From Cinnamomum chago (lineage: Eukaryota > Streptophyta > Magnoliopsida > Laurales > Lauraceae), in NCBI GenBank assembly GCA_038049695.1, contig CP142455.1:28743501-28807500 (forward strand): 64,000 nt of DNA, in the 5' to 3' direction. Positions 1-64,000 of the stretch are shown here, one piece after another (positions within the stretch are counted from its first letter, which is position 1; the number at the start of each line of letters is the position of its first letter). Under the pieces are notes generated by a model. The model was given only the letters and a program-made list of their open reading frames with translations, was not told the DNA's origin and did no database searches. A program made the translations under genes and the position numbers.

Positions 1-653
1 TCCTTGAAGTTTCATGCACATGCAAACTACATTTATAATTTGGTTGGCATGGCAAGTCACTCTATAGAGGAAAAGGTATGAATGTCCTTATTAACGGGAG
101 TACAACCTCTTTTGCACTATCAAGAATATATAAAATTAATATAAAAAACCTAAATAATAAACAATCAAACTAGAAGAAAGGGATAGATAACAACCATGCA
201 ACACTTATCACTTATACATATTAAGTATATTACATACCTTTAATAATTAAATAGAGAAAAAACAATGAACCAAGTATGTGTGTATTGATTTCTAGGGCAT
301 TTTGTAATGGCTATGGGGCTATGAAACTACCTTCATATCCCTAATTTATTATTGCTAAGTGACTCTTATAAGGAAATTTTAGTATATATTTGCAAAATAC
401 TATATAAGATAAAGAAAAGTAAATGCCAGGGCAAGGGATGGGCGGAGCTAGTATTGTTCAAATTTGGCCCCCGAATTTCAGAGCCTGCAAAAGATTGTCT
501 AAGACCACTAGGGGCGTTTTCTTAGAAACAAAAGTCCTCATTTTAAGGGCATTTTAAGGGCCATACCCCCTTGTCTTAGGGCTAAATAGTCAGGCTTAGT
601 CCTTCGGTTGCTTTCTACCATATGGTGGCAAGGTTTGATTGAATTAATAATAA

Positions 654-2140
654 ACTAGCAACAAACGCCCGTGCCGAACCCGGGCTGAAACAAAGATATA
701 ATAAATTATTATAATAATTAAAACCATAAAAAAAGAATCCACTATTATTATTTTTAAGAATTTTTAGAAGAAAATAAAGTGGAAAAAAATCTTAAGATTT
801 TATGGTAAAAGGAAGAAATTATCGTGAAAAATAATTATGAGAATCTTGTAATATCGCACCTATAAACTCTTTGTAAATTGAAAAAATGTATGGGTTGAAA
901 GTCCCTACTAAAAAAGAGAAAACTCTAGAGCAAAAATAAAAAATGTTACCATTCAAAGAAGGAAAAAAAAATGAGAAAAGAAAAAACAAATGCATCAATT
1001 TTCCTATCAATACCCGGCTGGGGCTCAATTTGTTAGGTATATCGTGTGGAGTGTGAGTGTGGCTAAGATGAATCCCACACCAATGGCCCAAAACATTATC
1101 CACTCGTTTTAAGCCTACTTACCATTAGAACACACCTACTTGAAAATACAAATCAAATCCACATCCAACCAAACACTTAAGAGAGAGAGAGAATCCTTTT
1201 ATTCTACATCAATGTCCTATATTTATTTAATATATAAAAAAAAATGATCCAAGGAAAGAAGGTCCCTCGCATGGGATCTATACCTGGTGCAAGTTAACGA
1301 TAGAGAGGGCAATTTAATTGCTTTCATCAAAGTTGAGGCTCTGGATTTTACATGAATGTTTAAGCATCAAAACTAACCTCATTGCAAGCATGTCCAATAA
1401 GTTTTATAATTTAGAAGTCCATTAAATTAATGACCTATTGTAAGAATTTCAATGGGTCAGTTTCCAGACTGGCCCATTTCTACTATCAATATGGATTGAA
1501 CGGCCTGAGTTCAGGTGCATATCAAATCTTAGATACTAAGTTCGAGCCTGCCTACTCAAAAAATATGGGTCAAAAAATATGGGTGGGTTGAAACTGCCCC
1601 TTTAAGGCGAGGGTCATACTAAGGTTTGGGTCCAAGTGCACATAAGATCATCCCAGCTCAAACCACATGATAAAAAAATATTGAAAATATATGACAACTC
1701 TTTGAAGGCCTCAGTTCAACAAAGGCTTAAGTCCATTTAACATTTGAGTCAGGTTGATAAATTCTATGAGGTGGTCCCACTGAGATGGTGCATGGGTTAG
1801 ATTTATTAAATTCTCTAAAACTTTTGTGGGGTAACACATAAGTGAAAAAGAGATTGTTATTTTTGGATAATAAGATCTACATAGTGAGCCCCCTTAGAAT
1901 GTTCTTTTGTGTTATTTTTGAAAGATTAACTTTAATTTTTAGGAGATATTGATTGAGAGACTTTAGGAGATAGGAGATATGGATAGATACTTTTAGAGAC
2001 AAAATAGTGGAATGTGATGACATGGCTCCTTAAATCACGCTTAGTTTTTTATGTATATTTATTTAAAAGGAGAACTCCTTCAATGGTGATGTGGCACCCT
2101 CCACAGCCCACCTCCCCATTTGCTTTAATATATATAATTA
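654..2140. other. Copy-A-specific 1.5-kb segment without genes
   Basis: Copy B passes directly from the equivalent of about 650 to that of about 2140 (junction near 45432), so this block was gained in A or lost from B. I see no target duplication and no convincing coding sequence. It is AT-rich with short purine and pyrimidine tracts. Confidence 0.5.
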
Positions 2141-2499
2141 CATGCATCAAGTTGCCAAGTGGCCTGCCAATCCACAAATCCAAATCCTCTACGCTTTACC
2201 CTGGAGAAATCCTAAATGAAAGGATTGTATCGCCGAATTATTCATTTGCTTTTGTAGATATTACAACAATTAAGACGGGACCCAAATGTGAAATTAAATC
2301 AAGGAATCCAACAAAGAAAGAAATCCAAGATGGAAATCAAAGAGAGAAAACTCCATTATGTGGGACCCACCATCCTTACACAAAAACTCTCCTACTTTTA
2401 GGAAACTTGAAATCTAAATGGAGAGACCAAGCTGAGCAACAAAGTTAAGAGTTTGAAGTCAAATAGGGCGGGGCCAATGAAGAGTGCAGCAGCAATGAA

Positions 2500-5400
2500 G
2501 AGAGAAAAGAAGGAAGAAAAATCAAAGGTGGGATGTATAAGGAGTGGGGTCCACTAGCCTTGCACACCCCATGGGGGCCCAATTGTTGAAGAATTCACAA
2601 AGAAATCCTCTCTTTTTAAAGACTTTTCAAATTTGAAGGTTGCCGTGGTGGCAGTTTGCAAGAAATAAAAGAAGACTATTTTTACAAAAAGGAGCAAGAG
2701 TAGGAAATCTTTATGCAGGAGGTAAATGAAGATGGAAAGATTTTCAAAACGCCCCTATCTTTTCTTCTTTCATCCATATTTCTCTTCTTTTTTTTTTCTA
2801 TTTGCTCTCCCTTTGTTTCCTTTTCCTTCTGAAAATGGGAAAGTCCACACAGCCCGACTGGGGGACCGAATTCGGGCCCGGTCCCTCAGGAGGACCGTTG
2901 GATCCCATTAGTCGGGCTATGTAGCACGGCTATCTGAAAATTAGGGGGAGTGGACCTCCATCCTATTCTATCCCACAACATAAGTCACGACACTTGCTCC
3001 CGCTTTCCACTCTTTTCACAGGCCACACACCCCTCTCCATCCTTGGCTTCTTTTATTTTTTGCACTTTATGCATATCAGTGACATGTTAGAGATGACGAT
3101 TCTGAGGATCAAGAACATAAAAGGCTAAGGGTATTTCTCTAGGTGACAAGTGAATCTTTTCTGAAATTTTATTGGTTTTGTGTGTAGACACAATTAATAG
3201 TTGAGTATCTGGCAATTTAACGTAGAGAAATAATTTATAATAAACGGCATGCTCCGCATCTTTTTTGATGCTTTACTTTCTTTACATATATGCACGGAAT
3301 GCTTGTCTAGATCCCTTAATTCCTTATTTTTGGAAGAATTGTTGCATGTTTACAGTCACTTTGGCTATGTGCGAAAGAGATTATTGAGGCTTAACATAGT
3401 TAATTATTTCTGAAATTATTTGTCTAAATTACATATTCTTTAAATCATTTTCTAAAGTAGAGGGACTATCTATTCTAAAAAGGACGATTTGGATCAACCT
3501 GTATCTTCAATCATTAGGAAGAAAAGTGGGTTTTGGATCCTTAGAAATCCATTATCATTATTATTTTATTTCTTTTTAACTCTGATTTTATCTTTAAATT
3601 GGTTTGTTTGATTAGGTTGTTCATTTTGAAGCAATAGTTATATATATTGATTGTTAGGATTTTTAGATTAGAATTTTTTTAATTGGTATGTAATTATTGT
3701 AATTAATTTTATTTAAGAACCCAATTGATTGTATAGACTGTAACTAGGCTAAAATTAGATTTTAATTAGGATAGGTTAAGCGTAGATCTTACTTCCATCT
3801 CTGAGGATTGACCTCAGACTTGTTGGCATATAAAATTAAATTTTGCCAAAGTTCTATTCTACATGGACTCAGTAAGGGTCATGATCAAATGGGCTCGAAC
3901 CTAATAATTCATTTGAACTTGCTTATGCTCAAATTGGACCCAATCCTATTGACAAGCGAAAATATCAATGGTGGGACTGGTTATATATGGCTAATAGTGT
4001 TTGATTCCACCAATAATAAATGATACCAACCAAGTTGCCTAGCATAACCATCCGTCGGTCAATCCACTCATTTACTTTGGAAAAAGATGAAGAGCACGTC
4101 AAGATGACTTATCTTTTCAAAAGTCTTGCAAAAGATTTGATTTGGTTGAAATCTGGCTAAGACGATTGGTTCCTCCAATAATTATTGAACACTTTTATTC
4201 TCTTCCTTCAATTATTGTACCTTGCTTTTCAAATTTTCAATGATGTTTTTATCCCATGTAAGGGGTTGGGTCGCCCATAGACTCGTACCTACGAAGAGAA
4301 AAACCCGCAATTACAGGGAAAGAATTCGAAAGAATAACTCACACATGCATGAATAAGGAAACTCTCATATGCAAAAAGAATTGACTGTTGACGCTTTCCA
4401 TTCATAGGTTAAATCGAAGAAATGTGTAGTAGCATCATGTATTCCTAATAGTTTTTTCAAACCTTATGTTTTTCACCTGTGTTTGAGGGTGTATAAGACA
4501 TTGATTGATTGGAGGGGCCCAATTTGGGCCACTTTGATACATGTCTATCAATAAAGGCAGGGCTTATAGGAAAGCCAGTTTCAATTTTACATGTTAGCTA
4601 GCTAGTGGGTCAACGTCCGTGGGCATATAAATACTTATTTCGGCTTAATACAATGTCTACATAGGAGTTGAATTTTGGCCGGATTTAGCTCATTGAAGCC
4701 TTACATTTGTGGAACGAAAGCGTTCTGCCTCCAACTGGTTACCTGCTTTCCACTCTATCCTGCAATTGTAGTTATGTGAGGAAAATCACCATTTCGAAAA
4801 TAAAAAAAAGAACTAAGTCATGCAAAAATCTTGGAACTAGGTCGAATGAGTTTATTAGGACTTGGTAATTTATTCTCCAACCCGTTTCAAGTCATTAAGT
4901 GAGTATTAATCTTTCACACAAAAAAGATAAAAGTGAGTTTTAGTTGTCTCCATTTCTAGTGAGCCCTGTCTCTTACTTTGATGACCAGAAATTGATTCTG
5001 GTCCCCTCCACTCCTCGAATGTGTGGTTCTTACACCTGGTGTGTGGGTTTTCTCTACTTGTGTTTGCTGGTACTCTCATGGTCCCAGCTACACTAGAGCT
5101 AGGCTCAAAATAAATAAATAAATAAATAAATACTGATCCTAATAATCCTATGCTATTATCAGGAAAAAATACCTTTCATGAACGACAATGTTTTCTTCAA
5201 TATATGTCATTTACTTGGGGCTTTATTCATGTTTCGGGGTTGATTGGGCTCATCTGCTTATCCTTGAATGAATCCGAACTTTGACATGGCTGGTCCAGGT
5301 TCATAGTATTTCAGTTCTCTAGTCAGACCCAATTCCTGCATTTTGTCTCCTTGGTCCTTGAGCCATGGTCGTAGCCGACTGATAAACATAAAATCTACGA

Positions 5401-5800
5401 TGCTATAGATCATTTTTTTCTGAGGCCTGCTTCAGGCCAAATTAGAGTAAGATTTTGACCATTTCCCGGGACCAAAATCAGATTCTGTTATGGGTCTCGC
5501 AGGATCGTCCACTGTCTATTCGCAACTAAAGGTAAGCAATGTCCTAATTTGGTGTGTTTCATGTTGTGTTTGTAAAGGTGATCCTCTGGAAAAAAATATA
5601 TATATATAAAACTTTTATAAAATGACAGATTAAATGACTTCTAATGATCTCTTCTTTGTATCTATACTTTGTCAAGAAATAAGTGCTTTTTTTTATAATT
5701 TTATCGAACAAAATAATTATAAAATTGTACTTAAAAAATAGAAATAAGAGGTAAAGTTTTTTAACTAAAAAATAAAGAAAAAAGAAAGAAAGAAATATAG
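2500..5800. other. Non-coding stretch of copy A
   Basis: No gene is supported. The stretch contains pyrimidine-rich tracts near 2760-2830, a small GC-rich fold-back at about 2848-2920 (AGCCCGACT pairing with AGTCGGGCT) that copy B lacks, and a (TAAA)n microsatellite at about 5107-5131. The similarity to copy C in 3965-5800 is high although nothing codes, as expected for a recent duplication. Confidence 0.5.
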
Positions 5801-5938
5801 CTGTAGATCAAGTGGGAGTGTGGGACATCTGTTTACCAAAAAAAAAAACATGAAACAGTGGGACATCTGCAAATGAAGTTATAAAACGTGGAAAAGCATG
5901 GCGTGTGAAAGTAGTAAACAACATATGCCAATACCTCA

Positions 5939-6093
5939 GAAACCGGATCCCCTATTTGGACCAATCAGGGAGTGACACATGGAGGAGATGTCAAATCCCA
6001 TCTTCTCCAATGAATAAAAGAAATTCATCTCCTCCATGTGGCACCCCCGATTGGTCCAAGCAGGGTTTGGGCCAAACAGGGATCCATTAATTT
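5939..6093. mobile_element. Mutator-like MITE, 155 bp, private to copy A
   Basis: The ends are inverted: GGATCCCCTATTTGG near the left end pairs with CCAAACAGGGATCC near the right end. The interior folds back further (GGACCAATC with GATTGGTCC; CATGGAGGAGATG with its complement). It is flanked by CCAATACCTCA (5928-5938) and CCAATACATCA (6094-6104), an 11-bp target duplication with one difference, in the size range of Mutator-like elements. Copy C (about 62895) has the empty site, and copy B near 49970 also lacks the insert. Confidence 0.75.
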
Positions 6094-6869
6094 CCAATAC
6101 ATCAATAACATTTTAGAAAGTTGATGATTAGACATGTCCGGGGTCTCACAAGCCAAACAAGTTAAAAAATGCTTTGATTAGATTAGAAACATGAAAGAAA
6201 ACGATATGGACTGGATATTGGCAGGCATTTGGTCTAATTCTATCAAATGAATGGTGAATACATATAAAGAGAGGCATCCCTGTAATGGCTTTGTTTGGGT
6301 CCATAGCAACCTCCATTTTACCTAATCTTTCCCTTTTAAGAGCTCCACTGCTGGGCCCTATAAATGGTGTCCGTCTGTCTACTAGTTAATGTTAGGAAAT
6401 AAAGAACAAAAGATACAATCAAACACACAAAGAAGACACACAGATTTACGTGGTTTCCTCGATTTTGAGGTACGTCCATGGATCACGCCGATTTCACTAT
6501 ACTTAAAGGCAGAAGATGAGAATACAAGATACAAGATCTCTGACGACTATACGAGGGTTACATAAAGGCGCAAGGTAATATATTACGAAAATACCCTTAC
6601 ATGATTTAGTTGGATCCGCGACATTGGACCTGAGTGAACAGTCCGACCCGGGTGTATTCAGGCTCCACACATAACAGTTAAGAAATGAAAATTCTATAGA
6701 CAACTACTTTTCTTTTTTTAGATTGATTACTACTTTTGGAAGGTCCATTTTCGAACTCTATTTTAGGATTGGCCCCTTCTTTATATGGTGGCGCTTTAAG
6801 TAAAGGTGGTCAAGATAGCTTATAAATTTAAACTAAAAAACAGTAGCAGTATTACCTTAGATTTGTATT

Positions 6870-7760
6870 GATCGGTTCTAAGAAAGAATTTTTATCTAGC
6901 TAAATGCAAAATCAGAAGGACAATCCTTATAATAAAATCCAAGATATATAGTGTAATATAAGACCTCATAAGGCCACAAAATAGCCAGCTAGAATTGCCG
7001 AAATCAAGAACTACATTGTTTCCAAAATGGTGCCACCAATGGTTTTACCAAGGAGTTGATGTAGGCTTCACTTTTACCTGGTCTAGGCAAGGTCCAGATC
7101 TAAGTGGAGCTCTAGGCCATAGGCCCAAATACTATCACAAGAAGCGCAACGTCAACATGTAATAACATATGACCCATGCCAGGAATAAGGTCAATGATGA
7201 CCCAAAATGGAATCCAAACATATATGCCACTACATCTGTCATCTATCAAGATCCAACTCAAATAGAAAAGATCAAAAGCCAGGAAATCAATAATCCTTGA
7301 TGAAGCAAGTTCTAAGACAAATTGTAAATAAAGAAGCACAAGATCAAGTTCAGACAACAACAAAAAAGAAAAAAAAAAGAGTCATAATACCATATATCAT
7401 AGGGTAAACAGAAATTAACTGAAGCAAGAAACGACAGCAGAGGAAGGTCTATGCTTATAGTAAGCAAGATATAACTTTATGGACAAATGTACAGTAGGTG
7501 ATCTGAAGAAGTTGGAGCAGAAGCATGGGCCGAAATGCAAAAACATTGTGAAAACATTGCCAAAAGCATCGAAGTAGACCTGCAGAGAAGATGAATTTTG
7601 CACAAATTCAATCCTACAGCATGAAACAGAGTCCAAACCTTCAGATGAAGAGAGCGAATATTGGAGAGCTTCTATTCCAATGTATTGGGCGTGCACATGC
7701 CAATGTGGAAGAAGAAGACTCTAAATTTGAAATTTGATACTGGCACCCACAAATCCGTCA
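6870..7760. other. Conserved block downstream of the NLR gene (copy A)
   Basis: This 0.9-kb block is repeated at 50260-51115 (copy B) and from 63640 to the edge (copy C) with high identity. In copy B a minus-strand frame of 184 codons (50462-51016) stays open. In copy A the equivalent frame is split into two, so coding function is unlikely. It lies 1.4 kb past the NLR stop on the NLR's sense side, which would suit a spliced 3' UTR. That role is inference. Confidence 0.4.
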
Positions 7761-7869
7761 GGCCTTAACCTGTAAATACAAATCATGAAAAATAAACGCT
7801 CACCTTTTGAGTGGCTCACCTTCAAATTTATCACTAGTAAAACACTGTATCTTTTTTTTTTTTTTCATT

Positions 7870-9150
7870 TTGTTTGGTTTTTTTCTCTTATACAGAAACT
7901 GATCATAAACCCTTACAGCATGGGCAAAAGCTAGTTAGAAAAGAACCTAGATCCTCTGTAGCTTCCAGCACTAACTTGTTTTCAAATGGTTCTACAAGTT
8001 GTAAACCGCATTGCGTCCCCTATGACTTTTTTTTTTTTTTTTTAATTTTAACGGTAACTGAAAAGATATATTCAGATTAGAAAAAACTTACACCAATGAA
8101 GAAAGAAAGAGAAGAAAGCACGCTTAGGTGCATGAGAGATATACCTAAACACCATATACAACTAAAATTTTGGAAGATTGTGTCCCCTATAACCTGACCC
8201 AATCTTTCAAGTTTCAGTCATTGGGCTAAGTTTTGTCTTTAATTTTTAACTTCATCTTGTCTCCACCTTTAGCTAAAGAATTCTCCTCCTCTTCTATTTT
8301 TTTTTTCTCTGTGTCACGTTCAAATAGAGGACAAGTAATTTATTTTTTCAGTGGTTCTCTTCCCCACTAAATAAAATGAAGGTTGTTATTTTCGCCACCT
8401 ACCAAAAACAAGAAGATTGAAGATTGCTTTCTTTCAATTGAAGGTTGGCCATATGAGAAGTTACAATAAGAACTCCTTCCTTTCCTTAATAACTAGATGC
8501 CCGATTTATTGCCTTTGAATATGCAGTTAACTAACAACGCATAATCAAATCAACCGAATTTCTTAGGCAGGTGGCTACTTTACAAAACCTTCATTTTAAC
8601 TAGGGAGAAAATGTACCCCAGCAAATGCCGCATACTATTCAGAAATGATGAAAAGAAATTTCCATTAATACCAATCTGAACTCTCAAAAGCTTTATTAGA
8701 ATAATTATCCATTTGCTGTAAATAAATTAAAATAAATTGTGATAAGATTAAAATAAATTGGAGCTATGACATTAAGATAAATTTTATTTTCCACCTAATT
8801 GAGTTGAGCGGCTTGAGCCCACCCTCCATTAAATTCAAACCGCTCATCGACTCACTCATCTTCTATTAACTTTAGCCCTTATCTTTTTAGCTGAATAGCA
8901 GTGGGGATCATAGATCATGTGTTGTGATGAACTTCCTAGGATTTTCTACAAGAAAAGGGGTGAGTAGAGTTAATATCATGCAATTTGTTTGATCAATCCA
9001 TGGTGGCCCTTAATGTAGAAATGAGTCAAATTACAATCGAAGTCAACACAAGGTGATTCGAAATTTGGCCTAAAGTCAACATGAGTGAGAGTTTATTATC
9101 ATGATTGTTTTGAATATCAGACGAAATTTCTAGTAAATCACACTGGGGAG
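7870..9150. other. NLR 3' flank, no gene seen
   Basis: AT-rich, with homopolymer T tracts near 7852-7866 and 8028-8043. It aligns with copy B 51200-52860 and contains no convincing frame. An acceptor for the predicted NLR 3' intron may lie here, but I cannot pick one. Confidence 0.4.
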
Positions 9151-9152
9151 AA

Positions 9153-12008
9153 CTATTGATTGATCCACTTTTCTTTTTTGAGATAGAAAGTGGGGCTGTT
9201 CTTTTTCACATTCTTATTTTTCAGAATACTAGAAGATATTGCAAAAAAATATATATAATATTTAGTTACCTCATCTTTCTTTTTCAAAACCATTGAAAGG
9301 ACCTTGAAGTCTAGACCATAGAAAGACCCTGAAGTCTCGGGAATATGCTGGAGATTTACGCCTCTATCTTGCCTAATGCTCCTTAAGAGTTCCCCCGACA
9401 TTTCCCGTAGCCAGAGTTCTTGAAGACTAGTAAGATATTGAATGCCCTCAGGTGTGTTCTTCAACTCAGGGCAATCGAAAAAACTTATGTTTCTAATGCA
9501 ACTCATTGATTCCTCTTCTATGAGTATCCTTTCCAATCGAGGGAGTTTAGCAAATGTCAACGCCTTGAGTTTCAAGAAGCTTCCACGACGGATGCATAAT
9601 TCTTTCCCAACATATGCATATACAAGACTAATGTTCAAGAGATTCGGTAATGCTCGGAGAAAAGTGAATGGATCTTCATTCAATCGAGACCAATGTAAGG
9701 TCACTTTTGTGAGATCCTGAAGGGATGTAATCCAGGGAGGCAGCTTCTCTAGATGCCCAGATAACATGAGATTTTCTAGATGGATTGGAGGATGAAACAA
9801 GTTGTCCAAATGAAGCATTTCTTCTTCTCTTGTTGCCTTTACTTGCAACTTTAGAAGGGATTCCAATTTCTGTAAGGAGGCACATAGCTCTTCCCCATGA
9901 AAACTTTTCACATCCCTAATTATCAATTTTCTTAGTTGAGTTAAGTTTCCAACTTCTTTAACGATCTCATTGTTTGCTCCAATGCATTGTAAAGTTTGCA
10001 AGCACTTCAAATTGCATATTCTGGTCGGAGCTTGTGCGAAATCATAATAGTCGAAGTCCTCGTGATAAAGCCAACGGTATGAATACAAATGTCGCAATTT
10101 CTTTAACTTTTCTACTCCTTTAGGTAGAGTCTTTATTTTAGAATCCCTAATGTCCAAAGTCTGCAAGTTCTGAAGCCTACCTATTGATTCTGGAAGCTTT
10201 TCCACACTTGTATTCCTTAAACTCAAGTACCGTAAATTGAATAAATCAACTAATTCATCTGGCATAGAGCAAATGGAAGAATCCTGTAGATCAAGCACTC
10301 TCAACAGTTTAATGCTCGGCGCAATGCTATTAAAAAAAAGTGAAGGGATTTCTGTTGAGAACAACATCAAGGAGAGAAGATGACAACTACTTGACTGAAT
10401 GCTTCCAATGAAATAGTGGAATGACAACCGCCGGGCTTCATTGCTCTGAATCTCCTCTTCAGCAACATGTGCATCGCAAAATTTCTTTTCACGAGCGATT
10501 TCTAGAGCTAACTCTCGAAATACATCATGCATTCGCAAACATATTCTTGTTCTTGCATGATCCGCCTCAATTTGAAGCAGACTTCTACATGTGAGCTCCT
10601 TGGTATATTCTGCAGCCACCTCCTCTAGAGTTAGTCTTCCATGCTTTTCTATGAAACCTTCTGCAACCCATAACCTAATCAACCTTTTTTGTGGAATTCT
10701 GTAATCTTCAGGGAAGAGACTACAATATAAGAAACAACATTTGAGGTTGTGTGGCAAATCGTTAAAGCTAAGCAATAGAATGTTTTTCAACCTTTCTAGT
10801 TCTTTATTATTGCGTAGCTGCCAACTGAGATTAGCTTCTACCTTCTTCCATTCCAGACTCGACTTTTCTTTCCTTGACATGAGCCTCCCAATAGCAACAA
10901 GTGCTAGAGGCAGTCCTTCACATTTTTGTACTAACCCTTTTGCATATGGTTTCAGCTCCCAAGGGCAGTCATTGTTTCCAAATGCCTTCTTACAAAAGAT
11001 AACGAAAGCATCTTCATTGTGTAGAGGCCCAACGCGGAGAATATTTTCAACTCCAAATGATGATGATATGACATTTTCATTTCGTGTTGTGATCATTATC
11101 CTGCCTCCACATCTATTGTTTGGGAATGCAACTAGTATGTCCTCCCAAACCGTAGATTCCCACACATCATCTAAAATAATCACATACCTTTCCTTCTTCT
11201 GCAAGTAGTCAAAAACCATCTCAACAAGATCGCTGGTGTTCATTTTGCCAAGATCAGCATGCGGAATGAGGTCGTTGCAAGACTTGTACAACTCCTTTAT
11301 CAGGCTTCGTACGAGCTCATCAAATTTGTAAGACTGGGAGACGGTGATCAATGCATGGCAATTGAAGCGGTTCTTCACTTGTGGACTGTCATAAGCTTTA
11401 GTGACGAGTGTGGTCTTACCCACGCCGGCCATACCCACTACAGAGATTACCACACGTTCTGGGTTTTCATCTATCAACCGTCTGATGAGGAAATCCTTGT
11501 TTTTCTCGATCCCCACAATGTCCTCATCTGGGATGAAGCGTGGACGTTTTGCTGAACGTTGCCAGTTTTCACCATCTTCATGATCATCCTTGGTCTGAGA
11601 TGAGGTTGATCCTTGTTCAATTTGAAAGTCATATCGTTTCCTTCTCTCTGAAATTTCACAAATCTCATATTTGATTTCTTGCAGCTTAGAGGCAGTCTGG
11701 CGCGTGTAATAGTGATGCATTACAAGTCTCGCAGCCACACCTCTATCTTCATTTGCTACAATGTTATACCTGTACTCGTCGATGATGTCCTCAACTTTGT
11801 ATGCGGCTTCTCTTACTTGTCCCACCCATGTCTTCACTCCATCATCACTACATATTTTTCTATCCGCATCTTTCAAGAAGGAGCGCATGCTCTGTAGCTC
11901 CAGTTGGATTTCATCAAGGCTGCTGCGGAATCCTTGAACAAGAGATGGTTCTTGCTGAAGAAGTAAACCAAGTGTTTGAAGCAAGAAAGCCACAGCACTC
12001 TCCGCCAT
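9153..12008 (-). CDS. RPM1-like CC-NBS-LRR disease resistance protein (intact)
   Basis: An intracellular immune receptor of the plant CNL class, which senses pathogen effectors and triggers defence. The 951-codon frame starts MAESAVAFLL. It has an N-terminal Rx-type coiled coil with an EDVID-like stretch (KVEDIIDEY, about residues 71-79). The NB-ARC follows: P-loop GMAGVGKTT (192-200), kinase-2 YVIILDDVW (275-283), RNBS-B GGRIMITTR (301-309), GLPL (365-368), RNBS-D CFLYCSLFPED (425-435) and MHD (493-495). Leucine-rich repeats run from about 545 to 900 (for example LRVLDLQDSS, LRYLSLRNTS). All key nucleotide-binding residues are present, so it looks functional. The last 38 codons are probably intronic: a donor-like GATGAG/GTAACT follows residue about 913, at the same place as in the pseudogene copy. 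The true C-terminus may therefore differ. Length is normal for the family. Confidence 0.95.
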   Translation of the reverse strand: MAESAVAFLLQTLGLLLQQEPSLVQGFRSSLDEIQLELQSMRSFLKDADRKICSDDGVKTWVGQVREAAYKVEDIIDEYRYNIVANEDRGVAARLVMHHYYTRQTASKLQEIKYEICEISERRKRYDFQIEQGSTSSQTKDDHEDGENWQRSAKRPRFIPDEDIVGIEKNKDFLIRRLIDENPERVVISVVGMAGVGKTTLVTKAYDSPQVKNRFNCHALITVSQSYKFDELVRSLIKELYKSCNDLIPHADLGKMNTSDLVEMVFDYLQKKERYVIILDDVWESTVWEDILVAFPNNRCGGRIMITTRNENVISSSFGVENILRVGPLHNEDAFVIFCKKAFGNNDCPWELKPYAKGLVQKCEGLPLALVAIGRLMSRKEKSSLEWKKVEANLSWQLRNNKELERLKNILLLSFNDLPHNLKCCFLYCSLFPEDYRIPQKRLIRLWVAEGFIEKHGRLTLEEVAAEYTKELTCRSLLQIEADHARTRICLRMHDVFRELALEIAREKKFCDAHVAEEEIQSNEARRLSFHYFIGSIQSSSCHLLSLMLFSTEIPSLFFNSIAPSIKLLRVLDLQDSSICSMPDELVDLFNLRYLSLRNTSVEKLPESIGRLQNLQTLDIRDSKIKTLPKGVEKLKKLRHLYSYRWLYHEDFDYYDFAQAPTRICNLKCLQTLQCIGANNEIVKEVGNLTQLRKLIIRDVKSFHGEELCASLQKLESLLKLQVKATREEEMLHLDNLFHPPIHLENLMLSGHLEKLPPWITSLQDLTKVTLHWSRLNEDPFTFLRALPNLLNISLVYAYVGKELCIRRGSFLKLKALTFAKLPRLERILIEEESMSCIRNISFFDCPELKNTPEGIQYLTSLQELWLREMSGELLRSIRQDRGVNLQHIPETSGSFYGLDFKVLSMVLKKKDEVTKYYIYFFAISSSILKNKNVKKNSPTFYLKKEKWINQ
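9265..9276 (-). other. Candidate splice donor near the NLR C-terminus
   Basis: On the minus strand GATGAG is followed by GTAACTAAA, a good donor (GT at 9270-9269). The second NLR has the same GAG/GTAACT at 52869-52862, directly after its stop codon. The conserved position suggests that transcripts of this gene family splice here into a downstream exon. Confidence 0.5.
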
Positions 12009-12102
12009 GTTTGTTTCTCGTTAGATTGAAATGTGAGAAGCGGGCTTTTGCTTCCTTGGTAGTCTCACTCTCATCTTATCTTGCTAAAAAAAATCCCAAG
12101 CC

Positions 12103-12110
12103 ATTTTATA
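12103..12110 (-). promoter_or_regulatory. Probable TATA box of the intact NLR
   Basis: TATAAAAT on the minus strand, followed by GG, about 95 bp upstream of the ATG at 12008. This leaves room for a short 5' UTR. The second NLR has no comparable box at this distance, where its leader is disrupted by a hairpin MITE. Confidence 0.5.
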
Positions 12111-12129
12111 TTTACCAAAAACAAGATTT

Positions 12130-13560
12130 TTGAACGTGACCACCATCCATTTATTTGGGTAAGTAAATGAGATGGAAGGTCTTGAGCTGTCATGCTTTTA
12201 TTGAAACTGGCAGGAGGGAACGAAAGACAATGAAATAATTTACAACGACACCGTTACTTTTACAAGAATCCTATGAGTGGAAATTTCCCTATGGTGATCT
12301 GAAATTAAGTTGAGAAAATTATTGAAACGGTTCTACTTTTTTGCAATATCACAATACATTTTTTGTGATATTGAAAGTTTTTAATTGAGTTATACGATAT
12401 CAAACTAGATATAGAAAAAGGTGCTCTATTGTCTGATTAAAAAGATAGTTTTCTGAGCTACACGAAATTCAATTAGAATTTTGCAATATCTCAGAAAAAA
12501 AATAGTATGAGAACATCAGGGGGATTTTCTCAACTTTTGTCAGATGCATGGATTTCTATGACTAATGGTGTTTGTATATAAAAAAAACGTCCACTTATTT
12601 TGTAAGAATAGCGGCTAGAGTTTAAAATATCAAACTCAGCCCTGGACTCATCCTAAGCCGAGGATTGAGCATTGTGTAAGGGATGTCATTAAAATTTATT
12701 TAAAGTAAGAGTTGGCCGCCCTGATAAATTGAACATCAAATGAATAAAGTGATGAATAGATATAATAATCATGTTATTCATCATTTGGTCAATCTTATGA
12801 TGGGTCCAATTTTTAGCGGAGCAAAATGTAAGGATGTCCGATGAATAGTAAGGCTATTCAATTTCAATGGTGAAAGTTGCGAAATAGATGGCCCCACTAT
12901 TATGTATTATTTCTTCAGTACAGTTGGTTTACCAAATACAAATCTAAAACCGAAGATGTCCATTGGATCCATTTTTCTTGCTCAGCTGGATGGACCACTT
13001 GAAAATGCAGCCTCCACTAAAATGAAATAAATAAATAATCCTTGCAATCACTAGCTACTCCGCACTAAATGGAAGTAGATAAAACTAATGGAAGAAAAAT
13101 ATGTAGCACTTTTTTGTAATATATTCCAATTCGTAGATATTTTCAAGATAAGGTGGTATTACGCGTTGTTTTTGTGTAGAAACTATATTTTGGTTTAAAA
13201 CCTTACCTGACCGGGTCTTTTCAATGCTAGCTAATTGTTTTATTGAGCTTTGTTGGTTGTGTGGTAATGTATTTTTCTTTTTTTAATGAAATATTCATAA
13301 AAAAATAAAATAAAAAACTCCATGTAATTCATTGGTTTCCGTGATCTTTTTTTATTTTATTTTCTTTATTACTTTTATTACTTATTTGTTAAGAAAAGAT
13401 GTCAATGTGTTTTGTGTCCTTTCCGTGATTTAAGGCTTGAGTTTTTTGCTCTAAAGATTAGGGTTTGTGTATGTGTGCTGTGTCCATTTTCCATACCTGG
13501 CTAGTAGGGCTTCAATATTATTTAGAATGGGGTTTGATTTGATTATTAATAAATGATTCT
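12130..13560. other. Intergenic, no gene seen
   Basis: AT-rich sequence with scattered A and T tracts. The part from about 12850 to 13130 is related to 41500-41720 (shared stretches around GTTTTACCAA and AGTTGGAAGGACCAC-like words). No frame or RNA gene is supported. Confidence 0.5.
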
Positions 13561-13575
13561 TCAACCTACCCGGGC

Positions 13576-14198
13576 CACATTTATGCAGAATATGACTTGC
13601 GATCAAGAAAATCTCCCAAAAGATTTGATTGAATTTAAAACAAACCTCTGTTGGCCATTCGGTGGAGTTGTCAACATCCCGCGCGTGATCAGGAGTCTTT
13701 CAGTCAAACCCGCGTCCTTTTCAACGTTCGAGGTTGATGTTTGTGAAAGGTATCACACTCATCCAGGTTCCAAAATTCCTATCTTCACAACTTTTTTAGG
13801 TTCCAACCAAAAAAACTTAATTAATTCAAATAAAATCAACAAACCAAAAAAACTTAACTAATTCAAATAAAATCAACAAATAATGAAAACCTCACCCACA
13901 TTTATGCAGAATATGACTTGCGATCAAGAAAATCTCCCACAAGATTTGATTGAATTTAAAACAAACCGCTGTTGGCCAATCGGTGGAGTTGTCAACATCC
14001 CGCGCGTGATCACGATTCATTTTGTCAAACCCGCGTATGGATGGGGGCTCCTTTTCAACGTACGGAGGTTGATGTTTGTGAGAGGTATCACACTTATCTA
14101 GTTTCCAAAATTCCTATCTTCACAACTTTTAGCATTCAATACCAACCAAAAAAACTTAATTAATTCAAATAAAATCAACAAATAATGAAAACCTCACC
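13576..14198 (+). repeat. Tandem duplication, about 320-bp unit, two copies
   Basis: Unit 1 (about 13576-13895) and unit 2 (about 13896-14198) share long identical runs, for example TTGTCAACATCCCGCGCGTG near 13668 and 13989. Unit 1 has an extra internal copy of an AATTCAAATAAAATCAAC word. Short frames in both units read alike at the start but differ later, so coding is doubtful. Origin unknown. Confidence 0.8.
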
Positions 14199-14199
14199 T

Positions 14200-15300
14200 T
14201 TTATTGATCATGTTGACGCATAGATATATTTAAAGATTTACTTCTTCTTCCTCCACCTTACATTATAAAAGGATTCTCACCCTTCCTTCTTCACAAAAAT
14301 CCCCCCAATTATTTTCTTTGAAAGAGTAAATGAAAAGAGGAGGAAGAAAGATGGGAAGGAGAGAGAGAATGAAAGAGGGAAAGAAAATCCACCTGAGAAA
14401 TGGGGGGTAGTGTTGGAAGTGTGTAATTTTTGGGGCCTCATATGCTGTGGTCCTTCAATCAAGTGGACGTGTCATGCTTGGGATAGTATGAGTTGGACGT
14501 CCCTTTTTGTGGTTATCATCTTGATTTGAAAGATTTCAAATGTTGGACAGTTTGGAGTCCTTGTTGGATATATCTTGATTTGAAGACTTGAATACGATGA
14601 ACTTGGGCTCTTTGGATGACAATTAAGAGTTTGCTATTTTAAAACTCTCCTTCCAATTATCTTCAGTTGGGCCCACTTGATTATTCAAGTCTGAGATTTG
14701 AATTTTTGCAACTCCAATGGGTCCCACCTTGGTTGCCCCCTAGCTTGGGATTTGCACCCAATGTGGGTGGGTCTTCTTCAATCTTCAATATCTTTGATTT
14801 CTCTCTTAATTTCTTTATTCTTGTGGGCTCCAATTTCTGAATTTTCATGCACATCAATTAAACTTAATTTAGTCTAAATAATTTTTATAAAAAATAATGA
14901 TGCTATGCATGGGGCCCAAGACTTAAATTCAACAATAAGAGTGCAATTGCATGATTTTGTGAAAAACAATTAATTCAATACATTTTATTTTAATTAAGTA
15001 CACAAACTTATATGAGATAATGAATTAAAAATATAATTTTGTGGATTTATCATAAATATACTCAACTTTAGCACATGACTGATAATGTAATTAGGATAAT
15101 ACTATGCATTACTATTTATATGCCTTAACTGGGTGGTGGGATCCACTCCTTTTGAAGTGAATGAAATTTGAGCTCATCGGAGAGGATAAAATGATTTCCA
15201 ATGGTGGATTATGATTTTAGATGAACCCCACGTCATTGGTGATGAAAGCATTTCCCGTTAATATTTTAAAGGGGCAATAGGTACGATTCTAATGGTATGG
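14200..15300. other. Intergenic, no gene seen
   Basis: Contains a purine-rich tract (about 14320-14390) and pyrimidine-rich stretches. It looks like decayed non-coding repeat and I can support no feature in it. Confidence 0.4.
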
Positions 15301-15308
15301 ATTGTTGT

Positions 15309-15786
15309 TAGGGGTGTACATGGATCAGATTGGTATGGATTGGGTCAAATCCGTCACAAATCCGTTACCTATGGATTGATGGATTTGGAATCCGTCACCA
15401 ATCCGTTGCTGTTAAAAACCGATCTGATCCGATCTGTGGAGGACCAGATCGAATTGGATTAATCCATTCAATCTAATGTTAAAATAAAGATATCATACAT
15501 GTTGTAAAAATTTCATATTTGACTCCTTAAATTTTTTTTCTTAATTTATATTTAGACATCTTAACTTATATTTAGACCGCTTAAATTATTTTTCTTTATT
15601 TTTAATGTCAACGGATTGGATCGGATTGAATGCGTGGATTGATGGTGAAATCCGTCACCGATCCGTTGCTAATGGATTATAGGATTTTCAATCCGTTACT
15701 AATCTGTTTACCTTCAGATCGGTTAAAAATCCGTGGATCGGATCGGATCGGTTTTACGGATCAACAGATTTTTTTGTACACCCCTA
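15309..15786. mobile_element. hAT-like non-autonomous element (MITE), 478 bp
   Basis: The ends are inverted: TAGGGGTGTACA at 15309-15320 and TGTACACCCCTA at the right end. The interior carries at least seven copies of AATCCGT or close variants in the outer thirds, in the manner of hAT subterminal repeats, and an AT-rich centre. No transposase is present. I could not find an 8-bp target duplication, so the hAT assignment rests on the terminal sequence only. Confidence 0.6.
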
Positions 15787-15789
15787 CCA

Positions 15790-17390
15790 TGCATATTCTC
15801 ATTTGTTGATTAAAGTCCAATTATTTTTCTATACGTTTTTTTCAATGTGATCGTACATTGCAGGGGTTAAACATATTTTCATTTTACAATATTGTATTAA
15901 GTGATATTTTACAAAGTCAACGAGTGCCTATCTATTTATTTTTTCATTCCATTTTGCAACGTTCTTTATCTGTTTGCCGTCCATTTCGATCTTGATCATC
16001 GAGTGACGTATGTTTGTTTCTCCCCGTTAACCGTGTAATTTTTTTTTTCCTTCCTTTTTTGTATCTTAGCGAAAGTGGTAGCAAAAGTGGTTAGGACACA
16101 AGGTAGCTCACACATGCAGCATGTGGGAAGAGGAGCCCACACACATGAGAAATAGCCCACAAATGTTAGAAGAGTAACACCCACGGATTAATTCTTGTGC
16201 AGCTAGGTGACAAGTGTGGTTACCAAACGAGCCACACTTACGTTATCACTTGTTTTCTTATTCAAATGTGTGTTCTATAGTATATATTTTTCTTTTTCTA
16301 AATACAGAAAATTAGTACCCATGAGATGTATATCAAAATCTTGTAAGAATATTTAGGTGTAAAACTAATTAGGATAATGCATTATTGTTTGGTTGTTAAT
16401 GTTACATAAATATGTAGCGCTTTGTGTTGTTTTAAATGTCAATATTTAGATTTTAAACTTTTAATTTTGAATGTACGTATGAAGTAGAATTTTCTTCCAT
16501 ATTTCTTAGGCCCCAGTTTCCTTAAGTTCCATGGACCCAAAATCATGATATGAAATATTTATTTTATTTACTAAAGATACTCGGAAAAGGGAAGGGGATA
16601 AAAAAAGATATGCCCAAGGGGATTATAAAAAAATACTTTTTTACAAAATATCGCATAAATTAGAACTTCTTGGGAAATTGCATAATGTAAACTTTTGCGA
16701 TTTCACATAAATCAAAACTTTTTGCGAAATCATAGTACTTTTAAATATTTTTCAGGTACAATGACTGCAGAGAATGTGTAAAAAAATGTGTATTTTGGTC
16801 ATTAAATGGTTATCCTTAGTTAATAGTGACCTTGCAGGAAAAGAAAAAAAAAAAAAACCAATCATCTTTTTTCAATTGTTGTATAATAGAAAAAGAAAAT
16901 TGAAGGTAGCTTGCTCGAGATATAGTAAATTGGTTTTTACCCTTTCAGCACCATTGGGCATGAATTCCCACGCCCAATAAATGAAGTGGAGATATTTGCG
17001 ACAGGTTCTTTGTAGCGCTCATTTTTTAGCTATTTGCAAAATCACAATCACAAAATGGATAATGCATATCTCATAAAAGTACTTTGTCAGAGACTCAATG
17101 AGAACCTTTTCCTTTAAGTACAGTCTTGCGAAAAAAAAATAGAAAAATGAAGCAGTACAGAGACTCTACGAAAATACCTAGGCTTTGGTTACGAGGTTTG
17201 AGAATCGATAATTAATGGTGATTATAAAAAAAAAGAGTAAATTAACAAAAGGTCCCTCATAAAGGTTTTGTAAGACCTCCAGTCCATTAACTTTTATTCT
17301 AAAGTTTGTAGTCCATGCAGCTGGATATATTTCGGCGAGAGGTTCATATATATAATTTTCATGACTGATTTACCATTTCAACTGTTTTAA
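15790..17390. other. Intergenic, no gene seen
   Basis: AT-rich, with poly-A and poly-T tracts. No long frame or structural RNA is recognisable. Confidence 0.4.
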
Positions 17391-17399
17391 GCATAAAAT

Positions 17400-18105
17400 T
17401 TTAAATTTTCAAATTTCAAAACTTGTATTATCACTCCTTCTTCAAACCATATTTCGTCTCATCCTCTCAGCGCAGAATCCCCCTTTCCTCTATCTTAAGC
17501 TAGCTCAAAATCACCATTCCTCTCTCACGCCTCACCCTCTCCACACATGTCTCTCCATTACCAACCCATCTCATACCCTCTCTCATACCCTCCCTAGTGC
17601 ATCAAACATATCCATCTCCCATCTCGGCCTCTCCTCTATCCTCATCACCTAAGGCCGATCGTTGCAACCCATTCTCCTTCTCTGTTCGCCATTCATCAAA
17701 AGACCACCCCATCCCTGCAAGTCCAACGTGGACTGTTTGGTTCCGGAGAGAGTTTTCTTTGATTTTCTAGTTTGCCCAATGCTACCGGAGAACATGGCGT
17801 TTGCGAGAGAAGGAAATAAACTCCGCCGCTCCTGTCTCGTGGCCGAGGAAGAAGAGGATTGCCCCTGGTCTTTGTGTCTAATTGCAGAAACAAAACGAAG
17901 AAGAAGAACCCGTCTTCTGTTTTTTATTTGGGTTTAGTATCGGGTAAGGTCCATTCAAGGTCAGGCTTGACCCGTTGTGCAGAAGCCCAGGAGCAACGAC
18001 TGAAGTTTGTTTTCGCGACATCTTGACGATCCGGAGTCCGATCTGAGATCCGAACGTAGTTGACGGTGCTGCGCTATCGCCAGAGAAGGAAGGCAGCAGG
18101 GCTGT
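17400..18105 (+). other. Coding-like, GC-richer segment of unknown origin
   Basis: A long pyrimidine-rich run (17430-17690) resembling a plant 5' UTR is followed by a GC-richer part with a 91-codon plus-strand frame (17662-17937). That frame ends just before a donor-like CGG/GTAAGG at about 17943. The peptide resembles nothing I know. It may be a gene fragment carried by a transposon, but nothing confirms transcription or function. Confidence 0.2.
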
Positions 18106-18109
18106 TATA

Positions 18110-18985
18110 TTGTTTTTGATAAATCTATATGAGTTTTTATGAAATTTATTTGAATTTTTGTGAAATTTATATTACTTTTTGTCAAGTTTATCTCAGTTTT
18201 AACAAAATTATATGAATTTATGTCAAATTTATCTGAGTTTTTCATTTTATGTCAAATTTATTTGAGTTCTGGAATAAATTTCTCTGAGTTGTAGACAAAT
18301 CTATCTGAGTTTTTGGCTAACTTATCTGAGTTATCGAACAAATTTATATGAGTTCTGGACAAATCTATCTGAGTTTTTGGCAAATTTATTTGAGTTTTGA
18401 AAAATATTGCTGAGTTTCTGACAAATTTATCTCCATTTGGCAAATTTTAACTGAATTTTTGAACTAAACTCAGGCTGTTCTTTTGAATTTTATTTGCATT
18501 TTTAAAAATAGATTTAACTGAGTTTTTGCAAAAATACTTGAGTTTTGGAAAATTTTCTGAATTTGGAAAATTGGTTATCTTAGTTTTGGAAAATTATTTG
18601 CATTTTTTTAAATTTATTTATGTTTTTTAATTTTATTTACATCTTTTGAAATTGATTTTCATCTTTCGAAAAAAAAATTTAAAATTTATTTGGATCTTTT
18701 GTAATTTATTTATATTTTTTGAAATTTATTTGGATCTTTTGAAATTTATTTGCGACTTTTTATATTTATTTGCTTTCTTTTGAAATTTATTGTGTTTTTT
18801 TTAAATTATTGCTTTTTTTTAAATTTTATTTGCGTTCTTTCGAATTTATTTGCATTTCTTAGTTTTATATACGTATTTTGAAATTTATTTTGGTCTTTTG
18901 GAATTTATGTACATTTTTTTATACTTATTTGGATCTTTTGGAATTTATTTATATTTTTTGAAATTTATTTGGATCTTTTGAAATT
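18110..18985. repeat. Degenerate 21-bp minisatellite, roughly 40 units
   Basis: Units such as CAAATCTATCTGAGTTTTTGG repeat at about 21 bp. They drift from a TGAGTTTT-type core on the left to an ATTTATTTGGATCTTTT-type core on the right. The 21-bp period equals seven codons, which explains the heptad-like peptide on the minus strand at 18258-18443. Strong T bias on the plus strand. Confidence 0.85.
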
Positions 18986-19656
18986 TATTTGGCTAATTGA
19001 ATGGTAGTTGATCATTACTAATGGCATATTCCACTAATCGTGGGATATGATTTTGAAGAAAGGTTAAATTAGACATTTTCGGTTTTTAAATTTGAAAAAT
19101 GGAACTATCACACAATGAAAAAAGATTGTGCATCTAATGCAATAAAGTGATATGTTCAGGGACCCGTCGCAGAATGCCCAAGAAAAAAAAAACCCTACAG
19201 TAAAACATTGGAGGTCATTTTACAGATTTAACCAGAGGCGCCTAGAATGCTAGGGTTTCTTATACTGATCGACTTGGAGTGGCTATAACTTCTATCAACT
19301 TTTGAATACTTAACCCTCAGTCTGCCTAGGACTACGATTTTCTCTCGGAGATTCAAGGTTCAAAACTACGCTACCATGCTAGGGCCAAATGGGATTTACC
19401 CAGCTCCCGCTAAGCCGGTAGAAATTAGTCTAGTCCAAAGGGCTGGGATACCCTTTGATATAAAAAAAATGAGGATTTTACCGAAAAATGCACCATATTT
19501 GCCCATTGCATAAGAAAATGAAGACTACTACCTAATGCACAAACGTGGTCCGTTATGCATGGTTTCGGGTTTTTTTTTTTTTACTTTGAAACAAGCGACC
19601 CTAGCGTTGCTCCATAATTTGATAGACGATGCTAGCATTGTTCTTTGTAAATCCCC

Positions 19657-19740
19657 TAAAGCCCTAGTTTCCCCCGTATTTTGATAGAAAAACTTGGACG
19701 CATACCTATGTCTTTCATCTCCTGGAAGAGCTTGAAGGCA
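19657..19740 (-). pseudogene. EMB2217-like PPR gene fragment, third part
   Basis: Directly continues the middle part when the solo LTR (19746-29376) and one GCATC duplication are removed. SGRLDA joins to AFKLFQEMKDIGMRPSF in frame. The match to the PPR gene stops within about 25 codons, close to the left inverted repeat. The captured piece therefore ends inside the second or third PPR motif. Most of the PPR array of the donor gene is absent from the window. Confidence 0.8.
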
Positions 19741-21504
19741 GCATCTGAAAAGTCCGGGGATCCGAACCCTAGAGGGGGGGGGGGGGTGAATAGGGTGAGC
19801 TTCATTTATGACCAATTTTAAACAATTTTAACTTCTTAAAAACAAACTAGTCACAAGTGTTGATTATCAAACAAAATGCGGAAGCTTAATGAAAACAATC
19901 ACCACAAAGCAAGCACCATCACACAAGGATTTATAGTGGTTCGGCCTCAATGCCTACATCCACTACCAGCTTGTGATCCAACACCCCACCGGATTTCCAC
20001 TATTTATGCTTTTCAATAGGTTAAGCAATAACCTTTATAATATGTTTTTCAAGGCTAAGCAATAACCTATACATTATGCTTTTATAGGCTAAGCAATAAT
20101 CTTTTCAACCAAAAGGTTGGTTATCTCTCTAAGTAGTGTCTAACATACACTTGATGGAGATACAAATTTAGCTCATTACATTTGCCTCTAAAATAGGTGG
20201 ATATGGAAGTGAAAAACTAACTCACACAAACACTTAATGAATGCAAAGATGTATGCTCATGATGTGTGTGTGTGATGTCCTCAATCATTTTGAAAATGAA
20301 AGCTCAAAAATGTATGCCCAAGGCTTTTGAAAGTTTTAGCTCATAAAAAGATTTATGATTGAGGAAAGAATGCAAGTCACATGTTAAAAGTAACAACTTG
20401 TTAATGATATCAAAGATTCACAAGTTGTATGAAATTAATTAGCTCTAAACATGTGATGCATAGGGATGTCAATCAAATCAACAATGTAGCTCAAAACATA
20501 AAAATAGATTTGATTGAAATAAGGGGACAAATCATATGTAATTATAAATACAACTTGAATATGATATACCAATCAATGCAAAGCAAGTTGTGAAACTTTA
20601 AAACAAAGTTACATATGATTTGTAAAGATGTTGAATTCAAAACATAAGATATATTTTGAAAGAGATTTTCTTATGATGAAAGACAACAACCAAAGATTCA
20701 ACCAAGTATATGAATCATGTTACATATAATTTCAAAGATTCTTTCATTAACATGATCTACTTAGATTTACCAAAGATAAAGTACTACTTGGATTGAATCA
20801 AATGGTTGTGCATCCAAAACAATAGATCAATTCAAAACATAGAACATGTTAAGGACACAACAAATCATAGTTTATCATGCTAAAAAGGATTTACCAATAA
20901 TTAAAGTAAAACATGAAAACATATGATTTGTAACAATGTTGAATCCAAAACATAAGATATATTTGAAAGTGATTTTCTTATGATGGAAAACAACAACCCA
21001 AAGATTCAACCAAGTATATGAATCATGTTACATATAATTTCAAAGAACATGATCTACTTAGATTTACCAAAGATAAAGTACTACTTGGATTGAATCAAAT
21101 GGTTGTGTATCCAAAACAATAAATTGTTAGGAATTTTGTAGATTGCAATTTGATGGATGCATAATCATTCTAGCATCATTTGATTCACACACATATGCAT
21201 TGTTTTAGATAAACTTGAAATCTTGTTTTATTCATGCATTGCTTTTAAGAGTTGTAAAAGTTTTGATTTATGCATGATTTGTTTTTAAATCTTGGATGCA
21301 TTTGTTTTAGAAAAGAGTTTTAGAAAATCAAGCTAGCCTATGAGTTTTAAATCTTTCAAAATGTTTTAGGCTTTTTATGTTCCATGTTTTAAAACCCTTA
21401 GAATGATTTAAAACATGTTTTAAAGCTTGATTTTATGGCCCAAATAATTCCACAAAGAAAAACTTTGTTTTTGCAAAAATTGGATTTTGGGGCCACTGCA
21501 GTGT

Positions 21505-21672
21505 CGCCGGTCGACCGGCGCAGAGGTCCCGGTCGACCGGGAACACTGCAAGGCAAAAATTTGGCCTGGCGCCCCAACGGTCAGAAATCTGACCGTTGTG
21601 TGTTCCCGGTCGACCGAGGCCTGTTTGCCGGTCGACCGAGAACTAGCCGTTGGCAACTTTTTGCTATAAATA
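21505..21672 (+). promoter_or_regulatory. LTR promoter: four GGTCGACC palindromes, MSA-like sites, TATA box
   Basis: Palindromes CGCCGGTCGACCGGCG (21505-21520) and TCCCGGTCGACCGGGA (21527-21542) are perfect over 16 bp. Two CGGTCGACCG copies follow (21607-21616, 21629-21638). Between them CAACGGTCAGA and TCTGACCGTTG face each other (21575-21598). The first lies in CCCAACGGTCA (21573-21583), a full match to the MSA consensus YCYAACGGYYA bound by 3R-MYB factors at G2/M. TATAAATA is at 21665-21672. The same module sits in the 3' LTR at 26756-26923. G2/M expression is inference. Confidence 0.6.
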
Positions 21673-21840
21673 TGAGTTCTTTCCCTTGCCAAAAGTTGGG
21701 AATTTTTAACCCCTCCTTGAGAGGATTTGAGGCATATCAAAAGGGAAAAGAACCAAGGGATGAAGGGGATGATTAGGAAAGCTAAAGCTTGGATTAATGA
21801 AGTTAAACCACCAAGTAGGCTCTTCCTTTCTTAATCATAT

Positions 21841-22655
21841 GTTTGCATGCTCTTGTTTTATTTTTGGTAAATCATTTCTAGCATGTTAAACTATGTTTGT
21901 GTTGTGTCCTTAACATATTTTATGTTTTGAGTTGATTTATTGTTTTGGATATAACATCACATGATTCAATCCAAGTAGTACTTGAATTGGTAAATCAAAG
22001 TAGATCATGTTAATGAAAAAACTTTGGTAAATCATATGTAACATGATCCATATACTTGGTTGAATCTTTGGTTGTTGTTTTCCATCATAAGAACATCTCT
22101 CTCAAAACTAACTTATGTTTTGGATTCAACTTCTTTACAAATCATATGTTTTCATGTTTTGTTTTATCATTGGTAAATCTTTGTAACATGTTAATATATG
22201 ATATGTTGTATCCTTAGCATATTCTATATTTTGAATAGATCTATTGTTTTGGATACATCACCATTGATTCATCAAAGTAGTACTTTATTGGTAAATCTAA
22301 GTAGATCATGTTAATGAAAGATGTAACATGATTCATATACTTTGTTGAATCTTTGGGTGTTGTTTTTCCATCATAAGAAAATCTCTCTCAAATGTATCTT
22401 ATGTTTTGGATCCAACATCATTACAAATCATATGTGTATTATTGTTTTAATGCTTCACAACTTGCCTTACTTTGATTGGTAAATCTTTTTCAAGTTGTCT
22501 TTATAATTACATATGATTTGTCCCCTAATTTTCAATCAAATCTATTTTTATGTTTTGAGCTTCATGTTGATTTGATTGACATCCCTATGCATCACATGTT
22601 TAGAGCTAATCCATTTCATACAACTTGTGTAACTTTGATATCATTAACAAGTTGT
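21841..22655 (+). other. Stem-loops with GGTAAATC loops in the 5' LTR
   Basis: Inverted pairs around a GGTAAATC-type loop: 21841-21851 with 21880-21891; 21959-21965 with 22004-22010; 22003-22012 with 22039-22048 (GATCATGTTA, perfect); 22143-22158 with 22185-22200; 22457-22464 with 22491-22498 (ACAACTTG, perfect); 22620-22628 with 22647-22655 (loop with TTGATATCATT). The solo LTR at 19746-29376 keeps several of the same stems (for example ACAACTTG/CAAGTTGT near 20583) although its loop reads GGTATATC. The 3' LTR repeats all of them at 27092-27906. Confidence 0.7.
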
Positions 22656-23330
22656 TACTTTTAACATGTGATTGCATTATATCCTCAATCATAAATGTTT
22701 TATAAGCTAAAACTTTCAAAAGCCTTAGGCTTACATTTATGAACTTTCATTTTCAAAATGATTGAGGATCACACACACACACACTTCATTTGTTTTCATC
22801 TTTGCATTCATAGTGTGAGTGTGTATTTGTATTTCACTTCCATATTCGCCTATTTAAGAGGCAATGTAATGAGCTTAATTGAATCTCCATCAAGTGTATG
22901 TTAGACACTAATTTAGTGAGATAACCAACCTTTGGTTGAAGAGGTTATTGCTTAGCCTATAAAAGCATAGTGTATAGGTTGATGTTAAGCCTTGAAAAAC
23001 ATCAATGTAAAGGTTATTGCTTAGCCTTGGAAAGCATATTGTAAAGGTTATTGCTTAGCCTATTGAAAAGCATAAATAGTGGAAATCCGGTGGGGTGTTG
23101 GATCACAAGCCGGTAGTGGATGTAGGCATTGAGGCCGAACCACTATAAATACTTGTGTGATGGTGCTTGCTTTGTGGTGATTGTTTTCTTTAAGCTTCCG
23201 CATCTTGTATGATTAATCACCACATATGACTAGTTTGTTTTAAAGAAGTTAAAATTGTTAAAATTGGTCATAAAAGAAGCTCACCCTATTCACCCCCCCT
23301 CTAGGGTTCGGATCCCCATGGACTTACAAG

Positions 23331-23341
23331 TGGTATCAGAG
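23331..23341 (+). other. Primer binding site of the LARD-like element
   Basis: TGGTATCAGAG, complementary to the 3' end of plant initiator Met tRNA, begins 2 bp after the end of the 5' LTR. This is the usual start of minus-strand synthesis. Confidence 0.9.
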
Positions 23342-23478
23342 AGGGTTACTCCATTTTAGGGCTTAACAACCCGGAGTTGATCCTTGCTAGATTTGAACCC
23401 TAGTGTTGTGATTTAATGCATATCTTTTTAAAGATTTCCACTATGTTTGAAAATGTTTTATTTTCCCTAGCCTCATTG

Positions 23479-25850
23479 CACCACTCTTAGTCTTTTTCAA
23501 GTTATATCTTTAAGAGTTGGTGAGTCCTCAAAATTATCTCTCTTGGACAACCTTTTCAAGACCTTAGGTGAATTTTCAAAGGTAGACTATTTGAGTAACC
23601 TTAAGGCCTTGATACCCCTAGACCAACCTATGCTTTTTAGTTATATCTATTTGTTGGTCATAGTACATTTGCATTTTGTTTCTTTATAGTCACATCTTTT
23701 AAAATGCAATGTTTCTTTGTGATCATTTGATTTTGTCTTCATGATCTTTTAAGTTATATCTCTTGGTTTTCAAAATCCTTTGATTGCAATTCTTTCATGA
23801 TGGATTTGCATGTTGTTCATTTAGTAATATCTCTTGTTGTGCATATCTATTCATGATCAATTGATTGTGATTACAAATGCTTTCATAGCTAGTTTTTCAT
23901 GATCAATTGATGTTGGAAAATCATTTGATGATTGTCATAGTTATATCCTTTTTGGAAATCAAATGATTTGAAGCAACTTTAGTTTTCCATTGATTTATAA
24001 GTTATATCTTTTGATATGGAAAATTTGTGAGTGACTATTGTTTCAAAAATTGAAAATTTTATAATAGTACACTTCTTGTTTTTCAAATTCACTTGCTCTT
24101 AATTCTATAATTGATTCCTTGTTGGAATTTCAAATGTTGAAGTGATTTGAGAAACTTTGGAAAATGTTCTAAGCTTTATTAGTTATATTTATAGAAACAT
24201 TTTCCTTGAATCTATTTCCTTGTGCCTAATTATGATTATATCTTTTGGAAGGAAATAGTTGTTACAAACAATTTGCATCTTTGCTCATTAAGTTACATTC
24301 TTTATGCAAATTGATTTTGTTGTCTTACATTGCATGGTTGGATATGTTTCATTGATTTGCATGTTTGTGCCTAACTTGGTATATTCTCATTAATGCATTT
24401 TGATGATTGTTTATGTGCTTTATAGTAAAATCTTGTATTTGAGCTTTTTAAGTACATATGTGATTTTATGTGCTAAGTTCATTTGGTTTAAACCACATAT
24501 CCTTTTCCATTGCATTGTAAGCATAGTACATTTGCTAAGAGTGGAGATGTTACATGATAGCTTAATGGATCATTTTAGATGAATTGGAATTAAACCATTA
24601 TTCTTAATAGGTATATCCATTTATGTGGTCCATCTTCATCTTTATGTGATCCATGATGTCTCTCTCACTTCATACCTTCTTGTGCTTTCAAAAGTTATAT
24701 TCTTTATTGATGATTGGTATGAGTTAGATCTTGAGTGTTGATAGATCCTCTCTATGCAAATGTCAAAGTGTTCTATGTATGGTTGTGTTATTTATTACAT
24801 TTGTAGAAACCATACTAGAACTAAAATCCATCCTCTATGCTTTTATAGTCATTTCTATTTGGATGGTTATGATGTTGATTCATGTGTATTCTCTAAGTGA
24901 TTTCATTCTTATACATGTTTCAACTTCATAAGTAGTGTTCTTAATCATATGAAACTCTTTGAAACCCATTTCTCATATTTCTATATGTTTGATGGATATC
25001 TTAGATGTTGAATTCATATGATTTAGACACTTTGGAAATTGCATGCTTTACCAAGTCATATCTTTTTGCATTGCAATTTCTCTTGTTCATCACTATGCTC
25101 TTTAGTTATATCTTTAAAAGTGATGAATATGCATTTATGATGCTTGATGGATTTTTGTCACATTCTTGCTCTTTATCATGTTATCAAATTCAATTAGTTT
25201 CAATTGGTATAATGTTTGATTGATTTGATTTCTTGTGAATGTGATAAATCTTGTGTGCATTGGATTGAACTTGATAAGTAATATGGTTGTTCCATGTCAC
25301 ACACCATTAGCATCATTATGCTCTTGTTGCCACCTCTCTTTGCTCTCATAGGTAAATCTCATGACCACCATGTTTATGTGTTAATAATATTGGTTGGTTA
25401 TTATTTGAGGTTGGCTTCATGATTGAATTTCATTTCACTCTTTCATGCACTTTAATAGTCATATTTATTGATTGAATGAAATGAGTTCAAAACTTACATA
25501 GCATATGATTTTCATAAGTAATATTGATTGATGCTATGTTTGAGTAAACCCCATATCATGGATAGCTCTAATTTGGATTTTTCCTAATAGGTATATTTTT
25601 AAATCCATTTTAGAGTGATTGATTTAAATAGTCATATCCTAAATCTCAATTGGTATTCTTTGTCTTTCCAATTGATATCCATGATGGCTTTTTCCATAGA
25701 CCTTGCTTTCTTTTGGCAATTTGATCATATGAGCTTGATAGTTAAATGAATCTAATCCTTTCTTTGAAGTTGACCCTCACTTGGTTAAACCATCTTCTTC
25801 TTGTACCTAATAGTTAAATCTTATCAAAAGTTTGACAAAAGAAGAGAATG
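23479..25850 (+). other. Array of about 20 stem-loops: variable stems, conserved AGTTATATCT loop
   Basis: Stem pairs read by eye: 23479-23489/23511-23522; 23621-23627/23653-23659; 23666-23677/23701-23711; 23722-23735/23771-23784; 23795-23811/23840-23856; 23918-23929/23958-23969 (12 bp perfect); 23983-23990/24016-24023; 24050-24056/24080-24086; 24159-24170/24193-24205; 24212-24221/24249-24258 (10 bp perfect); 24269-24278/24304-24313 (10 bp perfect); 24670-24676/24716-24722; 24770-24784/24808-24821; 24828-24833/24861-24866; 24874-24889/24911-24924; 25035-25046/25068-25080; 25086-25094/25119-25127; 25253-25263/25292-25302; 25425-25439/25473-25488; 25496-25504/25531-25540; 25566-25580/25601-25615; 25621-25626/25640-25645; 25647-25653/25668-25674. 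Loops are about 15-50 nt, most about 20-40, and most hold AGTTATATCT or a close variant (AGTCATATCT, AGTAATATCT, GGTATATCC). Confidence 0.8.
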
Positions 25851-25989
25851 GATTGAGGGGGAGTGTAAACCTTCATAGGAAGTATTAGTTTTGATCAAAT
25901 TGACCCTTAGATTGCCTTTGAGCCCTTAGAGTTAACTTTCATACATGATAGCCTGTTACGTATTTCATTTTCGATTTCATTTGTTAACA

Positions 25990-26375
25990 GGTGCTACTAA
26001 AGGTATTTTCCTTATTTCATGTGTGTAGGTACCTTTGCAATTTAATGTCAAAGGGGGAGAGAGAGTTCAAGTACTCAAAGATCTCCTACTCTTCAAAGGG
26101 GGAGAGAGCATTCAAGGGAGAGAGAGGCATGGTCAAAGGGGGAGAGCAAATAGAAGAAAGAAAGCTTGGAGCTAAAGAAGATGCTTGGCTAAAGAAAGAA
26201 AGATTGAAGAATGATCAAGCTCCAAGCATCATGAAGAATGAAGAAAAGAAAAGAGCCCAAGCTAAGAGAAACATCCAAGAAGATTTCAAGCATTGTCCAG
26301 CTGAGGGGGAGCTGAAGACTAAGTGTGTAATCTCAGTGGTGAGTGTGTTTGCCATCAAATTGCAAAGGGGGAGAT
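25990..26375 (+). other. Purine-rich 3' region with repeated polypurine tracts
   Basis: The 12-mer CAAAGGGGGAGA occurs exactly at 26049-26060, 26094-26105, 26134-26145 and 26363-26374. The last abuts the 3' LTR and is the functional polypurine tract. Weaker relatives lie near 25855 and 26303. A charged 133-codon frame (25991-26392) covers the region but has no recognisable motif and runs into the LTR, so I do not call it a gene. Confidence 0.7.
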
Positions 26376-28581
26376 TGTTAGGAATTTTGTAGATTGCAAT
26401 TTGATGGATGCATAATCATTCTAGCATCATTTGATTCACACACATATGCATTGTTTTAGATAAACTTGAAATCTTGTTTTATTCATGCATTGCTTTTAAG
26501 AGTTGTAAAAGTTTTGATTTATGCATGATTTGTTTTTAAATCTTGGATGCATTTGTTTTAGAAAAGAGTTTTAGAAAATCAAGCTAGCCTATGAGTTTTA
26601 AATCTTTCAAAATGTTTTAGGCTTTTTATGTTCCATATTTTAAAACCCTTAGAATGATTTAAAACATGTTTTAAAGCTTGATTTTATGGCCCAAATAATT
26701 CCACAAAGAAAAACTTTGTTTTTGCAAAAATTGGATTTTGGGGCCACTGCAGTGTCGCCGGTCGACCGGCGCAGAGGTCCCGGTCGACCGGGAACACTGC
26801 AAGGCAAAAATTTGGCCTGGCGCCCCAACGGTCAGAAATCTGACCGTTGTGTGTTCCCGGTCGACCGAGGCCTGTTTGCCGGTCGACCGAGAACTAGCCG
26901 TTGGCAACTTTTTGCTATAAATATGAGTTCTTTCCCTTGCCAAAAGTTGGGAATTTTTAACCCCTCCTTGAGAGGATTTGAGGCATATCAAAAGGGAAAA
27001 GAACCAAGGGATGAAGGGGATGATTAGGAAAGCTAAAGCTTGGATTAATGAAGTTAAACCACCAAGTAGGCTCTTCCTTTCTTAATCATATGTTTGCATG
27101 CTCTTGTTTTATTTTTGGTAAATCATTTCTAGCATGTTAAACTATGTTTGTGTTGTGTCCTTAACATATTTTATGTTTTGAGTTGATTTATTGTTTTGGA
27201 TATAACATCACATGATTCAATCCAAGTAGTACTTGAATTGGTAAATCAAAGTAGATCATGTTAATGAAAAAACTTTGGTAAATCATATGTAACATGATCC
27301 ATATACTTGGTTGAATCTTTGGTTGTTGTTTTCCATCATAAGAACATCTCTCTCAAAACTAACTTATGTTTTGGATTCAACTTCTTTACAAATCATATGT
27401 TTTCATGTTTTGTTTTATCATTGGTAAATCTTTGTAACATGTTAATATATGATATGTTGTATCCTTAGCATATTCTATATTTTGAATAGATCTATTGTTT
27501 TGGATACATCACCATTGATTCATCAAAGTAGTACTTTATTGGTAAATCTAAGTAGATCATGTTAATGAAAGATGTAACATGATTCATATACTTTGTTGAA
27601 TCTTTGGGTGTTGTTTTTCCATCATAAGAAAATCTCTCTCAAATGTATCTTATGTTTTGGATCCAACATCATTACAAATCATATGTGTATTATTGTTTTA
27701 ATGCTTCACAACTTGCCTTACTTTGATTGGTAAATCTTTTTCAAGTTGTCTTTATAATTACATATGATTTGTCCCCTAATTTTCAATCAAATCTATTTTT
27801 ATGTTTTGAGCTTCATGTTGATTTGATTGACATCCCTATGCATCACATGTTTAGAGCTAATCCATTTCATACAACTTGTGTAACTTTGATATCATTAACA
27901 AGTTGTTTCTTTTAACATGTGATTGCATTATATCCTCAATCATAAATGTTTTATAAGCTAAAACTTTCAAAAGCCTTAGGCTTACATTTATGAACTTTCA
28001 TTTTCAAAATGATTGAGGATCACACACACACACACACTTCATTTGTTTTCATCTTTGCATTCATAGTGTGAGTGTGTATTTGTATTTCACTTCCATATCC
28101 GCCTATTTAAGAGGCAATGTAATGAGCTTAATTGAATCTCCATCAAGTGTATGTTAGACACTAATTTAGTGAGATAACCAACCTTTGGTTGAAGAGGTTA
28201 TTGCTTAGCCTATAAAAGCATAGTGTATAGGTTGATGTTAAGCCTTGAAAAACATCAATGTAAAGGTTATTGCTTAGCCTTGGAAAGCATATTGTAAAGG
28301 TTATTGCTTAGCCTATTGAAAAGCATAAATAGTGGAAATCCGGTGGGGTGTTGGATCACAAGCCGGTAGTGGATGTAGGCATTGAGGCCGAACCACTATA
28401 AATACTTGTGTGATGGTGCTTGCTTTGTGGTGATTGTTTTCTTTAAGCTTCCGCATCTTGTATGATTAATCACCACATATGACTAGTTTGTTTTAAAGAA
28501 GTTAAAATTGTTAAAATTGGTCATAAAAGAAGCTCACCCTATTCACCCCCCCTCTAGGGTTCGGATCCCCATGGACTTACA
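26376..28581 (+). repeat. 3' LTR of the LARD-like element
   Basis: Nearly identical to 21125-23328 at an offset of 5251 bp, and 2 bp longer because of a CA-repeat near 28021. It follows the polypurine tract directly. Confidence 0.9.
26756..26923 (+). promoter_or_regulatory. Same promoter module in the 3' LTR
   Basis: Identical by eye to 21505-21672, with TATAAATA at 26916-26923. Transcription from this LTR would run outward through the solo LTR into the PPR pseudogene fragment in antisense. Confidence 0.55.
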
Positions 28582-29381
28582 TAAATCAATTCAAAACATA
28601 AAACATGTTAAGGATACAACAAAACATAGTATATCATGCTACAAAAGATTTACCAAAAATAAAACAAAGCATGACAACATATGGTTAAGGAAAGTAGAGC
28701 TTACTTGGTGATTTAACTCATTAATCCAAGCTTTAGCTTTCCTAATTATCCCCTTCATCCCTTAGTTCATTTCCCTTTAATTTGCCTCAAAACCCCTCAA
28801 GGAGGGCCTTAAAATTCCCAACTTTTGGCAAAGGAAAGAACTAGTATTTATAGCCAAAAAGTGCCCAACGGCTCTTTCCCGGTCGACCTGGCCCCTTCCC
28901 GGTCGACCTGGAACACACAACGGTCAAAAATAGATCCGTTGGTACTTCAGGAACCCAGTCGACCTGCAGTGTGGCCGGTCGACCGGGTCCAGCTGGTCGA
29001 CCCCCTGGGACCAAATTTCCCATAAAAGCATATTTTAAAGTATTTCTTGGGGGAACCTTTGGCCACTAAATCAAGCTTGAAAAACATGTTTTAAAACATT
29101 CTAAGGGTTTTTAAAACATGAAATATAGAAAGCCTAAAAAGATTTGAAAGATTTAAAACATAGGCTAGCTTGATTTCTAAAACTCTTTTATAAAAAACAA
29201 ATGCATCCAAGATTAAAACCAAAACATGCATAAATCAATACTTTTACAACTCTTAAAAACAATGCATGTATAAAACAAGATTTCGAGATTTCTTAAATCA
29301 ATGCATATGTGCTTAAATCAAATGATGTTATAATGATAATGCATCCATCAAATTGTAATCTACAAAATTCCTAACAGCATC

Positions 29382-29926
29382 AAGGCGCCCGGATTTAGCA
29401 AGACTTGGTATCATCGGCTCAAATGTCGAAACATCCAGCGAACACCCGGCCTCTTCCATGGCCTCGTAGATTTCAAATGCCTTAAAAGGAATACCTTTGT
29501 TTAAAAACAAGGTTATCAGTGAATAATAATTCTGGGTATCAATCTTACAGCCCGAATCCTTAACTATCTTGAACAACAAAACGAAACCTTCAACTTTCTA
29601 GCCTTGGCTAAATGTTGGATAACTCGATTATAAGCTGTGAAAGAACCAATTCCATGATCGCCTCATTCTCTAATCATTTCATCAAATAGAGACTGAATTC
29701 CATCGAAATCTCCGTTCTGATTCAATTGATCGAATAACAACACAGAAATCTCATCTTTTGGGGAGTACCAAGATTGCCTCTTGGCCCATCCAAACAACCC
29801 TATTGACGCATCTATCTCTCCAACCTCGCTCAATGCCTGTTTCACATGAGACATGTTTGGGACAAAATGGAGTTTAACCAATTGGGTCTCCATTTCATGC
29901 CTCTATTTCCATCTCTTCACTATTTC
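29382..29926 (-). pseudogene. EMB2217-like PPR gene fragment, middle part
   Basis: Continues exactly from the first fragment once the LTR and one target duplication are removed (AKMDEIVKRWK spans the junction). It then reads METQLVKLHFVPNMSHVKQ, SIGLFGWAKRQSWY, FDGIQSLFDEM, AYNRVIQHLAKARKL, SGCKIDTQ, KAFEIYEAMEEAG and SLAKSGRLDA. These are the start of the PPR array. There are two in-frame stops (after KRWK and after EMIRE) and a 1-bp frame change between FCCS and FKIVKD, so it cannot encode the protein. Confidence 0.85.
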
Positions 29927-30990
29927 ATCCATGTTACACCCCGACCCAAGCTAACCATGATTAACGCTAATTAATTAGGATTAATGCTAGTTAAACATGA
30001 GTAATTGAGTTAATGAAGATTAATGACTAAAGAGAGATAAATTAGTCTCAAATGATGCATTAACCATAATGAAATGAAATTGAGTTGGTTAAAATGAGTT
30101 TAGACTCAAACAAGGTAAACTAAGGATTTTTTTCGTAAATACAGGTCTCCGTGTATTTCGTTATATACGGAAGTTTTTGATACTAACGTGTGTATCTCGA
30201 ATAGTATGTTAACTTTCATAATAGACACGACTCCGTTTGACCTTAAATAGATCAAATGAGGCTCTATTTAACTCAAAATGTAATAAGACTTAATAAAAGG
30301 GGGTTTTAGTGTGAGAGCCTATTATATTAGAATGAACTGAGTTATTCATTCATTTCACCTTAAGAAAACCTTAGACTCATCTTCATCTTCTTCCTTTCCC
30401 TCTCAATCTTCTTTCCCAAGAGAGAGGCTAGGAGTGATTCAAGTGGTTTTGAGGAGTGTAGTTTCATCCTTATCTTCTTCCTCAAGCCATTTCCCCCATT
30501 TTGAAGTGATAGAGCTTGAAAGAGAACTCAAAATCTTTTTACTTGGAGCCACAAGTAAGTAGTTGGTCTTATCTTAGGATTTCCAAGTTCTATTGAGTAG
30601 ATGGAGGTAGTGCGTAGCAAAAATAGCTTATGAGTAGTGTTTTTATGTTTCATGGATTAGGGTTTGAGTTTGGGGGAAGATTGTGCCAAACCAAGCTAAG
30701 GAAAAATGGGGCTTTTACTACTAAGTTTCAAGAGAGGCAAGTATAAACATTTACTTGTGATTGGTGTTAATCATTGTAGAAGTTCATGGAACTTTCATGA
30801 TTTTGTGCATTTTCTATTGAGTTTGGAATTATTTGTGGATTGTATGAAATGGTTAATGAATGATTAGAAGTGTTGTGAGGGGGGAACAGGAGGTTCCAAT
30901 GCTATTGTAGGTTGTGGATGAGGAATGGAGACAGGAAGATAGAAGAAGAGAGAGGGTATCAGATTTTCGGAGTTAGAACTCTGGACAATT

Positions 30991-31147
30991 CACTCGAGTT
31001 CGCTCGAGCGACCAACGTTCTGTGACAGAGTGAACGTTCAGAATTTCAGAATTCTAGACAGTTCGTTCGCGAACAGGGAGTTTGCTCGAGCAACCAACGT
31101 TCTGTGAGACGTCCGCTCGAGCAAACTTGGATTTGCTCGAGCGAACC
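30991..31147 (+). promoter_or_regulatory. Cluster of CTCGAG and GTTCGCGAAC-type palindromes
   Basis: Five CTCGAG hexamers, a TTCGTTCGCGAAC palindrome and two copies of GAGC(G/A)ACCAACGTTCTGTGA lie within 157 bp of otherwise AT-rich LTR. Organisation and CpG content recall the GGTCGACC clusters of the neighbouring LTR families, but the sequence differs. Confidence 0.6.
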
Positions 31148-32074
31148 TAATACAGGTCCAGACATTAATTGTGAGTGAAATTTTGGATTTTGGATTTTTG
31201 GATTTTTGCATGGATTTGGAGTACTTTATTGTTAGTATAAGTGCTCCCTAAATTAGTTTTAAGCCTAAACTTCCATGGGTGATAATTACAGGGAATATAC
31301 AATGCATACATTAAATATATAAATGTGATGCCCATCGAGAATAGCACGTGTATTTGTAAATCAATGGTTACACCCAAATGGTTGCTTATATTTGAAATAG
31401 AATTAAGTAGAACCATAAATGATTAGTAAGTTCTCTCATTATATCGTATTCCACATTGTTGAGTCCCAATCTAGTGAGATTGGTATTATCGTTATTCCCT
31501 TCTCTTGTTATGAAGAGAATTATTGAATTGAATTGAATTGAATCCAGAAGTGAATTGCTTATTGGAAAGCATTAACTCTTGAGTCTGGCACTACCTAGCT
31601 ATGATATTAGAACTTTAAATGAGTTCAATGAATTAATAAATGAAACAAATGACTATTCCTACTGCAGTAGATGGATTTGGGGCGTTCCGGAGCTCCATGG
31701 TGATGCTAGTTGTCCCTGACCTGGACACTAGTAAGTGTGAGGCCCCACCCTCTGTGGGCCCTCAAATTGCTATTTTATAGACTAATTATTGCTAATTTAT
31801 ACTAATTATTGGTTAATTATGCTAATTATTGCTAATTATTGCTAATTACTATTTAATTGGGTTAATTAGGGGATTATTAGGGTGATTAGTTAGATTCTTC
31901 TAGCTTGTAGTTAGATTGGCTTAGTTGAGTTAGTATTTTAATTAGTAAGGGGTTTTGGTTAATCGTAGGCTATTAGTGCTAGTTAGGCCCTTAGTTGAGT
32001 CTAATTAATTAATTAGGAGAAGGTTTAGTGCTAATGGTGCTCCTTCTCTAGAACCTTCCTACCAAAAGACACCA

Positions 32075-32155
32075 CTAACCCTAACCCTAACCCTAATCAC
32101 ATGAAACCCAAGGGCTAATCTTGCCTTAAGCCACCCCTCCCCTAATCTATAAAAT
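32075..32155 (+). promoter_or_regulatory. Telobox-like CTAACC repeats upstream of a TATA box in the 3.6-kb LTR
   Basis: CTAACC is repeated three times followed by CTAA (32075-32096), giving AACCCTAA words, and TATAAAAT follows at 32148-32155. Telobox motifs near the start site are known in plant promoters of growth-related genes. A telomere origin is unlikely because the plant telomere unit is CCCTAAA. Confidence 0.45.
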
Positions 32156-32978
32156 GGCTCTTATCCCAAGGAGAACCCTAAACCAGCCACCACTGTTCAT
32201 CTTAATTTCCCTCTTCTCCTCTCCCTCATTTCTTCCCTTCGTATGAGCTGATCTTGCTACAATGACTCTGCTGGGATTTTTCCCTAAGAGCTACAACTGC
32301 TACCTCATCTTCCTTCTTCATTTCTCTCTACTTCCCTTCCCATTTCCTCTCTTCTTTCTTCCTCATTTCTCTCTTTTCCCCTGTTACTGCTGGGAGCAGC
32401 AGTTGTTACTCCATCCTCTTTCTCTCATTTGAGCTACTGCTACGTTTCTGTGCTGAAGAAATTATAGCTGCTGCTACTACTTCTTCTTCTCCTCTGCTGT
32501 GCTGGAAGCCACTGGTTGTGCTGAAGATTATCTCCTAGGAGCTGCTACTCTGCTGCAGCTTCTTCTTCTTCTTCTTCTTCTCTGCTGGGTTGGGGCCTCT
32601 CTCTTATATTACTCTCTTTCTCTCTACAACCTTCCTTCATTTACAAAAAGGCAAGTGCACCTACTGACAACTTAGAATATATGTGTTTTACCTTTGATTC
32701 CTGTGATTTAATTTCATGTATGTGTTATATTAAGTTGTAGAAATTCACCTGAGCTCTGTTGTTGTTGTGGATGGGCTGGCCATTGATGAATGGGGGTTTC
32801 ACCCCCCATTTGGAAGATCAATGGGTCCAAATATGGTTAATTGATGGGCTTGGGAGTTGATTTATGTTTGGAGATGAATTGGAGAAGTTTGAGAAGGTTT
32901 GGAAGTGGTTTGGGTGAAAAAGGAGCCAAAACGGAGAAACTGCAGAAGTTGGAACTGTTCCCAGTTTCGTGTACCCGA

Positions 32979-33327
32979 TTAACAAGGGTGGTTAACCGGC
33001 AGTGTGCCCGGTCGACCGGGTAGCAGGCCGGTCGACCGGCCACATTGAAAAAGGGAAAACTGCAACTCCCAGTTATTTTCTGCAGGGACTTTTTGCAGTT
33101 CAGCCGGTTAACCGGGCTCTGCAACCGGCCAAACTGCATTTTTGCAGAATTTTGCTCCCAGTTAGAGTTTCTGCAGGGGGGAGTTCCTGTTGGGCAGGTT
33201 AACCGGGCCCCCACCCAGGTTAACAGGCCAAACTGAAAAGTGGTGGAAAAATTGGCCCTCAGCCATTTCTTGCATAAATTTCATTCCAAATAGTCAGGTC
33301 GACCTGGTCTTGCACCTGTTGACCTGG
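32979..33327 (+). promoter_or_regulatory. Cluster of GGTCGACC and GGTTAACC palindromes in the 3.6-kb LTR
   Basis: At least seven GGTYRACC-type palindromes, including CCCGGTCGACCGGG and GGCCGGTCGACCGGCC near 33007-33042, GGTTAACCGG near 33104, GGTTAACCGGG near 33200 and GGTCGACC near 33298. The word GCAGTGTGCCCGGTCGACC closely matches GCAGTGTCGCCGGTCGACC in the LARD-like LTR at 21498. Here the cluster lies downstream of the putative TATA box. Confidence 0.6.
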
Positions 33328-34924
33328 TTCATACTATTTGTGCAAGAAGTGACTGAAAGTTGGTTTTTCGACCGAAACTCAGACTCCTTACACCCGAATC
33401 AACCTGATATCTAGGATTTTTACTTTAGAAATGTCTAAAGCTGGGACATCAATCTCTCTAGGGGTTTTTGGAGTATGCGGTTAATCACCCAGGCCAGGGG
33501 TTTGACCGGACACGCTGGCAACCTTTAGAAACGAATTGAGTTGTCCAGGAAGCCTGATTCAGATTAGTCAGTGCACTCGGTTGATCTTCCAGGCCAGGAA
33601 ATCAACCGAGCTCACCATACATCAGGTTCACCTGGAAAACCCTGATTTTCCAGCTTTCAACATTTAGGAGTTGTGATCAGTTGTGGGGCCCATTGACCAT
33701 CCAAATGAGAGTTTATCAATGTTCTAAGCCCGAGTCAACGGTGTGGTTCAACCGTGACTCGCGGGGACCACTGAGTAGTGTTTAGGTTGTTAATCTAAGA
33801 TGATTCGACCTCTAAAAGTTGTCAACGATGCCCGTAAATTCCTAAGCACTAAATACAACATTATTTGGCATCAATGACTTCGTTTAGAGATCGAATTACA
33901 GGAGATAGACCTGAACCTAATGTGACTCATTACCTAGGTTTGGACCTTTGTATTTTCCCTATTGATTCATATGTTGAAGTTCATACTTCTTTATTACTAT
34001 TACTGTCGTTCGTAGACCTTTAGAGTAGCTGTTAACCGTTAATTAAACATAAATGGAGGACCTGAACTTAGGATATCCTAGAGGTGACCCGATAGTGTGA
34101 TTTTGGGAGAACATTGACCCGTGTCTGTGTCTAGGCGGGCCCGTATTGGGCCTAAGTGTGGAGATGTGTACCTTTAGTTGGGAGAGGTAGTTTTTATTGG
34201 ACTGTTAAGTTATATGGATTGAAATTGAACTGTTTATCAGTATAAGTGGATTAGTTGCCTCGTTTGGACGGTTTTAGACCAGGCCATGTACTGATGGGCC
34301 TTGGTATGGATCCAACGAGTGGGCTTGGACCTTGAATGAAATCCATAGACTGAATTGGTATTTGTAGACCTCATAGAGACTTGGTTAGGACCTTGTTCAC
34401 GTAAGGCAAGGCCTAGACAGACACAGACCCTTAGAGTATTCCTGAGTCGGCATGAACATTCACTCGGTTGATTTAAGCTCAGCCTGTGGACTGATCATCC
34501 CCGGTAGGAGCTAGTTGAGTGTTGAGAAGCTATCATGATGAGCTGTGTGGTTAAGACGGACGGTGTGATACCGTGCCGGTCTGGAGTGTCGAGATGATGA
34601 GTTGATGAGATGATTTGCGGGATTAGTAATTCCTAGCACTAGTGAGATTTCCCCGCCGCAACTGTGTTCAGTATGGGAGGGCCGCGGCATAATATCTCGC
34701 GGTATTCCAGCTCGTGTGAATGTGTCATTTCGTGTAGTAGTTTAGATGTTTATATTTATCTGATTCCTTATGATTAAAATGCACAACTGCTTAGTTCTTT
34801 ACCTTGCTATTCATTTGATCTATATACCTGTCTTTATTTCCTTTGATATATATGTTCTATGTTAGTAGTATGCTGTAACTTGCCAGATCTTTTAGATCTA
34901 ACCCATTCATTTGTGCTTAGGCCT

Positions 34925-35049
34925 TGACCCAGAGATCCCAGACGATGCTTTAGCCTTAGTGGAGGCACCGATAGCTGGAGAGTTCGCATGGGACCCGGCC
35001 GACGCGGATGTCGAGCCGGAGGACGGAGACGATCTACATGGGTTTTGAG
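34925..35049 (+). other. GC-rich, coding-like island near the 3' end of the 3.6-kb LTR
   Basis: One frame reads DPEIPDDALALVEAPIAGEF then an acidic tail VEPEDGDDLHGF and a stop, in sequence far richer in GC than its surroundings. A comparable island, GPIVLAGLAAPLAAAEE, lies near the 3' end of the enclosing LTR at about 35729-35797, preceded by an acceptor-like ATTACAG. Function unknown. It may be the remains of a short leader peptide or merely a structured GC-rich block. Confidence 0.3.
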
Positions 35050-36182
35050 GGTCTTTTATTAATTTGGGCTTTGAGAGAACAATTTTGTAGTGAGTTGGGT
35101 AGAATTCAAAAATGTATAAACTTTGATTAACACTGAACCGTTTTAATTAGACTGTAGTTCTGCTCACACTTTACTTATATATCGATACCTATTGCTTCCA
35201 CTTTATTTAATCGTTATGCTTCCGTAATTTAAATGTTATTACTATATTGGTCAAAAAGTTTTAAATTGGACCTCACTGCGGCCTACGATCTTGGAAGTTC
35301 TCGGATTTTCCGGGAAGTAGCGCGCCAACTTCGGGTATTCGAACGGTTTTATCGGTACCCGGAATTGGGGCGTTACAGTAAGTCTCACAATTCCGATCAT
35401 ATCTATGGATATTGATTAATGCATTCCATTTGGAAGATGAATCATTCCTTTGAGGGAAGATGGTAAATGAAATGAAATGAAATGCAATAAAATGAAATGT
35501 AATGAAATGAATGTTGTGGTAATGACCATCTTGTACATGTCTATTGATTAACTCAGATCTTAAGTTTACCTATTGTCATTGTAGGAATGATCTAGACTTG
35601 TCTAGAATTGTAATTATTACTAAATAGATTTAATGAATTTAGTATATGTATCAACATGTGCTTTACAAGATCTGTTTATACATTGTTGAACCATCGTGTT
35701 CACTAGTGTTATTGATGGCATTACAGGTCCGATTGTCCTTGCCGGTCTAGCAGCGCCCCTGGCGGCAGCGGAGGAGACCGCTACGGTTCCTCTATGAGGA
35801 CTAAACGAATGGAATGGACGGGATACCATTTAATATGGGTATCCGAGTGCGAGAAAGAACTATAACATTTTGAAAAGTTATTTTATACATTCATTTTTGG
35901 AATGTAATTAACTATCATCTGCATTGTGTTTTGGATATGCAGTGTTTGACAAACAAATGATGGGAATGATACATGTATAAGGACTTTATTTTGTATACAT
36001 GTAAATCGTAAATTAATATTGTCAAGTATAAATGTTTCCGCAAATTGTTTATTTGTCAGGTATATTGAGAATGTTATTCCTTGTGGATTCCGTTTTAACT
36101 TCGGTTAATTCGGAATTTACGGAAGTAAGTATGTGTTCACGGCTCGGGGTTATTGTAGTTCGGCATGGGTCATTACAATCCA

Positions 36183-36611
36183 TCTTCGCAACCACATAAG
36201 CATTTAAAATGGCTTCTTCATGCTCCCAACCATGACATGGCCATCGAGGCCTGAGTCGACGGACCGGATACCCTTTCCTAAGAAGATAACATCCCCAAAT
36301 TCATCCAAGCAAACGATGTTATCAGTCCACTCGGAAAAACCATCCGTGGGTGTCTTCTCAGAAGCAAAATGGCGGCATAATGGATGATTATTTATTCGTG
36401 CAGATGAAAAGTACAACGAAACTGAATTGGAGATGATTGGAATACGAGAAAATGTGAATTTGGTGAGATGGGGTTGTTGGGTTTGATGAGCGTGGAAGGT
36501 TTTGATGTTTCTGTGGATTTGGGGGATGAAAGTGTAAGGAATAGGATTTATGTGCAATGTGGGGGAGGTGTGCGGCTTCTGGGGCAGGGGATATACAGCG
36601 AAGAGTGACAC
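36183..36611 (-). pseudogene. EMB2217-like PPR gene fragment, N-terminal part
   Basis: Reads from SLFAVYPLPQKPH through FASEKTP, EWTDNIVCLDEFGDVIF and GKGIRSVDSGLDGHVMVG to SMKKPF. The order and words match, from memory, the N-terminal part of Arabidopsis EMB2217 (At1g79490), an organelle-targeted pentatricopeptide repeat protein. No ATG opens this frame: the match starts at GTG (36611-36609), right at the inverted-repeat boundary, as expected for a captured fragment. After KKPF a 1-bp frame change leads into NAYVVAKM, and the next 5 bases are the target duplication of the solo LTR at 29932-36177. Confidence 0.8.
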
Positions 36612-39272
36612 TAGCGTCGCCCATGAATTTTTTAGACGATGCTATCGTCGCATGTGAAAAAAATTAATAAAAAAAAGGAAAAACGGGCGGGATGAATGAT
36701 CTCGTTCAGTGAGAAATAGTCTTCATTTTCTCATGCAGCGGACAAATATGGTGCATTTTATAGTAAAACCCTCTTAAAAAAAGAACTTTTGAATACTTGT
36801 TTTGAACCAAAAAAGGAATTTGAATACTTGAGTGTAACTGTTCATTTTAAAGGGACGAGATGGACGGTCTTGAGTTGTATTTTGCACCCAAGAGAGTCCC
36901 ACCATGCATAAACACAGGACTAAAAAAAAAAATCAAACAAAAGACATTGCAAAAGGGAAAGAGTAACACCTTTGACTGATTACTTTTTTATGATGCTTTT
37001 ATGGTCCACTAGTGGAGCGCGCCCACCGAACAAACAGTTTTACTAAGAAAATCTTAAAAAAATAAAGTTATTAAACAATTCAGTAGAAGCTTCAATACAT
37101 TTAAAAATAAAATCTCAACAAAAAATGAGTGATTGTAAATTGCAAGGCCCGTGCAATATCCAAATATAGCTGACACTACTTTTTTTTCTATACATTTAAA
37201 AACAAAAAAATAATGATCTAGTGAGAAAAATGAGATCTCAAAAAACAATCGATATGGAATTTATATATCTTTTTGAGGATATAAATCACATATTTCTAGA
37301 TATTTTATCATGAATGTGTACAAAGAAATTTCAATTTACTTTATTTAACATTTCAGGTCGACTTATTAGTTTCCTGGTAGACTTGACCTGCTAAAGTTGA
37401 AGTCCAGTTGAAAGCATAGTCAAATTGATAACTTGTTGTTTTATAAAAAAAATAAAAATAAAAACTAAGAAACAGACGAGCTTACTATTTGAACCAATTA
37501 CCATGAACATTATATGTTCACTACAAAATCAGATTCTGTTAAGGAAAAAAATTAATTATATCTTACCTAAGGACATCAGAATAACAAAACTGAGATGGTG
37601 GTTTTAGTCTTAACTTACAAAGAATAATAACATCTCACCCCAACCATCAAGAATAATGAAGCAACCCGGCTTATCCTCAAGCGACGAGGATCAACAATTG
37701 TGGAACTATAATATGAACTCTGACGGGTAAGAATTGCAGAGCACCTGTTGATCAATATTAGCATTTAACATGTGCTTTATTTTATTCTATAAGACGGACC
37801 ACTATCAGATAAAAAGAGGCAACACCTCTCCAATAGTCAGCAACTTCTTTTACTTGATACAAAGTGCTAGGTTTTATATCCTGTAAGAAAAGGATAATAC
37901 ATAGTAACCATAGAAGTTCAGTTAAATGGAAGCTCACAAATAGAGATATCCATAGGGAAAAAATACCAAAAAATAAAAAACTACAAATACAAATCTGCCA
38001 ACAGAATTGGACATTCCTCTTAAGAAATACATAAGAATGTAACCTAGGAATTCTAGATCAACTCTTCTGCTCTATTCTGTATAGAGGATGGGAGTGCTAA
38101 TCAAAGTAAGAAAAACTCGAAACAAACAAAGACAAACTGAATTTGTTGCAGCTCAGCATCAAATACTTATTTTAGTTGTTTACACTTAAAACAACCACTT
38201 CATTCATAGACTCTGAAGTTAATAGTAATGCTAGCATAACAAGCAATTTCTATGAGATTCTCGTTTTCCCTTTAAGGAAAGGCATGACGTTTCATTGAAA
38301 TATATGAAAAGAATAAGAAGAACAAGAAGAAGCTTGCAATGATGAAAGAAATAAATGTGTTAGAAAATTATCGAAGTTTTTCAATTTAAGCATCATGAGT
38401 AAGAGCAATAATAAATAAATATATTCATACCAGCAATAATAAATAAATATATTCATACCCTTGAAATGCCCTTTTATAATTAAAAAAATTCACAAAAGTT
38501 GTATATTAAGAAACTAAAAATCGTACTGAACAACAATAATTTTACGATAGCCATCTATAAGACCTACCACAAAATTGCATTTATGGAATTATCTTTAGCA
38601 ATCACTAATATCAGAAGAGAACCAATATTTAGTAATAGTTATCACATTATCCAACTTGTAATTACTCTTCCAACAGGAGTATAAATCAAAATCAATACAA
38701 CTATTATGTCAGATTAAAAACTCAGTTGTTCTAACTAAATAAAATACAAACACATGAAGCAAAAGGGAAAATAATATTTAAGATTTTTTAATGGTAACTT
38801 TCATTAAAAGAGAGAAAAAAATAGGGCGGACATAAAATGAGTTTAAGTTTGTACATTTCACTTTCATATTTATGATATTTTGTTAGTTGCTACTTTTTTT
38901 TGAAAAAGAAAAAGAAAAAAACTAAACATAAAGCAATAATGCAAACGAAGTACCTGTATATATGGGATGTACTTATAAGTTTTGGAGGTCCCTATATCTT
39001 TTCCAAAGGCTATAATAAATAATATACAATTGAAGGAACATCAAATTACAAATATTTAAGGTTAGTGTACAAAATATTAAATGGTTAATATTTAAAAAAT
39101 GATAACAAAGAGTTACATCCATACAAAATAAATAATTTCATATCTTCCGGAAACCTCCTAGAGTCCTCTGATGTTCTTAACTATCAAATTTCAAATACAA
39201 ATACCACTCAAGTATCTTTTAGTTCCACCAATAAATAAATAGAAACTATTTGCACAATTATCACTGTTTTAG

Positions 39273-39274
<2 letters not shown>

Positions 39275-39309
<35 letters not shown>
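39275..39309. repeat. (GA)n microsatellite
   Basis: Uninterrupted AG dinucleotides over about 35 bp. Confidence 0.95.
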
Positions 39310-39312
<3 letters not shown>

Positions 39313-41392
39313 TTAATTCTCTTGTGTGTAGTCAATTTGGTATTTGAATTATAACACAACCACCAATTGGCCACTAGTAACAATGACAAAAGTAGCAAGC
39401 TATCTAATAGCTTTTGTCGCGACTTTTAAACTGATAGCGAAGTATTTAAAGTGCCCATAAAATTATAAGTATTGAACACCAAAAGGTAGTAAGTAAAATA
39501 TACTTGATTCCTTTTCTTTTGATCCATTATAAAATACACAATTCATTTTCTCTTTAATTTTCATCCCATCTTAGTTCAAGGTTTATTATTGAAAATGCAC
39601 ATGGCATTTAAGTTTTCTGAGTTAAAAAGCAGTATGTACACCATGAACCATATAATGGAGTAAATAGTGCGTAGTTGAAATCTTTTGTTTTTCTCACCTT
39701 GGTTTAGTTTATTAACCGGGGTGGACACAATAGTGCTAAGAAAGACTAAAAAAACTTTTTGAATGATAAAATCTGAAATATTTTTCCTTTGAAATGATTC
39801 TTTAATTGCACTATATCTCATAATTAATTTTACAAAAGACAAAAAAGAAAAAAAACAACTGAATAAAAATTTGAAAATTAGTGAACAAAATGGTTCAATG
39901 AGAACCAAGAAAGAATGCTTATTGGTTTTATCCCACTCTTGAGGGGATTGAAGGGTGACGATTGAAGAGGCATTGGTCTAGAACGTAAGAATTTAACTAA
40001 CATAAACTAAAACAGGAAAAAGAAACAAAATAAAATGTCAGATTCTTATACAAATATGGATTAAATATTTGGCCTTTTAAATATTAGCACTTGTATTGCT
40101 TAAAAAATGGCCATTCCCCTTCAACTCTATGGAGAAGGAAAACAGATTCAGATAGATAATAGAAAGCTTTTCCATGCCTCATAGCATCGTCCTTTTAGTT
40201 ATTGCCTACTTTGCTTTTTCCAACAAGGACACTTTCTGTTTGAGTTTTTCATTTTCCTATCTCACATAACAAAACAGTATCAAGTTTACATTTTAAAGGC
40301 TATGCACAAATTCATATTCCAAACATAGAGTGAGAACCAAATACAAAGTTCTACTATAAGGAAACACGAAACACGCACAATTTGGAGACCTGCAGTTAAG
40401 ATTCAATAAATAAAATAGACATATAATTAAAACTATCAGAGCACGAAGGCTATCAATGGGCCTAACTTTGGCCCAAACAGGAATGAGAAAGAAATAACCA
40501 ACTCTTCATCATCATTTTCTTAACTCTGGTTGCACTCATTTTTCTTAGAATGAAGATTTTATTGCAATATTAAAAAAAAATTGAAGAAGAAGAGACAATC
40601 AAACAATAATAATTTCAGTAGACAGAGCTCACTTACATGTATGAAAACTCTCTCCATTCAAAAAGAAGCTAAGAGTCAATGAAGAATCTATTAAAATATC
40701 ATGTTCTTCCTTACACAATTACTCACAGAGGAAAAACATCATACCCACAAAATTCCTTACATTGAAAATCTTGTAATAGCTGAGTAAGAAGAATGTTAAA
40801 AGAAAATTGAAAAAAGAAAAGGGAAAAAAATAAAATTTGAGATAGATTCTAATCTTATCCACATTTTCCTTTCCTTTTCTCCACCACCTTAAAAAAAACA
40901 AAGAAATTGAAAAATAATTACTCGATTGATTGGAATGTATTAAAACGAAATTTTATTGCGTTTAAAATATCAGCAGCTACTCAATATAAGTGATTAAAAA
41001 AATTATTAGAATCGTGTGTGCCAAGTTTGGTCTGTATCCGAGTTCATTTGGGTGAAGTAGGGGGGTAGTTAGCAATTTTCTAGAGAATTTAGGGGGCTTT
41101 TCGTAATTTTATATTTTTGATATTATGGTACCGTTGGGTAGATATTTTTAATTCCTAAACTTTAGTCTTCTAGATCATCTTGATCCGGATCCTTAAAACC
41201 CCTCTAATTCCAAGCCTGACCTAAAGTCTATTTTAGACAAATTGAAAAATTCTCATTATATCCCCATCTTTATCCATATATAAAATACATATGTATATAA
41301 TATATATATATAAGGGTGGGTCCCACAACTTGCATTTTATTAGCCATGTGTATAGTGAAAAAAGTACTTCATCTTTATCTCTTTTATAAGAG

Positions 41393-41461
41393 TATAGATA
41401 TAGATATATAGATATAGATATAGATATAGATTGATAGATAGATAGATATAGATAGATAGAT
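41393..41461. repeat. (TAGA)n/(TAGATA)n microsatellite
   Basis: Alternating TATAGA and TAGA words over about 69 bp. A (TA)n run follows at about 42087-42106. Confidence 0.9.
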
Positions 41462-43346
41462 GTTGCTAGTATTACTTAAAATGACACCAATTTTGTAAGG
41501 AAAACCAGTTGTATCGGTTATATATTGTTTTACCAATTCCAAATCCAACACTCAAGGTGTCCATAGGATTTATTTTCTCGCTCAGTTGGAAGGACCACTG
41601 GAAGCTTCGGGCCCTATAAAAATCAATCCTTCAGATCACTTTTACAACCCCATAAAACTGATGGAAACAAAAGGGACAACACTTTTTGGTAATATATTAA
41701 AAATTGTAGTTAGAGGATTTTATAAATAAAAAAAAATCACTTGAGTCACTATAGACCAAAAAGTACCCACAACATATGCATTGACCGTAGCAGTCCCCAA
41801 CGGTCCTTTTGGTTCCTTATTTATTTATTTATTTATTGTTTTACTAAACAGCAATATCCCCGCTCACATGTATACATGAGTGGGGACATCCCCACCCCGG
41901 CATCCTGGTGAATAGGGACATCACCACTCGTCAAAATAATAAAAAGAGTAAACCATGAAGGACCCCTAGGACTACTACGGTGGATAGTATGTTTTAGGTC
42001 CTTTTTGGTCTAAAGTAAATCTAAAGAGATTTTCAAGTAAAATCATCATGTATATACTTAAACATTACTTAATGTTTGAGCACACAATATATATATATAT
42101 ATATATTTTTTGTTTTAGAATACCACCTACAATTGCGACAATGGTTTGCCATGCATATAATTTCCTTTGTTTGTAGCTTCCATGGTTTAGGGTGGGATTA
42201 TAAACTAGAGATTTGACCAAAATGAAAATCGCAATGTAACCCTATACTTGGTGATCTAAACCATTGAATGGATCAGGGACAACATAACTACAAAAATGAT
42301 GAGGAATTCAAAGTGTTTTACGTCCCCTCCACAAAAACAGTTGGTTTGTTCGGGTGTGAACGTGCCCGTGTTGGTTTCCATGGCATGATGGTCCCTGCTA
42401 GGGGTGTTAAAGGTTCCGGCCGAGGTCCTACCCTTAATATATGTAGAGCCGGGTCAAAGCCCTCGGAGGGCATGCACAACTTAAACCCTTACCTTACTCT
42501 CAAGCGCTAGGTAGGGCAAGGCTCAGGGCCTCAAAACGAGAAAACCATTATTTATTTTAACTGTTACCAAGTTTTGAGTGTTAACTAAGGGCTATCATGT
42601 TTAACTTTTACTGTGAAGGTATCACTAAGAACAATGTTTAGTGAATAGAAGTTGTTTATAAAAACTTTCTTTTATCAAGTAAAATCATACATGCTTTGGT
42701 GACTTCAGTTCTAGACATACTTCTTTTTGTGAAATAAGGGAAATGGTTAAAGAGTTTGTTCCATATCACACCTTTTATAAAATTCTCCATGTTCCAAAAC
42801 ATCTGAATAGCGTCTTATCTTTGAAAAATTTTAACTATTTACATTCAGCTAGCTTTTATGAATTGGCATTACCTTTAATCACTGATATGACTATTAGGTG
42901 TTCTTGGATCTCAATCAAAATAATAAATGCTCTTAAAAAACCCCAATTATTTTAGGCGTTAAAAAATTGGGAGCTAAAATTGTCTAATTAAAACTATATT
43001 TGGATCACCCCTTATCCTTGAAGTTTCATGCACATACAAACTACCTTTATAAACTGGTTGGCATCGCAAGTCACTCTATAGAGGAAAATGTCTGTCTTTA
43101 TTAACAGGAGTACAACCTCTTTCGCAATAGCAAGAATGTATAAAAATAATATAAAAAACTAGAAGAAAGAGATGAAGAACAACCATGCAACACTCATTAC
43201 TTATACATTAAGTATAATACATAACTTTAATAATTAAATAGAGAAAAAATTAACCAAGTATGCGTCTATTGATGTTTAGGGCGTTTCATAATGGGTATGA
43301 GGCTATGAAATTACCTTCATATCCCTAATTTATTATTGTTAAGTGA

Positions 43347-45125
43347 TCGACACTTAAATGTGCAACGCTTAACAGCAAGACTACGGTGTTGTCAAGTAGT
43401 AAAGGACTAAAGAGTCCGGATTATCGATCCCACATAGAGAGGATGGAACAAGCAATGAATCTAATTAAAGTAGAATTAAATTAAGATATAGCTAATATAG
43501 AGATTGAAGTGAACAAGTAAAACTACTAAACTATGCAATGTAAACAATTAATTAACGATCCAAAATATGAAATTAATAAGATCTAAGCTAATCTAACAAG
43601 CAATACTAAACTAGTGGATGAATGATGGGTGGAAATGGAAAATTTAATGTAAAGATGTAGTGTAAAATGTGTAGGATTTTAAAACAAGTTGTGTGAAATG
43701 TGTATGATTCTAAAACAAGGATTCAAATTAACAATAATAAAAATAAGAGATTAGGCAACCAAAATCCACTAAGTATGTAATTAATCCAATCAATGCATGT
43801 TCTAATTGAACTCCCAAATCTATAATCCAATTGGTAATCTCTTGCCTAATTGGATTGGATGATAAAACAATGAAAATTAAAGTAAATAAAATCAAAAGCC
43901 AAGATCCTATATCATTAGCTAACTATCCTAACAATAAATCATCAAAATCAAGGTACACAAGATCAAAGATAATGGCTCTAGAGTATGCTATGTGAGAGAA
44001 CTTAATCCAACTACAAAGCATCAATTGAGATTATCCAAGCATCAAGTGTAGAGATAGAGCTTGAAAAATGAGAGAGCACAATTACATCTAAAATCTACTA
44101 ATCAATCAAGGCACAAGTAGGGAATTTAAATTAAAACATGCATGAAATGAACTAATCACATTACTTAGCTTCAAAAGGAGAGCCTAATCTAAGAGCTTTA
44201 ACCACTAAACATCAAGAAAGAACTCCAAATCTTCATTAATGATCTTCAATTACACACTCTCTTTAGATTAGTTACAAAGAAACTTCGAATTATTGTATAA
44301 AAGTAAAAATAAAATTGCAAAAAGACAAACTTGCCAAAAAGTTTTTTTTTTTCCTATAAAAAAACATTCCAATTTATAGAAACATTGAAAACATTTGATT
44401 AGCTCATTTTCTTTCATAAGAATTGCTTCCATTTGATTAGTTGTAACTTGAAGGCTTTTGATTGGCTCATTTACTTTCACATAAATTGCTTCAATTTGAT
44501 TTGGAGGCTTTTAATTGGCTCATTTGCTTTCACATTAATTGCTTCAATTTGATTTGGAGGCTTTTAATTGGCTCATTTGCTTTCACATGGATTGCTTCAA
44601 TTTGATTGGTTGCAATAAACTTTCCTTCCAAAAGCTAAAAAGCACACATATGCTTTTTGTGGTTCTTCAATTTGGAGGCTTTTGATTGGCCCATATCATT
44701 TTACATGTCTTTTAATTGTTAGTGTTTGAACCCATATCCTTTTTATACCCACCCAAGTTCTAACCAATACACTAACGAATCCTTTGTGTTAGAAAATGAC
44801 TTCTTTTTATCATTAAAGTCTTATTCTCTTATTTTGGAATTATTCAACTCTTCCTAAGATTTCTTCATGTAACTTCTTTATTGAAAACTTTTTTTGATGC
44901 CTTGGGACATTAGCCGGAAGGTTGGGGTAGTCGCGGGGTCCACCTACACAAGAGAAATTATATAAAAATGCACTATAAATAATCAAATTTATGCTTGATA
45001 ATCCGATAGTCCATTAATGTGATAGAAGGATAAAATCTCCGTGTAAAGCAAATGATATGCATATGAGATGCTGATAAAATTCGGACTAATGAGGGGTAAA
45101 ATATGCAGTATTTAACACTCATCAC
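43347..45125. mobile_element. 1.78-kb non-coding insertion, private to copy B, class uncertain
   Basis: Copy A reads straight through the site. In B the insert is flanked by TAAGTGA (43340-43346 and 45126-45132), a 7-bp duplication or an 8-9-bp one with changes. The ends GACACTTAAATG and (reversed) GAGTGTTAAATAC are only loosely inverted. No transposase or retrotransposon domain is seen. The motif CGATCCCACATAGAGAGGATG near the left end is of a kind seen in several plant repeats, but I cannot name the family. Confidence 0.6.
44391..44612. repeat. 53-bp tandem repeat, about four copies, inside the insertion
   Basis: The unit contains GGCTTTTAATTGGCTCATTT, then GCTTTCACAT and ATTGCTTCAATTTGATTTGG. 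The two central copies are nearly identical and the outer two more diverged. Confidence 0.85.
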
Positions 45126-46260
45126 TAAGTGACTCCTATAAGGGAATTTTAGTATATATTTGAAAATATAAATATATACTATATATAAGATAAAGAAAAG
45201 CAAGAGGACCCGGGAAAGGGACAGGTGGAGCTAGTATTGTCCAAAGTCCGGCCCTCGAATTTTAGGGCCTATAGAAAATTGTCCAATCTTGGCACTAGGG
45301 CGTTTCCTTAAAAACAGAAGTCCTTATTTTAAGGGAATTTTAAGGGCCGTACCCCCTTGTCTTAGGGCCAAATTGACATGCTTAGTCCCTGTGTTGCTTT
45401 CTACAACATAGTTACAAGGTTTGATTTAATTAATAATAAACTACGTGTATCAAGTTTGCAAGTGGCCTGCCAATCCACAAATCCAAATCCACTGCGCTTT
45501 ACCCTGGAGAAATCCTAAATGAAAGGATTGGAACTCCGTAGTGGTACTCACTTTCTTAAATCTGAACCGTTGAAAATAAATTCCCTCCAGAGATAAGTAC
45601 TATCTGCAAATTTCACATTGATCAAACTTTCCTCACCATTAGATTAACTATTTTCTAAAAAAAGATTTAAAATAATTATAAAATGGTTAATCTATCAAAC
45701 GGTCTGGATTTCAATAGGTGGGCTCCACTATAGAGTTCGGTTGCTTCAACTCACAATTTCTCTTATTATCTGGCTTAGGATTTCTCTAGTCCTTTGCATA
45801 TTCATAATGTACATGAAATTCTGAGCAACCTTGTATAGTCACTTGAGTTCATGCGTGTAAAATGGGTCCCATGCGTGGCCTGATAGTTCTCATATAAAAT
45901 TATTATCATTGAATTATTATTATTATTATTATTTTTGTAGATGATACATCAAGACGGGACCCAGATGTGAAGTTAAATCAAGGAATCCAACAAAGAAAGA
46001 AATCCAAGGAAGAAAACGAGATAAAAATCAAAGAGCGAAAACTCCATTATGTGGACCCACCATCCTTGCACAAAAATTCTCTTACTTTTAGGAAACTTGA
46101 AATCTAAATGGAGAGACCAAGCCAAGCAACAAAGCTAAGACTTTGAAGTCATATAAGGCAGGGCCCATGATGAGTGCAGCAGCAATGAAGAGAGAAAAGA
46201 AAGAAGAAAAATCAAAGGTGGGACGTATAACGAGTGGGGTCCACCAGCCCTGCACTCCCC

Positions 46261-46285
46261 GGGGGGGGGGGGGGGGGGGGGGGGG
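46261..46285. repeat. G25 homopolymer
   Basis: Twenty-five consecutive G following CCCC. Copy A has only CCCCATGGGGG at the same place (about 2567). It may be real slippage or a sequencing and assembly error. It creates the proline-rich pseudo-peptides on the minus strand here. Confidence 0.9.
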
Positions 46286-46349
46286 TTGCAATTTGTAAGA
46301 AAGGAAAGAAGACTATTTTCACAAAAAGGAGCATGAGTAGGAAATCCTT

Positions 46350-46858
46350 GGCATGGTTGTGTAACACTTTTTCCATAGAAAAGTGGACTATTTTCCACGG
46401 AAAATTCATTTTTCAGGCGTTTGGTGAGGAATAATTCCACAGAAATATTTTTTTGCCTCGTCAGCATTTTCCTTACTAATGCTGGAAAAGGGTTTCCTAT
46501 GGGGGTATGGGAAATCGATTTTCTCGGAAAACTTCTCACTCTTTTCCATTTCAACCCAAAACCCTACAACTCTTTCATTTTTTATTTCTTTAAATAAATT
46601 ATTATTTGATGTTGAATAAATAATATACATGTTATTTTATTTTTCTTCAAAAAACTATTTCACCAAGCAAGAAAAATTGATTTTCTATAAGGAATCCATA
46701 GCCGCATCAACCAGCATTAGCACCAATTCAACGAGGAAAAAAATCGCACCAAACATGAATTTCGAAATTATGCGGAAACCCTTTTCCGAGGTTTCCATAT
46801 CTATGGAGTGTCAATTTTCCCTTTCTGTGGAAAGGGTGTGTACACAAAGATGCATGCC
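46350..46858. mobile_element. 509-bp MITE, private to copy B
   Basis: The ends are inverted: GGCATGGTTGTGTAACAC on the left, and the right end ending GGGTGTGTACACAAAGATGCATGCC. TTTCC/GGAAA words are repeated inside, and the centre is AT-rich. Copy A lacks it between about 2713 and 2722. The target duplication is not clear, so the superfamily is left open. Confidence 0.65.
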
Positions 46859-47629
46859 AGCAAGTAAATGAAGATGGAAAGATTTTCAAAACGGCCCATC
46901 TTATCTTCTTTCCTCCATATTTCTCTCATGTTTTTCTATTTCTCTCCCTTTCTTTCCTTTATCTTTCCTATTCTTTCTCCCCAAACCCCAAAAGATAATA
47001 AAAAAAAATAAAAATAAAAAAAGAAGGGGGAGTGGGCCTCCAACCTATCCTATCCTATAACACAAGTCACGACACCTATTCCTGCTTTCCACTCTTTTCA
47101 CACACCCCGTCCATCCTTGGCTTCTTTTATTTTTTGCACTTCATATATCAGTGACACGTTCGAAATGGAATTGTGAAGATCAACACCATAAAGGGCTAAG
47201 GGTATTTCTCTAAGGTGAAGAGCGAATCATTTTTGAAATTTTATTGGTTTTGTGTGTAGACACAATTAATAGTTGAGTATATGGCAATTTAAAATAGAGA
47301 AATAGTTTATAATAAATGTCATGCGCCGCATAATATTCTTTGATGATGTACTTTCTTAAGATATATGGAATGCTTGGCTAGATCCCTTAATTCCTTATTT
47401 TTGCAAGAATTATTGTATGCTTAGAGTCACTTTGGCTATGTGCAAAATAGATTATTGAGGCATAAGAAAATTAATTATTTCTGAAATTATTTGTCTAAAA
47501 TACATATTCTTTAAATCCTTTTCTACAGTCGAGTGACAATCTATTCTAGAAAGAATGATTTGGATCAACTTGTATCTTCAATCATTAGGAAGAAAAGTGG
47601 ATTTTGGATCCTTAGAAATCCATTATCAT

Positions 47630-48470
47630 TACTATTTTTAGAGCCTTTTGTATATACACGCCTAAGGTTCGTAGGATTTGTAAATAGGCCCCTGATGTTT
47701 TACTATTTGTAAATAGGCTCATGCCTTTTCTTTTTAATACCTTCCATATCCCTAAAATCAATATTCCTTACAAGAATGGGCAGCCATCATGAGATTTGTG
47801 ATGGATTTTTATATAAATGACAAGTTTGTCATTACATTCATTATTTTATCTCAGGCCCTAATGATTTCTCTCAATAACTCTCTCATGCACATGACCAAGG
47901 GTGGACCCAAGTACAAGGGCCTAGGTAGCGAATCCTGCACCCATTTCTGAGAAAAGTTCAAAATCCCCTCCTCCCCTCGCAAATTCTAAAAATTAACATA
48001 TTGTTTATATTTGCCCCTTTCCCCCAATATAAACCCCACCCCCCTCGCAAATTCTAAAAATGAAATACTTTTTTACATTTGCCTGTTCCCCCAATATTCC
48101 TTTTACTCCCCTACACATAAAGCAAAATCATGTATTTTGAAACTTTCATCAATCCAATGGTGGATCATGTATCGATTGAATAAATCATAATCGGTTATAA
48201 TTAAGTAAAGGAGTTGATCGTTGTCATGTATGGTCAATTTGGATCTAATGAAACGAGCCCTCAGTTGATAAAAAAATAAATTTATATGAGGTTATTCTCT
48301 CCCACTAAGTGTAATTGTTAATGTTATACGCTTTAGAAAGAAAAATTGAATCCAAGCTTATGAAATTATGCATATAAGAATAAAAGAGATTGACAAAACC
48401 ATCATTTTAAGCTTAAAACCTATGCTGGTAAATAACACTACTACCGGCCTTCATAAAGTGCTATAACATC
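47630..48470. other. Copy-B-specific non-coding stretch
   Basis: Homology to copy A stops near 47630. The stretch contains two copies of a TTTGTAAATAGGC word (47678, 47706) and two copies of a block CCCTCGCAAATTCTAAAAAT (about 47974 and 48043). No gene is seen. Confidence 0.4.
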
Positions 48471-48477
48471 TTTAATT

Positions 48478-49340
48478 GTGCATGTGCATCCCGGATGCGC
48501 TAAATCTTGACACTCCTCCGTAACTTGTTTTCTCATTCAAACATCTTTCAAGTCAATTTCTTGTTCAAGCACCATCTCACGAATGAAATGATGAATGTGC
48601 TTAGTACGAGCATTGAACACCGGATTTGCAGCCAACCCGATTGCAACCTTCAATAAGTTGTCGAAATCCTTTTGCATCCTTCAATGGCTTTCCTTCATCT
48701 CTATTCAACTAAAGACATGGCTCCATAGGAGTTGCCATCGGCTTAGCCTCCCTCATACAAAAATTCTCCAACAAACTTCTAGCATACATCTTTTGAGATA
48801 TGAGAAAAAAACATCATTTGCATACTCAACTTGAAGTCCAAGAAAGCATCCAACTTCACCCAAAATTTTCATTTCAAACCGAATTGACAATTCATCCCGC
48901 AAACAAGTTATTTCAGCCACATTATCTCCGATGATGATCATGTCATCCGCATACAAAAGAACCACCACATGCATTCCCAAACCCATTTTCACAAACATGC
49001 TACAATCTGAATTTGAAACTTTTAACCCACAAAAAATAAGATACTCAGAAATCTTACCATACCATGCATGTAGAGCCTGTTTAAGACCGTATAAGGCCTT
49101 GTTGAGTCGGCATACATGATGAGTAAATTCCTTTGAAATGAAAACTTAAGGCTGCTCCATGAACCCTTCTTGATCCAACTCTCCATAAAGGAAAGCATCT
49201 TTCACATCAAGTTATCACAACATCCATCCCTTGTTAGCGGCCAAAGAGATAATGGTTCTAACTATCACCAAATTTGCAACTGGACCGAATGTTTTCTCAT
49301 AATCCAGTACATACTGCTGTGAGAAACCACGAGCTACCTA
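48478..49340 (-). mobile_element. Ty1/Copia fossil: reverse transcriptase and RNase H remnant
   Basis: The minus strand shows Copia landmarks in order: an RT lead-in with DAFLYGELDQEGFMEQP-like words near 49150-49200, the YADDMIIIGD active-site box near 48925-48955, the GEVGCFLGLQVEY stretch near 48840, and an RNase H tail (NPVFNARTKHIHHF) near 48590. No LTRs border it. Much of the element is missing and there are several breaks. Old, and part of the sequence that replaced A 3540-5800 in copy B. Confidence 0.8.
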
Positions 49341-49860
49341 TAAGGTCCCCGACCTTATTGGGTCAGTTGGGCCCAATAGCAGGCCCGTTGGCACGTTTAT
49401 CTTCCTAATTATTATAATTAATTGTATCATTAGATATTTAGGTGGGTTTATATCATAAGCGAGCTTCTTTTAGTGTTAAAATAATGTGTGCAAAGTTTCG
49501 TACGATTTTGAAAGCGTTTGACCCTAGTAGGGGGTAGTTTGCAATTTAGGAAAAAATGAGTCTTTTTCCGGAAATTTCGATCGCCATGATTTTTAGGTTT
49601 GTTGGAAAGGTTTCATCGCGCTGATAATTTTTTCTCCTGGCTCGTCACGATCTGATGATCAGAAACCCTTCAAGTGGTCCATTCCTTCACCGGACCCACT
49701 TAAGGGCAAATCAGTCTTTTTCTCCTTCTCTTCTCCTTAAGCAGAGATTAACCCTAATCTCTTATTCATTCTCTACAACAAAAGCTCCAGCAACCCTTCT
49801 TCTTCCTCTTCATCTTCTCAAGCTCCAGAACCCCTTCGAGTGACCTTGCCTCTGTCCTAG
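49341..49860. mobile_element. LTR-like promoter fragment
   Basis: GC-richer start (CCCCGACCTTATTGGGTCAG), a central block, then a pyrimidine-rich stretch with AACCCTAATCTC near 49750, an arrangement like the 5' part of the 3.6-kb LTR at 31736. A distant relative is at 40985-41220. No terminal repeat pair or target duplication was found, so this is tentative. Confidence 0.3.
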
Positions 49861-50259
49861 TAAGCACATATAGCTGTAGATCAAGTGGACATCTGCGAAT
49901 GAATGAAGATATAAAACGTGGAAAAGCGCGGCGTTTGAAACGGGTAGACCTCAGCCGTGGCCCATGCCCATAACTCAATAACAATATTAGTAAAATGATA
50001 ATTAGACAATGTCCCGGGTCTCACTGGCCAAACAAGTCTACATTTTAGATACATGAAAGAGAACAAAATGGATTCGATATTGTCAGCGATTCTATCATCT
50101 GAATGGTCAATACATAATATAAACAGAGGCTTTCCAATTTGGAGATCCCTGTAAAGGCTTTGTTTGGGTCCCTAGCAACAATAACAGTGTTGCCCTTTAT
50201 GTTTATGGTAGTGCTTTAGGCAAAGGAGGTCAACAATAACAGTATTGCCTAGGATCTGT

Positions 50260-51115
50260 ACTGATCGGTTCTAAAAAAAGAAGTTTTATATTGCTAAATG
50301 CAGATCAGAAGGACAATCCATATAATAAAATCCAAGATAGTGTAATATAAAACCTCAAAAGGCCACAAAATAGCCAGCTAGAATGGGCAAAAGCAAGAAA
50401 CACATTGTCTCCAAATGGTGCTGCCAATGGTTTTACCAAGGAGCTGATGTAGGCTTCCCCTTTACCTGGTCAAGGCAAGGTCCAGATCCATGTACAGCTC
50501 TAGGCCATAGGCCCAAAATACATCACAAGAATCACAACATGTAATAACATATGACCCATGCCAGGAATTAACCAGGTCAATGATGGCCCAAAATGGAATC
50601 AAAACATATATGCCACAAGTACTACATCTGTCATCTAGCAATTCCCAACTCAAATAGAAAAGTTCGAAAGCCAGGAAATCAATAATCCTTGGTAGAACAA
50701 GTTCTAAGACAAATTGTAAATAAAGAAGCACAAGATCAAGTTCAAAGAACAGAAACAAACAGTCATAATACCACATTTCATAGGGTAAACAGAAATTAAC
50801 TGAAGCAAGAAACGACAGCAGAGGAAGGTCTATACTTATAGTAAGCAAGATATAACTGTATGACCACATGTACAGTAGGTGATCTGCAGAAACTGGAGCA
50901 GAAGCATGGGCTGAGATGCAAAAACATCGTGAAAATATTGCCAAAAGCATCAAAGTAGACCTGCAGAGAAGATGAGTTTTACAAAAATTCAACCCTGAAG
51001 CATGAACAGAGTCCAACCTTCAGATGAAGCGGGTGAAAAATGGAGAGCATGTATGCACTGTATTGGGAGTGCACTTGCCAATAAGGAAGAAGACCACTCT
51101 AAATTAGAAATCTGA
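50260..51115. other. Conserved block downstream of the NLR pseudogene (copy B)
   Basis: Counterpart of 6870-7760. A 184-codon frame on the minus strand is open here (50462-51016) but not in copy A, so it is probably chance within conserved non-coding or UTR sequence. Confidence 0.4.
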
Positions 51116-54100
51116 TAGTGGGGCCTACAAATCCATCCGTCAGGCCTTAACCTGTAAATACAAACCACAAAAATGAACGCTAACCTTGTAGTGGCTCACA
51201 TGCAAATTTCACTTAAATAAGAGTCAGGAAGACCATCAAGTTTATCACTAGTAAAACACTGCGTCTTTGTGTGTGTGTGTGTGTTTTTTTTTTGACAGAA
51301 ACTTACTGTAAACCTTTATAGCATGGGCAAAGGCTAGTTAGAAAAGAACCTAGATCCTCTGTAGCTTCCAGCACTGACTTGTTTTGAAATGGCTCTACAA
51401 GTTGTAAATGACGCTGGGTCCCCAATAACTTGACCCAGTCTTTCAAGTTTCAGCCATTGGGCTAAGGTTTTTCTTTAAATTTTGACTTCAGATTGTCTCC
51501 ACCTTTAGTTAAAGACTCCCCTACTATTTTATTTTATTCTTCTCTGTGTCATATCCAAATAGAAGACATGAGTTTATTATTTTTTCAGGGGCTGTCTTCC
51601 CAATAAATAAAACTAAGCTTGTTATTTTAGCCACCGGCCAACAAGAAGTAGGTTGAGCATTGTGTTCTTTTCCATCAAGCTCGACCACAGAAATTGATAC
51701 AATAAGAAGTCCTCCCTTATCAATTAGCTACCTAATTTATGGCCTCTACAAAGCCTTTATCAATTGTTAATTTACAGTTAACAGCGCATAATCGACCGAA
51801 TTTTGTTTTTGGCAGGTGGCTACTCTTCAAAGCCTTTATTTTTAACTCTTTTTTTTGGTAAAAACCTTCATTTTAACTAGTAAGAAAGTGAACTCCACAA
51901 ATGCAGCATACTATGCATAAATGAAGAAAATAAATTTCCATTAATGCCAATCCGAACTCTCAAAAGCTTTATTAGCATAATCATCCATTTGTTGGAAATA
52001 AATTAAAATAAATCGCTACAACATTAAACAAATTGGTGCTGCATCACAGAAGAAAAAACCATATGCATTGGTGCAATGACACTAAAATAAATTTCACTTT
52101 CCATCTAAATCAATGAGCTGAGCAAAATTCTTCAAACTGCACATTGATTCTAACTCATCTTGTATTAACTTTAAGGCACCTAAATCTTTTTGCTCAATGG
52201 CAGTAGGGATCATAGATCATGTGTTTTTCACATGATGAACTTGCTTTGATTTTCTACAAGAAATGGAGTGAGTGGAGTTAATACCATGCAAAGTGTTTGA
52301 TCAATCCACGGTGGGCCGTTAATGTGGTGCTGCCACATCAAAATAAAGTGCGACTTTCTACCTAAATCCAATTGTTGAGCCTACCCTGTATTAAACTCAA
52401 ACTGCTCACCCATTCCAACTTAACTGTAGCCCATATTTTGAACTCAGTAGCAGTGGGGATAAAGACCATGTATTTTTCTCATGAAGAACTCCCTTTGAGT
52501 TTATAAAGAAAAGAAAAGGAGTGGGTTACTATCATGTAGAACTTTTGATCAACCCATGCTGGGTCTCAACGTAGATATGATTGGAATGACAACCGGTGTC
52601 AATTCAAGGGGAGTTAAGAGTGAAAATGAATATGATTAATGTAATGTAGGCCTCAATGCAAAGTAAGTGAGAGTTTATTATGATTGTTTTGAATTTCTAG
52701 TTAATCATAGTAGGGTTCACAATTAAATTGATCCACTTTCTTTTCTTTTTTTTTTTCCTATAAAAGCGGGAGAGAAAAGTGGGGCTCACCTTTTTCACAT
52801 TCCTATTTTTTTCAGAGATACTATTAGAAATTGGAAAGAAAAATGCTATAAATTAAAATTAGTTACCTCATTTTCGTTGTCCTTCTTCGGTAGTCGTCTT
52901 TGTTTTAGAGGGAATAAGCCTTTCACGGACGCATTTTGTAGAATTAAAATGAATGATTTGGGGAATATGCTGGAGATTTACACCTTCATCTCCCTGAATC
53001 TTCATTACCAATTCCCCCGACATGTCTTTTAGGAATAGAGACTGGAGACATGTAAGGTACTGAATGCCCTCAGGCACGCTCTTCAACTCAGGGCAGCTGA
53101 CCGAAACTATTTCTTCAATGCAACTCTTTGATTCCTCTTCTATGTATATCTTATCCAATAGGGGGAGATGAATACACTCAAACTTCTTGAGTTTCAAGAA
53201 GCATCCACAACGAATGCATAGTTCCTTCCCAACATATGCCTTACTAAGATAAAGGAAAACAAGATTAGGCAAAGCTTGGAGTGGAGACAATGGATCATCA
53301 TTCAGTTGAGACCAATGTAAATACACTTTTGTGAGCTCATGAAGGGATCCAATCCAGGGAGGAAGCCTCTCCAAACGCCCTATTGATGCAAGGGTTTCAA
53401 GATGGGTAGGAGGGTGATCAGATAATGAATCCAAATCAAGTATTTCTTCCTCTGTTATAGCAATTACTGCCAAAAATAGAAGGGATTCCAATTTCTGGAA
53501 GGAGGCACATAGCTCTACTACATGGTATCTTTTTACCCGTCCAATCATCAATTTCCGTAGTTGAGTCAAGTTTCCGACTTTTCTAACTATCTCATCATCT
53601 GCTCCAATGAGTTTTAAAGTTTGCAAGCACTCTAAGTTGCATATTCCAGTGGGAGTTGGTGGGGAATCATAAGGATTAAAAACTGCTACCAGATCATACT
53701 GATTCTCTACTCCTTTTAAAGGATAACTATATGTATACAAGTGCCTCAATTTCTTTAACTTCTCTACTCCTTTTGGTAGAGTCTTTATTCCCGAATTCCT
53801 ATGTCCAACGTTTGCAAGTTCCGAAGCCTATCTATAGATTTTGGAAGCACCTCAACTTGTGTATTTCTCAAATTCAAGTAGCATAAATTGAATAATTCAA
53901 CTAATTCATCTGGCACATTCTTAATGGAGGAAGCCTGTAGATCTAACACTCTCAATAATTTAAAGCTTGATGCAATGCTATTCAAAGAAAGTGAAGGAAT
54001 TTGTATTGAGAACAACATCAAGGAGCGAAGATGACAAGTACTTGACCAAATGTTTACAATGCTATTGTACATTGACAAGTGACGGGCTTTATTCTTTTGA

Positions 54101-55189
54101 GTGTCTTCTTTACCATCATGTACATTGCAAAAGTTCTCTTCACGGCTATTTGATAGAGCCAACTCTCGCAATACATCATGCATTCGGAGCAATTTTCTTT
54201 TTTTTTTTATCATCCTCCACAGCTTGAAGCATGTTTCTACATATGAGGTCTTGGACATATTCTGCAGCCACATCCTCTAGTGTGTGTCCTCTACGCTCTT
54301 TTATAAACCCTTCTGCAATCCATAACCTTATCAACTTATTTTGCGGAATCGAGCAATCTTCAGGGAAGAGACTAAAATATAAGAAGCAGTATTTGAGGTT
54401 ATATGGCAGATCGTTATAGCTAAGCAAAAGTATGTTCTTCATCCTTTCCAATTCTTTATTACTACTTAGCTGCCAACTAAGAATATCTTCTACCTTCTTC
54501 CATTCCAAACCGAACTTTCTTTTCGTTGACATGAGCCCCCAAATAGCAACAATCGCTAGAGGCAAGCCCTCACATTTTTGTACTAAGCTTTCTACATATG
54601 GCTTCAGCTCCGAAGGACAGCTTTTGTTGGGAAATGCTTTCGTAGAAAAGAGGACCAAAGCATAAACATTGCCTAAAGGCTCAAGGTGGAGAACATTTTC
54701 ATCAATGAAAGATGATGAGACATTCTCTTTCCGTGTTGTGATTATGACTTTACCTCCACATCAATTGTTTGGGAATGCCACTTGTATGTCTTCCCAAACA
54801 GTAGATTCCCACACATCATCTAAAACAATCACATACTTTTATTCTGCAAATAGTTGGTCACCATATCAACAAGATCGCCTGTATTCATTTCATTAACGGC
54901 ATCCGGAATGGCCTCCTTGTTAGACTTGTGCAGCTCTTTTATCGTGCTCCGTATTAGCTCTTCGACTTTGTATGACTCGGAGATGGTGATCCATGCATGG
55001 CATTTGAAAAAGTTCTTCACTTGTGGGCTATTATAAGCTTTTGTAACGAGAGTGGTCTTGCCAAGGCCGCCCATTCCCACCACACAGACCACTACACGCT
55101 CTGGTCTTTCTTCTGTCAACTGTTTAATTAAGAAATCTTTGTTTTTCTGGATCCCCACAATGTCGTCATCTGAGATGAAGCGTAGATAT

Positions 55190-55436
55190 TGTTACGATTT
55201 CTATTGATTTGTAATTATCTCTTGTTTTGTAATTATCTCTTGTTACCTAAACTGTAATTATCTTGTTATCTAAGTTAGCCAAATCAGTTCCTGAATTATA
55301 GGAATAGTGGTTTTGGAAATGGGCTATTTATGCCACTGATTGTAAGATGAAAAAATCAATCAAGAATATTACTTCCACACGAATTGTTCTTCCTTCTGTT
55401 TACACCGGTTCCATCATATTGTAGTGTTTTTTGTCT
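55190..55436 (+). repeat. 5' LTR of the Copia element
   Basis: 247 bp, begins TGTTACGATTTC and ends TTTTTTGTCT. The terminal CT instead of CA is shared by both LTRs. It contains an extra 18-bp tandem copy of a TTGTAATTATCTC word relative to the 3' LTR. Confidence 0.9.
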
Positions 55437-55448
55437 TGGTATCAGAGC
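55437..55448 (+). other. Primer binding site of the Copia element
   Basis: TGGTATCAGAGC directly follows the 5' LTR and is complementary to initiator Met tRNA. Confidence 0.9.
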
Positions 55449-58400
55449 CGGTATCATGGCTGCAAGCACATCTGAGTCCACCACACCTATACCCATTATT
55501 CATGTACAATCCGAAGGTGCCGGTTTTAATGCCGGCATCACTCTTACCGAATCAAACTATGATGTATGGTCGTAGATTATGGAGATGCATATTGCGGGAC
55601 GTGAAAAACTTGAATACATCATCGGTTCCACCTCCCCTCCCACCGAAACTGATGCTTCCTACACAAAGTGGTATGCAGCAAACCAAAAGGTGAAGGGCTG
55701 GTTGTTGACATCGATGTCACCAGAAATCATGAAACGTTATCTTCGATTGAGCACTGCACGTGAAATCTGGAAGGCATTGGCTAAAGCTTTCTACGACGGA
55801 TCAGATGAAACACAAATTTTTTCATTAAATCAGCGGGCATTCTCCACTAAACAGGCAGGTCGTCTACTCTCCATCTATTATGGTGATCTTGTTGAAATCT
55901 TCCAAGAATTGGATCATCATGATAAAATTGTCATGAAACACCCTGCAGATGTTATTGCATATAAAACATCTGTTGAGCGTTTACGAGTTCATATCTTTCT
56001 TAATGGACTTGACCCCGAATTTGAACAACTCAGAGGTGAAATTCTTCGGAAGGATCCCATCTTGGACTTTGAAGAAACTTATGCGTACGTACGTCGTGAC
56101 GCAATCCGTAGAACCACATTGACTAGCTCCTCTGACTACTCTGAGTCGTCTGCCATGGTCGCTCGTCAATCCAAACCTCAACAAGGACGTCCCAACTCTC
56201 ATCCACCGAAACAAAATCTTGAAAAACAACACCAAAACTCCCAAAACCATAGCTATGAACTTGGGTCGGCCCGCTCAGATCGTGTGTGTACCCACTGTGG
56301 ACGATTTGGCCATACCAAATCCAGATGTTATGAGTTGATCGGATATCCAGACTGGTGGGATCCTGCCAAGGCTTCAAGTAAACGTGTTTCAAAGCCCACT
56401 CCTCAGGCTTCGATTGCTGTGGCTGAAATGTCATCTGCTTCTAATGGTCCTCCAAATGCGGTTGCTACTGGTACGTCTCTTCATACTTCTACACTTACTA
56501 GTAATAGTGCATGGATCATTGATTCAGGTGCAACTGATCATATGACCTTTGATGTCAATCACATTAATTCTTTGCAATCCTCTGAACAACCTACAGTCTC
56601 CACTGCTGATGGTACTCCTTCTCCTGTCATTGGTGAAGGTTCACTTACCCTTGCAAATAATTTTAATTTGGACTCTGTCTTAGTTGTGCCTTCCTTAAAT
56701 CATAACCTATTGTCTATTTCTCAAATAACATGTGCCTTGCAATGTGTTGTGATTTTTTGGCCTGATTTTTGTGTTTTTAAGGACATTCGGACCCGGAGGA
56801 CAATTGGTTATGGTACTAGAAAGGGGAAGCTGTACTATCTTGATCTGCGGCCACAAAGTTCTACTCAATTGGCTCATGTCTTCTCAGTTGTGGCTGAAAG
56901 GAATAATCCGAACTCTGAAATTTGGCTGTGGCACAGACGGTTAGGTCATGCTTCATTCAGATATCTCAGAAAGTTATTTCCCAAGTTATTTTCTCAAGTG
57001 ACAGATTTCAATTTTAAGTGTGATATTTGTGAGCTAGCTAAAAGCCATCGTGTTTCTTTTCCACTAAGTATGAATAAAAGTTCTTTACCATTCATGATTG
57101 TGCACTCTGATGTATGGGGGCCTGCCAAATTTTCATCTTTGAATGGTTCTCGCTGGTTTGTGTCCTTTATTGATGATTATTCCCGCATGACTTGGATTTG
57201 TTTGATGAAATCAAAAAATGAAGTTAGTTCATTGTTTCAGAATTTTCACAAGATGATTGCTTCTCAATATAAATCGCATATTCAGGTTCTACGCACTGAT
57301 AATGGAGGTGAATTTGTGAATCAAGAATTGTCTCAATATTTATCTTCAAATGGTATTATTCATCAGAGAACTTGTTCCTATTCCCCACAACAGAATGGGG
57401 TTGCCGAGCGTAAAAATCGCCATCTTCTTGAAGTGGTTCGGGCCTCTTTATTTGCGGCTCATATGCCCACTAGTTTTTGGGGTGAGGCTGTTACTTCTGC
57501 AACTTATCTTATTAACCGGCTCCCCTCCAGTTCACTACACTTTCAAACTCCATATCATGTTCTTCACACGGTAATTGTTGCTCCTACTGTACCCAATCTT
57601 TCCCCTCGCGTATTTGGATGTGTTGCATTTGTACACCTTCACAAACCTCTTCGTAATAAATTGGAACCCCGGGCTCTACGGTGTGTATTTGTTGGATATG
57701 CTGCGCACCAAAAAGGCTATCGTTGTTATCATCCGCCAACAAAAAAAATGTATATTACACTTGACATTGCCTTTCATGAGGATGCTATGTATTACTCTCG
57801 TGCACCTTCACAGGAGGGGGTGAGCGAGTGTGATTTGAAGACTATTGTTGATGATGTGTTCTTGTCAACAGAAACAGCAGGTATACCCACATATTTACCT
57901 GAGAATTTGCCTTTACCTGAGACTTCGCCAGGAAGTCCAGAAAATCTGCCCGAGACTTTGCCAGGACTGCCTGATAATTTTCCAGAATTTATTCAGCCAG
58001 CTGCAACAACCGACACTGCACCACAAGTACCAGTTTCTCCTGCTCAAGTACCAGTTAACCAATTGTTTTCTCCAGTTGAGTCCACCTCAGATCTTCAGGT
58101 ATGTCTAGAACCTCCTGTTAAAGTCTTACCTGACCGAGCCACAAGAGGAGTTCCAAAAGCCCAATATGATCCGGTTCTTAAGTCCATAGCTAAATATCCT
58201 ATGAGTAACTTTGTATCCTACCATAGATTATCAAAGGCATATGCATCATTTGTGAATCAAATATCTGTTGTACCTATTCCTAATAATGTGCATGAGGCTT
58301 TGAAAGATTCCAAGTGGGTTGCGGCAATGAATGAAGAAATGCAATCTCTTCAAAAAAATTCAACATGGGAAGTTGTTGATTTACCTGAAGGGAAGAAGCC

Positions 58401-59802
58401 GGTTGGATGTCGGTGGGTCTTTACTATTAAGCATAAGGCAGATGGCAGTATTGAACGATTCAAGGCGAGACTTGTTGCCAAGGGGTATACACAATCTTAT
58501 GGACTTGACTATACAGAGACATTTGCTCCAGTGGCCAAAATTAATACTGTACGTGTACTGTTATCTCTTGCCGTGAACCTTGATTGGCCATTACATCAGT
58601 TTGATGTCAAGAATGCATTTTTTGCACGGAGATCTTCAGGAAGAAGTATATATGGAGTTACCCCCTGGATGTAAGGTGAAAATTGAAGGCAGTAAACAAG
58701 TGTGTAAATTGAGAAAATCCTTGTATGGCTTAAAACAATCTCCTAGAGCCTGGTTTGGGAGGTTCACTAATTCGATGAAGGTATTTGGGTACAAACAAAG
58801 CAACTCTGATCATACCCTCTTCTTGAAACACACTAAAGTAGGGATCACTGCCCTTATAGTTTATGTTGATGACATGATAGTGATGGGAAATGATCCAAAA
58901 GAAAGGAAGGCGTTACAAGCTCACCTTTCTCAAGAGTTTGAAATGAAAGACCTTGGTTTGCTGAAGTATTTTCTTGGTATTGAAGTGTCAAGGTCAAAGA
59001 AGGGTATTTTTTTGTCTCAACGAAAATACGCCTTAGACTTGTTAAGTGAGACCGGCATGTCAGCTTGTAGTCCAGCTAGTACCCCTTTGGAGGAAAATGT
59101 GAAGCTAAGTATGGATTCAGATCAAGCACCTGCAAATAAGGAATGATATCAGCGGCTTGTAGGTCGATTAATGTATCTTGGACATACTAGACCAGATTTG
59201 GCATATGCACTGAGTGTTGTTAGTCGATTTATGCATTGTCCGAAGGAGGAGCATATGAATGCAGTTGTTCGAATTCTAAGATATATAAAGTCGTCCCCGG
59301 GTAAAGGTATTATGTTTACAAAAGGAGACAACTTGGATATCATAGGCTATACTGATGCAGATTGGGCCGGGTCACCTGATGACCGACGTTCTACATCCGG
59401 ATATTTCACATTTGTAGGAGGTAATCTAGTTACTTGGCGGAGTAAGAAACAAGAAGTTGGTGCCGAAGCAGAATACAGGGGGATGGCTAACGGAGTATGT
59501 GAATTAGTATGGATCCGAAATTTGATGCGAGAATTACATATTCAACAAGTTAGTCCTATGTAGTTGTATTGTGACAACAAGGCAGCGGGTGATATTGCCC
59601 ATAATCCAGTTCAACATGATAGGACTAAACACGTTGAAATTGATAGGCACTTTATCAAGGAGAAACTCGAAGCCAAGCTTATTGAAGTTCCACATGTTCG
59701 GTCTGAGGACCAACTTGCAGATATTCTCACCAAGGCAGTGTCAAGTCGGGTATTTCATAAGAGTCTTGACAAGTTGGGTATGAGTGATATCTATGCACCA
59801 AC

Positions 59803-59813
59803 TTGAGGGGGAG
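59803..59813 (+). other. Polypurine tract of the Copia element
   Basis: TTGAGGGGGAG directly precedes the 3' LTR, just after the coding region ends. Confidence 0.85.
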
Positions 59814-60042
59814 TGTTACGATTTCTATTGATTTGTAATTATCTCTTGTTACCTAAACTGTAATTATCTTGTTACCTAAGTTAGCCAAATCAGTTCCTGA
59901 ATTATAGGAATAGTGGTTTTGGAAATGGGCTATTTATGCCACTGATTGTAAGATGAAAAAATCAATCAAGAATATTACTTCCACACGAATTGTTCTTCCT
60001 TCTGTTTACACCGGTTCCATCATATTGTAGTGTTTTTTGTCT
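59814..60042 (+). repeat. 3' LTR of the Copia element
   Basis: 229 bp, matches the 5' LTR except for one substitution and the 18-bp step. It is followed by the GATAT duplication and the NLR coiled-coil sequence. Confidence 0.9.
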
Positions 60043-60552
60043 GATATTCTCCTGAGCATTGCCAGTCTTGACCATCATCCTTTGCTTTGGATGTCGATCC
60101 TTCTTCAATTTGAAAGCCATATCGTTTGCTTCTTTCTGAAATTTCTCTAATCTTAGATCTGATTGCTTGCAAATTATGGGCAATTTGGAGCTTGTAATAG
60201 TAATGCTTTGGGGGTAGAATGATTTTATAGAGAGCTCTGCTCATGAGTCCTCCACCTCTATCTTTGCTTGTGATGTGATACATGTACTTGTCCATGATAT
60301 CCTCCACCTCGTTGGCGACTTCTCTTACTTGCTCCACCCATGTCTTCACTCCATCATCACTATATTTTCTTTTATCCGCATCTTTCAAGAAGGAGCGCAT
60401 GCTCTGTAGCTCTTGTTCGATTTCATGAAGCCTGCTGTGCAGTCCATCAAGAAGAGATGCTTCTTGTTGCACAAGAGAACCCAGAGATTCAAGCAAGAAA
60501 CAGACAGCCCCTTCCGCCATGTTTATTTTGCTCTCGCTTCTCTCCCACGGTA

Positions 60553-60712
60553 AAATTTTTCAAAAAGTCTACCTGAACAAACTTTTTGGTCAGAATTTTG
60601 GACAACCCCTATGATATCCTTTGAACATCATAGGAATATTCAAGGGATATCATAGGGGTTGTCCCAAATTCTGGGAAAAAAGTTTGTCCAGGTAGCACTA
60701 CTGAAAATTTTT
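60553..60712. mobile_element. Hairpin MITE in the leader of the NLR pseudogene
   Basis: A nearly full-length inverted repeat. The arm from CTACCTGAACAAACTTTTT through GGACAACCCCTATGATATCC (60569-60620) pairs with 60640-60695, with few mismatches around a short loop. Looser AAATTTTTC pairing extends to both ends. TA at 60551-60552 and at 60713-60714 fits a TA target duplication, as in Stowaway/Tc1-mariner MITEs. The intact NLR lacks it: its leader (12018-12050) is continuous with sequence found on both sides here. It starts about 30 bp upstream of the ATG at 60520. Confidence 0.7.
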
Positions 60713-60926
60713 TATTCGATGGAAATGTGAAAAGGCTTTTGCCTCCCTAGTCTCATCCTGCCGAGTCCTTAAGTCTAGTTTGTTGTACTCATCTACTTCG
60801 ACTAGCTATGAATTCTACCTACCTTTCAATTCTTGAATCTAACCGTCCCATTTAGGGTAGAGAGATGGATGGCCCAGTACAGATGCACTACTACTATCTA
60901 GTGTTTTTTGAAAGCTTGGTAGTTGG

Positions 60927-63900
60927 TATCCATGGTGGGACCGGTTATATATGACTAATAGTGTTTGATACCACCAATAACAAATAATACCGACCAAGTT
61001 GCCTAGCATGACCATCCGTCAGTTCTCAAACCACTCTTTTACTTTGGAAAAAGATGAAGAGCACATCAAGATGACTTATCTTGTCAAAAGTGTCGCAAAA
61101 GATTTGATTTGGTTGAAATCTGATAAGGTGATTGCTTCCTCGAATAATTATTGAACACTTCTATTCTCTTCCTTCAATTATTGTACCTTACTATTCAATT
61201 TTTTAATTATTTTTTATCCCATGTGAGGGGTTGGGCCCCACCTAGACTCCCATGTACGAAGAGAAAAACCCGCAATTACTGGGAAAGAATTCGAAAGATT
61301 AACTCACACATGCATGAATAAGGAAGCTCTCATATGCAAAAAGAATTGACTGTTGACGCTTACCATTCATAGGTTAAATCGAAGAAATGTGTAGTAACAA
61401 AATAATTAATATTTGTTCCGCAAAATTACATAATTCATGTAAAGTTTTAATTTCCAAATTCTTATGTGCATATTTAACTTCTGTCATCCATAAAAAATGT
61501 TAGGCTGACATCTGATTCTTAATGCATTCTTTTTATCATGTAGGAGTAGGATATATTTACTTTACTTAAGATGACAAAGTCAACTTGGCCAACCCAAAGG
61601 GGTCATGCCAGATTATGAGTCAATCAGGTGGGTCAGGTCAATTGGGTTCCATCTAAAATTAAACCAAAACGATTTTCACCCAATGCAGTCGAGTAGTATC
61701 TCTGACAAGGTTGAGTTGGACTAGGACAGTTTCTTAGAGGTTGGAAAACTATGCTCTGCATCATGTATTCCTAATAGTTTTTTCAAGCCTTACGTTTCTC
61801 AACTGTGTTCGAGGGTGTTTAAGATATTGATTGATTGGAGAGGCCCAATTTGGGCCACTTTGATACCTGTCTATCAATAAAAGCAGGGCTAATAGAAAAG
61901 CCAGTTTCAATTTTACATGTTAGCTAGCTAGTGGGTCAATGTCCGTGGGCATATAAACTTATTTTGGCCCAATACAATGTCTACGTAGGAATTGAATTCC
62001 GGCCGGATTTAGCTCATTGAAGCCTTACATTTGTGGAACGAAAGCGTTCTGCCTCCAACTGGTTACCTGCTTTCCACTCTATCCTGCAATTGTAGTTAAA
62101 GACGTTTATTTTATGTGAGGAAAATCATCATTTCGAACAAAAAATGAACTGAGTCATGCAAAAATCTTGGAACTAGGTCGAATGAGGTTTTTAGGAACTT
62201 GGTAATTTATTCTCCTTCCCGTTTCAAGTCATTGAGTATTAATCTTTCACACAAAAAAGATAAAAGTGAGTTTTAGTTGTCTCCATTTCTAGTGAGCCCT
62301 GTTACTCACTTTGATGACCTGAGATTGATCCTGATTGCCTCCACTCCTCACATGTGTGGTTCTTGTGTCTGTGGGTACTCTCATGGTCCCAGCTACACCT
62401 TAGCTAGGCTCAAAAAAAAAAAAAAAAAATACTGATCCTAACAATCCTATGCTATTATCAGGAAAAAATACCTTTCATGAATGACAATGTTTTCTTCGAT
62501 ATATGTCATTTAATTGGGGTTTTATTCATGTTTCGGGTTGTGTTTGTAAAGGTGGTCCTCTGGAAAAAAATAAAAAAAAACTTTTATAAAATGATAGAGA
62601 TTAAATGATGTCTAATGATCTCTTATTTGTATCTTTATCATATACTTTGTCAAGAAATAAGTGCTTTTTTTAATTTTATCGAACAGAATAATTACAAATT
62701 TGTACTTAAAAAATAGAAATAAGAGGCAAAGTTTTTTAACTAAAACATAAAAAAAAAAAGAGAGAAAGAAATATAGCTGTAGATCAATTGGGACATCTGT
62801 TTACCAAAAAAAAAAAAGGAAAAAGTGGGACATCTGCAAATGAAGTCATAAAATGTGGAAAAGCGTGGCGTGTGAAACTGGTAAACAACATATGCCAATA
62901 CCTCAATAACATTTTAGAAAGTTGATAATCAGACATGTCCGGGGTCTCACTGCCCAAACAAGTTAAAAAAATGCTTTGATTAGATTGAGATACATGAAAG
63001 AAAACGATACAGATTGGATATTGGCAGCCAATGGGTCTAATTCTATCAAATGAATGGTGAATACATATAAAGAGAGGCATCCCTGTAATGGGTTTGTTTG
63101 GGTCCGTAGCAACCTCCGTTTTACCTAATCTTCCCCTTTTTAAGGGCACGGCTGCTGGGCCCTATAAATGTTGTCCGTCTACTAGTTAATGTTAGGAAAT
63201 AAAAAACAAAAGATGCAACAACCACATAAAGAAGACACACAAATTTACGTAGTTCCCTCGATTTTGAGGCAGAAGATGAGAATATAACATATAAGATTTA
63301 TGGCGGCTATACTAGGGTTATATAAAAGGCACAAGGTAATATATTACGAAAATACCCTTACATGATTTAGTTGGATCCACAACCGTGGACCTGAGTTAAT
63401 AGTCTGATCCGGATATAATCAGGCTCCACACATAATAGTTAATAAATGGAAATTCTATAGACAACTACTTTTCCTTTTTAGATTGATCACTACTTTTAGA
63501 AGGTCCATTGTCGAACTCTATTTTAGGATTGGCCCTTTCTTTATATGGTGGTGGTTTAAGTAAAGGTGGTCAAGATAGCTTATAAATTTAAACTAAAAAA
63601 CAGTAGTAGTATTGCCTCAGATTTGTATTGATCGGTTCTAAGAAAGAATTTTTATCTAGCTAAATGCAGATCAGAAGGACAATCCTTATAATAAAATCCA
63701 AGATAGTGCAATATAAGACCTCATAAGGCCACAAAATAGCCAGCTAGAATTGCCAAAATCAAGAACTACATTGTTTCCAAAATGGTGCCACCAATGGTTT
63801 TAACAAGGATTTGATGTACTTCTCTTTTACCTGGTGTAGGCAAGGTACAGATCTAAGTATAGCTCTAGGCCATAGGCCCAAATACTATCACAAGAAGCAC

Positions 63901-63999
63901 AACGCCAACATGTAATAACATATGACCCATGCCAGGAATAAAGTCAATGATGCCCCAAAATGTAATCCAAACATATATGCCACTACATCTGTCATCTAT
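60927..63999. repeat. Segmental duplication unit, copy C (cut by window edge)
   Basis: Matches copy A 3965-7251 closely and in the same orientation up to the last base. It carries a private segment at about 61397-61758. It lacks about 300 bp present in A near 5235-5540 and lacks the MITE at 5939-6093. No gene lies in the visible part. By analogy with A, an NLR should follow about 1.9 kb past the edge. Confidence 0.85.
61397..61758. other. Copy-C-specific 0.36-kb segment
   Basis: Copy A passes directly from the equivalent of 61396 to that of 61759 (A about 4435-4440). No inverted ends or clear target duplication, and no coding potential. Confidence 0.5.
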
Positions 64000-64000
64000 C

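Follow-up and report, generated by a model that had tools for sequence, protein, structure and literature searches.

A non-autonomous LTR element with Sirevirus-type termini and an interior array of hairpins, about half of them with the same loop motif

We compared a 64-kb window (the whole stretch of 64,000 nucleotides that was analysed) with itself and found two near-identical direct repeats of ~2.2 kb. These are the LTRs of an LTR retroelement that occupies 21125-28581, and positions 23479-25850 are part of its interior. A sequence-only reading had taken the latter region for the interior of a retrotransposon, and the LTRs, the 5-bp target site duplication (TAAAT) on both sides of the element, the PBS and the polypurine tracts (PPTs) around it bear this out. 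The features are:

21120-21124: target site duplication TAAAT, left copy
21125-23328, plus strand: 5' LTR, 2204 bp
21508, 21530, 21607 and 21629, plus strand: CGGTCGACCG boxes in the 5' LTR
21665, plus strand: TATA box TATAAATA in the 5' LTR
21840-22690, plus strand: leader hairpins with loop word TTGGTAAATC (21864, 21987, 22024, 22170, 22288, 22476)
23329-23342, plus strand: LTR/PBS junction CA/AGTGG/TATCAGAGA, of Sirevirus type by the available part of PMC2829016
23479-25850, plus strand: hairpin array, 35 local hairpins (gapped search) and 24 loop-motif sites
23918-23969, plus strand: clearest unit of the array, a perfect 12-bp stem and a 28-nt loop with AGTTATATCC
25086-25127, plus strand: another clear unit, a perfect 9-bp stem and a 24-nt loop with AGTTATATCT
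25856-26373, plus strand: linker with six AGGGGGAG polypurine tracts (25856, 26052, 26097, 26137, 26304, 26366)
26352-26365 and 26394-26407, plus strand: inverted repeat around the last PPT and into the 3' LTR, 14/14 complementary
26376-28581, plus strand: 3' LTR, 2206 bp
28582-28586: target site duplication TAAAT, right copy

The two LTRs differ by three substitutions over 2204 aligned bases (divergence 0.0014), hence the insertion is recent. The interior, 23329-26375, is 3.0 kb long, and the array (30% G+C, T-rich) spans it from ~140 bp past the PBS up to the first PPT. The last PPT (26366) is followed by the AT/TG of the 3' LTR, with TG at 26376, and the 3' LTR counterpart of the leader hairpin region is 27091-27941. 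Given the TATAAATA box at 21665, most of the LTR would be expected inside the transcript, and the positions of PBS, PPT and TATA box place the array within this expected transcript as well. On the minus strand, 19750-21124 and 28582-29376 are the pieces of an older, oppositely oriented LTR from the same family, which the insertion of the element split in two; in the self-comparison they are 82-86% identical to the LTR of the young element.

Sireviruses are Ty1/copia elements of the Pseudoviridae and are plant-specific, according to the available part of Bousios et al. 2010 (PMC2829016); together with the Rx_N/NB-ARC/LRR frames of the window, this points to a plant. The termini of the element agree with the features described there: multiple AGGGGGAG PPTs near the 3' LTR, the last one 10 bp before the LTR and followed by the AT/TG site; an inverted repeat that borders the PPT and reaches into the 3' LTR, here a perfect 14 bp, against a longer reported average of 28 bp; a CA/A[TG]TGG/TATCAGAGC junction (alike as CA/AGTGG/TATCAGAG), here CA/AGTGG/TATCAGAGA with the last base differing; and repeated CGG-CCG palindromes upstream of the TATA box, here four CGGTCGACCG per LTR (21508-21638, with TATAAATA at 21665). 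Autonomous Sireviruses differ in carrying gag-pol, with or without env. No gag, pol or env was found here; a 2.4-kb hairpin array stands in the interior instead. For Sireviruses, that same part of PMC2829016 describes a single PPT stem loop as well as an inverted repeat where gag meets pol, and no hairpin array. The gag-pol of an autonomous Sirevirus is missing from the interior frames scanned. Since the longest interior stop-to-stop frame is 134 aa, and none of the 10 interior frames scanned (of 21 listed) reached the Pfam cut-off, the element is a non-autonomous derivative with Sirevirus-type termini. A coding origin of the interior was rejected on the same Pfam scan, and the earlier statement that the element codes for nothing agrees with these results.

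With LTRs around a non-coding internal core domain (23329-26375, no recognised protein), the element resembles the LARDs (large retrotransposon derivatives, e.g. Sukkula), whose internal core domain encodes no protein either. LARDs are without genes, and their RNA structure is said to be well conserved; in contrast to the element, they are not described in the available part of PMC7215508 as having a row of hairpins whose stems are unit-specific and whose loops carry one motif. The 2.2-kb LTRs and 3.0-kb interior do not fit a TRIM, which has short LTRs and almost no internal domain. For a retrozyme, an Rfam search listed 15 matches with E values of 5 or less, of which none is a hammerhead and none attains its gathering score; the best ones fall on the LTR palindrome region. 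A second copy of the interior was not found by exact pattern in IMG/VR and bacterial records. Exact-pattern scans returned no IMG/VR match for the PPT pattern, 11 loci in bacterial records and, for the loop pattern, three IMG/VR contigs. Because none of these 14 loci has the PBS word and three of them (L012-L014) have no PPT, we treated them as chance and rejected them as relatives.

A further element and a probable solo LTR lie in the window. A separate copia element at 55218-60042 has 219-bp terminal direct repeats that are 98.6% identical and AGGGGGAG at 59806; its gag-pol frames, with Pfam RVT_2, rve and Retrotran_gag_2, occupy 55576-58674 and 58577-59146. By eye, 31736-35377 is probably a solo LTR (TGTGAGG...GTTACA), flanked on either side by GTAAG; it also has GGTCGACC and GGTTAACC palindromes, though it is not Sirevirus-like in look.

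Exact Watson-Crick stems (at least 8 bp, loops of 15-45 nt) were counted in 23479-25850 and in 60 dinucleotide shuffles of it. Fifteen were found, against a shuffle mean of 2.67 (maximum 5); nine are 9-12 bp long, and none exceeds 12 bp. The loop motif, at 8/10 identity or better, lies within the loop of nine of the 15, against a shuffle mean of 0.07 (maximum 1), and shuffled controls are thus not as rich in loop-centred stems. We also ran a gapped search that penalises all mismatches equally, with 40 shuffles as control. This returned 35 hairpins, against a mean of 27.85 and a maximum of 33 in shuffles at this low threshold. Total hairpin score was 338 (shuffle mean 230.9, maximum 272), hairpins covered 85% of the array (70% in shuffles, maximum 76%), and 25 hairpins scored at least 9 (mean 11.1, maximum 17). 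Stem and loop motif had been said to coincide beyond chance, and they do: in 17 of the 35 hairpins the loop contains the motif at 8/10 identity or better, whereas shuffles average 0.8 such hairpins (maximum 3). The further statement that each stem encloses the same loop stands for these 17, or for 23 of the 35 when 7/10 is accepted, but not for the rest (18 hairpins are without a motif of 8/10 or better). Nineteen blocks outside 18977-36500 reached at most 31 hairpins, a total score of 279 and 15 hairpins scoring at least 9. Collectively, the array is real, and it is distinguished by stem strength and loop content more than by hairpin number. Its loops are mostly 20-30 nt long, and the motif lies off-centre within them.

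Folding in 150-nt windows, which the sequence-only reading had proposed, gave a mean z of -1.57 for the 15 windows from 23479, +0.38 for the next one, across the array end, and -1.23 for all 20 windows across the interior. In 100-nt windows, the mean z on the plus strand was -0.98 for the array, -1.45 for the LTRs and -0.28 for the rest; on the minus strand, the corresponding values were -0.65, -1.58 and -0.22. Per 2.4 kb, exact stems number up to 18 in a block on the LTR and up to 15 in blocks on the array, against a median of 3. The excess of structure extends beyond the array to the LTRs and is not peculiar to the array, since the LTRs have the lower mean z and exact stems are equally many there.

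The consensus of the loop motif is AGTTATATCT, preceded by pyrimidine-rich and followed by T-rich sequence; most of its information is in the core positions A1, G2, A5, A7, T8 and C9. A PWM refined from the array sites of 8/10 or better, and hence trained on the same sites it counts, found 24 sites on the plus strand of the array and none on the minus strand (40 shuffles: mean 0.45, maximum 2), and no loop-motif site in the LTR. Over both strands of the whole window, 20 matches to AGTTATATCT with at most one mismatch were present against 7.44 expected; 11 of them fall in the array, all 11 on the plus strand. The units had been described as recurring about every 60-100 bp, which holds for the median motif spacing of 72 but not for the range, an irregular 29-246. 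Some motif variants resemble splice-site words. In the predicted plus-strand ensemble, the motif is unpaired at 0.595 against 0.477 array-wide, a value reached by 1 of 5000 random sets; with flanks shuffled, it is 0.520 (maximum 0.579, 60 replicates). The minus-strand ensemble gives a similar contrast (0.667 against 0.542).

Retroelement RNAs are packaged as dimers, and retroviral dimer initiation sites are a precedent for kissing loops. We therefore considered that the near-palindromic AGTTATATCT might pair with itself on a second RNA, as its consensus is 8/10 self-complementary. The motif variants do not keep this self-complementarity, however: of 120 pairs that could form, 66 are complementary, where permuting the letters of each column gives 67.3, and pair 3-8 is complementary in none of the 24 sites. 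Dimerisation through kissing loops is disfavoured on these grounds, and we consider it very improbable. Retroviral dimer initiation sites and psi are likewise hairpins in the RNA of LTR elements, though they number one or a few, in contrast to the long string found here, in which self-complementarity of the loop is not maintained.

We asked how specific the stems are to their units. At 22 motif anchors, the mean best exact stem was 6.18 bp, against 3.81 bp over all array positions; none of 20,000 random draws reached this value, and shuffling the anchors' own flanks gave 3.60 bp (maximum 4.55). In a swap test at 24 sites, the mean exact stem was 6.50 bp with a site's own 3' flank and 3.74 bp with the flanks of other units, and the predicted energies were -12.37 and -8.56 kcal/mol, respectively. 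Neither the observed stem length nor the observed energy was reached in 20,000 permutations. The own 3' flank was the sole best partner at 13 of the 24 sites; at the remaining 11 the stem is short or beyond the searched spacing, as at 24693, where eight pairs including one wobble enclose a 39-nt loop outside that spacing. The units thus have a common loop, and their own arms match each other better than they match those of other units.

The swap test upholds the earlier claim that stems differ from unit to unit, though only in part: some relatedness among the stems is evident, as a stem 8-mer is common to both members in 22 of 595 hairpin pairs, against 3.0 in shuffles (in this control the 3' arms were exact complements, hence somewhat fewer words). 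Across 15 hairpin pairs, the common stem words number 11 in the same orientation and 8 flipped. This suggests that units were duplicated or exchanged long ago and then diverged while their pairing was maintained. When 16 motif hairpins were aligned with MAFFT (from a list of 19, five long-loop ones were dropped, and two others added), the stems were misaligned, and the alignment was set aside. Tandem duplication had been judged insufficient as an explanation, and we concur; an ordinary tandem repeat was rejected, since TRF reported only one row in the array (25 bp, 1.9 copies), and a BLAST self-comparison no array-internal repeat of at least 60 bp at E 1e-8.

These controls also bear on the view that the array is a product of chance or composition in AT-rich, T-rich DNA, or a decayed tandem repeat. 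A G+C content of 30% and the weak hairpins that shuffles already yield would fit it, and the stem words in common are a hint of old duplication. However, shuffles, outside blocks, random anchors and flank swaps all fall short of the array in stem strength or motif content and refute pure chance, and the TRF and BLAST results speak against a decayed repeat. Taken together, such an origin is highly improbable.

The motif is confined to one strand, in the sense of the expected transcript. Pairing alone names no strand, since the minus strand pairs as well and passes the swap test; the strands differ in MFE mainly through composition (-2.33 kcal/mol with own flanks, -1.97 with swapped ones). Non-Watson-Crick positions in stems scoring at least 8 comprise 13 G.T and 4 A.C in the array, 14 and 2 where the LTR is predicted to be transcribed (21700-23328), and 2 and 3 in the LTR part before the TATA box. 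Pooled over the predicted transcribed parts, G.T exceeds A.C by 27 to 6, with p 0.0003 against equality and a borderline p 0.055 against composition-matched shuffles (LTR part alone, p 0.03). For the array alone, the excess over shuffles is not significant (13/17, p 0.38; at a lower threshold 16/20, p 0.47). If decay is otherwise symmetric, the G.T excess favours plus-strand RNA; it leans to RNA and does not settle the level at which the stems act.

The inverted repeats might also have arisen in DNA or cDNA, by fold-back copying or template switching around the motif, and the RNA fold would then have no function. The nine exact stems of 9-12 bp, the pairing of both strands and the recurrence of stem words in both orientations would be in keeping with such an origin. 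By contrast, the motif is off-centre in mostly 20-30-nt loops and has one orientation only, and many independent events would each need to have preserved the same loop. Moreover, the stems carry bulges and mismatches and so resemble aged hairpins with pairing kept, and the predominance of G.T over A.C in the transcribed parts, although borderline against shuffles, points to RNA. We rank this origin third and regard it as improbable.

Past its TATA box, the 5' LTR contains another loop word, TTGGTAAATC, in six copies. The best exact stems at these sites are 6, 4, 10, 6, 4 and 8 bp, against 4.42 LTR-wide, and the clearest hairpin has a perfect 10-bp stem (22003-22048). Three tandem duplicates of ~306 bp account in part for the number of copies. 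Array site 25350, AGGTAAATCT, is intermediate between AGTTATATCT and TTGGTAAATC. We compared the young and the older LTR at 21 LTR hairpins scoring at least 8, with 33 gapped pairs set aside. Two compensated pairs were found against 1.45 expected, and 34 broken pairs against 43.25 expected (149 of 2000 simulations were as low); compensation between these stems is not significant. By eye, one stem position of the homologous leader hairpins is C-G, T.G or T-A among the copies; at the corresponding place of the third duplicate, the stem is another one, ACAACTTG/CAAGTTGT. This variation in the leader duplicates is no more than suggestive; a MAFFT alignment of six of these hairpins was too poor for a pair count.

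An element without its own gag-pol is assumed to depend on proteins supplied in trans (PMC7215508, available part). As a gene-less young element would be assumed to be mobilised in this way, its interior would be free to be cis-acting RNA, as opposed to decayed gene sequence. Transcription would start after the LTR TATA box, and the transcript would fold into a string of hairpins, about half of them presenting one loop motif. Such a string with one loop was the form that the sequence-only reading had foreseen for the transcript, and it is still the most economical reading. The loops may represent many weak copies of one recognition site; a binder that recognises the loop whatever the sequence of the stem beneath it would be expected to leave stems free to vary while pairing and loop stay. 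The sequence-only reading had already named the Gag of a helper element as a possible binder, which is a sound conjecture. The most likely partner would be the Gag of an autonomous Sirevirus, which we rank first because many weak loop copies on variable stems are the design of a packaging-signal array. The array could then act as dense packaging signals, by which the gene-less RNA would be captured into helper particles, reverse-transcribed and integrated. We thus tentatively interpret the locus as a Sirevirus-derived, LARD-like element whose interior is a cis-acting RNA hairpin array with packaging signals for the Gag of a helper Sirevirus, and consider this a little short of an even call.

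The array has the many dispersed stem-loops with a common loop motif that are characteristic of packaging-signal arrays. The 1239-nt STNV genome is said to contain as many as 30 stem-loops whose loops bear the motif AXXA (PMC3593212, available part), and packaging signals are said to vary in primary structure, with a motif that is visible only in the context of secondary structure (PMC3662417, available part). As far as these parts describe them, the arrays of ssRNA viruses (STNV AXXA, MS2) resemble the present one in their many stem-loops, common loop motif and variable stems. They belong to RNA genomes with known coat proteins, whereas here the array lies in an LTR element, its loops are longer (mostly 20-30 nt) and its partner is a candidate.

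The same RNA hairpin array might instead be bound by a host protein, for export, stability, localisation or shielding from silencing. The anatomy of the array says nothing on the partner, and many RNA-binding proteins would be suited by a loop that is rich in U and has a constant core. Dicer-like cutting usually needs longer stems than the exact ones of the array, which at 12 bp or less are below the usual length, and this too is compatible with a host protein. On plausibility only, dense repetition of one site fits assembly on RNA better than a single regulatory event. We rank the host protein second and view it as somewhat unlikely.

The array might also serve the host as a small-RNA template, or be what is left of inverted repeats connected with silencing, such as the LTR palindromes of maize Sireviruses, which the available part of PMC10760457 links to small RNAs. 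The maize palindromes, however, are CGG-CCG palindromes of the LTR, whereas the array has short stems and repeats the loop instead; a role of this kind appears very unlikely.

Returning to the packaging reading, it is possible, though we are doubtful, that the element represents a new class of parasitic retroelement RNA, which would have exchanged its genes for loop-presenting hairpins and would outcompete the helper genome for capsid protein via a multiplied recognition site, with a second, related set (TTGGTAAATC) in its LTR leader. LARDs and Sirevirus LTR palindromes are already known; a string of unit-specific stems with one loop as the interior of an element was not found in the open-access literature among the matches listed, in their titles and the starts of abstracts. 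To our knowledge, how helper particles choose gene-less LTR elements is largely open, and an interior made of a repeated candidate recognition site would allow a direct test of this choice. If the loop is bound by Gag, it would give the packaging signal of a Sirevirus, and the multi-site packaging model would be extended from RNA viruses to retrotransposons. In maize B73, Sireviruses reportedly account for 21% of the genome (PMC10760457, available part).

Elsewhere in the window, 9153-12020 (minus strand) is a 955-aa resistance-type frame with Rx_N, NB-ARC and LRR domains. Two further frames lie at 52868-54760 and 60020-60559 (minus strand): the blocks with the LRR match (52868-53827) and the Rx_N match (60020-60559) are 74-75% identical to the frame at 9153-12020.
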